From: Psococerastis gibbosa
Taxonomy: Eukaryota > Arthropoda > Insecta > Psocodea > Psocidae
Length of the DNA: 64,000 nt
Assembly: GCA_963971405.1 (NCBI GenBank)
Contig: OZ020488.1
Coordinates: 26,183,089 to 26,247,088 of the forward strand
Direction of reading: 5' to 3'
In this document: one piece after another, positions 1 through 64,000 of the stretch
Layout of the letters: each line of letters starts with the position of its first letter
Position numbering within the stretch: position 1 is the first letter of the stretch
Notes under the pieces: generated by a model
What the model was told of the DNA's origin: nothing
Seen by the model: the letters and a program-made list of their open reading frames with translations, nothing else
Database searches by the model: none
Program-made: the position numbers and the translations under genes

Positions 1-80
1 AGGCCTGTGCTGAAGGAAGGCAGAAGCTTTATCACTCGCACAGGCTTATAAAACACGCTTTATACTCACAATCGTTTATA

Positions 81-150
81 GAATGGCAAGGCATAGATTG
101 TGGGTTCGAATCCCGCCAAGTCTAGAATTTTCTAGATCCTCATCTACTTT
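81..150 (+). repeat. tRNA-derived SINE fragment
   Basis: A polymerase III B box (GGTTCGAATCC, 103-113) is followed by CGCCAAG and a short tail. The same B box plus GCCAAG-type tail recurs in the paired repeat at 27116-27232, so this is a dispersed tRNA-derived repeat and not a tRNA gene. No A box, anticodon arm or complete cloverleaf can be drawn around it. Confidence 0.5.
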
Positions 151-3100
151 CGGTTTACTAGTAATAGCGAAAACACTGCATTAAATAGTTCAGCGCCAAT
201 AAACGAGCTCTTTGAACTATCCATTAAGTTAATATTAATTATATTATAAGTTTACTATTATCTTAATAGTATAATTTGGAAACAGCGGGCACCAGGTCAT
301 AATTTTCAGTTGCGTCCCGACACCTCACTTACAGCAAACTATGGTTTATTGATCTCAATACAGAAATTAATCATGTGGAAAATGTGGAGCCTAATGCCAT
401 AATGCCATTGAGATGTAAACAGAGGAATAATGGCCGTTCCTGTGGCGACATCTGCGTTAATCAATGAGATTATTTTTGGCGCGGGCGAACCGAATTGCAG
501 TTTTACAGTAACTGCCTTTACATATTACATAGCCAAGCCTCATCTAAGAGATTACAATCATACAAGAAACACAGACACTACGTACAACAATTGAAAATTT
601 TTAGTTGGAATGGTATGACTATTAACCGAGGAGAAATAGCAGCTGTTGTGGGAATAAGGCAAAGAAAAACTTTACCTTAACTGCAAGAGCAGTTGAATAA
701 GCTTAAGTATGCAAAGGAGATTCAACACGTGGTAGTGATATATTTCACGACACATCCAATTTTAAGGAAATTTCAAAGAAGTTGAACGGAGGTAGGGGGT
801 GGGGGAGGAATGAGAAGCTTTAGGCAAACAAAAGTCACTGCTTGCCTACCACTTAGCAAAGACAAACTCCCCTGCCCTCAAGCAGACTAGATAAAGCCAG
901 AAAACTGTCACAGAGGCATAATTTTCTTAACGGGTGATGTGTTTCCGTATCCTGCCTCATTCCGCAGGAATATTCAAAATTTAGATGTGCATGATAGCTG
1001 AGAGGCTCGTCTTAAATTCGGGGAGAATGAACTCAAGGAAATTATACAAGAATATAATATTACGGATATGATTGAGGCTCTGTCATCACCAATGAATGTT
1101 CTAGTCAAGTTGAAGTTACTCAATAATGTAAATTTCAAATCCTAAAATGAAATGTGGCATGCAAATATGAATAGCTTTACTTTTGTGGTTGTTCACTTAT
1201 AGGTTTAAGAAAAGGACGATTGACAAAAACATTTTTTATTTCGGCTTAACTGGTTGTATTGGGCTGGCCATAAACGAGCTTGAGGAGAAGAACAATATTT
1301 TATGCATTTTACCCATAGTACGCTTCCTTGACAGTTTTTTCGTTTTCTAAAAACAAACAAAAGAGAACAAAACATGCCACGCTTTCCTCAACCTCACCAA
1401 CCGCAAGACAGCGGAAAAACGATGCATGGTCAGCCAAATATACAGACAAGCAGCGGGATTCCAACCATTTTCTTTTTTTTATAATGAAAAGGGCATTTTT
1501 TCTGTTGCGTGAGAAATATGGAAAATTCGGGTCCTTTATCCTCGTTACGCATGGCACAATTCCTTTAACGGCTTTTCCATTTTAGTTGGGAGGATGCAAA
1601 CAAGGCTCCGTATCATACCTGTGAACTGATGGGACACATTCATAGACTCCAAGGTTTTCAAACCCGCTCACACGTTACCTTTGTGAACAGTTCGATAACT
1701 TGTTACAGTACTATTGTTATAGCGAGTTGTTCATTTCCGAAATCCATTATCTCGTTCAGTAATACGAGCTAAATCTGGCGAACTATGCTGAGAGATTCTC
1801 CAGCTGCACTATTCTGATTTGGATACAATAGTTGATAATACTTAACGCGTTTCTGGATATGAGAGTACACTACAATGCATGCAAAATGCTAAATGTCGCT
1901 GCCGCTAATCGAACAAGTAGTCATCCTAAAATTTGGTATATTTTGTAAAAGTGATGCAATAGTTTTCCTTTAATTTACGTATGTGTTATCAATGCAGTTT
2001 TCATAATATTGTACAATAGTTTCACTGAAGGACCATCTTTAGCTTACTCTCGTATAAGAGAATGCATGAAAATATTCTGCAGGAGCCCATAAACTTTGAA
2101 TATGAAGTACCCGAAGCTCAAAGTAAAAATCCATGCAAAGTAAATAAATGTAATGGAATAATTGAACGTCTGTGAACTGTAAACTCTTCAAGACTCCATT
2201 CGGACCCAGAAAATCTATCTATGGAAACAAAGAAAAGAGAGAAGATTTAAAGATGCCGAGTCAGTATTTCTGTGCAAACAATTCATAACCAAAAAGGAAA
2301 ATTAACGGTTGAAAATTTAATGACTCATCTTAAGTCCCCTACTGATAATACCATATAAATCTCTCTGGAAAACTCGTTTGTCGAATTTCCCATCAAATTA
2401 AATTTGTTCATGACGATATTTTGTGGTCATTCACAAGAACAAGAACATTTTCTTTTCCGATCCTAAATCATTGAAATAAAAATACCGTATATATCGTATT
2501 TATATCGTATTTATTGTATTATATAGCTTCAATTGGTTATTTGTTCCAGAAGTAGTATGGTATGCTTTCTCCTAGCACATTCCCTTGGGATAATTTGGGG
2601 TAGGTATATTTTTTTTTGTCTTACAAGAAGTAAAAAATACATTTATTATTATTATTATTATTATTTAAAATGGCCAAAGTCGTAGCGAACAGACAAATCA
2701 TTATATTACAACCTCATTAGCAAGTGCATGACATATGCACTGTATAGTGTGTGTTATGTAGTTGGTAGTGTTGATATCAAAGAACTCACGGGAAAGCGTT
2801 AAAAATAATTTCTTAGCCTGACAGAAGTCTGAAAAGTTCCATAATCAATTTTAGTGGCAAAAACTTTTGTATCTCTCTTCAAGTTTATTGGGATTTAGTA
2901 TTTTGAGAACTTTGCACGACTTTTGCTAAAACTGCGACTTGAGTTTTCTACTTTCCACAGAACAGTATTGAAAGAAGAATAAAAGACGTTCTTCTAGCAA
3001 CATAAACTCAAATGATTTTCTTCACAGACGCTTTTTTGGTTTTTTTGAGACTTGGAAAAGTTATGTCAGATGTACATGGTTGTGCTCTTTTCAAAACGGA

Positions 3101-3369
3101 ATATACCAGGGAAATATTGTGAAAGATAACCTCAACAAGCTCGAGATAAACCTCTGGTAATGACAATAGTTAATAATTTTTCATGTCAGCTAAACTGAAC
3201 AATTCCTTATGATACGACGTATTACATAAGAAAGTCATCCGGAACATTTATTAGCTACATTTTTTACAACTTAAATAGAAAATTAAACAATTTTTACGGT
3301 CAGCACCCCCTTAATAACAGTAGAATCTAATGAATATTTCCACAATATATCTTTAGTTTAGAGGTGTGG
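151..3369. other. noncoding, no gene recognised
   Basis: AT-rich sequence with only short open frames. None shows a domain, splice-site pattern or biased composition. An (ATT)n microsatellite lies at 2641-2665. Intron or intergenic sequence is the likely identity. Confidence 0.5.
2641..2665. repeat. (ATT)n microsatellite
   Basis: About eight consecutive ATT units are visible in an AT-rich surround. Confidence 0.9.
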
Positions 3370-3440
3370 AGAAGGAGGTGGAAAGATTTACTGCAAACCA
3401 ATCGCTAGATTGAAACTAAAGAAGAAGATCTTTAGTCATC
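3370..3440 (+). pseudogene. small non-LTR retroelement fragment
   Basis: The segment around ACTGCAAACCAATCG-TAGATTG and the following AAGAAGAAGATC matches, in opposite orientation, the 3' part of the degenerate reverse-transcriptase pseudogene at 28577-29010. Only this short 3' piece is recognisable. No reading frame survives. Confidence 0.45.
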
Positions 3441-3975
3441 ATGTTTGGTAAAGCTTATGCGGTTGCAACAAGGAGTCCAATCTAAAGCAAAACTCGGCAG
3501 AATACAAGCTCAGGCGGTTAATTAATATGCGGTAAGAGGCTTTTCGACAAACTTTTCACACCACGCCGCTCCCCAGCCTAGAGCTCAAATGGAACAACAG
3601 CCTTATCTCCTTTACAAACGGCAGCAGCTATCTCTGAACACTTATATTTAATTCTTTTAGAATTCAACGAAAAATAACAAAGGCAAAGATTAAATCAAAA
3701 TAGTCAGAAAGTGATTTGAGGAAATTAAGTGAAAAACGATTTCATTATTGAAAAGCGGCCCACTCCATGTGGATGCCGGATAGGCAAGTCTGATAAGTGG
3801 ATCCTTATTAATTTTAAACTCAGAAAATTGTGTTACAGAGGAATAAGTTACGTTGACAATAATAGTAACGAGTGAGCCCTTGCGTACATTCACAGAGTTT
3901 ATTTTGTTTGGAATGTTCGGAAGCGTTTAAATACGATAGAGCATGAGTATGTTTGGGGCGTGCCTGGGGTTTTAA

Positions 3976-4359
3976 GGCGCCCATTCCATTGACCGGCTAG
4001 GGCTATTTCCAAAAACAGTGACGTGGTAGCAGACATTCAAGACTTAGGTTGCGTTTCCACCGGTCTCGCATTGCAGAATGCAAATGACATTGACGGAAAT
4101 TAGAATTTTTCTTTTTATAGAAATCTATTAAAATGTTTGTACTTAACATATCCCATGACGCCATTTTTTAATTTTAGTTTGTTTGTTTGTGATTTTACTG
4201 TATGATCATTGATCAATTTTAACTATGGCATAGAGGAAAATAAACATTTCCGTCAATTCTGCAATGCGAGATTGGTGGAAACGCCACCTAAGTCTTGAAT
4301 GTCTGCTACCACGTCACCGTTTTTGGAAATAGCCCTAGCCGGTCAATGGAATGGGCACC
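3976..4359. mobile_element. PIF/Harbinger-type foldback MITE
   Basis: A 384-bp element with long inverted arms (about 3976-4102 and 4240-4359). The ends read GGCGCCCATTCCATTGACC on the left and, reverse-complemented, GGTGCCCATTCCATTGACC on the right. The trinucleotide TAA flanks both sides (3973-3975, 4360-4362), as expected for the 3-bp TWA target duplication of PIF/Harbinger elements. No transposase is encoded. Related ends occur at 10259-10420 and at 53900-53972. Confidence 0.75.
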
Positions 4360-4362
4360 TAA

Positions 4363-6295
4363 AGAAAGTGTACATATCCCGAAAGGGTATCTCGAACTCT
4401 CGGTGCACGCAGGACCTTATAATAATAAAAGAGGGATAATTGTAACATACGATAATGGTTGCAATCACTATATATTGTACTATACTCATTTCGTTCCTTA
4501 CTTAGTTGCAAAAAACAACAACTTTGTGCCTCTTTAGAGATGAGATACTACCGTCAATATTTACGTATCGTGTGTATATACGTCGGCTTATTAACTACGG
4601 CTATAAGGAAAAGCAAACATACGCTACCTACCGCTCAGGGAGTTTTCATCTTCTACCTTTGTGCTGGGAACGAATCGGATCTAGACTTCCAGCTAAACAA
4701 ACATAGCATGCAGATGTCTCGACAGGGTGCGGGGACAACCCGGGGAGGGGCAGGGGCATGCAGCTGACGATGCCTGCGGTCTGAGCCTACATTTCATCAT
4801 GAGCCCTGTCCTGGACAACCACCCCACGGAAATGCCTACAAAATTGACCACAAGTGATTGACACCAGGGGCTTTAATCAATAACTATGTCTTGTACCTAA
4901 TAGCGCCTAAGGTGGCATTGACGCATCGCAATGCCCTAGGCATTCAACTGGATACTGTCCGTTTACATAGCTGATCAGAGGGGCTAATAACGGCTGCCGT
5001 ACCAGAAGCCCACATGACTTACTGTCTATTGACCAACGTTGCTGAATTGAAAAACACTCCACAGCAAAAACGCGCCAAAATAAATCTAACCAGTGTGGAT
5101 AACAAGTTAAAAGCTCAAATATACCAATGTATGGCCATGTCCAATTATTTTCAGAATATTGTAGTATTGTAAGAAAAAGGAGATGTCAAGCAATTGGAAT
5201 TTGGCACCGTGTTGATTCGAGTTGTTCTGTTGCGGTTGCATAATGTTTCTTTATTGATGCATTACAATAAAAGGCCCTCATCTGAAAGTTTAATCGGAAT
5301 GAATCGCGTAGCGTTTGATTCGATGACTGACCATTAAATTCATTTTTGAAGCAGAAAAAATGAATTTGCTTTGATAAATGTTTCAACTAGCTTCAAAGCA
5401 TAGACTAACTCTAATAAAAACAAAACAGGAATACGTTAAAAATACAACAGCTACAGTAGTAGCATTAAAATTTTCACTGCGCACCGGCGTCGAATGGAAT
5501 AATTTCGAAGCACAGTGTAATCTAAATGAGGACCCATAGCTTTTATTCAAATCAGACGACTGGAATCGTCTCAAAAGCAAAAATATTCACATTTCTGGTA
5601 AACCTAAACCTCATCTCTCTGCCTTAATTAGAGTTGTTAAGTACGTGAAATTTCTATGCAGCAGCTGAATCTGTGAAAAGAATTTAAAGTAAGGTGCTTG
5701 TAATGCATAGGTTACGCCTTTTTAATGAATTACCGTTTTTCTTGGCGGAGACCATGTTTCGAAGTTTGTCTGCATACCGTGACGGTACATTATGGTTTTC
5801 GGAAACGGTATTTAATGTCTTTTATGATATAGACAATATTTTTATTTCATTTTTAATCTCAAATGATCAAATATCGAACGGTTAACGTCAAAGGATGAGT
5901 ATATTAGCCGTACAATACTTACACGGAAACTTAAAAAAAGAATAAAGCAAATGTCATTTCACCCTGCTGTTTTCACCGAGTTTTGGCTTCTAAAACCCAA
6001 CAAAATCTAATCTGGCTGTGATAAAAATATCCTTGAGTCTGAGTTCTACTATTTACAAATTCGTTGGAAGTTCTTTCAGTGAGAAGCTTCCTTGATAGTT
6101 TCTAAAAGCCATTCGGAGAAACTACCATAATATATTCCACTAAAATCATTCGGTGAATCTAGCATGAACCATCTCATTAATGAAGTTTCGGCAAAGTGAT
6201 GTGCCAAACCCAGAGACCATCCAAGATCAAGTCTATCGGAACGTATTGAAGACGTAATTTTCGCAGTTGGATTTGAAAGTGGAGAGGGTAGGCAG
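4363..6295. other. noncoding, nothing recognised
   Basis: No coding exon, RNA gene or repeat family that recurs elsewhere in the window was identified. Short open frames at 5186-5580 on the minus strand have no recognisable features. Confidence 0.4.
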
Positions 6296-6934
6296 CAGTG
6301 GCGGCTCATCCACACATATATTATTATTATTTTTTTTTTTTGTTTACATCAACAACAGAATGAAGCTAATCAGCAGCATAAAAAAGATACATAATTAAAA
6401 TAGCGAAACTAAGTGTCAAACAATCCTCATAAATAATTTTTTTTTTACTGACTTTTTATGGCAGCCAGTGGCAGGGTTCATGTTTTATTATAGTTTTACC
6501 TCTGCAACCTTCAGAAGCATCAGGTAAAGAAAAACCTTTATGTTACACATTACAACATAAAGGTATAAGTCACAAACTGGCAATGATGTGTGTCGGACAT
6601 TTTGCAGCCCGTTCATGAAATAACTGACACAGTACTCATCTTCTTCTTCTTCCGAGATCACAATCATAACGATTGGTTGGCAGTTAACTCTCTACACCCA
6701 GCTCTCTCGGTCCTAGATAGATTGAAGAAGAAGAAATAATGTTGCCTGCACATACAATCCATAAGGGGAATCCATCAAATATAGGTTGTCCTTCTGAGAT
6801 CTGAGGAAATTTATGAATAGAAAATAATCATTATTTAAAATATTATTGAACCAAATAAGCAGATTTAGAACTGCAAAGCCTCTCCTAAACTCACCTGAGG
6901 TAGCCCGAGGCAGCCTACTTTAAATGTCCTACTA

Positions 6935-7065
6935 TCGGCTTCGATGGTGGTACGCGTGCTTGTACTTGTTTGTGCGAGTCTCTCCCCGCCATGCGATCGG
7001 AGACGTGTTGTAAGAGGGATACTAACCTACATTTGAACAAGTTAATTGGATACATTCAATTAATT
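6935..7065 (+). repeat. tRNA-derived SINE, family B
   Basis: The tRNA-like head has an A-box-like GGTGGTACGCGTGC and a B-box-like GTGCGAGTC. It is followed by CGCCATGCGATCGGAGACG, CTAACCTACA and a tail AATTGGATACATTCAATTAA. Inverted copies lie at 47601-47685, 53611-53760 and 59778-59820. The 53611 copy has the better-preserved promoter boxes. Confidence 0.6.
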
Positions 7066-7141
7066 TTATTACATACGATTAATTTTTCATTAAAAAATAT
7101 AAATAAATAAAATACGTATGGCATAAGATAATGCATACTAA

Positions 7142-7165
7142 CCCCCCCCCCCCCCCAAAAAAAAC
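7142..7165. repeat. poly-C/poly-A tract
   Basis: A run of about 15 C residues is followed by about 8 A residues. A similar C-then-A tract is at 12363-12380 and a G-run at about 7517-7528. Confidence 0.85.
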
Positions 7166-7458
7166 CCACATGAGCCTGTCGTCACAAGAAAATTCCTTCA
7201 ACATTAGCTGAGGCAAAATTCGACTGGACATTATTTTTTATTAAGCCAAATTTGTCATGGAATATCGATCATAAATCAGATGCTATAAAGTAGAAGTAAG
7301 GCTCCTCTACACCTCGATACATAGTATGAAGCCGGCACTAGCTCTGTTGGGCCACCACAGTTTTAAAGGTGAAGATCTCACCTTGCATTTATTAGCTCTT
7401 GAAGAATTATTATGAAGCCAAAAAACCAACTAGCCATAGGCACTATGAGCCGCCACTG

Positions 7459-10258
7459 CTCTGTAGTCAGATGGTATTCACCAGTGGACAGATAAGAGGT
7501 GGAGGAACTTTGGGAGGGGGGGGGGGGAGCTATCCAGGGTAATTGCCCACCCTATAATTCCGAGAGCACCGTCATATTGAATCGATTATCATACATTTGG
7601 AACTCTCTGATTGTGCCTTAGAGATAGATACAATATTGATTGCCTCGTCAATGATTGCTACTTACGTAGTCAAAATACAGTAGATGGTTACTAGATTGCC
7701 AAATTACAATAGTCTCTAAATTGTATAAACAAATAATGGGTACTAATTTCATTACATTTATTAATACCTTGTTCCTCAGCCACAAGGATATGAAAATGGA
7801 CTTATGAAAAATAAAAATTCATCCAAAATGCCAGCTTTCTCAAAAAACAGACTATTTACAACTATTTAAAATGTAAAGAAAAGAGCGAAGATTGTCCTTA
7901 TTTACCAGTTGGGTGAGTTTTGAGTCCTTTGGGCCACTCTTACAATTAATCCCTTAATGCACTTTTCTGGTTAAAATTTGAACCTAATAATATTTTGGTG
8001 AGAAAATTTAAACTTACTGCACTATTTGTAAATTCTTCATTTTCATATCTTTGTGACTGTGGAAGGAGGTATTGATTAATTTCGTAAAATTGAGTCAGCC
8101 ATTACACACACACACAACACACAACACACAACCTCACAGATATCTGTATTAGAGCTTATTTTTAATTATTGCCATATTAACCATTACCGCCACACTCAAC
8201 CACCACAGAATTATGTTAGAACCTAAAATTCAAGCAAACAATCAGTCTCTAAAAAGCATTTGGCATATATTCCAAGCATCCCTCCAGAAAATTCCAGAAC
8301 AGGATTCACCCTATTAGGCTTACGGACGAAACGACTATGTAGACAATAAGTTATAATAATAGTAATTTAGAATAACGTAATTGACAGCTGATAAAATCTT
8401 TCCCCATATTCATGGCAAGTCCCTTCAACAGACTAGATCCAATTAGAAGTTCAATGAAATTTTCCGCTTTCCACGGACGGTACACATCCCAAATCCATCA
8501 ATTAAATTAATGGAATTTCCAAGTTTGGTTATCTGAAATGCAAAGGGATTCCACCACAAGTTGACTCTCCTCTCTCTGCCTTTTAGGAGGTCCCCATAGA
8601 CGAAAAAGCAGCTCGCATGGGAAGTTAACGAGTACGGATGCTCATAAAACATCATGGAAGCGCGAGATATGTAAAACGGTAAGGCCAGAAAACAATTTAA
8701 ATGTAGTAAATGAAAAGAAATAACAATAATTCTATAAATACATTGATACATGTCACCAGCTATTAGCATTTTGTTCACCATCAACACCGGGCAATGAGAT
8801 ACTTTGAGTCATCTAACGAAAGTATTTTAACTTTTATTTGACCCTTCTACATTTAGTATTGGTGCTGTGAGGCAAGCAGAAAATCAATGCAATTTTGACA
8901 CTGAATATTCCAAAACTCCATTATTGAAATAAAAGAAAAACAAATTACACGGAATAGAAAGACAATGTACGATCTCGAGTAGAACCGTTGCTTTGGTGAA
9001 ATTGTTTTCGAAAGGTTCACCTCAGAATAGTAATGCGGATTTGATCGTAAAATTCTGTTTCAGTTCCCCGGGGAGGCGTCCCATTCTAATGTAGCGGCAT
9101 TGTTCCTTGCTGGTGTCTCTTTTTTTCTCTGCATAAGAAGCTTATTGTTATTTTGCAGGAGTTGATTGGATTTTTTTGCCACATAACCCCAAATAAGAAT
9201 CCAACTAGTAAATTAATAAACCATTTGATTTATAATTGAATTGGAATACGCATATATTATGGTTTCATACAATTAAAAAAAAAAAAAAAATTGAACAATG
9301 GGGCTCCACTACATTCTGTGTCAACATCAGAATTATCGGAACGAACATAGAGCGCAAAATCGTCACACCAACTAGGGAAGCTGGTAATAAGTGCAAGATG
9401 GGAGAAAGTTTACCAGAAAGTGAATGAAAATATATTACACAGTAGGATAGGAATAGAAAAAAAAGTATTACAAGTGTCGACCAGCATCTACTTTTACTAT
9501 CAGCATCAGTAAAAATCAGTAAGGTCGTCAACTGGTCAAGTCACAGCTAATGAGTCATAGTGGTCGAAATGGAACCGGTCAATGAAGCAGCAAAAAGTTG
9601 CATGCGGGTGATTCTCGTCATTCTGTTGTATGCTCTGCCTGTTGACATTTGTTACATTTTCGGATATTTTCTTTGTATGTTCGCAACCCTTTAACAAACG
9701 ACCATACACATTTGCACAACGATGATTCGACTAATGCCATCTTACTATCGGCCATACTTGCTTATAGTTAGCCGCAATCTATACTTTTTTGTTATCGTTC
9801 AGTGGAATTCAGAAACAATAAGGGTACTCACAATACTGAAGTTATCACGTTAAAAGTGTTATCTAAGTTACGACACACGACGTGTGGGTGGGTTAATGTG
9901 TTAAATCGAAAGAAGTTATCGGTGTACAAAGCGTGGTGGTAGTAGCGAGCGACGTTCGTGCCACGTTTTTAAACGAAGTGACGGGACTCTGTTCTGGTGT
10001 CTAGTTTGTTGATATTAATTTAACTAATTATGGCGGCGGTTGACATTCTAATTAACAACTTAACAAAGTCTGAAGTACGCTGGTTAGATTAGTTTTCCGT
10101 TTCCACGAGTGTTAACTTAACTGGACTGAACACACTTAACTAGAGATAACTCAATAACTTCAACATTGGGAATACCCTTAGCATACTAGCATAGTACTAT
10201 AGTAGCTGTTAACAACCATTGGACTAGTAACTCATAAATTTGGAGCCCATCTGAGTAA
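7459..10258. other. noncoding, simple repeats only
   Basis: Contains a CA-rich microsatellite at 8102-8132 and an A-run at about 9274-9290. The open frames at 8443-8787 (minus) and 9236-9531 show no domain or codon bias. Confidence 0.4.
8102..8132. repeat. CA-rich microsatellite
   Basis: Imperfect (CA)n/ACAACACA repeats. Confidence 0.85.
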
Positions 10259-10420
10259 GGGGGGTATTCCATATACGTACAACGTCAACGAAAAATTGAA
10301 AAATGACGTTTTAGCAGACATTAAAGACATACTAAAAATTCTGCTACCACGTCAATTTACGTCATTTTGACGTCATTTTTCAATTTTTCGTTGACGTTGT
10401 ACGTATGTGGAATGGGCACC
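10259..10420. mobile_element. PIF/Harbinger-type foldback MITE (162 bp)
   Basis: Almost the whole element is one inverted repeat. The left end has TATTCCATATACGTACAACG and the right end, reverse-complemented, starts GGTGCCCATTCCACATACG. TAA flanks both sides (10256-10258 and 10421-10423). The internal motif around CTGCTACCACGTCA is shared with the 3976-4359 element, so the two belong to related families. Confidence 0.75.
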
Positions 10421-12526
10421 TAAGCAACACAGTCCTTAAAATCCATACCGACAAAGTGTAGCAAGAAAGGAAAATATAAGATCGCGCGAACATTCGCACG
10501 CACGGGAGGCGCAGCAGTGAAAGAATGTACACCATGAATGAGAGCCCTGAAAATCGAAAGGGGACGCTGAGTTTAGTCCCGTTAATGAGGCGGTTTCAAA
10601 ATCGGGCTTGTTAATTATAATGCGCTTTTAGTCATGGGCTTGATAGCTGCGGATGAATTTCGAATTAAGCTAAACCCCTTTGCGACCCAATTCAGTAATT
10701 CACTCTCAACTCCTTCTCAATTTCCATTCATTACAAGATTCCAAAAAACTTAAAAATACCGGTTGCGCTAAACTTGATATGGCCCAGAAGTCTTCGGAGC
10801 TAGGATCTTACTAGCTACAGTATATTATAATAATAGGCTATATCAGATGCCAGGATTTATGATGTGACGGAGTAGTAGCAGAAACTTCTGGGCTAGGGAC
10901 TCACCACGCTTCGAAATGTCTCGGTGAAGAATACAGGGTTACACCACCATGCCTTGGAACATGGCCGTGCCGTCTAGGAAACATTTCTAAGGTTTGTGGG
11001 TTCAGCCCTTAATGGCTTGCATTTATATATTTCAGGTCCTTTCGAAGATTATTATATATTATATTGTTCGGTTGACGCGAACAGTTCGCAACGTGTTACT
11101 ACCCCCCAATGGGAGTAAAAGTTAATTTAAAAAAGTGAGAGAAGGGCAATGAAAACTCATAATGTAACCATGGTGTCGTTAACTCGGAATCTGACAGATA
11201 GCTTATCGAGTGCTGTAACAGAGCTTAGTTAGTTAGTTCAGTTAATAGACTCTGTAACTTCAGTAATATTTTCCACACTCACTGTTTAATTTGTCAAGAA
11301 TTACTAAAAATATATAATTCGTTTACGGTAATATATATACATTAAATATATATTTAGTAATAGTTGACGAAGTTATTTTATTTTTTACTTTGACAAAGTA
11401 TTACAAAGTGAATATGGAAAATATAACTGAAGTAACAGAGTTTATTTGAACGCCGCGCTGAACGCATACTCAACTCCCTAAACTCTTCCTCTAATAATCG
11501 TAATACACGAAAAATATGAAATGCATACGCAGGAAAAACGATAATTGATGGTCGGGTATAAATTTTTAACAAGAGTCATTCATGTCTGATAAGCAAAAAC
11601 CACAGATAAAAATTAAGACCCTTTAAATATTTAACTGCAGTAATAATAATTTCAATGCATGAAAAACAATCGAGTTTACAGGAAATGTTTTGGCCGAAAC
11701 ACATGACGGTGGTTTTATGAGAGGGTGCCATTATGAAGGCGAGTCATGTTTCCGCAATTTTTGCAAGTTAATGACCGCATTCATTGTCGACGAATCGTGT
11801 TAATCGTACTTTTTTGTGACAAATGGCTACTTTTTTGCGCTCACGTTTCCTCACTGAGGCTTCCCACCATGTCCTCGTCGAATTTTTCAATTAAGGCTTA
11901 CGCTTTGCACTTCAATGTATTATGTATTGTCAGCGGCTTTCTCGTATTATCGCCAAATCATTTAAGGCATACTATTATGATAGCAAAATTATCAGTAGAT
12001 GGTGCAGTAATAGCAGCTCCTACCCTTACTACGTCAACACAAATTAAAACGTTCAGAATTTTATTTGCGCCAGTGAACATAAGTACATGCATCGTGCCGT
12101 ACTCACATTCATAAAAAAGTGACCTGATCAAAATGCAGATTCTGATGCTGATTGATTCGTTAGCAATAAAATAGCGAAAAATACAGAATTCATAATTATG
12201 ACTTTCATTTCATTAAAAAAAAAAAAAGCAGAAGGTAACTGAAAACTCTATCCGGCTTATCCTTACTTGGTACGCTAATTCATTTTCTCACTCCATACTA
12301 TTAGTTTCTGAGTATTGTAATATATTTAATTTCTTATTAGTACTTAAAAAATCAATTCGTATCCCCCCCCCCCAAAAAAAAGCAATGAGTTTTTTCTCTT
12401 TTCTCAATAACGACACCAATGATTTTTTTATTTTAATTGAGATATTGTAATCGCTATGAAATTAAACCAATCTCACATTCCCCGACTTTGGGGTAAGGCA
12501 TAAGTAACAACAGAAAATAAATCTAT
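10421..12526. other. noncoding, nothing recognised
   Basis: AT-rich with no recognised gene. A 122-codon open frame at 11746-12114 has no domain, and its residue composition looks like translated noncoding DNA. Confidence 0.4.
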
Positions 12527-12603
12527 TTAACAAAGGGTTGGTTGCACTTACTTTGCTCTTCTTTCAAATAGTATCACAACCATTGCCATTAACCTTTACC
12601 AAT
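12527..12603. repeat. internally deleted copy of the TTAACAAAGGGTT repeat
   Basis: Starts TTAACAAAGGGTTGGTTG and ends with CATTGCCATTAACC-TTACCAA. Both ends match the longer copy at 14054-14212, but the middle is missing. Confidence 0.55.
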
Positions 12604-13191
12604 AGAAAATAAAATTTTGGGCCGTTATTTAAAACGGATGGCAGGGGCCAGCCTTAATTGTCTACAGAGTAATAAATACAAATACTTTATGTGCTGCAGT
12701 ACATAGGGTTGGTGAAAAAGTAAAAAAGGCACAGATGTTATTTTGGAGTTCCTAGTAAGATAATAGAGATCCAGGCTCACCACCCAAGCAGCAGGTTTCT
12801 TGTGGTGGGAAAAAAACACACATCATAAAACATTGGAAGATGAGCCTACATTTTTTATGGTGTATTATTGCCCTCTAGAAACCATGAGGATAAAAGAAGG
12901 TAAGGAGAAAAGATTTTTCTCATTTTCTTACGTCTATTGAACTTCATTTCATCACATTTTCAATCAAAGATAAATAATAGAGAGCACAACAGGATCCCAA
13001 TATATAGAAAAATCCAATCAGTGCCTCCTAAGCAGAAACTTTTAGAAGAATTATCTCCAGAAAATTGGAAAATGTCCTATTGTCCAGGACTTAGTCTCAA
13101 ATGATTGATAGTAACGATGAAAGTAAGACCCCATGTTTTGGCAAAGCAGACTTGCTGACGCCTGTTATATGGGATCAATGCAATAGTTAGC

Positions 13192-13443
13192 TTGGCGATC
13201 ATCATGGCAATTTGCAACTTGGAAACTGCTGCTCTGAAAAGGGAAGTCGTGCTCTTGCCAAACTACAGCCTCTGGTTTATCAACCAGGATTTTCTTTATC
13301 TGCCGGAACCCTCAGTTATCATCCTTTGGATTATAACATGCAGAAGGTGTTATTTTTCGTTCCTCATCACATGGCCAAAGTATGTAAGCTTCCGTTTCTT
13401 AACCGTCCGCAAAACCTCGACAACTCGGTGTAGGCCTACATAG
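13192..13443 (+). other. short open frames, not assigned
   Basis: Two overlapping short frames (83 and 73 codons) in different registers. No motif or splice context supports either as a gene. Confidence 0.15.
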
Positions 13444-13818
13444 TTATATGGCAAAGGAGCACGGAATTCGGTACTGCCTCGCTGCAGTCTGCAAGGACAC
13501 CGAGTATCCGGAAGACCCCAAAGAAAAAGTAAAGCCGTCGGTTTTTTTCATTTTTGAAATACTTTCCCAATAATATTTTCCATTCGTATTAAAATTTCTC
13601 CGTTATTCGTTAGAACAGTCAGATTTTATAACTTTAATAAGATTCTTTGATAATTTGACATTGACAAAATTCCATAACGCGCTGTGAAAGTTGAGAAGAA
13701 ACTCAATTTAGAAGTTAATAAGTCAATGTGTATTGAGAAAGACATTACTGGAAGAAAATAATAATTCCAATTTTCCAAGATTTGCAATAGTGCTACGAAA
13801 TCAAATTCAATATAATAA

Positions 13819-13856
13819 AGCAGCAACAGCAGCAGCGACAGCAGCAGCAGCAGCAT
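13819..13856. repeat. (AGC)n trinucleotide repeat
   Basis: Interrupted CAG/AGC repeat. In the antisense direction it reads as a leucine run, which is an artefact of the repeat. Confidence 0.85.
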
Positions 13857-14053
13857 TAGGCAGAATGAACCAAATACATGCAGGGTATTTCAGGTGAATG
13901 GCGAAAAACTTCGAGAGCGTATTCCCCGTCAAATTTGGAGTAAAAATATCGAGTTAGGGGAGCATTAATGGTCATGTATTGGAAATTTGCAGAGTTCTAA
14001 GCATTGAATATGAACAAGCAAGAAAATGTGGGTTTAATGACCAATTGTAGTAC

Positions 14054-14212
14054 TTAACAAAGGGTTAGTTGGACTTACATTGCGTGCTGTGTTAATAGTC
14101 ATTAGAGGCATGAGCCTTATAGTCATCGAACAACTAGGGTGGAGCCCATTGTCAGGGCAACCCTTTGTTAAATAGTATTGCACCATTGCCATTAAACGTT
14201 ACCAACATAACT
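14054..14212. mobile_element. MITE-like repeat with 13-bp inverted ends
   Basis: TTAACAAAGGGTT (14054-14066) is perfectly inverted as AACCCTTTGTTAA (14159-14171). Homology to the copy at 12527-12603 continues to about 14212, so the true right boundary is uncertain. Confidence 0.5.
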
Positions 14213-14578
14213 CAAAATATGTTCAGTAACCCGAAAATTGCTTGAAAATGCGACAAAATTTTCATTAGTTTTAGTAATACTTCTGAGTTTACACAATGTA
14301 TCTTTTCTCTGCTTTTAGTTTTTAAAAAAACGCTCATACCATTAAAAATAAAAATAAAAAAACAACTCTGCACTAATTTCATTAATTATATAATAGTATT
14401 ATTGTATACATTATATAGTTACGTAGTATACATTAATGTATTAATTAACACAGGTGCGCCACTACGACTGACGCACCTTCGCGGGTTGCTCATTACCATT
14501 AATTCCATGGAAAATTACAATTTTCAGCACATTCTGAACCAAAATAATATGTTCGTTCCTACGAGCCATTCCCACTTA

Positions 14579-14727
14579 GCATGGCCGTGCCCAGGGGGGT
14601 GGTCCAAGGGGTCCGGACCCCCCGAAATAAATTTTCCTATGTAAACTTGTATTGTTTGAAGAATTTATCAATTAATTCATTAATAAATTTTTTGGACCCC
14701 CCGAAATCAAAACTGGCCACGGCCTTG
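14579..14727. repeat. GGACCCCCCGAAAT repeat
   Basis: The motif GGACCCCCCGAAAT occurs twice (about 14616-14629 and 14694-14707). The segment is bounded by GGCCGTG on the left and CACGGCC on the right, suggesting a small foldback-type element. No second copy was found in the window. Confidence 0.4.
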
Positions 14728-15240
14728 CCACTTGGGAATAGAGAAACACGATTTAGGCCAGGCCTATAGGGCTAAACACTATTTCACTACATAGAACTAT
14801 TAAAGGTATGCTCGATTTTCAAGACAACGCAACGGTACACTAAGGGCAGATCCCAATAACTTATCTCAAGAGTTCTATTTAGGAGAGATGGGACATTCGA
14901 GCGCGCCAATTCTTTTTTTTTTAATCCTGGGGCACCTGGCACCTTTTCAAATGGCTGGTGGGATGCGTGGACCAAGAAATTAAAAAACACATTTTTGGCG
15001 GGAAGCGAATGTTCCACCTCTCCCATAGAGAACTCAAGGAACAGCCCTTGTGGGTGGTAATATGGGGGTGTAACGTTACAAGTTAAGCACATGGTGGACG
15101 TAAGTTTTGCAGCCAGTTTGTTATTGTAAATTTATAGAAACGTGACACGTTAAGGGGAAGATCTAGGGCATATAAATGATTTATATGGGTAAGTTTTTGG
15201 CAAGCACCTTCCCCGTAAGGCTACAACCAGGATTTCAATC

Positions 15241-15471
15241 ATGTTTACTCTCCGGAAGGGCATCGTCGTATCTCCTCTAGATATAGTAGTTTCTTATAGC
15301 ATTTTGGAACAAATGATTTATCGTGAACATCCCGTTGATCTAATCCTTTATGTGTTGCGTAGGCTTGAAAATATAATTTTCCATTTAATCACTATCAACT
15401 ACCACAATAGAAACAATAGAGACTCAACTTTAACAGCTAAATTAGTATTAAAGTCAGGACATGTCGTGTAG
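15241..15471 (+). other. open frame of 76 codons, unassigned
   Basis: No domain, no splice context and no unusual composition. Probably chance. Confidence 0.12.
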
Positions 15472-15485
15472 TATGGACTCTAATT

Positions 15486-15545
15486 AGAGAGGGCTTCATA
15501 GCCTTAACACCCCTAGGTTGGCTAAGCAATAGAACAAAAAATAAT
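15486..15545 (+). repeat. SINE family A, 3' end fragment
   Basis: GAGGGCTTCATAGCC-TAACACC and TAGGTTGGCTAAG-AATAGAACAAAAA match the 3' part of the SINE copies at 20645-20835 and 23499-23700. Confidence 0.55.
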
Positions 15546-18500
15546 TATTTATTAATTGAATCAGATTACCGAACTGTCGACAAAACTTCACGTTTTGACC
15601 CATCGTTAACTAATGTATTAAAAGGATTTAAACGGATTATTAGAATGCAAGTATTCAAACAACTTCTTCACCATTGTAGCTAGTGATAGCAGTTCTTAGA
15701 GTTCTACAATACAATTATGTTCTATGACCAGCCATTGAAAACGTAGCAGGTGGTCCCACGATTCAAAAAAATATTTGTGGCGGCCAATGTCGAACCTCTC
15801 CTGTATAGAGCTCTAGTAGTTCTGATGAGTTACGATAAAATAAAACATTCAACTAATTTTTCAAGTATTCCTTCCTCTAATTTCCATGCCTGTAGTGGCT
15901 GTCTGCAAAGTTGATAGATGGTCATGTACCATTAATGACATTACATGATAATACATGGAGACTTACATAGTTACAGAACACGAGCATATACGTCTTTAGC
16001 ACCAACTATAACTTCAGAGAGCTTAAATGCTTAGCAGGGCATACTGCATGACTCCACAACTGCTCAGTTTCCCATTATAAATAATTAGCAGAACCCTTTA
16101 AACCTAACTAACCGTATGCATTTATTCAATGACAACTCCAGTAACGTATAGCTCGTAGATACTATAAATTAAAACTAAAAGGATAATGACTTGAAGATAA
16201 TGGGTTAGAGACCATCTCTAAGAGAAAGCTTCCTACACTGTCACTGAGGCACTAGCACAATGACAATGACAGAACTACCTGATTTTGACGATTTTACTTT
16301 AAACTTTCTTGTCAATTACTTGCATTGTATAATTTAACAGAAATACATATATATTTATTTATAATTATTTATAAATTAATTAATTAAAATAACTGCACTG
16401 CAACTGCTATAGTACATGAAATAGGACCCAGCACGATTTTTCAAGTAAAAGAAACCAAAAGAAAACGTCTGAAGAGAGATTAAAAAATAATAAACAAGGG
16501 CAAAAACATTCATTTATAAAGGCGGTTTTCATCCATGTCTATTTGTCATCCCCGGGACAAGAGGCTGTTGGAAAGAATGAGGAAAGGGAGGCGGCGCTGA
16601 TTGGAGAGGGCCGGCCGAGTAAAAAAAACTGCAGCGGCAGAAGCTGTTTGAGCGGCTCTTGAAGGAATCAACCTTTAAAAAAGCCTTTGCCTTTCCTATC
16701 ACGTGTTTGCAGAACCCTCAACAACACTGCTCCGATTAATTACTAGTACGGAAAAAATATTCCGCAGAAGTAGAGTAAAATAATGACGAAAGAAAATAAT
16801 AAAAACATAACTGGTTAAATAATAACCGACCAAAAACAAACCAACAACATAAAAGTCAGTTATTAAACTCATTTTTCACCGAAATTGAAACAAAGGAGAG
16901 AAAAAAAAGAGGTACATGACAGAAATAAAAAAATAAACAACATGAAGAGTATACGGTCGGAGTGGATGGTCTTAATTAGTTTTATTACAGCAATTGTCCA
17001 GGACTCGACTCATTAATGGCAGCCAGCCAGAAGAGGGTTCAGTCTCAGTTCACATTCGCCCTAAAATACCGCACAATATTGCTGTTTATCTGGACGTTAC
17101 AAATTCGTTAGAAATTACTGACATTACAATTTACCAATAGCGGGAAATTTGTGGTCAGCAACGTGCACAGTGGTCGCGTATTTACCCTTCCGATGAAGGT
17201 AAGATTAGGTGAACTCAGCCCCAGCGAACATTTACTCTTTTGGGTCTCAAACCTGACCTTCTGGGTCATAGAACTGGACTCCGCCATTGTTGCAACGTTG
17301 TCTGACAATTTGACATTGTGGGGTGCAGAAAGGCAACCTTGTAGCTATTTGTGAACTGGTACTTAAACTGTTAAACATTTTACCTAGGTATATCCGAAAG
17401 CAGAGTATCAAGAAAACTCTGTACCTGGCGGGACTTGTATTATCTATGCCATACCGGGGCATCGTGTTTACCACTACTTGATATACTATGTACGGATATA
17501 ATGTCTTAATGAGGTTGCTTATTCTACCTAAAGTCAATTTAGTGTTTAAAAATTGATAACTGTCAGTCAGCATTTCTGCAGTAATTCTTCTAGCAATACA
17601 AAAGCCCGTATGACATGGTATAATACTGCCTCAAAGGGAGTTGCCAAGAAAAAACGTCTTAGTCTAAAATACAGTAAGTACATACGCACGTGCTGGTTCA
17701 GGGACTTGAAACATCCTTACCTGTAAAAAGTAAAAATAAACACATGAACATCTTTCTACGATACCGTTCATCCTATATTTTCGAAAAGGGAACTCGTTTC
17801 AGCATAATAAAGCGATTGTAACATCAGTGAATGTATCGTAAACGGATTATTCCATGTATCACATAGTATTCCAATCATAAAATCGAACTAATATTACTCA
17901 TAAAATGAAAATAATTATAATAAACATAACTAAAATTTAAGAAAATAATAAACAATCAAAAATTAACCACCCACACTCTAAATATCAATTGATAAACAAA
18001 TAAGAAATATAATAAAATGAAAATGACATTTACGATGGATTTAGAGGGTTCGCTTCATTTCAGTGTCTTGCAAAATAATTTTCCATTGTTATCATTTATC
18101 ATCGAAAATGGGATTCTCGATTGAACATATTTAGCACAGCATGCTAAATACCGGATAGTGAATGCCCTTATTGTTCATTAATGGCGAACAATTCTTTAAC
18201 ATATAATTAAAAATTAAACATACATTTAATTTCCGTCCTTACGAATCACAAACCCACCCAAGAACCTTTACTACAATAATATTAAAATGGTATTTAAAAT
18301 AAAAATGTCCATCCCAAAAATAACATATTATTTAAACAAAATTAAAACCGCACAAATTTGGACATTATATTTAGATAGTGAATTAAAAGTTCATAGACAT
18401 CAAACTTTACAAATTTGAAACTGGAGTAATTATTATTACTAGTGCTATATCGTATTATAGAAAAATTACAGAAAATGGAAAACTTAAAGTAAGCTTCATT

Positions 18501-19016
18501 TATAATTCCTACGGTGAAATACTGCCACTGTTTATTTTCACTTTCACAGTCCTCCTTCTTTGGGCCCCAATGAGTCATTTGCGTTATTTTAAAAAAAAGA
18601 AAGTGTGGGAGAATCCGCACTTGGAAATGTCTTCGGAAAGGAGAGGAATCTTTGTCTTTCTCAGCCCTTTCTTCATGAAATCAGTCTTCGTCTCAAGTAT
18701 TTAAGTATTTATACTATTCTCTCACTTAATTTTGAAATTCTTTACCAAGAACTAAAGTGATGTTTAAACGCGTATATTGTATTATACAACTTGAAGGCTG
18801 ATCTTAACTTACGTAAGATTTACTGGAATCTACTATACATGTACCTATACACATCGCCCTTCACGTTGTCACTACAGCGGAGTATTACTATGAAGTTGTA
18901 CACAACATCAGCTCATCAGTTTCTGCTTCATGACAATGAACTCTGACTGTGAAATCTGAAACCAGCTACCCATTTAGGAGCGGTGATAAAAAGTTTAAGG
19001 TGTTTCAGTTAAGGCA
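15546..19016. other. noncoding, nothing recognised
   Basis: AT-rich sequence. Overlapping open frames on both strands at 17108-17573 show no domain. The segment lies downstream of the splice donor of the minus-strand exon at 19049-19526, so it could be that gene's intron. Confidence 0.4.
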
Positions 19017-19048
19017 CTACAGATTTTTGAATAATAAAACAGACTTAC

Positions 19049-19526
19049 CTTTTTTAGGAGGGATGTAACCATGAATTTCACAATACGTGCCACCAGGTCC
19101 AGGGGAGTCTAAATTATAGTATGTAGTATTCGTTTCCGCGGGGCCCACAGGGTCGGGGGTGTAAAAGGACGTATTAGCACCGCCAGTACCGGGTTCTGGC
19201 TGGTAGAAGCTCGTTGTCGTGGTGGCCGGCGACAAAAAGTCGTCAACCGACCGTGAGGAAATCATGGATATGCCGCCCCCGTCAGTCTGCTGCTCAACGC
19301 TCCTCTGTCGGCGGCGCGTCCCAGAGCACCCGGCGACCGGCACCGACGAGGGGGATCCGCCGGCTGCCGCGTCCCGGGCCGCCTGCTCGCGGCGACATTT
19401 GGCACAACGCCTCATCTCCGCGCGGACACGAAGAAGCCATACCATGCCAAAGAGAGCCATCTCCCGCTTGACGAGCACCATCATGTCCATGGGGTGGGCT
19501 GGGTGCGGACCATGCTCCCCTGTCAT
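19049..19526 (-). CDS. candidate host-gene coding exon, tyrosine-motif protein, function unknown
   Basis: On the minus strand an ATG at 19526 opens 159 codons plus one base, ending at a canonical donor (AAAAAAG then GTAAGT, intron starting at 19048). An in-frame TGA lies two codons upstream of the ATG, so this is either the first coding exon or an exon with an unrecognised acceptor. The exon is much richer in GC than its surroundings. The N-terminal part has a short hydrophobic stretch (MALFGMVWLL) and a basic Cys/Arg segment (RRCAKCRR). The C-terminal part has repeated Ser/Thr-Tyr motifs (TSFYQPEP, TSFYTPDP, TTYYNLDSPG, TYCEIHGYIPPKK), resembling a signalling cytoplasmic tail. I do not recognise the family. 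If translation ran past the donor it would end at 19017. Confidence 0.5.
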
Positions 19527-20225
19527 ACCTCACTTGGCATTCGGCTGCCAGCCGGTTAATTCACTAGGCTTCCAAAATTATCGTCCACTACACACTGAAA
19601 GGATGCATCAAGAAAAATTTAGGCAGGGTTTCTTGAGAATCATGGGGAAGGGGATCCTTATTAAGCTTTAAGCTTTAACTCTGGGAGCCATGTCTAAATT
19701 TCTTCTGGTGTAAAAAGCTCGACTGCTTGATTTTTCGATAGCTACCCAAGTATCCAACGGATTTAACTGACCACAGTATTAAAACATTAAATAATTTCAT
19801 TTAACAGTCCTGTATTTTTTGTAGTCTCTTATTAATGAAAATATAGAAACCCTTTGCCGTCAGATGTCGACTATTGATAAGTCTACATCTAGCTCAGCCA
19901 GTGGCAAGAAGCGTTCTATTGAATATTGACGGAAGTGAGATACCCACAAAATGACATGTAGCCGATATAGTGCAACAGACTACATAATCCAGATTTGACT
20001 TCCTGACGCATAATACCGGCAACAGCGAGCCAAGTTACTTGTATGCAGGTTAAAATGCGAGCGATAGAGTTCTCTGTGGCACATATAAGGTACCAGTGTC
20101 GAGCGGTGGTGGCGTGGTCTGTCGCAATGCACAAGCAACAAGCAATAAGTCACCGGGCGCAATGCCAGCGCAACCCAGAGCACTGCAATCCTCAGGAAAC
20201 AATACCGAGTTCGGTTGTCACTGAG

Positions 20226-20560
20226 CAATGAGGTTCAATTGTGACGTCATTTTGTAGATGGCAGCACCAGTTGCACTGATATCAAAGCGTTGATTTTTCC
20301 ATAAGCCTCAATACTATTTTAAAATTGTTTTATTTATGTATTATTTTAAAGTGATATTTTTCTATAAATCATGGAGAATATATATATTAAATTATATGCA
20401 GCGAAATAAGGTCCAGGCATAGTAAAAATATTAATAGAATTAATTAGATGCTAAGAGCTTAGCTTTCACATGCAAACGGCGGCCATTTTGATTACTATAT
20501 GGATATCGGTTTGTCTTCAGCGAACCTAGTGACCAAAACTTTTCCTACAGAACCTCATTG
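20226..20560. mobile_element. MITE with CAATGAGGTTC inverted ends
   Basis: CAATGAGGTTC (20226-20236) is perfectly inverted as GAACCTCATTG (20550-20560). The 335-bp body is AT-rich and noncoding. A second copy with minor differences is at 24183-24525 (repeated at 40378-40720 in the duplicated segment). Confidence 0.7.
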
Positions 20561-20644
20561 TCTTCGGAAGGGTCCAGTCCGCCATCTAAGAGGTTTACCT
20601 TGCCAGTACTGCGACAGCCATGGCCTCGCTGCAAACTGTATGTT

Positions 20645-20835
20645 TAGAGTAGTGATACGCACTCAGACATTCACGCGAAAGGTTATTGGTTCGAGTACCT
20701 CACTTGCTATATTTTCTGGCCACGCTTTGGGGGGCATGTAAAGCAGGTGGTCCCGGGCCTTCCTAGCTAAGTGTAAGAGGGGGCTTTATAGCTCTAACTC
20801 CACCAGGATGGCTAGGAAATAGAACAAAAAGTTAC
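20645..20835 (+). repeat. tRNA-derived SINE, family A
   Basis: The head has an A-box-like TAGTGATACGCACTC and a B box ATTGGTTCGAGTACC. The body reads GCTATATTTTCTGGCCA, GGGCATGTAAAGCAGG-GGTCCC, CCTTCCTAG and GGCTTTATAGC. The tail is AGAACAAAAAG. The minus-strand copy at 23499-23700 matches throughout, and a 3' fragment is at 15486-15545. Confidence 0.7.
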
Positions 20836-21484
20836 GCCTGTACCTATAAATAGATAGAAACTTTTACAATTTACGGTCATATGGCGTACGCTTTTAGGTT
20901 TATCTATATCTATAACCAGTGCATTGCATGCGTTTCAGTAAGTACTGATATTGTGAGTACCACGCTATTTCAGCCCATTCGTCAGGATTTTGGCACAAGC
21001 GATCATAATCGCTTAAATTATGCTCCAATAACGTCAAAAAAGTCATAATTGCTCCGCCCGCGCGAGAAAAGCAATAAAACTCACATTGAATGCCTCCTTA
21101 ACGTCCATATTCCAGAAAAATGTACAATTTATTTCTTCCAATAAAACTTTTCAACGATAATTGAATAAAAAAGGAAGAAAAATACACCTTCTCTCCATTT
21201 TCAATTTTTGATTTCCGCTACGTATTCAGTTTTCATATAACTTACCCTAGGGGTATTGGTAAACCTCAAACATATTATTGCAGTCAACGGAATTCACGAT
21301 TTATTATATTAAATTAAATTTATTCTATGTAAAATATGGTTTTGCATTTGGAGTGGAAAGTATATATTTCAATGAAATCAAATAAAACCATCATATAGCA
21401 ATATTGCTGGTTGTAGAAAGGGTTATGCTTAATGTACAATATATTATAATCTGTACTTATGATCCATTTACCAATATTTATAGT
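20836..21484. other. noncoding
   Basis: No gene or repeat recognised. It borders the left edge of the 8.8-kb duplicated segment. Confidence 0.4.
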
Positions 21485-21485
21485 G

Positions 21486-23498
21486 TTACTAACACTTCTT
21501 CTTCCTTAGTGCCTTAGTATTACTAAAACAGTAGTTGTAAATATATGAGGTGTGCGAACTCTTCTGTCTTTGGGTTGTAGATTTAGAAGTCTATTGGTTG
21601 TAGATAACTTGATATCTAGTTAATATTGTACAAAAGACTGGGTTTGATGAAGTACTTACTGTATTGTAATGAACAACAACCATTACGTCAACTAACATTT
21701 TTCGTGCAATGTAGCCTGTTTCATACACTTCTTCAGCCGAAAATACTTGATGTAGATTAAAGCGCCCATTTAAGTAAGCAAGTAGCACTAGTAGCAGTTG
21801 CAATAAGTCACTCTAGAGACACATAGGATGCTCTTGTGTAAACAGGGCAGTGGTCAAAAATCCACCTTGTATCGTACATAAAAACAACATAACTAATTAA
21901 TGCAACTATAAAACTAAGTCTCTTCCCCCCTGTGCAAACATGTTGAGCTCAAATCAACAAAACACATCTCCATGGGGAGACATATACCGCATGTGCGAAT
22001 TACTGAACCCAATTCGCGAGAACACAACACCCATAATTTATAAAATTACACACCGAACTCATGACACTCCCACTCCACAGCAAAATGGGACAACCGGCGA
22101 TTCTGAACAGTTATATCACAAAATTTAGTTCAAAAACTGGTATAAACAACAAAGAGAATGAACGAACCAGAAATGGATACTGTTGACATAAGGCTGTCGG
22201 CAGACTCCGGGGGAGACTAAAAATAAAACTTTAAGGGTCGAATTCCATTCCAAGGCGAGTTCTCTTCCAAAAACCCAAAAAGCAGTCATGTGGACAAGAT
22301 AGCAGCATCAAGTTGACATAGACCACCCCCACACTTTGAATCTCCCGCCAAAACGTTGATAAGATTTTCTATTTCCAATAAGAAATTAAGGGCGCAAAAT
22401 GCTACAAAACAGGCGGGTGGAGCTGATTGACTGCTTGATTAATTAGCTGTCAAACAGAGTGACTTAAAACGGAACTTTATAAATTGGCTCACTGAAATTA
22501 TAATAAACACAAAATCGTAAACGCTCTAATAATTGCTTCGACGAAACTCTACGCCACCTCGGCCCACCCCGCCTTCATGTTTGTCGGCAGTCAAAACTTT
22601 CTTTTTTGTTCCCAAATTCAAAGACACTTAACACTAATGCACAGAGTCTCAAGTTTTTGTGAGTCATGTTTGTGCTGACCAAACTAAATATTTCTGTCGC
22701 CTGGATGCTTCCTGATCTTGAAAAAAAAAGACAAAAACCTTTTTTTTATCAAGTCACAGCAGGCGATTGTGGAGGGGAAAAAAAGTTTAGGAAAAAATGT
22801 TTCTGTAGGAAGGGATAAAATAATGATCGGTGTGTCTCTCTAAGACGATTTGTTTTATTTTCCCATGTATTTTTAAAGAGAATAGTTCGGGTGATGCTGA
22901 GCTTGCAGACATTAAAGGCGAAATGAAAAAAGGAAACCTTGAATGTGTCATTTCACGTTTCCTGCTCTACTGGATGAAACAAGTTGCACAGGACGTCTAC
23001 TAACAGCAACACTACCGCTAGGTACGAGAAATGACGACGATGGTTAAGTTAATCAATTTATTTATGCAGAAACATTATCAGCCTGGCGGTTTATGAGTTC
23101 CATAATTCATTTTCAATCAATTTTGTGCTGCTGCTCCATCAATATTAACTTTGATTGCAATAAATGTGACATAAGAATGAATATTTATGAGGTTGCATTG
23201 TTTTTATTTGAATTAGATTACATATTAGTCTTGAAATTCTTCAGAATTCTCCAGAAAACGGAACACGAAATGAGACTTCGTAATATGGATAACAACATAC
23301 TATCTGACCAGCAATTAATACCATGAAACAAGCATGGCAGAAAATGATAAACACATTCATGGCTTTTCAAATATTTAAACTTTTGTGAGCCGTAATCGAC
23401 AGTTTTAACAGAATAACCGAAATTAACAGAATAAAATAACTGAACAATCATAGTAGGTAAGCATAATACAAACAGGTTTAAATAAATAAATAAATAAG
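21486..23498. other. noncoding stretch in duplicated segment
   Basis: No gene recognised. Open frames of 60-77 codons here recur unchanged at 37786-39646 only because the whole segment is duplicated. Confidence 0.4.
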
Positions 23499-23700
23499 GA
23501 CTTTTTGTTGTTTCTATTTGTAGGCCAACCTAGCGGAGTTAGGGCTGTAAAGCCTTCTCTTACACTCAACTAGGAAGGCCTGGGACCGCCTGCTTTACAT
23601 GCCCTCCGAAGCATGGCCAGAAAATATAGCCAGTGTGGGACTCGAACCAACAACCCTTCGGGTGAAATTCAGAGTCTGTACCACTACGATACATGTCCTG
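23499..23700 (-). repeat. tRNA-derived SINE, family A
   Basis: On the minus strand it reads A-box-like TATCGTAGTGGTACAGAC, B box GTTGGTTCGAGTCCC (23636-23650), a body with GGCTATATTTTCTGGCC, and a tail with AACAACAAAAAG. This is the best-preserved copy. A T-rich/ATAA microsatellite borders its tail. Confidence 0.7.
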
Positions 23701-24182
23701 TTTCTGTATGAATTCGTTATTAATAATAACTTAATGATTTAATTAGCTTACAGGGAGCGAAAAGGGTGAGTAATACTGAGGATTTCGATGAAGGTGGGTC
23801 ACTAAATCAGTAAAACTAACAGCAGTTAGTCAGTTCACGGTGAATTAGGCTGACGAGCTGTAACGAATTTATGACTATGCCCAATCACATATGCTGCGAT
23901 ATTTTCCAGAAAATGCAATTAAGTACCACCTGTTTTCCAAATGCTATTTTAAATTCAGCTCATTAAATAATTCAAATTGTTATGCATTGTAAATTTATTT
24001 GGATGAATATAAAAAAAAAAATTGTGCTTAACTAAAGCAGGAGGGCGAAAGGAAAACAATAAAAAAATAATAGGAAACTTCTAATTAACCTTCCCTTAGC
24101 TCCTTAAGCGTTTTAAAATCGAGCCACAAAGATTCAACCTTCAATATATCGCAAAAAAGGATAGTTGAAATGGCATGTCATG

Positions 24183-24525
24183 CAATGAGGTTCATTTGTC
24201 ACGTCATTTTGAAGATGGCAGCACCAGTTGCACTGATATCAAAGCGTTGATTTTTCCATAAGCCTCAATACTATTTTAAAATTATTTTATTTATGTATTA
24301 TTTTAAGGTGATATTTTTCTATAAATCATGGAGAATATATATATTAAATTATATGCAGCAAAATAAGGTCCAGACATAGTAAAAATGTTATAAAAAATAT
24401 TAAATGAATTAATTAGATGCTAAGAGCTTAGCTGTCACATGCAAACGGCGGCCATTTTGAATATAATGGATATCGGTTTGTCGTCAGCGAACCTAGTGAC
24501 CAAAACTGTCCCTACAGACCCTCAT
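24183..24525. mobile_element. MITE with CAATGAGGTTC ends, second copy
   Basis: About 343 bp and highly similar to 20226-20560. The right end is GACCCTCAT, so its inverted repeat is less perfect. Confidence 0.65.
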
Positions 24526-24580
24526 AGAGGCATATAAACATAATAGTCTCCTTAGTAACTTTGTAAAACTTGCTATCACT

Positions 24581-24758
24581 CATTGTTAAAATTAACTTTG
24601 AATAGTTTTACGAATAAAATAAAATTAAAAATTCACAACCGGTTTCGGCTCACGCCATCGTCAAGTGACACAATGGCACTTGACGATGGCGTGAGCCGAA
24701 ACCGGTTGTGAATTTTTAATTTTATTCGTAAAACTATACAAAGTTAATTTTAACAATG
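24581..24758. repeat. 178-bp near-perfect palindrome (foldback MITE)
   Basis: The left arm (24581-24667) and right arm (24677-24758) are inverted copies around a 9-bp loop, differing by a 5-bp indel and about one substitution. The core motif ACCGGTTTCGGCTC plus GACGATGG-type sequence is a widely dispersed foldback motif in insect genomes as far as I recall. Confidence 0.8.
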
Positions 24759-24784
24759 AATGACTCATATAGGCAGGTCACGAA

Positions 24785-26209
24785 ATTCACCTTGTATGGG
24801 TACCAGCACATTCAGGGATAGAAGGAAATGAAACAGCAGACAGACTGGCAAAAACTGCAAGAATAGAGGGAGAAGAAACCCAGGAACCACCAACCTGGAA
24901 TGACATCGCAGGAAAACACCCAAAGAACATTAAAAGAACCGGTCCGAGTTCACTCGAACATGCTTTCCAATTTATCAAAATTATTAGATAGAGAAAATTA
25001 GTAATTTTATGGCAAATATTTTTCCTATGGTTAAATTTCCGATATCTCGGGGGGGGGGGGGGGGGGGCGGTTGTCCACCTGACGTCACTGGAAGTGAGGT
25101 AAATTCTCGATAGGTCAAACAAACACATTAATTACCACACAGCAATAATGGCAGGGCATGCAATGCATTTGAGCGCGAATTTTCTATCATTTTTTTCAAA
25201 AAATAATTTTTTGGGCAAAACCAAATATTTTTTTGGAAAAGCAACCTATCCGGTTTCGTTACTCAATTTAACACCTAAAACATGCTTGAAGGTAGAAATC
25301 ATCGATAGAAAGGTTTCGCATTTTTTAGTCATTTTTTCATTAAAATTTAGTTATTTTTATTTTTTTACCCCCAGAAGCAAACTATCAAGGGGCAAGCGAC
25401 CCCCCGCATTTTGTCAACATTAATAACGACTACAATCTACGAGAATTTAAAAGAAATCGTTGGAGCCGTTTTTGAGAAATAATTTTTTTAGACGTTTTTT
25501 GGAGTTTTTTGAAAATAAAACCCCCCCAAATTGAGTTAGCCCAAAAAAAAAAAAAATGGTCCCGAGGTATGATTTTTGTGAACCTACATGCCAAATTTCA
25601 CTCAAATCCACTGAGTAGTTTGCCCGGAAATCGACGAACAGACAGACCGACAGACCGACCGACAGACAGACATTTTGTAAAAACCACTTTTTTGGGTTCC
25701 TGGGACCTCAAAACGTGTAAATCCGTTGAAATCTCGGAATCGAAAATTTCGACCATCACAAAGCTTTCCTTATACTACGTATAAATTGGAAAGCAATAAA
25801 CTGGCAGAGAAGGTGGGACGCATACCGAACCACTACCCTAAAGGCCATACAACCTAACATCCCAAAATGACCTTGGTACTGGAAAAACCCTCTCACGAGC
25901 AGGGTCCAAACCAAGGCCATACATAAGACTGCGGCTAGGTCACGCCTCCTTCCCATGCCATCTGGCACGGATCGGTGTTCGAGAGTCTCCTCTCTGTGAG
26001 TGTGGAGATCAGGACGGCACTCCGGACCACATAACTTTTGAGTGCCCCCTATACAGCCGGGAGAGGACAAAGCTAATTATCGTAGCAGGTTGCAGGACCA
26101 GGGGAAGTTGCCGCCATTCACATACAATATGGATGTGCTCCAGGACTTGGATAGAGAGGTGTTGACGGAGGTGGTCCGCTTCCTGGAGGGTATCGGACAA
26201 AAGTGGTAG
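24785..26209 (+). pseudogene. I/Jockey-group retrotransposon ORF2 3' fragment, interrupted
   Basis: From 24785 the reading frame gives the RNase H C-terminal motif (VWVPAHSGIEGNETADRLAK). It is then broken at about 24934 by an 860-bp repeat and resumes near 25798 (NWQRRWDAY). After a stop and a frameshift it continues as RLGHASFPCHLARIGVRES, then a zinc motif (CECGDQDGTPDHITFEC) and a C-terminus ending at TAG 26207-26209. It is therefore a 5'-truncated, frameshifted and split remnant. It belongs to a different lineage from the intact fragment at 49806-51723. Confidence 0.8.
24934..25797 (+). repeat. 860-bp interspersed repeat inserted in a retroelement
   Basis: Homologous, in inverse orientation, to 49545-49805 plus 51724-52314. 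Features are TGCTTTCCAATTTAT (24961-24975), perfectly inverted at 25781-25795; a long G-run near 25050; and a (GACA)n-type stretch with ACAGACAGACCGACAG near 25640-25670. Homology to the other copy extends 27 bp left of the inverted repeat, so those repeats may be subterminal. No coding function is evident. Confidence 0.65.
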
Positions 26210-27115
26210 GACGTGGGGCAAACTGTTTTAGACGGTCCCTGGGCAACCTCGTTGTCCAGTGAGCTCCCGATAGCAGTCTTTTGCCAGATGGATTTGGTAT
26301 TGGATGTAAAAAAACTAATTAACCTATACTGTAATAGCTAATATAGTGGCAAAGCGGTTTTAGTCTACTTGATAATAATTGAAAATGAAATGGCTTTAAC
26401 CAGCCAAAACAGATTTCCGTTATCACTTCGCCAACGTCAAATAAACCCAAGTAAAACAAAGTCAGACTCAGAAGTCAGAAATAACCATAGTAAGTCAAAC
26501 TCAAAAGAAGTTAATATGGTTAATAAGCATATGGCGTTGGATACTTATTAACTATATTTAACGAGAAATGAATATAATATTGTATTTGCTGCAATGTGTT
26601 ACCAAAGCTAGGAATTTGAAAAGGAATATTCTGCGGGATATTCAAATCCACCACAGTACATTTATCATATTCAACGCAGACTAGCAGCAGTGAAACGTTG
26701 GATTAAAGGGTAAAAACAGTAGATGAAGCTCGTATATCCCACCATAATGATCCGAAAAACAAATCATGACGGGGGAATCTCATTGCGCATTCGCAATTCT
26801 TATTCAGATGCAAATGATTCCAAAACACGGCAGTCTTTACACAGCCACCGTACTAATATATTATGCATAGCTATTGCGCATTTAGCAGTCATAGCGTGAC
26901 AATCAATTTTACTTACAATATAAACAGGTCTTCCCATTTATTGTACGTAAATACCACCCGTCTGTTGCACTTTATTACAATTTAAATTCATTTTGTTTGC
27001 ATACTGATGCTAAACTTGGATTTCCAATGACTTTCTAAATCATGGTGACCCATATCCAATAGTTCAACCGATCTTCAAGAGGCCATAGTATCTAGATTTT
27101 GAGATTTCAGGAGGT
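26210..27115. other. noncoding
   Basis: No gene or recognised repeat. Confidence 0.4.
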
Positions 27116-27232
27116 CCCAGAACAGAAATTAGTGGATATAGAAAAACTGGGCTTGGCGAGAATCGAACCCACGATCTACGTCTAACCGGCTCGAATCCCG
27201 CCAAGCCCAGTTTTTCCATATCCTCTAATTTC
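27116..27232. repeat. two tRNA-derived SINE ends in inverted orientation
   Basis: The left arm contains the antisense B box (CGAGAATCGAACCC) and the right arm the sense form (GGCTCGAATCCCGCC). Both are flanked by mirrored AAAAACTGGGCTTGGCG and GGATAT sequences and AAATTAG ends. The arrangement makes a strong foldback of about 110 bp. The same B box and tail occur at 81-150. Confidence 0.6.
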
Positions 27233-27289
27233 GGTTATTACCTGGAGGTTACCTCTTCAACCAAAGTTAATTTAATGTCAGTTTTATAT

Positions 27290-27480
27290 ACACCATATAT
27301 AATACTGCAATATAAGGCCCCAGGACCCCAAAAAAGTGTTTTTTACGAAAGGTCTGTCTGTCCGTCTGTCACAGAGAAGATTGAGTCTCTCATTTTTCAT
27401 AATTTGACCCAACGGCAAAAAATTATCTATCTACAACCCTATAGACATGTTACAAGCATCGAAGTAACTTGAATAAAAAT
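27290..27480 (+). repeat. GTCTGTCTGTC-containing interspersed repeat
   Basis: Contains CCAGGACCCCAAAAAAGTG, then TTTTTACGAAA and GTCTGTCTGTCCGTCTGTC. These are similar to the microsatellite part of the 860-bp repeat (inverse orientation at 49620-49690), but the flanks differ, so it is a related family or a diverged copy. Confidence 0.4.
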
Positions 27481-28576
27481 TACAAATCGTTGGATTTAGC
27501 GTTCAGTCAGGGGTGAACGAAGGATACATACTGTATATGACCTCAGGGTTAACATGCAATCAGGGTCAATGGGGCAGTTGCAAGTGAGGGCCGAAAATTC
27601 GCCCAAATGGGAAATAAAGACTATTTTCTTTCTTTCAGTTATAATTTATTAATTTTTTTAATTAATTTCTGTCCCATATTGTTGCAGTTTGATGTTCAGT
27701 CGCTGCCTTTTTTTCACTTTTGGCAATGAAAGTTTGGTGGGAAAGGTCAGAATCAAATTCAGCACCCCCAAAAACTTAATAAAAAAAAAATCGAGGAAAA
27801 CAGAACTTCCCGTGTTAAAAATATAAAGTCACTGGATTACAGAGGCGGATTATATCGGATACGGATATCACTGGATTATATAGATAACGTTAGGTGCAGA
27901 CGGTTTCCCGTTAAATTTCTGTCACTGCAAAATATATATTTTTTTCAGTTTTAAGCAAAATATGTACTGGGATGGCAGTTTTGAAGTTAATAATATGCAA
28001 TAGACCAGTAGAAAACATGTTTTTATCCAAAAAACAACACAAGCCAATTTTATTAAGTCACAACGTATGGAAACAAAAACATTAATTTTCCACAACATTC
28101 CTCCTGCAGATAAATTGCAGAAGTTCCGCACAACAACTTCAATAATGGTGCTTTTTTTTATGCTCCCCCAGCAACGCTGATGGCGGAAACAAAATACAAC
28201 CACTTATACCGTGCTTTTAATTAATTTAATCAGACACGATCATACGAATTTAATTTCAGGAAATAGGAGTTGCCAGCAGTGCAATACACATGAGGGATTA
28301 GAGACGGATGAGGCGAGATAAAAGCGTACGGAAATGATGCCGGGTTTTTGTATGGGGAATATAGGAAAATGAATAACGACAGGATGATTTCAATAATTGC
28401 ATGATGTGGTCTGTCAATAGCATGCGGTTTGTTCATGTAAACTTCTATAGCCTGCGGATGATAACCTTATTTGGTTAGTCCATTACCATAACCAATAGGA
28501 TTACGTTTTTTGCGTGAGGAAAGACAAAATAATGACATTTTAAAATACGAGTAATTTATGACCATCAGAGAAGGAA
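27481..28576. other. noncoding
   Basis: No gene recognised. Open frames on the minus strand (27922-28436) lack any feature. Confidence 0.35.
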
Positions 28577-29010
28577 TTACACGAAAAACACCGTAGGACA
28601 CTGGCGTCTAACACAAAGCACAGCGCACGATATCTTCTTCTCTAGTCGCAATCTATCGATTGGTTTGCAGTAAGTTTTTCCATCTTCTCCATTTTTGCGT
28701 TCCAAGCAGGTTCTGCATCTCATATCGTTCACTTTCCATGGTCGGTCCTTGGCATTCGTGCCCTCAATGGTGTCTTCTAGGACTGCTCCCTGTCTGACCA
28801 TCCACATGGCTCTTCTTACGGATATGAGGGTATCCTTCGTTTATCCTTTGTAGTACCTCTTCGTTTGTTTTGATATCCATGATATTTCTACCATTCTCCT
28901 ATTGCACCACATTCCAAAGGCTTCCAATTTCTTGTCTTTTCCGTAAATGACTCGCAGCCATAAAGCAGTATGCTCCAAACTTCTGTATAACCACGATATA
29001 ATTACAAAGG
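28577..29010 (-). pseudogene. degenerate non-LTR reverse-transcriptase fragment
   Basis: Read on the minus strand, 29000 to about 28845 gives a frame containing KKLEAFGMWCNRRMVEISW. This matches the conserved region just after the RT thumb of a common arthropod non-LTR group (…LEAFEMWCYRRM… type). Farther 3' the sequence gives DTIEGTNAKDRPWK and a C-terminal basic stretch, in other frames. Multiple frameshifts make it a pseudogene. The 3' end resembles 3370-3440. Confidence 0.65.
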
Positions 29011-30300
29011 CTTTCACGGTCGGAGTTACGTGACGAAGCAGTAGAGTCCGGGATGATAGGCCTTGGTCGTTCTGAAAGCGTACTTCCAAACGTTTCGTCA
29101 ACATCTGCGGTCGACCTCTTCAGTGGAACTGCGTGGACTTCTAAAATTGTACCTCAGAGGCTCAGCAGCAACTGTGACCATAAGCGAGTTTAATTTTAGA
29201 CTAGACTTAATAATATTGTGAATCATGTACTGTTCGCCCAGAAAAGTTTGCAAATGCACAATAGAATATCCCGTAATGCCTTCCCAAGTCCCGCCTCTCC
29301 ATGTAAATTCCCTGTGCTGCATTTTCAAATCAGATAGTACTACTTTGCATGTGTTTGTATACACAAAACTTATGGGGGTGCCATTCCAAATTTAATGCAC
29401 TAAGGTCACAAGTGGACATTGCTTATTTATTTGTTTGTTGCCCTTTTTACAAATTCAAGACTCCAATGTCAAAATTAAAATTTTCTGAATGTTAGTTAAT
29501 TGTCTTATAATATGAACTAACAATATACAAAGTTTCACCCCAAAGATTATTATTTTAAATTATATTTAAAAGGTTTTATTCAGCTAAAAATGTGGTTCGT
29601 TTGTTCTATTGCACTGTATAGTATATTGTATAATGCACAGTGACTCCATTGAAAGACCAAAATTCAGGAAAGAATTTTTAAGCGCCGGTTCAGCAATGGA
29701 TATGCGTATACATACATTGTTAAAATTTCTGGCAGTTATAGCTTAATCAAATGGGGACCTGAATTTCCCAGAAGACATCGTGTCTGATTTTCCCTCTACC
29801 TGTTTCTACCCCTCCTCCACCGCGTGAGTCTCCTGCCCGTAAGTTTCCATCCTGCTTCAGCTCCCTGAGATTCTGACGCAGTGCCCCATTATCAAAATCT
29901 TTGTTGAAAATGTTCCCCTGGGACACTGAGCGTCTTCCACAGGCATGCTATGGCAATTAGTTTCATATTAGTGTAGTGAGGCATTACTTTTTTAAATTAT
30001 TAGAAACTAGTGGACCCGAGGAAATTCGTATCACCTACTACCCCATTTTGTTTGTTTACTTTTTGACGTTCAATGTCGAAGTTATTTGAATTTAATTTAT
30101 ATTTATTATATATTTACTTTTTTGGTCCAGGAACCTTTGGGAGTGCCCCCAGAACTACTAAAGATTCATAAGCGGTTTCAGCACGCGTCGAATAAAAAAA
30201 AAATAGAAGTCATTTTTACTTACTTTATACTATAGAACTGCAGATATACAAGTACTGTACTGTTCGCACAGAAAAGTTTGCAAATGCAGAATAGAATATC
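29011..30300. other. noncoding, arms of a compound repeat
   Basis: Includes the first copies of the direct repeat (29227-29506) and inverted-repeat arm (29507-30136) that are seen complete at 45421-47495. It ends at AATATC, immediately before the Maverick-like element. Confidence 0.6.
30295..30300. other. probable target site (AATATC) of the Maverick-like insertion
   Basis: AATATC precedes the element at 30301. In the uninterrupted copy the same AATATC (46489-46494) is followed by CCGTAATG. Maverick/Polinton elements duplicate 6 bp at insertion. The right-hand duplicate cannot be checked because the right end is not in the window. Confidence 0.55.
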
Positions 30301-30714
30301 AGTAGAGTAGAAAGGGGGTTTCTGGCGCTTATCCCACCCCCCGTCGTGCTATCCCATCTATCCCCCGCGGGTGGTCTATCTATTTTTGTGTGTTACCCCT
30401 CGTGGGTGGTCTGAGGTTCTGGCACCATGATCGTTTTTTTTTTTATAATTACTAATTTGTGAGATACAGAGTTATTTTTTTTTATTTTTTTATTTTTTTT
30501 TTTTTTTTTTATTTATTTATTTTTTTTTTTATTTTTTTTTTAATGGTGTTAATTGAATTAAAACATTTCTTTCTTCTTCTTTCTTCTTCGTGGGTGGTCT
30601 TTGTACCCCGCCGTGCTTATCCCGTTGTCTATCTATCTCTGTACCAGGTGGGTGGTCTATGACGCACCCCCCCCCCCTCCCCGTACAGCCAGACATCTAG
30701 AAGGTTCTAAATGT
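30301..30714 (+). repeat. left terminal region with repeated GTGGGTGGTC motif and T tract
   Basis: Motif copies are at 30367-30377 (GCGGGTGGTCT), 30401-30412, 30589-30600 and 30647-30658. A fifth lies upstream of the polymerase cassette at 31894-31905. They alternate with pyrimidine-rich TATCC/CTATCTATC stretches. A T-dominated tract spans 30474-30541 and a C-run is at about 30666-30677. This could be the terminal inverted repeat, but its partner is not in the window. Confidence 0.6.
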
Positions 30715-30822
30715 GTCGTTACAAAAGGCATCACCTTGGGTTGAGGAGCTTAGTTGAAGCCAAACCTTCATTCAAGACTCAAGTAATACCACTTTATACG
30801 TAAAATTGTATAATCTTACAAC
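30715..30822 (+). promoter_or_regulatory. shared upstream cassette, copy A (small gene)
   Basis: ACAAAAGGCATCACCTTGGG, TTGAGGAGCTTAGTTGAAGC, ACCTTCATTC, GTAATACCACTTTA and AATTGTATAATC run directly into the ATG at 30823. The same ordered blocks precede the polymerase ATG at 32008. Conservation between two otherwise unrelated genes suggests a common promoter and 5' leader. TATAATC and TGTGTAATC are aligned AT-rich elements about 10-20 bp before the start codons. Confidence 0.7.
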
Positions 30823-31128
30823 ATGACATCTCTATTCAATAAAGTTAATGCTATCAACCAAGTAGCCGGGCCTACCATACCAATGCGAAAGCTAGTGATT
30901 GGAGTTAAATACCTAATATTGAAAATAGTGCAAATCGAAAAAACAGAATATGGACCAGCTGTAAAAGTCATACTGCGAGGATTGGAAAAAGAAGTCGTGG
31001 AATGTTTTGTGCCTCAACAATATCTGCCAGCCTTTCAACAAAGTGAAGTTACTCCAGGAGCTGAGATGTATCTTATCGTTTCAAGCCATCGGGGAAAAAA
31101 TAGTGTCAACCTACAGATCATAGAATGA
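30823..31128 (+). CDS. 101-aa protein of a Maverick-like element, possible OB-fold/ssDNA-binding type
   Basis: An intact 101-codon frame from ATG to TGA, starting immediately after the shared cassette. The protein has a short N-terminal segment (MTSLFNKVNAINQV), a PTIPMRKL motif at about residues 17-24, and alternating hydrophobic strands (YLILKIVQIEKTEYG, AVKVILRG, VECFVPQQYL, MYLIVSS, VNLQIIE) as in a small beta-barrel. There are no cysteines suited to zinc binding and no membrane segment. My recollection is that similar small proteins sit beside DNA polymerase genes in arthropod elements of this type. A role in single-strand DNA binding during replication is an inference from the fold-like pattern and location, not shown by a motif. 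The intact frame and dedicated promoter argue that it is functional. Confidence 0.7.
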   Translation: MTSLFNKVNAINQVAGPTIPMRKLVIGVKYLILKIVQIEKTEYGPAVKVILRGLEKEVVECFVPQQYLPAFQQSEVTPGAEMYLIVSSHRGKNSVNLQIIE

Positions 31129-31402
31129 ATATTTCATGATGTATTATTATTGTAAACTACAGAAATAATGTAAATATATGAATAATTTCTATATATATTT
31201 TTGTTCTTGTTTTATTAATTGCATAATTAGTTTTAAGCTTATAGTTAGATGATGATGAGTATTAAAAACTAATGGTTGAAAGAAACAAGCTATTGCTTCA
31301 GTCATAATCGAGTACTTGAACGGTGAAGGGTTATTTTAATCATAGACTATGAAATGATGTAAATCAAATAATTAAACGAGTACATTAGCTAATTAATTTT
31401 AA
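31129..31402. other. intergenic, AT-rich 3' flank of the small gene
   Basis: No canonical AATAAA was seen immediately after the stop. The segment holds AT-rich sequence before the tandem repeat. Confidence 0.4.
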
Positions 31403-31791
31403 TAAATCTATCCGAAGCATATGTTTATGGGAAGTATTGATTTGGTAAACAAATAACAGAGTGCAGGTTCAAACCTGTTGTGAATCACCAGGTGCATATA
31501 ACTCTGTACAGTCGTCTAATGGTTCAAACAAACAAGCCATTAATAAATCTACCCCTCGCTGACAGTCCATTGTAAGCTAAAGTGATTTTTGTTTTCGTAA
31601 ATCTATCCAACACTTAGGTTGAAGGGAAGTATTGATTTGGCAAACAAATAACAGAGTGCAGGTTCAAACCTGTTGTGAATCACCAGGTGCATATAACTCT
31701 GTACAGCCGTCTAATGGTTCAAACAAACAAGCCATTAATAAATCTACCCCTCGCTGACAGTCCATTGTAAGCTAAAGTGATTTTTGTTTTT
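31403..31791. repeat. two 195-bp tandem units with a compact foldback
   Basis: Units 31403-31597 and 31598-31791 are nearly identical except for about 15 bases near the start of each. Each contains a 52-nt foldback (31456-31507, 31651-31702). Its outer 7-bp stem is ACAGAGT/ACTCTGT, with an inner hairpin CAGGTTCAAACCTG and a second small hairpin CACCAGGTG. GGTTCAAACC resembles a polymerase III B box or T-arm, but there is no anticodon arm, so this is not called a tRNA. Position between the two genes suggests an origin, regulatory or structural role (inference). Confidence 0.75.
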
Positions 31792-31861
31792 GCATTAGTT
31801 GCAATCGATCGTTAGAAAATGAATGGTGTCTTAACAACATATTATCCGCTTCGTGATGGAC

Positions 31862-32007
31862 AATCTATCCCTGTACCCTTACCATCTATCCTTCGTGGGT
31901 GGTCGTCGCTACAAAAGGCATCGCCTTGGGTTGAGGAGCTTAGTTGAAACCGAACCTTCATTCGCGTAATACCACTTCAGTGTAGTGAATTTGTGTAATC
32001 GTACAGC
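31862..32007 (+). promoter_or_regulatory. shared upstream cassette, copy B (polymerase gene)
   Basis: Starts with CTATCC-CTGTACC and the CGTGGGTGGTC motif (31894-31905). It continues TACAAAAGGCATCGCCTTGG, TTGAGGAGCTTAGTTGAAAC, ACCTTCATTC, GTAATACCACTTCA and TGTGTAATC, reaching the ATG at 32008. It differs from copy A (30715-30822) mainly by a 9-bp deletion after ACCTTCATTC and scattered substitutions. Confidence 0.7.
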
Positions 32008-35000
32008 ATGGAATCGAAGAAAAGGAAACTGAACGCGAGGGAATATGTGTGTAGAATATGTGCTGTGAGTTTCACACTAAATTGCAATTTAAAAAGACAT
32101 GTCATAAACAAACATGGAGTTAGTATTATACCATGCAAAAAATGTAAAGCCACATTCACATGCAGAGAGGACCTATCTCATCATATATTGCAGCGGCATA
32201 CATCAGCAAATCACGGGATGGAAATTGTACAAACTCGCCCAAAACTGACATCTGCTGGGAATGGAGAGGACTGCAAGGCATGCGGGGGCAAAATCAACAA
32301 CTCCAGTCCACTTACAGTTCTGTGTAAAGAATGTTCATCTATCTTTTCGTGTAAGTATGAGAATCCTGTATCTGTTAAAACCCTTGAGTGTAAATATATT
32401 TGTGAATTCTGTTCGGTCCCTTTTGCTCGGAAGTATAGTTTGAAAGTCCACATATTAAGCATACATATTATTAATTGTTTGAATTGCAAGAAATTGTTTA
32501 TGAGGGAAGATTTTACTAATCATAAGAATAATTGCACAATTATGAGCGGGGGAGCACTATCCAACGAGGAGAACTTTTTATGCAAAACATCTATAGCTCT
32601 AGATGGTGTAGTAAAACAATACAATTATAAAAACATAACCATACATGATCCCGTTGTATATTTAAATAATATGGAAGGTGAGGTTGATTCTATTACAACT
32701 GAAAACATTAAACTTTTTAATGCAATTAAATGGTATGTAGCCTTACACATTAAATTTGAACGCGGACCCGACAATAATAAAAACTATACTGAAGCATGGT
32801 TTCATGCTAAAAACGAACAACTTTTCCTCACTGATGACTCCACAATAAAATATCAACAAATGATTGAACAAATTTTAGTAAAAATAGATAAATTTCAAGC
32901 AATGGGAAGCGGGTGGGTGTTGAAATCTTTAAAACATTTTGTTATTTTTATTGCTGAATATAATCCATGCAGTGGTAGTAGTTACATCCCTTTACCCAAA
33001 AAAATCTATAACACTAAAGCAGTAATCAATATTAAAAATGACGATCTCAAATGTTTTATATGGTCAATTTTAGCATACTTACATCCAGTAAGTCGGGATG
33101 CTCAGCGGGTTTATAATTATAAAAAGTATGAAAAAGAGTTAGATATGAAAGGTATAACTTACCCAGTATCTTTGCAAGTCATTTCAAAATTTGAAAAAAA
33201 TAATAATATTGGAGTAAATGTGTTTGGTTATGATCACAGACTGTACCCATTATATTTATCACAAAGTCACCATTATAATAAGCAGGTGGATCTGCTTTAC
33301 ATAACGGAAGACGAAAATTCACATTATTGTCTTATTAAAAATTTCAACAAACTTAATTTCTCAATCACTAAACATAAGGAACAAAAGTTTTATTGTCGTT
33401 GGTGCATACACGCCTTTAGTAGTGCTGAACGCTTACATGAACATAAGCCACTCTGCTCAAGACATGATCCTCAAAAAACCACATTTCCAATTCAGGAGAA
33501 AAGCACTATGAAATTTGATAAGGCACAATATATGATCCCTGTAGCATATAGAATATATGCCGATTTCGAGAGCATTCTCAGTCCCGTTGAAGGGACTATT
33601 TGTAACACTGAAAAATTATCTGCACATATACCATCAGGGTTTTGTTATGTTGTTGTAGATATCAATGGGAATAAGTTTAAAGAACCGGTAGTTTACAGGG
33701 GAGCTAATGCTGTTGATGTGTTTTTGAAATCGTTATTAAATGTTAAGGATGAAATTTTAAACATTTATAAAAATATTAAAGCAGTAATTATGACTGACGA
33801 GGATAGAGAAAATTTTAAAAACTCTGTCATTTGTAATGTTTGTCAAAAACCACTAGGAAATGATCGTGTAATAGACCACTGTCATATAACGGGGAAATAT
33901 AGACAAGCATTACATAATGTTTGTAATATGAGCAATTTTCGAACTCCAAAACATATCCCCGTTTTTATGCATAACTTAAAACGTTATGATGGTCATCTTA
34001 TCATGGAAGGGGTTGGGAAACTAAAAAATATGAAAATTACTTGTATAGCTAAAACTATGGAGGAATATATAGCCTTTAGTATTGGAGAGTTACGCTTTTT
34101 AGACACTTATCAATTTATGGCCTCCTCTTTAGATTCATTAGTCAAAAATCTTGTTGATGCGGATAAAAATAAATTTAAAATTATGAAAACATGTTTTGTG
34201 GGTGAAAAATTAGACTTGATGTTGAGGAAGGGTGTCTTCCCCTATGAATATATAACGCACGAATCAAAATTTAATGAGGAACACTTACCTCCAATTGATG
34301 CATTTTTTAGTCAATTAACTCAAGAGGGGATTTCACAAGAAAAATATGAACATGCTCAAAAGGTGTGGAATGCTTTTAGTATAAAGAATTTAGGAGAATA
34401 CCAAGACTTGTATGTATTAACAGACACCCTTCTCCTTTGCGATGTTTTTGAAGCCTTTAGAGCCTTATGTTTTGAAAACGATAACCTCGAAATTTGTCAC
34501 ATGTACACAGCACCAGGGCTAGCTCTTCAGAGCTGTCTGAAAATGACAGGAGTAGAACTTGAGCTATTGAGCGAACCTGATATGTATTTGTTTTGTGAGG
34601 CTGGGATTCGCGGGGGTATAAGTATGATTTCAAAAAGATTTGCGGAAAGCAACAATAAATACTTAAAAAAATTTGACTCAAATAAGCCATCCAAATTTAT
34701 AGTATATTGGGATTGCACTAACTTATACGGACATGCGATGCGTCAATTTTTACCTATTAGTGGGTTTCGCTGGATGGAGGAGGAAGAAATCAAAAACTTT
34801 AATGTAATGCTCGCACCTGATGAGGGCGATGATGGGTTCATATTACAGGTGGACATGGAATATCCACAAAAATTACATGATTTACATAATGAATACCCAC
34901 TAGCAGCTGAACATTGTGTTGTAACATCAGACATGATTTCCCCCTATTGTAAGGAATTTCTCGCTGAAAATGATATATCTTTAACATCCAACTTCTCAAA

Positions 35001-35988
35001 GCTTATTCCCAACTTAAACGATAAACACAACTATATAATACATTATCGAAATTTGAAGCAATGTTTAGAATTGGGATTAAAATTAAAATGTATACATAAA
35101 ATTTTAGCTTTTAAGCAAAGCGCTTGGATGCGACCCTTTATCGATTTTAACACAGAAAAACGGAAATTAGCTTGTAATGATTTCGAGAAGGATTTTTATA
35201 AATTGAAAATTAATAGTATGTATGGGAAGACAATGGAGAATGTTAGAAATCACGCAAAATTAGAGTTAGTTAACACTGCCAAACGAGCTCGTAAACTTAT
35301 CTCATCCCCTGCATTTAAAGATTTTAAGATTTTTTCAAACGATTTAATAGCAGTCCGGTCAAAAAAAACTAATATTTTGCTAAACAAGCCAATATTTATT
35401 GGCCTAACCGTTCTCGAACTATCCAAGGTAGTTATGTATGAATTTCATTATAACTTTGTAAAACAAATGTATGGTGATAAAGCTGCACTGATTTTAACAG
35501 ATACAGATTCGCTCGTTTATGAGGTTGAGAGTGATGATTTGTACACTGATTTAAAACCATATCCCCATTTATTTGATAACTCAGTATATCCTCCGAACCA
35601 TCTCTTATACAATATTGAAAATAAAAAGAAAGTGGGAACGTTCAAAGATGAAAATGCTCAATCTCACATTTTACAATGTGTTGCTTTACGCCCAAAATTG
35701 TATTCCCTTTTAGAGGAGGGAAAGGAGAAGAAAGTGGGCAAAGGTATAGTTCGTTCAACCCTTAAACATCATATTAACCATCAAGACTATTACAATACCT
35801 TATTTAAGCCTTGCATAGCAAAAGACTCACGTAAACCAATGTTCCGTATTCAAAGTAGAGATCATAAGCTTTTTACAATTAAACAGCAAAAAGTCACTCT
35901 TAGTCCTTATGATGATAAACGGTATGTGTGTCGTAATGGAATTGATAGTTTAGCTCATGGTCATTATCGCATTATAGATATGTCTTAG
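32008..35988 (+). CDS. zinc-finger protein-primed-type family B DNA polymerase
   Basis: A 1326-aa DNA polymerase of the organellar/viral family B type that would replicate the element. The N-terminus has zinc-binding modules: C2H2 at 15-36, 43-64 and 132-153, a four-Cys module at 89-109, and C2HC-like modules at 157-176 and 463-483. Residues about 340-460 form a conserved region with C349 (KCFIWSILA) and H439 (HYCLIKN). Exonuclease motifs are DFE (D519, E521), N656…D661 and Y802xxxD806. A Cys/His insert (C609, C612, DHCH 623-626, C639, N640) resembles an endonuclease VII-type zinc site. Polymerase motifs are D902xxNLYG, K1065xxxNSMYG and TDTDS (1164-1168), then KLY (1230-1232). All are intact and no stop or intron interrupts them. 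The start ATG follows the shared cassette. Absence of other Maverick genes nearby may be due to the gap. Confidence 0.93.
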   Translation: MESKKRKLNAREYVCRICAVSFTLNCNLKRHVINKHGVSIIPCKKCKATFTCREDLSHHILQRHTSANHGMEIVQTRPKLTSAGNGEDCKACGGKINNSSPLTVLCKECSSIFSCKYENPVSVKTLECKYICEFCSVPFARKYSLKVHILSIHIINCLNCKKLFMREDFTNHKNNCTIMSGGALSNEENFLCKTSIALDGVVKQYNYKNITIHDPVVYLNNMEGEVDSITTENIKLFNAIKWYVALHIKFERGPDNNKNYTEAWFHAKNEQLFLTDDSTIKYQQMIEQILVKIDKFQAMGSGWVLKSLKHFVIFIAEYNPCSGSSYIPLPKKIYNTKAVINIKNDDLKCFIWSILAYLHPVSRDAQRVYNYKKYEKELDMKGITYPVSLQVISKFEKNNNIGVNVFGYDHRLYPLYLSQSHHYNKQVDLLYITEDENSHYCLIKNFNKLNFSITKHKEQKFYCRWCIHAFSSAERLHEHKPLCSRHDPQKTTFPIQEKSTMKFDKAQYMIPVAYRIYADFESILSPVEGTICNTEKLSAHIPSGFCYVVVDINGNKFKEPVVYRGANAVDVFLKSLLNVKDEILNIYKNIKAVIMTDEDRENFKNSVICNVCQKPLGNDRVIDHCHITGKYRQALHNVCNMSNFRTPKHIPVFMHNLKRYDGHLIMEGVGKLKNMKITCIAKTMEEYIAFSIGELRFLDTYQFMASSLDSLVKNLVDADKNKFKIMKTCFVGEKLDLMLRKGVFPYEYITHESKFNEEHLPPIDAFFSQLTQEGISQEKYEHAQKVWNAFSIKNLGEYQDLYVLTDTLLLCDVFEAFRALCFENDNLEICHMYTAPGLALQSCLKMTGVELELLSEPDMYLFCEAGIRGGISMISKRFAESNNKYLKKFDSNKPSKFIVYWDCTNLYGHAMRQFLPISGFRWMEEEEIKNFNVMLAPDEGDDGFILQVDMEYPQKLHDLHNEYPLAAEHCVVTSDMISPYCKEFLAENDISLTSNFSKLIPNLNDKHNYIIHYRNLKQCLELGLKLKCIHKILAFKQSAWMRPFIDFNTEKRKLACNDFEKDFYKLKINSMYGKTMENVRNHAKLELVNTAKRARKLISSPAFKDFKIFSNDLIAVRSKKTNILLNKPIFIGLTVLELSKVVMYEFHYNFVKQMYGDKAALILTDTDSLVYEVESDDLYTDLKPYPHLFDNSVYPPNHLLYNIENKKKVGTFKDENAQSHILQCVALRPKLYSLLEEGKEKKVGKGIVRSTLKHHINHQDYYNTLFKPCIAKDSRKPMFRIQSRDHKLFTIKQQKVTLSPYDDKRYVCRNGIDSLAHGHYRIIDMS

Positions 35989-36226
35989 GTTTAAAAGTTT
36001 GTTTTAAGTGATTGTATGTAAAGACATTGATTTCTTTTAAAATATGTGTATTATAAAATTTGTATATCATAAAATGGTTTACATTCGTTTAGCTCATGGT
36101 CATTATTGTATTATAGATAAGTCTTAGGCTTAAAAGCTTGTTTTAAGTGATTGTATGAAAAGACATTGATTTCTTTTAAAATATGTGTATTATAAAATTT
36201 ATATATCATAAAATGGTTTACATTCA
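35949..36226 (+). repeat. 139-bp tandem duplication of the polymerase 3' end
   Basis: 35949-36087 covers the last 13 codons, the stop and the 3' flank. 36088-36226 is a second copy with few changes that still encodes a matching peptide end (AHGHY…) and stop. It lies outside the gene and lacks a start. Confidence 0.85.
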
Positions 36227-36547
36227 TTTACAATAGTTGATGTACAATACCAGTTAAAGGTACATATTCATATAAGCAGTCGCTGATGAGTAGACAGTCC
36301 CTTTATTTGCCATGCAGACAACCCTTTATATATTGGAGTGCATAAGGTCGGTGGCCATTTCAGTCCCCCTCGCATTAAGATTATGACACATCGCTATTAA
36401 TTCAGGTACGCCGATATAATAAGTGCACTCAGCATCTTAAAAGAAATGTATTAATCCCACAATAGGTGTTCAATATACCCACCAGCCGTGTTTATAAAAA
36501 TGAATTTTCAATAATCCCAACTAAGTCTCAGTTTCTCACAATAGGTG
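36227..36547. other. noncoding spacer
   Basis: No frame or repeat recognised between the 3' duplication and the TTAGG-rich array. Confidence 0.4.
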
Positions 36548-37479
36548 TGCAATATACCAGGCAGTCGTGTTTTCTATGTTAGATTTAGTTACATTGGGCT
36601 AGGACAGGTTAAGTTATAATATTAGGCTAGGTTAAATTTTTATATCAAGTTAGGATAGGTTACATTGGATTAGGATAGGCCAGATTAGGTTACATTGGGT
36701 TAGGTTAGCTGTTTACCTAGATTAAATTCATCATTTTTTTTTTAACAAAAATATTTTTATATCAAATAAATATGATGTTAAGTTAGGTTACATTGAATTA
36801 GGATAGGTTAGATTAGGTTACATTGGATTAGGATAGGCCAGATTACGTTACATTGGGTTAGGTTAGCTGTTTACCTAGATTAAATTCATCATTTTTTTAA
36901 CAAAAATATTTTTATATCAAATAAATATGATGTTAAGTTAGGTTACATTGAATTAGGATAGGTTAGATTAGGTTACATTGGGTGCAATATACCAGGCAGT
37001 TGTGTTTTCTATGTTAGATTTAGTTACATTGGGCTAGGACAGGTTAAGTTTTAATATTAGTCTAGGTTAAATTTTTATATCAAGTTAGGGTAGGTTACAT
37101 TGGATTAGGATAGGCCAGATTAGGTTACATTGGGTTAGGTTAGCTGTTTACCTAGATTAAATTCATCATTTCTTTTTTTAAAAAAAATATTTTTTATATC
37201 AAATAAATATAATGTTAAGTTAGGTTACATTGAATTAGGATAGGTTAGATTAGGTTACATTGGATTAGGATAGGCCAGATTAGGTTACATTGGGTTAGGT
37301 TAGCTGTTTACCTAGATTAAATTCATCATTTTTTTAACAAAAATATTTTTATATCAAATAAATATGATGTTAAGTTAGGTTACATTGAATTAGGATAGGT
37401 TAGATTAGGTTACATTGGATTAGGATAGGCCAGATTAGGTTACATTGGGTTAGGTTAGCTGTTTACCTAGATTACATTC
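36548..37479. repeat. higher-order tandem array rich in GGTTAGGTTACATTGG
   Basis: A basic unit of about 155 bp contains GATTAGGTTACATTGG, GTTAGCTGTTTACCTAGATT and a T/A-rich stretch. Unit starts are seen near 36777, 36932, 37214 and 37369. A larger unit starts with GTGCAATATACCAGGCAG at 36548 and again at 36982 (period 434). The array runs into the gap, which may be unresolved because of it. Confidence 0.8.
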
Positions 37480-37679
37480 NNNNNNNNNNNNNNNNNNNNN
37501 NNNNNNNNNNNNNNNNNNNNNNNNNNNNNNNNNNNNNNNNNNNNNNNNNNNNNNNNNNNNNNNNNNNNNNNNNNNNNNNNNNNNNNNNNNNNNNNNNNNN
37601 NNNNNNNNNNNNNNNNNNNNNNNNNNNNNNNNNNNNNNNNNNNNNNNNNNNNNNNNNNNNNNNNNNNNNNNNNNNNNNN
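37480..37679. other. assembly gap (200 N)
   Basis: Exactly 200 N, a conventional placeholder length, so its true size is unknown. It separates the TTAGG-rich array from the second copy of the 8.8-kb segment. Confidence 0.98.
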
Positions 37680-39693
37680 GTTACTAACACTTCTTCTTCC
37701 TTAGTGCCTTAGTATTACTAAAACAGTAGTTGTAAATATATGAGGTGTGCGAACTCTTCTGTCTTTGGGTTGTAGATTTAGAAGTCTATTGGTTGTAGAT
37801 AACTTGATATCTAGTTAATATTGTACAAAAGACTGGGTTTGATGAAGTACTTACTGTATTGTAATGAACAACAACCATTACGTCAACTAACATTTTTCGT
37901 GCAATGTAGCCTGTTTCATACACTTCTTCAGCCGAAAATACTTGATGTAGATTAAAGCGCCCATTTAAGTAAGCAAGTAGCACTAGTAGCAGTTGCAATA
38001 AGTCACTCTAGAGACACATAGGATGCTCTTGTGTAAACAGGGCAGTGGTCAAAAATCCACCTTGTATCGTACATAAAAACAACATAACTAATTAATGCAA
38101 CTATAAAACTAAGTCTCTTCCCCCCTGTGCAAACATGTTGAGCTCAAATCAACAAAACACATCTCCATGGGGAGACATATACCGCATGTGCGAATTACTG
38201 AACCCAATTCGCGAGAACACAACACCCATAATTTATAAAATTACACACCGAACTCATGACACTCCCACTCCACAGCAAAATGGGACAACCGGCGATTCTG
38301 AACAGTTATATCACAAAATTTAGTTCAAAAACTGGTATAAACAACAAAGAGAATGAACGAACCAGAAATGGATACTGTTGACATAAGGCTGTCGGCAGAC
38401 TCCGGGGGAGACTAAAAATAAAACTTTAAGGGTCGAATTCCATTCCAAGGCGAGTTCTCTTCCAAAAACCCAAAAAGCAGTCATGTGGACAAGATAGCAG
38501 CATCAAGTTGACATAGACCACCCCCACACTTTGAATCTCCCGCCAAAACGTTGATAAGATTTTCTATTTCCAATAAGAAATTAAGGGCGCAAAATGCTAC
38601 AAAACAGGCGGGTGGAGCTGATTGACTGCTTGATTAATTAGCTGTCAAACAGAGTGACTTAAAACGGAACTTTATAAATTGGCTCACTGAAATTATAATA
38701 AACACAAAATCGTAAACGCTCTAATAATTGCTTCGACGAAACTCTACGCCACCTCGGCCCACCCCGCCTTCATGTTTGTCGGCAGTCAAAACTTTCTTTT
38801 TTGTTCCCAAATTCAAAGACACTTAACACTAATGCACAGAGTCTCAAGTTTTTGTGAGTCATGTTTGTGCTGACCAAACTAAATATTTCTGTCGCCTGGA
38901 TGCTTCCTGATCTTGAAAAAAAAAGACAAAAACCTTTTTTTTATCAAGTCACAGCAGGCGATTGTGGAGGGGAAAAAAAGTTTAGGAAAAAATGTTTCTG
39001 TAGGAAGGGATAAAATAATGATCGGTGTGTCTCTCTAAGACGATTTGTTTTATTTTCCCATGTATTTTTAAAGAGAATAGTTCGGGTGATGCTGAGCTTG
39101 CAGACATTAAAGGCGAAATGAAAAAAGGAAACCTTGAATGTGTCATTTCACGTTTCCTGCTCTACTGGATGAAACAAGTTGCACAGGACGTCTACTAACA
39201 GCAACACTACCGCTAGGTACGAGAAATGACGACGATGGTTAAGTTAATCAATTTATTTATGCAGAAACATTATCAGCCTGGCGGTTTATGAGTTCCATAA
39301 TTCATTTTCAATCAATTTTGTGCTGCTGCTCCATCAATATTAACTTTGATTGCAATAAATGTGACATAAGAATGAATATTTATGAGGTTGCATTGTTTTT
39401 ATTTGAATTAGATTACATATTAGTCTTGAAATTCTTCAGAATTCTCCAGAAAACGGAACACGAAATGAGACTTCGTAATATGGATAACAACATACTATCT
39501 GACCAGCAATTAATACCATGAAACAAGCATGGCAGAAAATGATAAACACATTCATGGCTTTTCAAATATTTAAACTTTTGTGAGCCGTAATCGACAGTTT
39601 TAACAGAATAACCGAAATTAACAGAATAAAATAACTGAACAATCATAGTAGGTAAGCATAATACAAACAGGTTTAAATAAATAAATAAATAAG

Positions 39694-39895
39694 GACTTTT
39701 TGTTGTTTCTATTTGTAGGCCAACCTAGCGGAGTTAGGGCTGTAAAGCCTTCTCTTACACTCAACTAGGAAGGCCTGGGACCGCCTGCTTTACATGCCCT
39801 CCGAAGCATGGCCAGAAAATATAGCCAGTGTGGGACTCGAACCAACAACCCTTCGGGTGAAATTCAGAGTCTGTACCACTACGATACATGTCCTG
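39694..39895 (-). repeat. tRNA-derived SINE, family A (in duplicated segment)
   Basis: Same sequence as 23499-23700. Confidence 0.7.
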
Positions 39896-40377
39896 TTTCT
39901 GTATGAATTCGTTATTAATAATAACTTAATGATTTAATTAGCTTACAGGGAGCGAAAAGGGTGAGTAATACTGAGGATTTCGATGAAGGTGGGTCACTAA
40001 ATCAGTAAAACTAACAGCAGTTAGTCAGTTCACGGTGAATTAGGCTGACGAGCTGTAACGAATTTATGACTATGCCCAATCACATATGCTGCGATATTTT
40101 CCAGAAAATGCAATTAAGTACCACCTGTTTTCCAAATGCTATTTTAAATTCAGCTCATTAAATAATTCAAATTGTTATGCATTGTAAATTTATTTGGATG
40201 AATATAAAAAAAAAAATTGTGCTTAACTAAAGCAGGAGGGCGAAAGGAAAACAATAAAAAAATAATAGGAAACTTCTAATTAACCTTCCCTTAGCTCCTT
40301 AAGCGTTTTAAAATCGAGCCACAAAGATTCAACCTTCAATATATCGCAAAAAAGGATAGTTGAAATGGCATGTCATG

Positions 40378-40720
40378 CAATGAGGTTCATTTGTCACGTC
40401 ATTTTGAAGATGGCAGCACCAGTTGCACTGATATCAAAGCGTTGATTTTTCCATAAGCCTCAATACTATTTTAAAATTATTTTATTTATGTATTATTTTA
40501 AGGTGATATTTTTCTATAAATCATGGAGAATATATATATTAAATTATATGCAGCAAAATAAGGTCCAGACATAGTAAAAATGTTATAAAAAATATTAAAT
40601 GAATTAATTAGATGCTAAGAGCTTAGCTGTCACATGCAAACGGCGGCCATTTTGAATATAATGGATATCGGTTTGTCGTCAGCGAACCTAGTGACCAAAA
40701 CTGTCCCTACAGACCCTCAT
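40378..40720. mobile_element. MITE with CAATGAGGTTC ends (in duplicated segment)
   Basis: Same sequence as 24183-24525. Confidence 0.65.
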
Positions 40721-40775
40721 AGAGGCATATAAACATAATAGTCTCCTTAGTAACTTTGTAAAACTTGCTATCACT

Positions 40776-40953
40776 CATTGTTAAAATTAACTTTGAATAG
40801 TTTTACGAATAAAATAAAATTAAAAATTCACAACCGGTTTCGGCTCACGCCATCGTCAAGTGACACAATGGCACTTGACGATGGCGTGAGCCGAAACCGG
40901 TTGTGAATTTTTAATTTTATTCGTAAAACTATACAAAGTTAATTTTAACAATG
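40776..40953. repeat. 178-bp palindrome (in duplicated segment)
   Basis: Same sequence as 24581-24758. Confidence 0.8.
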
Positions 40954-40979
40954 AATGACTCATATAGGCAGGTCACGAA

Positions 40980-42403
40980 ATTCACCTTGTATGGGTACCA
41001 GCACATTCAGGGATAGAAGGAAATGAAACAGCAGACAGACTGGCAAAAACTGCAAGAATAGAGGGAGAAGAAACCCAGGAACCACCAACCTGGAATGACA
41101 TCGCAGGAAAACACCCAAAGAACATTAAAAGAACCGGTCCGAGTTCACTCGAACATGCTTTCCAATTTATCAAAATTATTAGATAGAGAAAATTAGTAAT
41201 TTTATGGCAAATATTTTTCCTATGGTTAAATTTCCGATATCTCGGGGGGGGGGGGGGGGGGCGGTTGTCCACCTGACGTCACTGGAAGTGAGGTAAATTC
41301 TCGATAGGTCAAACAAACACATTAATTACCACACAGCAATAATGGCAGGGCATGCAATGCATTTGAGCGCGAATTTTCTATCATTTTTTTCAAAAAATAA
41401 TTTTTTGGGCAAAACCAAATATTTTTTTGGAAAAGCAACCTATCCGGTTTCGTTACTCAATTTAACACCTAAAACATGCTTGAAGGTAGAAATCATCGAT
41501 AGAAAGGTTTCGCATTTTTTAGTCATTTTTTCATTAAAATTTAGTTATTTTTATTTTTTTACCCCCAGAAGCAAACTATCAAGGGGCAAGCGACCCCCCG
41601 CATTTTGTCAACATTAATAACGACTACAATCTACGAGAATTTAAAAGAAATCGTTGGAGCCGTTTTTGAGAAATAATTTTTTTAGACGTTTTTTGGAGTT
41701 TTTTGAAAATAAAACCCCCCCAAATTGAGTTAGCCCAAAAAAAAAAAAAATGGTCCCGAGGTATGATTTTTGTGAACCTACATGCCAAATTTCACTCAAA
41801 TCCACTGAGTAGTTTGCCCGGAAATCGACGAACAGACAGACCGACAGACCGACCGACAGACAGACATTTTGTAAAAACCACTTTTTTGGGTTCCTGGGAC
41901 CTCAAAACGTGTAAATCCGTTGAAATCTCGGAATCGAAAATTTCGACCATCACAAAGCTTTCCTTATACTACGTATAAATTGGAAAGCAATAAACTGGCA
42001 GAGAAGGTGGGACGCATACCGAACCACTACCCTAAAGGCCATACAACCTAACATCCCAAAATGACCTTGGTACTGGAAAAACCCTCTCACGAGCAGGGTC
42101 CAAACCAAGGCCATACATAAGACTGCGGCTAGGTCACGCCTCCTTCCCATGCCATCTGGCACGGATCGGTGTTCGAGAGTCTCCTCTCTGTGAGTGTGGA
42201 GATCAGGACGGCACTCCGGACCACATAACTTTTGAGTGCCCCCTATACAGCCGGGAGAGGACAAAGCTAATTATCGTAGCAGGTTGCAGGACCAGGGGAA
42301 GTTGCCGCCATTCACATACAATATGGATGTGCTCCAGGACTTGGATAGAGAGGTGTTGACGGAGGTGGTCCGCTTCCTGGAGGGTATCGGACAAAAGTGG
42401 TAG
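40980..42403 (+). pseudogene. I/Jockey-group ORF2 fragment split by an 860-bp repeat (duplicate copy)
   Basis: Same sequence as 24785-26209, with the same stop, frameshift and inserted repeat (41129-41991). The G-run near 41245-41262 is one base shorter. Confidence 0.8.
41129..41991 (+). repeat. 860-bp interspersed repeat (duplicate copy)
   Basis: Same as 24934-25797 apart from the homopolymer. Confidence 0.65.
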
Positions 42404-43309
42404 GACGTGGGGCAAACTGTTTTAGACGGTCCCTGGGCAACCTCGTTGTCCAGTGAGCTCCCGATAGCAGTCTTTTGCCAGATGGATTTGGTATTGGATG
42501 TAAAAAAACTAATTAACCTATACTGTAATAGCTAATATAGTGGCAAAGCGGTTTTAGTCTACTTGATAATAATTGAAAATGAAATGGCTTTAACCAGCCA
42601 AAACAGATTTCCGTTATCACTTCGCCAACGTCAAATAAACCCAAGTAAAACAAAGTCAGACTCAGAAGTCAGAAATAACCATAGTAAGTCAAACTCAAAA
42701 GAAGTTAATATGGTTAATAAGCATATGGCGTTGGATACTTATTAACTATATTTAACGAGAAATGAATATAATATTGTATTTGCTGCAATGTGTTACCAAA
42801 GCTAGGAATTTGAAAAGGAATATTCTGCGGGATATTCAAATCCACCACAGTACATTTATCATATTCAACGCAGACTAGCAGCAGTGAAACGTTGGATTAA
42901 AGGGTAAAAACAGTAGATGAAGCTCGTATATCCCACCATAATGATCCGAAAAACAAATCATGACGGGGGAATCTCATTGCGCATTCGCAATTCTTATTCA
43001 GATGCAAATGATTCCAAAACACGGCAGTCTTTACACAGCCACCGTACTAATATATTATGCATAGCTATTGCGCATTTAGCAGTCATAGCGTGACAATCAA
43101 TTTTACTTACAATATAAACAGGTCTTCCCATTTATTGTACGTAAATACCACCCGTCTGTTGCACTTTATTACAATTTAAATTCATTTTGTTTGCATACTG
43201 ATGCTAAACTTGGATTTCCAATGACTTTCTAAATCATGGTGACCCATATCCAATAGTTCAACCGATCTTCAAGAGGCCATAGTATCTAGATTTTGAGATT
43301 TCAGGAGGT

Positions 43310-43426
43310 CCCAGAACAGAAATTAGTGGATATAGAAAAACTGGGCTTGGCGAGAATCGAACCCACGATCTACGTCTAACCGGCTCGAATCCCGCCAAGC
43401 CCAGTTTTTCCATATCCTCTAATTTC
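43310..43426. repeat. inverted pair of SINE ends (duplicate copy)
   Basis: Same as 27116-27232. Confidence 0.6.
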
Positions 43427-44770
43427 GGTTATTACCTGGAGGTTACCTCTTCAACCAAAGTTAATTTAATGTCAGTTTTATATACACCATATATAATACT
43501 GCAATATAAGGCCCCAGGACCCCAAAAAAGTGTTTTTTACGAAAGGTCTGTCTGTCCGTCTGTCACAGAGAAGATTGAGTCTCTCATTTTTCATAATTTG
43601 ACCCAACGGCAAAAAATTATCTATCTACAACCCTATAGACATGTTACAAGCATCGAAGTAACTTGAATAAAAATTACAAATCGTTGGATTTAGCGTTCAG
43701 TCAGGGGTGAACGAAGGATACATACTGTATATGACCTCAGGGTTAACATGCAATCAGGGTCAATGGGGCAGTTGCAAGTGAGGGCCGAAAATTCGCCCAA
43801 ATGGGAAATAAAGACTATTTTCTTTCTTTCAGTTATAATTTATTAATTTTTTTAATTAATTTCTGTCCCATATTGTTGCAGTTTGATGTTCAGTCGCTGC
43901 CTTTTTTTCACTTTTGGCAATGAAAGTTTGGTGGGAAAGGTCAGAATCAAATTCAGCACCCCCAAAAACTTAATAAAAAAAAAATCGAGGAAAACAGAAC
44001 TTCCCGTGTTAAAAATATAAAGTCACTGGATTACAGAGGCGGATTATATCGGATACGGATATCACTGGATTATATAGATAACGTTAGGTGCAGACGGTTT
44101 CCCGTTAAATTTCTGTCACTGCAAAATATATATTTTTTTCAGTTTTAAGCAAAATATGTACTGGGATGGCAGTTTTGAAGTTAATAATATGCAATAGACC
44201 AGTAGAAAACATGTTTTTATCCAAAAAACAACACAAGCCAATTTTATTAAGTCACAACGTATGGAAACAAAAACATTAATTTTCCACAACATTCCTCCTG
44301 CAGATAAATTGCAGAAGTTCCGCACAACAACTTCAATAATGGTGCTTTTTTTTATGCTCCCCCAGCAACGCTGATGGCGGAAACAAAATACAACCACTTA
44401 TACCGTGCTTTTAATTAATTTAATCAGACACGATCATACGAATTTAATTTCAGGAAATAGGAGTTGCCAGCAGTGCAATACACATGAGGGATTAGAGACG
44501 GATGAGGCGAGATAAAAGCGTACGGAAATGATGCCGGGTTTTTGTATGGGGAATATAGGAAAATGAATAACGACAGGATGATTTCAATAATTGCATGATG
44601 TGGTCTGTCAATAGCATGCGGTTTGTTCATGTAAACTTCTATAGCCTGCGGATGATAACCTTATTTGGTTAGTCCATTACCATAACCAATAGGATTACGT
44701 TTTTTGCGTGAGGAAAGACAAAATAATGACATTTTAAAATACGAGTAATTTATGACCATCAGAGAAGGAA

Positions 44771-45204
44771 TTACACGAAAAACACCGTAGGACACTGGCG
44801 TCTAACACAAAGCACAGCGCACGATATCTTCTTCTCTAGTCGCAATCTATCGATTGGTTTGCAGTAAGTTTTTCCATCTTCTCCATTTTTGCGTTCCAAG
44901 CAGGTTCTGCATCTCATATCGTTCACTTTCCATGGTCGGTCCTTGGCATTCGTGCCCTCAATGGTGTCTTCTAGGACTGCTCCCTGTCTGACCATCCACA
45001 TGGCTCTTCTTACGGATATGAGGGTATCCTTCGTTTATCCTTTGTAGTACCTCTTCGTTTGTTTTGATATCCATGATATTTCTACCATTCTCCTATTGCA
45101 CCACATTCCAAAGGCTTCCAATTTCTTGTCTTTTCCGTAAATGACTCGCAGCCATAAAGCAGTATGCTCCAAACTTCTGTATAACCACGATATAATTACA
45201 AAGG
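44771..45204 (-). pseudogene. degenerate non-LTR RT fragment (duplicate copy)
   Basis: Same as 28577-29010. Confidence 0.65.
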
Positions 45205-45420
45205 CTTTCACGGTCGGAGTTACGTGACGAAGCAGTAGAGTCCGGGATGATAGGCCTTGGTCGTTCTGAAAGCGTACTTCCAAACGTTTCGTCAACATCT
45301 GCGGTCGACCTCTTCAGTGGAACTGCGTGGACTTCTAAAATTGTACCTCAGAGGCTCAGCAGCAACTGTGACCATAAGCGAGTTTAATTTTAGACTAGAC
45401 TTAATAATATTGTGAATCAT

Positions 45421-46750
45421 GTACTGTTCGCCCAGAAAAGTTTGCAAATGCACAATAGAATATCCCGTAATGCCTTCCCAAGTCCCGCCTCTCCATGTAA
45501 ATTCCCTGTGCTGCATTTTCAAATCAGATAGTACTACTTTGCATGTGTTTGTATACACAAAACTTATGGGGGTGCCATTCCAAATTTAATGCACTAAGGT
45601 CACAAGTGGACATTGCTTATTTATTTGTTTGTTGCCCTTTTTACAAATTCAAGACTCCAATGTCAAAATTAAAATTTTCTGAATGTTAGTTAATTGTCTT
45701 ATAATATGAACTAACAATATACAAAGTTTCACCCCAAAGATTATTATTTTAAATTATATTTAAAAGGTTTTATTCAGCTAAAAATGTGGTTCGTTTGTTC
45801 TATTGCACTGTATAGTATATTGTATAATGCACAGTGACTCCATTGAAAGACCAAAATTCAGGAAAGAATTTTTAAGCGCCGGTTCAGCAATGGATATGCG
45901 TATACATACATTGTTAAAATTTCTGGCAGTTATAGCTTAATCAAATGGGGACCTGAATTTCCCAGAAGACATCGTGTCTGATTTTCCCTCTACCTGTTTC
46001 TACCCCTCCTCCACCGCGTGAGTCTCCTGCCCGTAAGTTTCCATCCTGCTTCAGCTCCCTGAGATTCTGACGCAGTGCCCCATTATCAAAATCTTTGTTG
46101 AAAATGTTCCCCTGGGACACTGAGCGTCTTCCACAGGCATGCTATGGCAATTAGTTTCATATTAGTGTAGTGAGGCATTACTTTTTTAAATTATTAGAAA
46201 CTAGTGGACCCGAGGAAATTCGTATCACCTACTACCCCATTTTGTTTGTTTACTTTTTGACGTTCAATGTCGAAGTTATTTGAATTTAATTTATATTTAT
46301 TATATATTTACTTTTTTGGTCCAGGAACCTTTGGGAGTGCCCCCAGAACTACTAAAGATTCATAAGCGGTTTCAGCACGCGTCGAATAAAAAAAAAATAG
46401 AAGTCATTTTTACTTACTTTATACTATAGAACTGCAGATATACAAGTACTGTACTGTTCGCACAGAAAAGTTTGCAAATGCAGAATAGAATATCCCGTAA
46501 TGCCTTCCCAAGTCCCGCATCTCCATGTAAATTCCCTATGCTGCATTTTCAAATCAGATAGTACTACTTTGCATGTGTTTGTATACACAAAACTTATGGG
46601 GGTTCCATTCCAAACTTAATGCATTAAGGTCACAAGTGGACATTGCTTATTTTTTTAGCTAAAATTGTCGATCTGTTGCACTTTTTACGAATTAACGACT
46701 CCAATGTCAAAATTAAAATTAAAATTTTCTGAATGTTAGTTAATTGTCTT
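45421..46750. repeat. direct repeats of about 280-300 bp flanking an arm sequence
   Basis: 45421-45700 and 46451-46750 both start GTACTGTTCGC-CAGAAAAG and end TTAGTTAATTGTCTT. They share CCTTCCCAAGTCCCGC-TCTCC and ACTTTGCATGTGTTTG. The second has a small insertion near 46650-46690. The Maverick-like element in copy 1 sits inside the equivalent of the second repeat. Confidence 0.8.
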
Positions 46751-47495
46751 CAACTACTGCAGCACCGTTAGTGGAACGGTCTTAGCGTCATCATAGAACA
46801 AAATCAAAGCAATATTTATTGTTATAAATATTATTAGTGCTTTTCTTGAATTTGAGAATTTTGAAGGGTTCCTGGACCAAAAAAGTAAATATATAATAAA
46901 TATAAATTAAATTCAAATAACTTCGACATTGAACGTCAAAAAGTAAACAAACAAAATGGGGTAGTAGGTGATACGAATTTCCTCGGGTCCACTAATTTCT
47001 AATAATTTAAAAAAGTAATGCCTCACTACACTAATATGAAACTAATTGCCATAGCATGCCTGTGGAAGACGCTCAGTGTCCCAGGGGAACATTTTCAACA
47101 AAGATTCTGATAATGGGGCACTGCGTCAGAATCTCAGGGAGCTGAAGCAGGATGGAAACTTACGGGCAGGAGACTCACGCGGTGGAGGAGGGGTAGAAAC
47201 AGGTAGAGGGAAAATCAGACACGATGTCTTCTGGGAAATTCAGGTCCCCATTTGATTAAGCTATAACTGCCAGAAATTTTAACAATGTATGTATACGCAT
47301 ATCCATTGCTGAACCGGCGCTTAAAAATTCTTTCCTGAATTTTGGTCTTCCAATGGAGTCACTGTGCATTATACAATATACTATACAGTGCAATAGAACA
47401 AACGAACCACATTTTTAGCTGAATAAAACCTTTTAAATATAATTTAAAATAATAATCTTTGGGGTGAAACTTTGTATATTGTTAGTTCATATTAT
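45701..47495. repeat. 630-bp inverted repeat arms with a 535-bp spacer
   Basis: 45701-46330 is inverted at 46866-47495 with very few differences. The outer ends read ATAATATGAACTAAC and inner ends GGTCCAGGAACC. The left arm abuts the end of the first direct repeat exactly. No coding frame was recognised in the arms. Confidence 0.8.
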
Positions 47496-47600
47496 TTGAG
47501 ATCAAGTGCCCAGGCTGCAATAGAAATTTTAGTTCTTCTTCCCAGGAAGTGAAAGGGATGAAAAATTGCTGGGTAGTGAAGGGTTAACCGCATACAAACA

Positions 47601-47685
47601 ATTAAATGAATGTATCCGATTTTCCTCTTCAGTCGCCTCTGTAGGTTAGTACTCGTGTAAGTTACGGCACGTCTCCGATCGCCTA
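47601..47685 (-). repeat. tRNA-derived SINE, family B (3' part)
   Basis: AATGAATGTATCCGAT, CAGTCGCCTCTGTAGGTTAG and CACGTCTCCGATCGC match the 53611-53760 copy. The tRNA-like head is missing. Confidence 0.5.
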
Positions 47686-48156
47686 CCAAAAAGACAGTGC
47701 TTTTTTGACTTAGCGGATTCGAACATTTTGCAACGCGTAAAATTACATGTACTATAATATGTAAACACGTTTTAAAAAATAAAGTCACCTCACGCTTTAA
47801 TAGCACCAGGGATTTAAAATAAAAGAAACTTTGGACAAGTCGAGAAGTGGAAAAACCGGGGGGCAGCTTAAGCCCCTGCGACAGCCCTACCGCATCGATG
47901 GGATTATGAAGTATAAGGCAGACTTTCGGGGAACTTTACGCAACAAAAACAATCGAACGGCCATGGAGATAAAAAGTGGTGCTGGGATCTGATTTATGGC
48001 TGTTTGCCTGCAAAGTTGCCTGCCCTGAAAGTTTGTAACGGCTTATTTGGTTGGGGGCCACCACAGCAAGGTTAATTGGCTTATATGAATTGCTACTAAT
48101 GATTTGTGCATTGTAAGTTTCAATAATACGCTAAATAGCCTTTTATGAGAAGCTTG

Positions 48157-48384
48157 GTTACAAACGTGGCCAACTCCATTTTTTTACAAAATGGGGTTTT
48201 GATCCGACCTTGCAGAAAATTTTAATGTCCACCTGCACGTTGTAAAATAACGTGCCAAAAGCAGCCAGATTGCGCACAGAAGCGCTGAGAAGTCTAGGGT
48301 TACCTATAAACTTAATGCTATTTTCAACAGAAAATCCACTCTCCTGCAAAATTCTACAACCTGGAGTTGGCCATGTTTGTAAAC
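48157..48384. mobile_element. MITE with 22-bp inverted ends
   Basis: GTTACAAACGTGGCCAACTC at the left is inverted as GAGTTGGCCATGTTTGTAAAC-type sequence at the right, with one mismatch and one indel. About 228 bp in total. The open frames inside (48158-48473) have no recognised product. Confidence 0.6.
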
Positions 48385-49083
48385 AGCCTCCTCATATATT
48401 ATGGTTAGATTTTACACTAACTTTTCAAAATACGAACGCAAGCGGAAAACATGACAACATAGCACACTTGTAAAATCTATTGGGAAAATGAGGCTCATCA
48501 TTACAACAATTAACCATGTGCTCAGACAAAGAACATAATAATTATGAGAAACAATTGTGTTAATATTGGGAAACCATAACACAAACACAAATTTTCTTTG
48601 TTAAAAAGCATCGTTAAAGCTTTTAAACACCCAATAACAAAATCTGATGCATGTGCAAATTTATGCTGCGTATAATGGACAAGCTTATTCGAAGAACTAA
48701 AAAATAAAACATAGACATGGTAGCCAATCATGAAACACAAAATGTTTAATAAAAAATATAAAGTGTCGGTCGGCTTTTTTTTCTGTAAAACACATTTTAC
48801 AAAATCCAAGATAAGCTTGGCGTTTGGACGATAAATATAGCATTAAGAAAGAAAGCTCAGCTTTAGAGAAAGGATATTTACAACGATAGCAGAGGTAGAA
48901 AAACAGCAGACAAGGTGGAAGTAATAAGAGGAGTGTAGAAATGGGTCACATGGCCTCAGGGCAGCCGGCAGCAATATCTATCTCAAGTGAGAAATTCGAC
49001 GGCTACGCGCAACTGATCGGCTCCAAGTTTTCCATTTTTCATGGAGATTGAATTATATTGCAGAGAAGCTCAGTATGCTCGTT
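48385..49083. other. noncoding
   Basis: No gene or recognised repeat. Confidence 0.4.
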
Positions 49084-49330
49084 GTACCGGCCGCCATACC
49101 AAGTTGAATCCAGCGGACCAGAGCAGGTTCAAAGCTGCAGATAACTTGGTCGTGTGCACTGTGTCGGTAGGGAAACATGGTAGGACTTGTCCTGGTCACC
49201 TCCGAACTAATCGTGTAACTTCACTGTGTTTCGGAATCCACTATAATCAGGAGGTCCACTGTCCTATGGGCTGGCGTAGGAGAGTCAAGTCGGAATCGCT
49301 CTATGGGCCCAAATATGAGGCCTAAGTCGT
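49084..49330 (+). repeat. 5S rRNA-derived SINE-like repeat
   Basis: The start (GGCCGCCATACCAAGTTGAA) resembles the 5' end of 5S rRNA. The later stretch (ACTTGGTCGTGTGCACTG then GTAGGGAAACA) aligns loosely with the 5S internal promoter region. The body has GTCCTGGTCACCTCCGA and GGAATCCACTATAATCAGG. The same plan is at 61616-61980, so it is a dispersed family and not a 5S gene. Confidence 0.5.
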
Positions 49331-49544
49331 TATTAACCCGACCAACACTACTACTATGCTCGCTGTAGCTTCTTCTGGCAATATCCAGATTAAACCCGTA
49401 TAAAACACAAATTAAAAAAACATGACGGAAAGACCTGAGCTGGCTGATAATTGATAGCATTACTTGAATCTACTGTAAAAGTATCAGCGGACTATGCCGT
49501 TCAGTATTAATCTTAACCTGGGATAAAACAATTTAAACAAGATA

Positions 49545-49805
49545 ATTGCTTTCCAATTTATACGTAGTATAAGGAAAGCTTTGTGATGGTCGAAATTTTC
49601 GATTCCGAAATTTCAATGGATTTTTGAGGTCCCAGGAACCAAAAAAGTGGTTTTTACGAAATGTCTGTCTGTCGCTCGGTCTGTCTGCATGTATGTATGT
49701 CTGTCTGTTCATCGATTTCCGGGCATACTACTCGGTGGATTTGGCATGTAGGTTCACAAAAATCATACCTCGGGACCATTTATTTTATTTTATAGGCTAA
49801 CTCAA
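49545..49805 (-). repeat. 860-bp repeat, third copy, first part (interrupted)
   Basis: The inverse of the right part of 24934-25797: TTGCTTTCCAATTTATACG, GTCTGTCTGTC, CCTCGGGACCATTT. It is interrupted at AACTCAA (49799-49805) by a retrotransposon and resumes at 51724. Confidence 0.7.
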
Positions 49806-51723
49806 AACAAGGAGGTTGACCCGACTATTATAGACTGGGTAATGGCAGCCCTAACTAGCAGGGTAGCGGTGGCACAGGGGGTGGCTATGAAAACCACTAG
49901 GGGATGCCCCCAGGGGGGTATGCTGTCACCGCTATTGTGGACGAATGTAGTAGAAAAGCTTCTACAAATACTTACTGACAGGGGCATAGAATGCATTGGC
50001 TATGCTGATGACGTCGTGGCCATGGTCAGAGGGAAAAATGACAGTACACTGTGCGAGCTCCTGCAGCACGTGGTTGATATTATTGCTGAATGGTGCAAAA
50101 CAGTAGGCCTCAAACTAAATGTGGCCAAAACATGTCTAGTTCCCTTCACTAATAGAAGGAAGCTATCATTGAAGCAAGTCCTCATTGGGGGCAAACCAAT
50201 AGCATGGGAACGGCAAGTCAAGTATTTAGGAGTAACCCTGGATACTAAACTAAATTACAAGAAGCATATAGAAGACATAGTGGTTAAAGCCAAACGATCT
50301 ATTATGATTTGCAGGAGAATGGCGGGGAAGAAATGGGGCACTTCCCCCAGAGCCCTCCGAGATTTGTATTTATTGATTGTAAGGCCCATTATTACGTATG
50401 GAAGTGTGACTTGGGCCCACAGGACTGCAGTACAAAGTATAAGAGACACCCTCACTAAAGTACAAAGACTGGCCTGTGTATGCATTACAGGGGCTATGAA
50501 ATCCTGTCCCACTGCAGCAATGGAGATTGTGCTGGACTTCCCACCCCTCCATATTGCAGTGGAAACGTCAACCGAAATGGCAAGGCTACGGATTATTAGG
50601 AGCGGGGTAAAAAGGAGTGGAAGGGCAATTAAGAGAGACTCAGCCTCTCTGACTACGTCCGACCACTGCCTGGATATGCCAAGCGATAGAATTCATCCAA
50701 AATACTGTTTTAAGAGGGAATTCGAAACTATATTAGGGACAAAGAAAGAATACTGCGAATCAGCAGGAATTCTCAATAGTCACACAATTAAGTGGTTTAC
50801 TGATGGCTCTAGGCTGGGACGTACAAGACCAAGAACAGGTCTTGGCGTCTTTGGTCCTGGGGTGAAATATCTGGAGTCTCTTGGGGAGACAACTACAGTC
50901 TACCAGGCTGAGTTATGTGCCCTTGACAGATGTATGCAAATGAATCTCGACAGGGAATATAGATCGAGAGAAATTGTTATCATGTCAGATAGCCAAGCAG
51001 CCCTTAAAGCAATAACAGCATACAAAATCACATCACAACTAGTGTGGGAATGTAGATTGAAACTGGACATACTGTCCGGTGCGAATAAGGTTACCTTGAT
51101 ATGGGTGCCTGGGCACACAGGCATTGAAGGCAATGAGGTTGCTGACCAGCTTGCAAAAAGGGGAGCTACCTCCCCTTTTACGGGACCCGAACCTTTTTGC
51201 GGTGTCGGGGAAACCCTCGCCCGCAGATTTGTTAAAGGCAAGGAGAACCTGAAAGTGGCTGAATACTGGACCTCATTGCCGGGCCTTCGGCAAGCCAAAA
51301 TGCTCCTGGGAAGCCACCAGCGCAAAAGAGCCCAAGTATGTATTAATATGAACAGGAGACATCTGCGTGTGATCACAGGATTCCTCTCTGGGCATTGCAA
51401 CTTGAATGGACATCTGACCAACATAGGTGTCAGAGAGTCTAGAGCATGCAGATTCTGTAACGAAGGAGCGGAGGACCCCGAGCATATCCTCCTTCACTGC
51501 GATGCAATCGCACGTAGAAGAGCAGCATGCTTGAGAAAGTTGCAATTACATGTAAAAGACCTACTACTTCTAAATCCCCTCAAGGTCCTGGCTCTCCTGA
51601 GGGAAATAGGCCTCGAGGAAGTGATGTAGATATGTAGATTCTTTGTTGTAGGGGGCACAATAGGCCCAATAGGCTTAAGTGCACACAGGTAACACCTGTA
51701 CCCCAATTAATAATATATAAAAA
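49806..51723 (+). mobile_element. 5'-truncated non-LTR retrotransposon with target duplication
   Basis: Inserted in the 860-bp repeat between two copies of AACTCAA (49799-49805 and 51724-51730). It holds the C-terminal half of ORF2, a 94-bp 3' region and a short ATAATATATAAAA tail. The 5' end is truncated within the reverse transcriptase domain, the usual product of incomplete target-primed reverse transcription. Confidence 0.8.
49842..51629 (+). CDS. non-LTR retrotransposon ORF2 C-terminal part: RT, RNase H, zinc knuckle
   Basis: The 595 residues from the first ATG include the RT palm (CPQGGMLSPLLW at 22-33, YADD at 54-57), the thumb (about 110-240), and RNase H with catalytic residues D321 (TDGS), E357 (QAEL), D383 (SDSQ) and D435 plus H425 (WVPGHTGIEGNEVADQLAK). 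A CCHC motif (C536, C539, H548, C553) follows. The frame continues upstream of the ATG to about 49806 as NKEVDPTIIDWV, so this ATG is internal and not a true start. The fingers, endonuclease and ORF1 are missing. The domain order fits the I/R1/LOA side of the I/Jockey group. The intact frame suggests a recent insertion, though it cannot move by itself. Confidence 0.9.
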   Translation: MAALTSRVAVAQGVAMKTTRGCPQGGMLSPLLWTNVVEKLLQILTDRGIECIGYADDVVAMVRGKNDSTLCELLQHVVDIIAEWCKTVGLKLNVAKTCLVPFTNRRKLSLKQVLIGGKPIAWERQVKYLGVTLDTKLNYKKHIEDIVVKAKRSIMICRRMAGKKWGTSPRALRDLYLLIVRPIITYGSVTWAHRTAVQSIRDTLTKVQRLACVCITGAMKSCPTAAMEIVLDFPPLHIAVETSTEMARLRIIRSGVKRSGRAIKRDSASLTTSDHCLDMPSDRIHPKYCFKREFETILGTKKEYCESAGILNSHTIKWFTDGSRLGRTRPRTGLGVFGPGVKYLESLGETTTVYQAELCALDRCMQMNLDREYRSREIVIMSDSQAALKAITAYKITSQLVWECRLKLDILSGANKVTLIWVPGHTGIEGNEVADQLAKRGATSPFTGPEPFCGVGETLARRFVKGKENLKVAEYWTSLPGLRQAKMLLGSHQRKRAQVCINMNRRHLRVITGFLSGHCNLNGHLTNIGVRESRACRFCNEGAEDPEHILLHCDAIARRRAACLRKLQLHVKDLLLLNPLKVLALLREIGLEEVM

Positions 51724-52314
51724 AACTCAATTTGGGGGTTTTATTCTCAAAAACTCCAAAAAATAAAAAATTTATTTCTCAAAAACGGCTCCAACGGTTT
51801 CTTTTAAATTCACATATATTATAGTCGTTATTAATGTTGATAAAATGCGGGGGGTCGTTTACCCCTCGATAGTTTGCTTCTGGGGGTAAAAAAATAAAAA
51901 TAACTTAATTCTAATGAAAAATGACTAAAAAATATTTTTTCTGCGAAACCTTTCTATCGATGATTTCTACCTTCAGGCATATTTTAGGTGATAAATTGAG
52001 TAACGAAACCGGACAGTTTGCTTTCCCAAAAAACTATTTGGTTCTGTACAGAAAAATGTTTTTTTGAAAAAATTCACGCTCAAATGAATTGCGTGCCCTG
52101 CCATTATTGCTGTGTGGTAATGCGTTGGTCTGTCCTATCTAGAATTTACGTTAACTCCAATGACGTCAGGTGGACGACCCCCCCCCCCCCCCCGCCCCGT
52201 GATATCCGAAATTTAACCATAGGAACACTATTTACCATGAAATTAATAATTTTCTCTCCCTACTAATTGATAAATTATTGGAAAGCATGTTCGAGTAAAT
52301 TCGGACCGGTTCTT
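51724..52314 (-). repeat. 860-bp repeat, third copy, second part
   Basis: The inverse of the left part of 24934-25797. It includes CAATTTGGGGGTTTTATTCTC, the C-run at 52179-52194 (G-run in the other copies) and the end ACCGGTTCTT. Confidence 0.7.
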
Positions 52315-53610
52315 TTTCAATGGAAAGTGCTATTTAATAGTGTGTTGTTTACGTTTTTAAACCCCACATTAAGTAAATATTAAACAACCGGGCGGTTGAG
52401 AGGGCGGGGGATTCGGGCCATTGGCCCCGGGCCCATGAGTGAGTTTGGGGCCCACCAGACTTTGCAATAAAAATTAGCGTTTATCAAATTTAAATTTTCT
52501 ATGTTGAAATACATAAATTACAAATGCTAAAAAACGTTTAACTTTAAAAAATTTCTCCCAGGGGTGGGCACCCGGACCCCACTTTGTTCATTGCTGCTAA
52601 GGGAACTAAAAACCTGTAGGGTCAATAAAGTGTAAACAGCATTACAGAGAAAGAATATAGTATTTTGTCTACGACAGTACCAATCAACTACTGAACAATA
52701 TACGAGTATAATACCGTACAACCTTGGGCCCCTAACACAAAATTTTGATAATGCAGAAAGAATAACAAATAGAAAGAAAGAAAATTGCCTTTATTATCCA
52801 TATGGACGAATTTTGGGCATTGGTGACAGCACATCATTCAAATTTACACAGTCTCACTAACTTTCTTGCACCATGACAATTTGAAGCTCAGGACTTTTTA
52901 ATTTCGGCTTCTCTTCAACTTCCATCCTTGGTTGTACAATTTGGTCTACCGCAGATCACATTGGATCGTGTGTGCTCAAGTTGTACAACCTGGTTAGTAA
53001 GTTTACTATCCCAGTAGAAAACCTGGAGCGACAGATTTGGTCTGCCGCAGACTTGGAGTTCTGATGTTCAGAATCTACCTCTAGCCCTCTATTGTTATGG
53101 CAGCACGAAATTTTTGTTGTGTACATTTTATTCAATACAATGGCGGAGAAACAGTTACTGGAGTGGTTTTTTGTGGTCATTTTTATGTATCTTCTTGTTT
53201 AAGTATAAAGACACGATTAACTCTCCCCCCACTGTCATTATACTTACAAAATAATTGTAAATCTATATTTTGAAGGAAATAAAAAGTTACTTTACTTTAC
53301 TAGCGAATGTCTCCAGCCACCGCAATGGTACGCAGACATTGGCACAATACTCAACGGTCTGAAAATTTCCCGACGACTTGGCATTGCATTAAACTCGATT
53401 ATCGGGAAATTAATATTAATTATTACTAACGGAGCTGTGGACATACTGTATAACACGCTCTTTTTTGATTTTATGCTCCGGGAGATACATGTTGGCATAT
53501 TTTACATAAAAATACATTCTATCAATAACAAGTGCGTTGTTGCAGTTCGATAATTTAAATTCTAGATTTTTTATTTATTTATTTTTTTAAAAGATAAATC
53601 GCATAGAAAC
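52315..53610. other. noncoding
   Basis: No gene recognised. 52390-52450 is GC-rich (GGGCCATTGGCCCCGGGCCC), likely part of another repeat. Confidence 0.4.
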
Positions 53611-53760
53611 AATTTAATGAATGTATCCGATTGACCTTTTCAGTCGCCTCTGTAGGTTATTACCCGTGATGATTACGATACGTCTCCGATTGCATGGCGT
53701 GTAAAGACTCGAACAAGTCCAAGCACGTTACCACCTGGCCATCGAAGTCGATTAGTCAAT
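53611..53760 (-). repeat. tRNA-derived SINE, family B
   Basis: On the minus strand the head reads TGGCCAGGTGGTAACGTGC (A box) and TGTTCGAGTC (B box). Then come CGCCATGCAATCGGAGACG, CCTACAGAGGCGACTGAAAA and the tail ATCGGATACATTCATTAAA. This is the clearest copy of family B in the window. Confidence 0.65.
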
Positions 53761-53899
53761 TGGTTGATTTCATGGCTTATTTAAATGTAGGTACTATATT
53801 TCATAATGTTCTTAAGAAAAACTACACATACATATTGGCCGTGGAACAGGTAAACGAGTATTGTCAAGATATGTAGATAAGTGGTATGGACGGATTATA

Positions 53900-53972
53900 A
53901 AATGGTAGCAGACATCATTAATAACATTATAACTTAATTTATAATAGATAATTTGCCGGTGGAATGGGCGCC
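53900..53972. mobile_element. solo end of a PIF/Harbinger-type MITE
   Basis: GGTAGCAGACATCA and the end GGTGGAATGGGCGCC match the arm sequences of 3976-4359. No matching left end was found. Confidence 0.45.
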
Positions 53973-55891
53973 TCAACAAGAATTTACAAACGATAGTGTA
54001 ACTTACAGTTCAAGGGAGCAACTGCAGTAATCAAAACCAAAAAGGCTAAACTGTGACGAGTTGAAGGCTTGACCTACATTGCGTTTGGCAGGTTATTTCC
54101 TGAAATTGGACGGTCTCAAAGCCCCAATGGCCGTTTAGTTTTTTTTTAGTAATGCCTCTGTTTTGCTATTTTTCTAACCCTCAAAATTAAGGTCGCGGGT
54201 CGCCATCGCGTGTAGCTGGGAGCCGCAAGCATCCTCGGGGAAATTATTTTGGCCTTTGTTTGAATGGCATTCTGGAGTAATGCAAACTCGAGCGTCTCTA
54301 AGGGCTTCTCAAAATCCCTTCAGGGCTTTTTCTGGAATCGGCTCCCCATTCCTCGTTCTCCTGTCTAGATATTAGTCCAAGGAAAATCGTATCTTGTCGC
54401 TGAAAACCACTGGGTTTCTTATCCTTCGAGATCCCCCTATAAACCCTAAATCAGCTGCTGATACGGCAGAATATCGCTCAAATAACTCAGAGGCTAAATA
54501 TTTATTAGAATTTGGGTTTTATTTCACAAATTATTATTTACCATTCACCATCCAGCACAATTAGTCATCCTTACTGCCGCTACCAATCACATAGTTAATT
54601 TTATTTTCTGGCTTAAAGTAAAATATAGTAGAACTGGTTTGTATACCATTGACAAACGACAAAGTAAAGATTAAAATAAAACACTATTTTATTGAGGGTA
54701 AACTTCTTCACTTACCACCTAGATACCCTGGACCTAGGGTGCGACACCTATAAACGACTGAAAAGGACCGCACAAAACAGACAAGAGTGGAGAAGAAGAA
54801 TACAACATTCACAGCAAACTAATGCATAGATTGCAACTTAAGTAGAACACTACTACAATATGGACTCCTTAAGCATTATTAATCAAGATGTAAATTATCA
54901 AAAAGGTCATAGAAAGGGCCAGTAATTGGTTGAGAATAAAAGTAGTTTCGTATCTCGTAAAAGCCTTTAATTTCCATTCAGTCATTACTACGATTGATGG
55001 TCTGTTCAAAGGGAAAGCATGTGGTCAAAATAAACGTCACTGTGAGGGTTTCGCGGCCCACCTGATAACGGCGACTTTGGCGACCTTTTGAGCGTCCCCC
55101 ATCGCACCGTTTGAACCCATTGTTCCAGAACCATCCCTCCCTACGGCGGCCACCACAAGGTCATTGAGCGACCCCTTTCTACTCTATACCCTTCTGTCTA
55201 TTATTGCATTAAAGCTGCTGTAGCTTTTAATTAAGCTAACACGACAGGTCAACAGGTACGAAACCTTCATTTTATTTATCTATTGCCAACACCCAGGCTA
55301 CTACAATAGTATCGGAATATTCTGCTTAAATTTAAATTTCCTTGCAGAGAATAGAATAGTGATTTTTTAAGGCAAATTTTGGAGAAGCTGTCAAATTTCT
55401 GTGGGAAGAAAATAATGTTGCACGGTTCCCTCCCAAATAAAAGAAAAAACAACGACAATACAAGTAGAAAACAATGCAATGCAAAAAGAACGTGGTATTG
55501 TAGGCAGGGAAATACTGACGAGACGTACCCGTAAAGAACAAGGCCGAATGAGTTTTGACACAGTCAAACGACGTTTCTGTAAGCAATGTTCAAGCGAAAT
55601 GCCAAATAAGTCGCACTGAGAAAACCATTTCAAGAAGGAAAAATCAGCAACAATACAAAAAGTCAGTAGTGAGAAAGAAAAAGAGTTGCTTTTGTTAGTT
55701 GACGATATAATCACTCGCATTTTCCAACCTTTGGAGTAATTAAACTTTATGGCATTACTATGTTTTTTTTTTTACTTTCTAACTTTCGCGTTTACGACAC
55801 AGCTTCACTTTTACAAGACCCATTTCACTCAGCGGATGTTTACTGCCCATGAAAGTCTCGATATAGCTGTTTCGCGGACCATGCGGAAAGC
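53973..55891. other. noncoding
   Basis: No gene recognised. Overlapping minus-strand frames at 55276-55720 are Phe/Leu-rich translations of AT-rich DNA. Confidence 0.4.
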
Positions 55892-55899
55892 AGTCCTAT

Positions 55900-56048
55900 C
55901 AGGCGCGGATCTAGAATGAGACCAAGGAGGGGCCTAAGATGAAATACGATTTTTTGTTGTTGAAAAAATAGGACTGAAATACTGGGGTTTTACGCATTTT
56001 GAGGAACCTAATGGGGGGGGGGGCTATACCCCCGTATATCCGCGCCTG
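55900..56048. mobile_element. hAT-type MITE with 8-bp target duplication
   Basis: CAGGCGCGGAT at the left end is inverted as ATCCGCGCCTG at the right end. AGTCCTAT flanks both sides (55892-55899 and 56049-56056). An 8-bp duplication and CAG…CTG ends are typical of the hAT superfamily. The 149-bp element has a G-run and no coding capacity. Confidence 0.85.
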
Positions 56049-56056
56049 AGTCCTAT

Positions 56057-59000
56057 GGCTTATTTACAACATGATCTTAGATTAGATGTTTTTTGACACC
56101 GAGGTACAGGCCTGTGCAACTTGGGTAGAGTGTATTAATTAACATCTAATGGTCATTCTACTGTAGTATTACTGCTATACACTGTAAGTCAAATTCGTCG
56201 TTACTCACACTGCAGCAATAAGCAACATTTCTTGTACCAAAAAGAGTCAGTGCCTAATCGTCATAGAATTGAAATCAATTTTGAAATGCTAAACCTATTA
56301 TCGGGCCAGGGAAATTACAAAGAAGCATTCGCTTTCAAGAATAAAAGGTAAAAGTAAAAAGAAGAGGCATATTTTCCTCATTTTTATATTCGTACACAAG
56401 AATAGTGTAAGTATAACATTTATCACATTAATAAAAAGAACAGAGAAAAATGTTTTGTTTGACATCGTTATGAATTAAAAAGTAAACTTGTAGCACCAGA
56501 GAAGGGGAGAAAAAGAAGAATTTGTTTAATTGCGAAAAAATCAAGTGTTTGCGACTACGACAGTTTTTTTTCGTCCTTTTGGGGAGAGAAGGGGTTCGCG
56601 GGGGAAAAGTGGGCAAAACAGAAAGGAGCATTCTTGAAAATCAAAGAGGCCCTAGGAGGATTGTCCCTTTTCACCAACAACCCCGAGAAAATCACAGCAA
56701 ATTCAAGTCCTGAAGACAACGCTCCATAAACATTCTTTAGGATTAATCCCGCAAACTGCTAAGGGGCAAGAGTGAAAGCCTCAGAGGTTCTATTTCTGCA
56801 GGAGCTCTTCCTGTGAGGCACGACGAGATATTTATTCCTAAAGGAACAATTTATGTAAGTGAACCCATAGAAAGAATGAAAGTAAAAATAGAGAGCATTC
56901 AAGGAGATGATAAATAACTTAGCGAGAACGCTACGTTGTTACAAGTTGAGCTATGCAATTTATAATATTTATCATGCAACAAGTCAAACGAACAGCCTAT
57001 AGTGATTTCATAATTGACATAAATAAACAAAACTTAACTTCAAGAAAATATGTACAATAGTAGATATATCGATAAGTACTAAAATATTGTGTTGTACCAT
57101 GGTTGGCGTGTTTGTATCTGAATGGGGAAAGTACATCACCATTGATCAGATTATACATTACCTTTTAGACTTTCAGTGCGTCAATTTGACGAAATTAATT
57201 AATTCCTGTCTCAACAGCCACGAAGTTATGAAAAATGCACAAAACATATAAGATTTCACAGTAAATTTACATTTTTTCAACTGAACTAGTATTGCTAAAA
57301 AAAATCCATAAACAGCATTTAACAGGTTATATAGATTAGTATTCTATCAGTCAGATAAATAGCCTGCATTTTTATTTAGGATGCAAGCATCATTGTAAAT
57401 GAATTTTTCATGTGCACATTTTAATACCCTTGAAGAATTAACTTTTTTTTTCAATACACTACCATTAAACTATTTTGAAATCCCTCCTTTAAGCTTTTCT
57501 TTTCCCTACGAGGTTGGACTTGAAATATTTAAATCCTATGTGTAATTAATGTCCTAGTGTTCTAACAAGTTCCGAGGAGTGTCAAGTACGGTATTAGTCA
57601 ACATTTCAGAACGCGACGCCCCAAAAGGTTATAAATATTTCGAAGAAAGTGGTATATATGGACGTGGTAAAATATTGGACAGAATGGTAGCCGGAAACAC
57701 TCATCTCAGATGAAAATCGTGATGGCCGCCGGCACAAGGATTTCCTTGAAAAGGAACTGCTCACATCAGCAGGGAGAAAAATGCCATGTTTTCGTCATAG
57801 CACAGGAAAAGGATGATCAGTTTTCTACTAAATATTGTACTTCAATTTGAACTTGGCGGGTTGAACGTTTTGATTAAAAAAGCGAGTCTACGAGTACTCG
57901 GCATAATTTGACGTTTCAACTAAGGCAGCCTACCATGTTGATAACAGAGCAAGCGACAGGATTCTCTGTTTATACTATAAAAACATAACGAAAGAGTCAA
58001 AAAAGTCTGCACGAGAAATACGCATTATTTTTCATTCCGCCCAATCAAGCAAACTTAACGAGCCAAGGAGGCAACAAATTCCAATTACGTTTTCCTAATC
58101 CCAACTTGTTAGGCCTGCTGTCATCGTGCAAGAGCAATGTCTCTCAATTTAGATTGCATTTCCTTACTTTTCCAGTTGGCGATTGAAAAGTTTACAGTCT
58201 ACACTTTTATAGTAGTTCTATTAACATCTAATCTTATTTTCCATTACACCTAATCTACAATAAAAGTCGTGTATTACAGTAGAATTACAGATTTACACAA
58301 TTTACACAGGTTCCTAAATTGAATCCAATTAGTAATTTGTCTAGATGAAAAATTATAAAACTTAATATTGGTTTTGTTATCCTAGTATTCCTACATTCAA
58401 GTAGCTACATAACCGGTTTCGGCTCATAGTAATTTGGCAGTTTCGAAATCTATGATAGTAGGCCAGATTTAACTTAATTTATTACGTTTATCCATCCAGT
58501 TTCAGTGAAAAGCGGAAAGTGCACAGTTTTTTTTTTCAAATGGCGGCGTGAGCGGTAAAGATACGAGCACGCAAAGTTAAAATTCGGAAAGAGCACCTCA
58601 AAATCTATAAAATCACCAATTTTCGAAACTACCGGAAAACTTTCCATCTAACCCCCATTTTTTTTTAAACCAAATGCAAATGACGGTTATAGATTCAAAG
58701 CAGTTTTTTCCGTTTTTATACAATACTACTATACCGTACTATAGGAGCTACTGCTCACTATTTACCGTATTTACTAAACGGCTAAATCTTGTTTACTCCG
58801 GGCTAGGAATTTGAAGGGGATCGACGTAGGCTATAGTACTTCTATCAAATAAACCCCGGCTGTCATGTCTTTACGTCAATTGACTGCTTTCTCTTTCTCA
58901 AGATCCCAAATTTCCCAGAGACTGCTTAAATAATATCTCAATTTATTCAAATGCATGAAAGTAGAAGGAATAACAACAGAATATAATAGAAGGACTTAGA

Positions 59001-61615
59001 AGAAAACTAATTAACTCAACAGTGGAAAGCTTAAAAAGCTTAATCTAAAAAGGGAGTAGGAATGAAATACATTGCTAAATGAGGGACACCACAAAAAAAA
59101 TTGCAAATGGCACCAGCACTACGTAAACTTCTTTACACTCGAGGCCCTTCAAGCTAGAACACCCTTTGACTGAGTGTAGCCATTCTGAGTTAGGAAGTTT
59201 TCAACGAGAGTAATGAATATTTTGAGGATGAAATGCATGGGGGGAGGCAATATCTCAAATGGCGGCTCTATCCCCCCCCCCCCTCAAAACCCCCCTTTGT
59301 TTTCTTTTTCGTATCGTAAGCGAATTTTCATCATAATAATGCTTCACATCCGGTGTACGAGGCGCCGTATCCGATTTCAATTTGTCACCCTCACTCGTCG
59401 GTTTTCTGAAATACTCTCAGAGTGGGTAAACTAAATTTTTTTAGTATATACATTTTAATATTTGAATTACCATTGAGCAGTAGAATCCAGGTTTGCTGCC
59501 GAGCCTCCGAAATACAATCTTAGAAGTCTGCGCAGTGCCACTGAAGAAATCGATCGCTGATGTTGACATAACGTATGATAGTACGCTTTCAGATCGACCA
59601 CGGTCCGGATACCACTGCTTATCGATCACTACACTATCGAAATTGATTTTAAAGGCCGTATAATGTGTCCAAAATTAAACAGAAATTTCTACAACTTAAT
59701 GGTTTGCTCGCCCAACTTCATGATAGCACGAAATTTAAGCAAATAATTTTTTTTGATTTTAATTAAAGATTGTATTTTAATGAATGCATCTGAATAGCCT
59801 CTATAGGAAATAATCGTGTTGAGCCCTAAAGCCCTAAAAATAGTAATGGTAATACAGCAATAAAAATTAACTATTGGAACCTAAATGATAGGCATACTAG
59901 TAAGTGACGCCAAAGTCCAAATTGTAATACAATACGGTATAATCCCTTTAACCACCAAATAAAAATAATATGGCACCAATGAAATAAAACACACAGGAGA
60001 AATTTGAAATTACACGTAAAACCAGTTTCTCTCAATTACAGTTCCGCAGCATAAGGTAATTTAGGGCGGCATGAAATATTCATATGACCAATTAAAATTT
60101 TGCATTCAGAAATTCATTTGTCACTAAAAGTTTAAATTAAAATTTGCCAAAAAACTGGGTGAAATATATTTCAGATGTCAACATTTGATATTTGGGTAAT
60201 TAAAATGAGGATATCAGCTTAATTAAGCTTATAGCGTTCAAACGAATCAAACAGTTTAGAGTAACCTACTTGAATGTGAAATGGTTGGATAATTTCAATT
60301 TCTGGTTTTTCCAACAGCTGGTGTTATCCCAGTGGAAGGTTGTGCCTACAGGGTACATGGAAGCGTTTCATTAAGTGAAAAGGGACCTACTGGAGGTGGT
60401 ATTATGTGAGGCGTTAAGCTAAATAATGTGAAAAGCGTCAACATTTACAGAACTTCTTGCTCAACGTTTCTAGCTAATGTTTGCATTCCACCTGGTAGAG
60501 TATGTATGGAGTTTCGGAACGTGTTCACGGGAACGAAGGAAAATAAAAAGGGCCAACACAAACCTGATGGAATAGAGCTCCTGTTTTCTCTTTCAGGTTG
60601 TAGCCCCTGTAGTGAGTGCATAGGGTTATCCATTAAATGTATATGCCAATATTATAATATTGAATTTTCCAGCCTATAGACACGAATGGGACGGTCTATA
60701 AAAGTCAGCACGCAGTTCAGATAGGTAAAGGCGTGAGTGTTTGTTTTAATGTTTATTTTGTAAGTAATATACTTTTAATATGAAAAAAAAATTCAATTTG
60801 ATGTTATCAGAAGCTGCGTATTAATCTTATAAGCTATCGGTTAGTAAGCGATGTACTTTGCTAAACGCATCAACGAGAGTTGATTTTTGTTAGATATTCA
60901 AGAAAAATATTCTCCCGCTTTGTGAGTTACTGTGCACTTAGCTTAATGACCATTCCAATATGACACTTTGAAGGGTAATAGCTTTTCCAATGCTCTTATT
61001 GGGAATAATGGAATTCATCCCTATGTTCCATCCCCTTTAATGATGAAAACCTGTTTTTGAATAGTACATATTCGCAAACATATACTCTCGACGTACTTGC
61101 TGTTATGGGTCGAGAAATTATCTTGTAAGAATTTTAGATAATTCAACATAATTTCACAATGATTTAAGATTGTCGAATACATTATCAAAATGGCTATCAA
61201 CTTTAAATTTAATCAAAGTCGTTTCAAACTTTTCAGAAACCAAAATATCAGATGACGAGACGGAGAAAATGCGGGCCGCATAGGGGATTGATAATGAGAA
61301 CAGAAAACAGTTTGCGAGCGGACGAAAATGTGCTGAAACGCATTTTAAGAAAAATAAACGTTGACCTTAAAAAAGCTCAAAGGGTAACGTGATTTATCTT
61401 ATAATGTATATAGACGACACTCAGGTCTCTCATTACCTTTTGTATACCCATTAGCTCATGCTGTCAAAGGATGGACAACCATGGCAATCCAATCATCTCT
61501 TCAAAAGCTCAAAGTATTTGAGCTGGACCTTTCCTTAATTATTTTTCTGAACAAAGTTGGACCTTCACTTTAAAGTATAAGGGAAAAAGCGGTTGGATAG
61601 AAAGAGTAATTTTTT
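56057..61615. other. noncoding, no gene recognised
   Basis: AT-rich sequence with scattered short frames (for example 59213-59434 over a C-run at about 59271-59283, and 60428-60679). None has a domain or splice pattern. A SINE B tail fragment lies at 59778-59820, and a 16-bp match to the 24581-24758 palindrome core (AACCGGTTTCGGCTCA) is at 58411-58426. Confidence 0.4.
59778..59820 (-). repeat. SINE family B tail fragment
   Basis: AATGAATGCATCTGA, GCCTCTATAGG and ATCGTG resemble the tail of the 53611-53760 copy, with changes. Confidence 0.35.
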
Positions 61616-61980
61616 GCCAACGGCCTTACCATGTTGATTCCAATAGAGCAGAGCATGTTTCAAACTGCGGCAACTTGGTAGTGTGCACAGCGTTGGCAGA
61701 GGAACCTGGTGGGACATGATAACTCGCTCAGGCAGTATCAGTCGTGTCCTGGTCACCTCCGATTTAATCGTGAGACTTTACCATGTTCCCCAAGTGGTTC
61801 GGAATCCACTATAATCAGGAGGTCCACCCTGTTAGTCAACTCCCCTTTCCCCGAGGTGAAAGAGTCTGCCCTTAGGGTGCCTCAAGTTAACAAACAGACT
61901 CACTCCCCCCGCCAGGCTGACAGGGTTGCTTAAAGCAGAAATGCTGAAAACAGGCGTTAGAAACAACAACAACAGTAATT
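61616..61980 (+). repeat. 5S rRNA-derived SINE-like repeat, second copy
   Basis: Starts GCCAACGGCCTTACCATGTT, as in 5S rRNA. It continues AACTTGGTAGTGTGCACAGC, CCTGGTCACCTCCGA and GGAATCCACTATAATCAGG, parallel to 49084-49330. It extends further, to an ACAACAACAACAG tail. Confidence 0.5.
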
Positions 61981-63284
61981 TTTGGTAATTTATCAGGGTT
62001 TCGCCATAAACGCTGTTCTGCTCCAGGAATATTTGGCTAAGTACCTTAGTTTACTTGGCAACACTTATCACCTGGAACCCGAGCCGTGGTTAATATGTAT
62101 TTCAGGAACAAACATTTTACAAATACCAACCTTTATCATGACATTTAATTTTAACATTTCACATTTCACAGAAGAGTTATAAAAACTTAGTTCCTGTTTA
62201 ACTGCATTCACATAACTTGAGTTCAGTGCAAATATATATATATTTTTTCTTTTTTAATGACTAGTCGGAGAATAAATTCCAAGAATATCATTAGCGGGAA
62301 GCAACTGTACTATATCTCCAATATAGAACTTAGACAAATAAACACGTCAAGTTTTAATCCTTTGGCGATTAACTGAATTAACCTCAAACGTTTCATCAGT
62401 AGCCATTAGGTAACCCGTAAGCCATGCTCACTGCACAGCTCCTCATTTCTTAGCCATGATGTGGCTATTTGATCTAGTTTGCCTTCGCAAAGGACATTTA
62501 CTTATTTCATTTTATAGTTCAAATTTTGAAAGTCCTATACAGTATGTACAACTAACCGCTTGTGGTCCTGCCTACAGAGCGATTAAAAAAGTTAGCCCAA
62601 AACTATAAACTTATTTATTCTATGGCCCAAAACTATAAACTTGTTCCACAAGATTGAATTTGTATGCCTATGTGTAACATAAGCAAATGAAATATGAACT
62701 TAAAACTAAAATATAATCGTATATCTAATTGTATTTTCAATTCAACTGGGCTCGCTGAAAAACGAATGAAATACTTTGTAGTCTAGCCAAATGTCACCCT
62801 CCAGCTGGAACGCATGCCCTAAGTCTGACTAGCCATCCAGCTATTCAGCAATCACCGTTTCTTGAGGGATTTCCGCTGCGGCCCGAATAAGGGAATTCTT
62901 GAGAGAATCCAAATTACTGTGTCGCTTAAAGCAGGACCTGGTTCCAGCTAAGGGAGGTCGACCGGATTTTGGTGTGTCCTCAATTCTGCATGTCTCATAT
63001 TATCTAGCGGCTGTAATAGTTTTAAGATCGCACTTTTGCGGTGACCACACTTAATACCGCTACCCTGTTCTCTGTGGTTCCCATAGAATAAATATTTACT
63101 GTGGTTCCGTATAACTGCCATTTTGGATTTTTTAAATAAATACTATGTAAACATAAGCAGCATAAATAATAAAACAAATAAATAAAATAAAAGTGTATTT
63201 ACCTCGATCTAATGTTTATACAGTTTTTTTTTTAAATGGTTGCGCTCCCTCGTACCGTGAGGCGTGTGAGCGTCACGCACTATC
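61981..63284. other. noncoding
   Basis: No gene recognised. GCCCAAAACTATAAACTT occurs twice in close succession near 62595-62641. Confidence 0.4.
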
Positions 63285-63285
63285 T

Positions 63286-63371
63286 TGGGCGGCTATTACA
63301 CTGACAATCCTCAGTGTAACACTGACAATCCTCAGTGTAACACTGACAATCCTCAGTGTAATAGCCGCCCA
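63286..63371. mobile_element. 86-bp foldback element of three hairpins
   Basis: TTGGGCGGCTATTACACTGA (63285-63304) is perfectly inverted at 63353-63372. Inside, the 21-bp unit ACACTGACAATCCTCAGTGT(A) is repeated three times in tandem, and each unit is itself a hairpin (ACACTGA/TCAGTGT). ATCT flanks the TGGGCGGC…GCCGCCCA core on both sides (63282-63285, 63372-63375), suggesting a 4-bp target duplication. Confidence 0.7.
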
Positions 63372-63482
63372 ATCTAAGTGGTAGGCTACAGCCTTACAAG
63401 CTTAAAATTACTTAAACATAGGCAATATAAAGATATCAATTTAGTGTTTTGGGTTAATTGCTTTGCAAGTGAGTGTTAAGTC

Positions 63483-64000
63483 TTAAGTGAGTGTTTCCAA
63501 TTTGTTAGTTATGTATAGGCTTATTTTTGACTTATGACTGCTTTTGACATCGTATTCTGGTTTGTTATAGATGTGCTTAGAGTATATGTTGAAGGCTGAT
63601 ATTGCCTTATATAGCAGACTGTTTCTTGTGCGCGAAAGAGACTATGAGGGTAGTGGGAGTGTTCCGTATGCATGAGATCTAGTGTTTCGGATATTGACAG
63701 ACGGACTAACGATTTTATGCGCTATATGCCTCTGATTAAAGGAAAGTAGTTGCTTATTGTATAGTAGTTCCAGTGGTAGTATATTGCAAGATTTGTAAAC
63801 TGTGTTTGAGTGTGTCAGCCTGGGTGTTCTTGTAATTGTCTTATGTGTATAGTTCTGTGCTGTGCGGAGTGGACGTAAGTGAGTGGTTGCAGCCCCACCC
63901 CATACTTCTAGACAGTAGCTTAACTTGGCCTCATACCATGCCCTATATATTTGTAATAGGGCTTTCTGGGGGAAAATTTTTGCAAGGTTGTAATCATGTT
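63483..64000 (-). pseudogene. CR1/Jockey-type reverse transcriptase C-terminal fragment
   Basis: On the minus strand a frame from the window edge gives WYEAKLSYCLEVWGGA, then THLRPLRTAQ, NILPLELLYNKQLL and RNSLLYKAISAFN. This is the conserved end of the RT domain in non-LTR elements (…Y-x-x-x-W-G… then L-x-x-x-Q). An in-frame TAG lies at 63642-63644, and the frame ends at TAA 63483-63485. The 5' part is outside the window. No RNase H follows, unlike the element at 49806. Confidence 0.7.

What the first reader, a model, noticed from the sequence alone, without database searches (positions are those of the whole stretch)
30301..37479. Maverick/Polinton-like element with an intact polymerase and an exact left junction
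The empty site gives the left boundary without guesswork: host AATATC, then AGTAGAG. An AG(T) start and 6-bp target duplications fit Mavericks. The gene content in view (one small protein and a zinc-finger PolB) is minimal. It could be the left end of a full virus-like element or a reduced two-gene lineage.
Basis: partly seen in the sequence, partly recalled or inferred. Interest (0 to 1): 0.8.

Follow-up and report, generated by a model that had tools for sequence, protein, structure and literature searches.

The report
Mirror-image transposon parasitising a Maverick
A recently spread piece of mobile DNA, in a genome that is probably an arthropod's, consists of two mirror-image copies of the same two genes and appears to depend on a complete virus-like Maverick element in the same genome for the parts it has lost.

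Summary
The window stops at an assembly gap, but the whole genome (409 Mb) shows what the element is: a near-perfect palindrome, about 14.6 kb when complete. Two inverted 7.3-kb arms, each with a 101-aa ORF and the same 1326-aa zinc-finger PolB, meet at a shared centre motif (80 places). Ends are AGTAGAG...CTCTACT; 15 of 25 end pairs have exact 6-bp target duplications. The arms read hold no integrase or capsid gene. The same genome carries a 14.3-kb Maverick with the same ends, the same small ORF and a 99.7%-identical PolB, plus capsid and integrase; ATPase, PLA2-domain and probable protease genes were read in a second copy. Of 88 exact PolB words on five contigs, 56 continue into the palindrome tail, 25 into the capsid gene, 7 neither, none both. 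The window element is best read as a 'snap-back' derivative that keeps its replication genes and, I infer, borrows integration (perhaps packaging) from its parent. Copies compared are almost identical and two sites are assembled both filled and empty, so spread is recent. Structure is shown; mobilisation by the parent is inferred. Ten literature searches found no palindromic Maverick derivative.

The parts
30301..37479 (+). Left arm of the palindromic element, up to the assembly gap (element positions 1-7179 of about 7295 per arm)
   Evidence: Matches right-arm pieces of other copies, reverse-complemented, at about 99.8%; centre lies about 115 bp further on in L040
30301..30325 (+). Element terminus AGTAGAGTAGAAAGGGGGTTTCTGG
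   Evidence: 201 forward and 198 reverse places with up to 2 mismatches, 0 in control
30823..31128 (+). 101-aa ORF; possible OB-fold single-strand-binding protein (weak)
   Evidence: single-sequence AF2 order H-E-E-E-H-E-E but pLDDT 47; identical in the parent element (0 of 306 nt differ)
30715..30773 (+). 59-bp block repeated upstream of each ORF (second copy 31905-31963)
   Evidence: 93% identity
31397..31790 (+). Two tandem copies of a unit of about 199 bp
   Evidence: 94.5% identity
32008..35988 (+). 1326-aa PolB of protein-primed type: 3 C2H2-like fingers (15, 43, 132), vOTU-like Cys349/His439, EndoVII-like zinc site 609-632, Exo I-III and Pol A/B/C motifs
   Evidence: 35% identity over 1050 aa to a PF03175-family PolB of another Maverick in the genome
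36299..37479 (+). Tail: TTAGG-like tandem repeats leading to the palindrome centre; absent from the parent pieces read
   Evidence: Parent copy leaves the window sequence at element position 5998; tail 30-mer at 241 places
37480..37679 (.). 200-N scaffold gap just before the expected centre
46489..46500 (+). Uninserted copy of the site, AATATC|CCGTAA
21485..30300 (+). Host segment assembled twice (again at 37680-46494), once filled and once empty

Best explanation
The feature is one arm of a palindromic, non-autonomous Maverick derivative. A 14.3-kb Maverick of this genome lost its capsid/ATPase/protease/integrase half; that half was replaced by an inverted copy of the replication half (origin end, 101-aa protein, PolB) plus a 1.3-kb repeat tail, giving a mirror-image molecule with two identical origins. 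Inferred cycle: PolB starts at either end by protein priming; each displaced strand is self-complementary along its whole length, folds into a 7.3-kb hairpin carrying a complete origin, and is copied round the loop into a new palindrome. The linear product is inserted with 6-bp duplications by the parent's integrase acting on the shared ends. It thus behaves like a snap-back defective genome that has become a germline transposon. Shown: palindrome, shared ends, target duplications, gene content of the arms, parent, near-identity of copies, sites assembled filled and empty. Inferred: direction of descent, hairpin replication, integrase in trans, any packaging.
For: Palindromy: of five right-arm pieces, four match the window arm over at least 6.9 kb and the fifth turns at position 5295; L040 is a gap-free palindrome over 3341 bp. 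Centre motif identical in the 4 gap-free centres and at 80 places. Insertion: exact 6-bp duplication in 15 of 25 end pairs, no exact match at other lengths 3-11; mismatched-pair control 1 of 600. Gap-free centre within a duplication-bearing copy: L096 and, with one arm shortened, L103. Geometry: 21 facing and 0 diverging PolB pairs on five contigs. Parent: C2:34419564-34433849, duplication AAGGGG, both 25-base ends exact, TIR about 1.4 kb at 97.5%, left 5998 bp 99.5% identical to the window, DJR capsid 1.5e-71, integrase word at C2:34430398. Second copy on C12: A32 ATPase 4.5e-9, rve integrase 1.4e-10, PLA2 domain 5.7e-14. Recency: PolB identical at the DNA level in 7 of 8 copies compared (window included), the eighth with 1 synonymous change; two sites assembled filled and empty.
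Against: The window copy's own right arm is not assembled; of 56 tail-type PolB words on five contigs, 36 sit in facing pairs and 20 have no exact-word partner facing them within 12 kb. 10 of 25 end pairs lack a 6-bp duplication, one of them bordering N; mis-scaffolding or rearrangement is likely but unproved, and in one case the left flank of one element matches the right flank of a neighbour 60 kb away. Only 9 of the 75 integrase sites tested (of 87) lie within 13 kb of a listed perfect window-type end, and only one parent copy was verified at both ends; its gene set is read partly from another copy whose right end is not intact. No expression, extrachromosomal DNA or particle data. The AF2 model of PolB failed (pLDDT 28) and the small-protein model is weak. 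The origin of the tail is unexplained.
Confidence: 0.78

Rival explanations
1. The palindrome is a sequencing or assembly artefact (inverted chimeric reads or contigs) of an ordinary one-armed element.
For: Many copies carry a 200-N gap near the centre, and the window scaffold repeats 8.8 kb of host across the gap.
Against: An inverted-read artefact would mirror the flanks too; instead left and right flanks differ and share exactly 6 bp in 15 of 25 pairs. Some centres are gap-free (L039, L040, L042, L043; L096, L103). The single central base reads C or G.
Confidence: 0.04
2. An independent two-gene transposon lineage that integrates without the parent's integrase (by PolB, its EndoVII-like domain or a host enzyme).
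For: No further ORF of 100 aa or more in the intact arms examined; PolB carries an EndoVII-like zinc site; high copy number.
Against: 6-bp duplications and AGTAG...CTACT ends are also those of integrase-bearing elements in the same genome; only 11 nt differences between the two PolB genes make a close tie to the parent.
Confidence: 0.1
3. The inverted arms form anew at or after each insertion by fold-back copying or recombination in the chromosome.
For: Shortened or unequal arms are common (L035, L102, L103).
Against: The full centres seen share one 25-bp motif, so the palindrome is inherited as a unit; duplications flank the whole palindrome.
Confidence: 0.05
4. The window copy is the left end of a full-length Maverick whose right half is hidden in the gap.
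For: The parent shares the first 5998 bp at 99.5%.
Against: The window copy continues into the tail at 36299; 0 of 25 PolB words joined to the capsid word carry the tail word.
Confidence: 0.03

Closest known systems
Maverick/Polinton (polintovirus) elements
   Same: PolB of protein-primed type, inverted repeats, 6-bp duplications, AGT ends; the parent in the same genome has integrase, ATPase and capsid genes
   Different: Inverted repeat is the entire element; two copies of two genes; no integrase or capsid genes in the arms read
Snap-back / symmetric defective genomes of linear protein-primed viruses (adenovirus symmetric recombinants; recalled, one search listed no paper on them)
   Same: One end of the genome duplicated in inverted orientation, capsid genes lost, dependence on the complete relative
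   Different: Here the polymerase gene is kept, and the form is integrated and amplified in a genome
Foldback/Galileo-type elements
   Same: Very long, internally repetitive inverted repeats (PMC3573991, abstract start in listing)
   Different: P-element superfamily transposase there; here PolB arms and 6-bp duplications
Bidnaviridae
   Same: Polinton-derived PolB and inverted terminal repeats (PMC4061559, passages)
   Different: Helicase and capsid genes in the virus (same passages); none found in the arms here

Membership tests
Maverick/Polinton (autonomous) | Protein-primed family-B polymerase | tested here: met
   Exo/Pol motifs; 35% identity over 1050 aa to a PF03175 PolB; PF03175 itself did not score on the window protein; priming itself not tested
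Maverick/Polinton (autonomous) | Retroviral-like integrase | tested here: not met
   Only two ORFs of 100 aa or more in each intact arm examined; present in the parent type
Maverick/Polinton (autonomous) | Capsid, packaging ATPase, protease genes | tested here: not met
   Absent from the arms; present in the parent type, the protease only as a sub-threshold match
Maverick/Polinton (autonomous) | 6-bp target-site duplication | tested here: met
   15 of 25 end pairs of the family, parent included; cannot be read for the window copy itself
Maverick/Polinton (autonomous) | Terminal inverted repeats with AG(T) ends | tested here: met
   AGTAGAG...CTCTACT (one of the first ten pairs has one changed base); vertebrate end motifs in PMC8097293 (passages)
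Eukaryotic pPolB with vOTU domain | Conserved catalytic Cys and His of D2 | tested here: inconclusive
   Cys349 and His439 are invariant in the 3-row alignment A1; domain described in PMC11071308 sections 6 and 9; fold not confirmed
Snap-back defective genome | Inverted duplication of one genome end with loss of the other | tested here: met
Snap-back defective genome | Replicates or is packaged with a helper | not testable with these tools
   Needs nucleic acid from particles or cells
Foldback/Galileo element | P-superfamily transposase in autonomous copies | not tested
   No such search run; arms hold PolB instead

The most novel reading that the evidence does not exclude
A genuine satellite of a polintovirus: the mirror-image element replicates itself through full-length hairpins, is inserted by the parent's integrase and packaged in the parent's particles (14.6 kb against the parent's 14.3 kb), and so interferes with the parent while spreading through a germline. 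It would be, as far as I know, the first transposon whose whole body is its inverted repeat and that carries its own polymerase twice.
Probability: 0.27. Interest if true: 0.88.

Novelty: new variant of a known kind. Interest (0 to 1): 0.72.

Why it matters
It is a naturally amplified mirror-image transposon with its presumed parent in the same genome. It suggests the smallest set that a Maverick must keep in cis (end sequences, PolB, one small protein) and gives a sequence-level handle on whether Mavericks still replicate as linear protein-primed DNA and make particles. Copies this alike, with sites assembled both filled and empty, mean the question can be put to living animals rather than fossils. 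Such palindromes may also explain assembly breaks and false duplications like the one in this window.

Tried and rejected
Relatives elsewhere: viral-contig scans with PolB, the 101-aa protein, the parent's capsid protein and alignment A1 found none. tblastn of PolB in phages matched 30 records; the 10 listed are short matches of 2-5% of the query, six of them under genes annotated as endonuclease VII. The PDB sequence search gave 56 matches, all in the zinc-finger region, none to a polymerase. AF2 of PolB residues 215-1326 with a 3-row alignment failed (pLDDT 28), so no fold search was run; the 101-aa model is weak (pLDDT 47). A full-size Maverick with other ends (C1:5835613-5852323, TSD GGCTTT) was considered as parent and dropped: its PolB is only 35% identical (measured on its sister copy) and it shares no arm DNA beyond short low-complexity matches. 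Whether the tail is captured host telomere-like DNA was left open: the genome search for pure TTAGG arrays did not complete. End pairs without duplication were not explained one by one. Literature searches listed no palindromic Maverick derivative; of the papers only PMC4061559, PMC11071308, PMC8097293 and PMC6431247 were opened (passages; for PMC11071308 also sections 6 and 9).

Full report
What is in the window. The left boundary at 30300|30301 is real. A host segment of 8.8 kb is present twice (21485-30300 and 37680-46494, 99.989% over 8816 bp): once ending in the element and the gap, once reading through the uninserted site at 46494|46495. The simplest reading is two overlapping contigs, one per allele, joined across a 200-N gap; a true tandem duplication is not excluded by these tools and would give the same boundary. 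The element begins AGTAGAGTAG and holds two open ORFs, 101 aa and 1326 aa. The right end is not in the window, so the target duplication of this copy cannot be read. The host was not identified; that it is an arthropod is a weak inference (DUF4817 match in a neighbouring mobile element of the genome; TTAGG-like repeats).

The element in the genome. The first 25 bases occur at 201 forward and 198 reverse places with up to 2 mismatches, none in the reversed control. Among the 100 places listed (all perfect matches), 22 adjacent plus/minus pairs lie 8.3-17.8 kb apart. I compared flanks for 25 pairs: these 22 and 3 more. 15 of 25 have an exact 6-bp duplication and no pair has an exact match at any other length from 3 to 11; mismatched pairs gave 1 match in 600, between two elements 60 kb apart. 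The other 10 have none, one because the right flank is N.

It is a palindrome. Five right-half pieces from other copies, reverse-complemented, match the window arm: three over its full 7.18 kb at about 99.8%, one over 6.96 kb up to a gap, one over 5.3 kb before it turns. The two of five left pieces that run past the centre (L030, L031) turn back after their gap. Of five centres fetched, four are gap-free; L040 is palindromic at 99.97% over 3341 bp. Those four share GGTTAAGTTAGC-N-GCTAACTTAACC with a single C or G between the halves. The motif occurs at 80 places, 0 in control; of the 50 places listed I count 26 with G and 24 with C on the plus strand, as expected if one molecule inserts in either orientation. 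Of ten more central regions, all from duplication-bearing copies, eight turn back (six across a gap; two without: L096, and L103 with one arm cut to 971 bp), and two hold other sequence (L101, L104). Of 12 left ends without a listed partner, sampled about 6.8 kb in, six end in a gap at the tail, two turn back, one matches PolB only patchily, and three hold no window-element sequence; two of these three, L048 and L050, proved to be parent-type. In these pieces I saw no gap-free junction of tail to host DNA.

The parent. L101, from the middle of a duplication-bearing element at C2:34419564-34433849 (AAGGGG on both sides, both 25-base ends identical to the window's), encodes a double-jelly-roll capsid protein (PF21738, 1.5e-71) and a second protein of 236 aa without a Pfam match. 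The left piece of this copy equals window element positions 1-5998 at 99.5% and then switches abruptly. Its right TIR matches its left end over 1.4 kb at 97.5%. It has the integrase word at C2:34430398 (one mismatch), 4198 bp from the capsid word, the same spacing as in the C12 copy. The right half was read only in that C12 copy (L107): PLA2-domain protein (5.7e-14), A32-like ATPase (4.5e-9), rve integrase (1.4e-10) and a protease-like protein (Peptidase_C5 0.0047, below cut-off). The C12 copy leaves the TIR sequence after that and is not intact on the right as far as read; the end regions of parent-type copies at C12 and C3 differ in part from the window's. Between parent and window PolB there are 11 nucleotide and 5 amino-acid differences; the 101-aa ORF is identical.

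Two clean classes. 30-base words with up to 2 mismatches count 191 for PolB, 88 for capsid, 87 for integrase, 241 for tail. On contigs C1, C2, C3, C12 and C13, where the listings of exact matches are complete, 88 exact PolB words divide into 56 followed by the tail (53 at exactly 2230 bp), 25 followed by the capsid word (24 at exactly 2827 bp), 7 neither, 0 both. PolB words face each other within 12 kb in 21 cases and diverge in none; in 15 both partners have the tail, in 5 one has it, and one pair (C13:28023363/28030265) is a hybrid with the parent's capsid word on one side and the tail on the other. 20 of the 56 tail-type words have no exact-word partner. 23 of the 48 capsid words on these contigs have no exact PolB word at the proper spacing, and 9 of the 75 integrase sites on C1-C19 (of 87 in all) lie within 13 kb of a listed perfect window-type end; ends with 1-2 mismatches were counted but not listed, so this is a lower bound.

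Age and activity. Of eight PolB genes compared, the window's included, seven are identical over 3981 bp and one has a single synonymous change. The 35 protein hits that the tool scored are all identical and without stops (capped, best candidates only). A second site assembled filled and empty is at C13:11323606 (after-gap sequence repeats the upstream host at 100% over 1011 bp; empty site in L095). It is one of four gap cases tested of the six; the other three showed no such repeat within 9.3-9.7 kb.

PolB and the small protein. PolB has three C2H2-like fingers, a Cys349/His439 pair that fits the vOTU-like protease described for eukaryotic pPolBs in PMC11071308 (sections 6 and 9 read), an EndoVII-like zinc site (Pfam 0.00017, just below cut-off; PHROG 1.1e-06), and Exo I-III and Pol A, B, C motifs (motif names recalled). 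Pfam's DNA_pol_B_2 did not score on it, but it aligns at 35% over 1050 aa with a second PolB type of this genome that does. That type belongs to another Maverick, C1:5835613-5852323 (integrase; sub-threshold ATPase match; protease in its sister copy L091; TSD GGCTTT; ends AGTAG...CTACT). The 101-aa protein may be an OB-fold single-strand-binding protein; the model is too weak to rely on.

Mechanism. Protein-primed replication by strand displacement from both ends follows from the polymerase class (PMC11071308 section 6 and general knowledge). In a molecule that is all inverted repeat, each displaced strand can fold into a complete hairpin with a functional end and be copied without a partner; this is inference. 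Integration by the parent's integrase is inferred from the same ends and the same 6-bp duplication. That the palindrome descends from the parent, not the reverse, is inferred from the canonical gene set of the parent. Packaging is speculative; the match in size (14.6 and 14.3 kb) fits it, but shorter inserted copies (8.3-13.8 kb) do not demand it. The 1.3-kb tail was found neither in the parent pieces nor elsewhere in the window; where it came from is open.

Verdict. The structure is well supported and unusual: a Maverick derivative in which the inverted repeat is the whole element, present in the same genome as its parent and recently spread. It is a non-autonomous variant of a known kind, not a new autonomous family.

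Noticed in passing
window 45701-46332 and 46864-47495 (also 29507-30138): 632-bp inverted repeat arms, 99.4% identical, about 530 bp apart, in host DNA around the empty site.
   Followed up: no
window 29226-29506 and 46450-46750: A host repeat (89.7%) that includes the target site; AATATCCCG occurs at 29265, 45459 and 46489.
   Followed up: partly
G000 C1:5835613-5852323 (L092, L093, L094): A second full-size Maverick, TIR about 248 bp, TSD GGCTTT, PolB 1404 aa, integrase with a weak chromodomain match; its 114-aa ORF next to PolB resembles the 101-aa ORF weakly (blastp E 0.023).
   Followed up: partly
window 36299-37479: Tail repeats resemble the TTAGG telomere unit of insects (unit recalled); arrays of 30-, 155- and 437-bp period in the centre of another copy.
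   Followed up: partly
G000 C13:28019492-28030294: Apparent hybrid: parent-type left arm with capsid word facing a palindrome-type arm.
   Followed up: no
L104 (C15:34483400-34485200) and L049 (C3:38953650-38955350): Both carry a broken relative of the PolB (about 94-95% DNA identity in matching parts); the C15 one lies between window-type ends with a 6-bp duplication.
   Followed up: no
G000 C13:1808693-1883951: Two elements whose outer ends lie 75 kb apart: the left flank of the first (CATTAG) matches the right flank of the second, and neither has its own duplication; suggests recombination or a misjoin.
   Followed up: no
window 30402-30411, 30590-30599, 30648-30657, 31895-31904: GTGGGTGGTC occurs 4 times in the arm, all on one strand, and nowhere else in the window; possible finger-binding sites near the origin end.
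   Followed up: no
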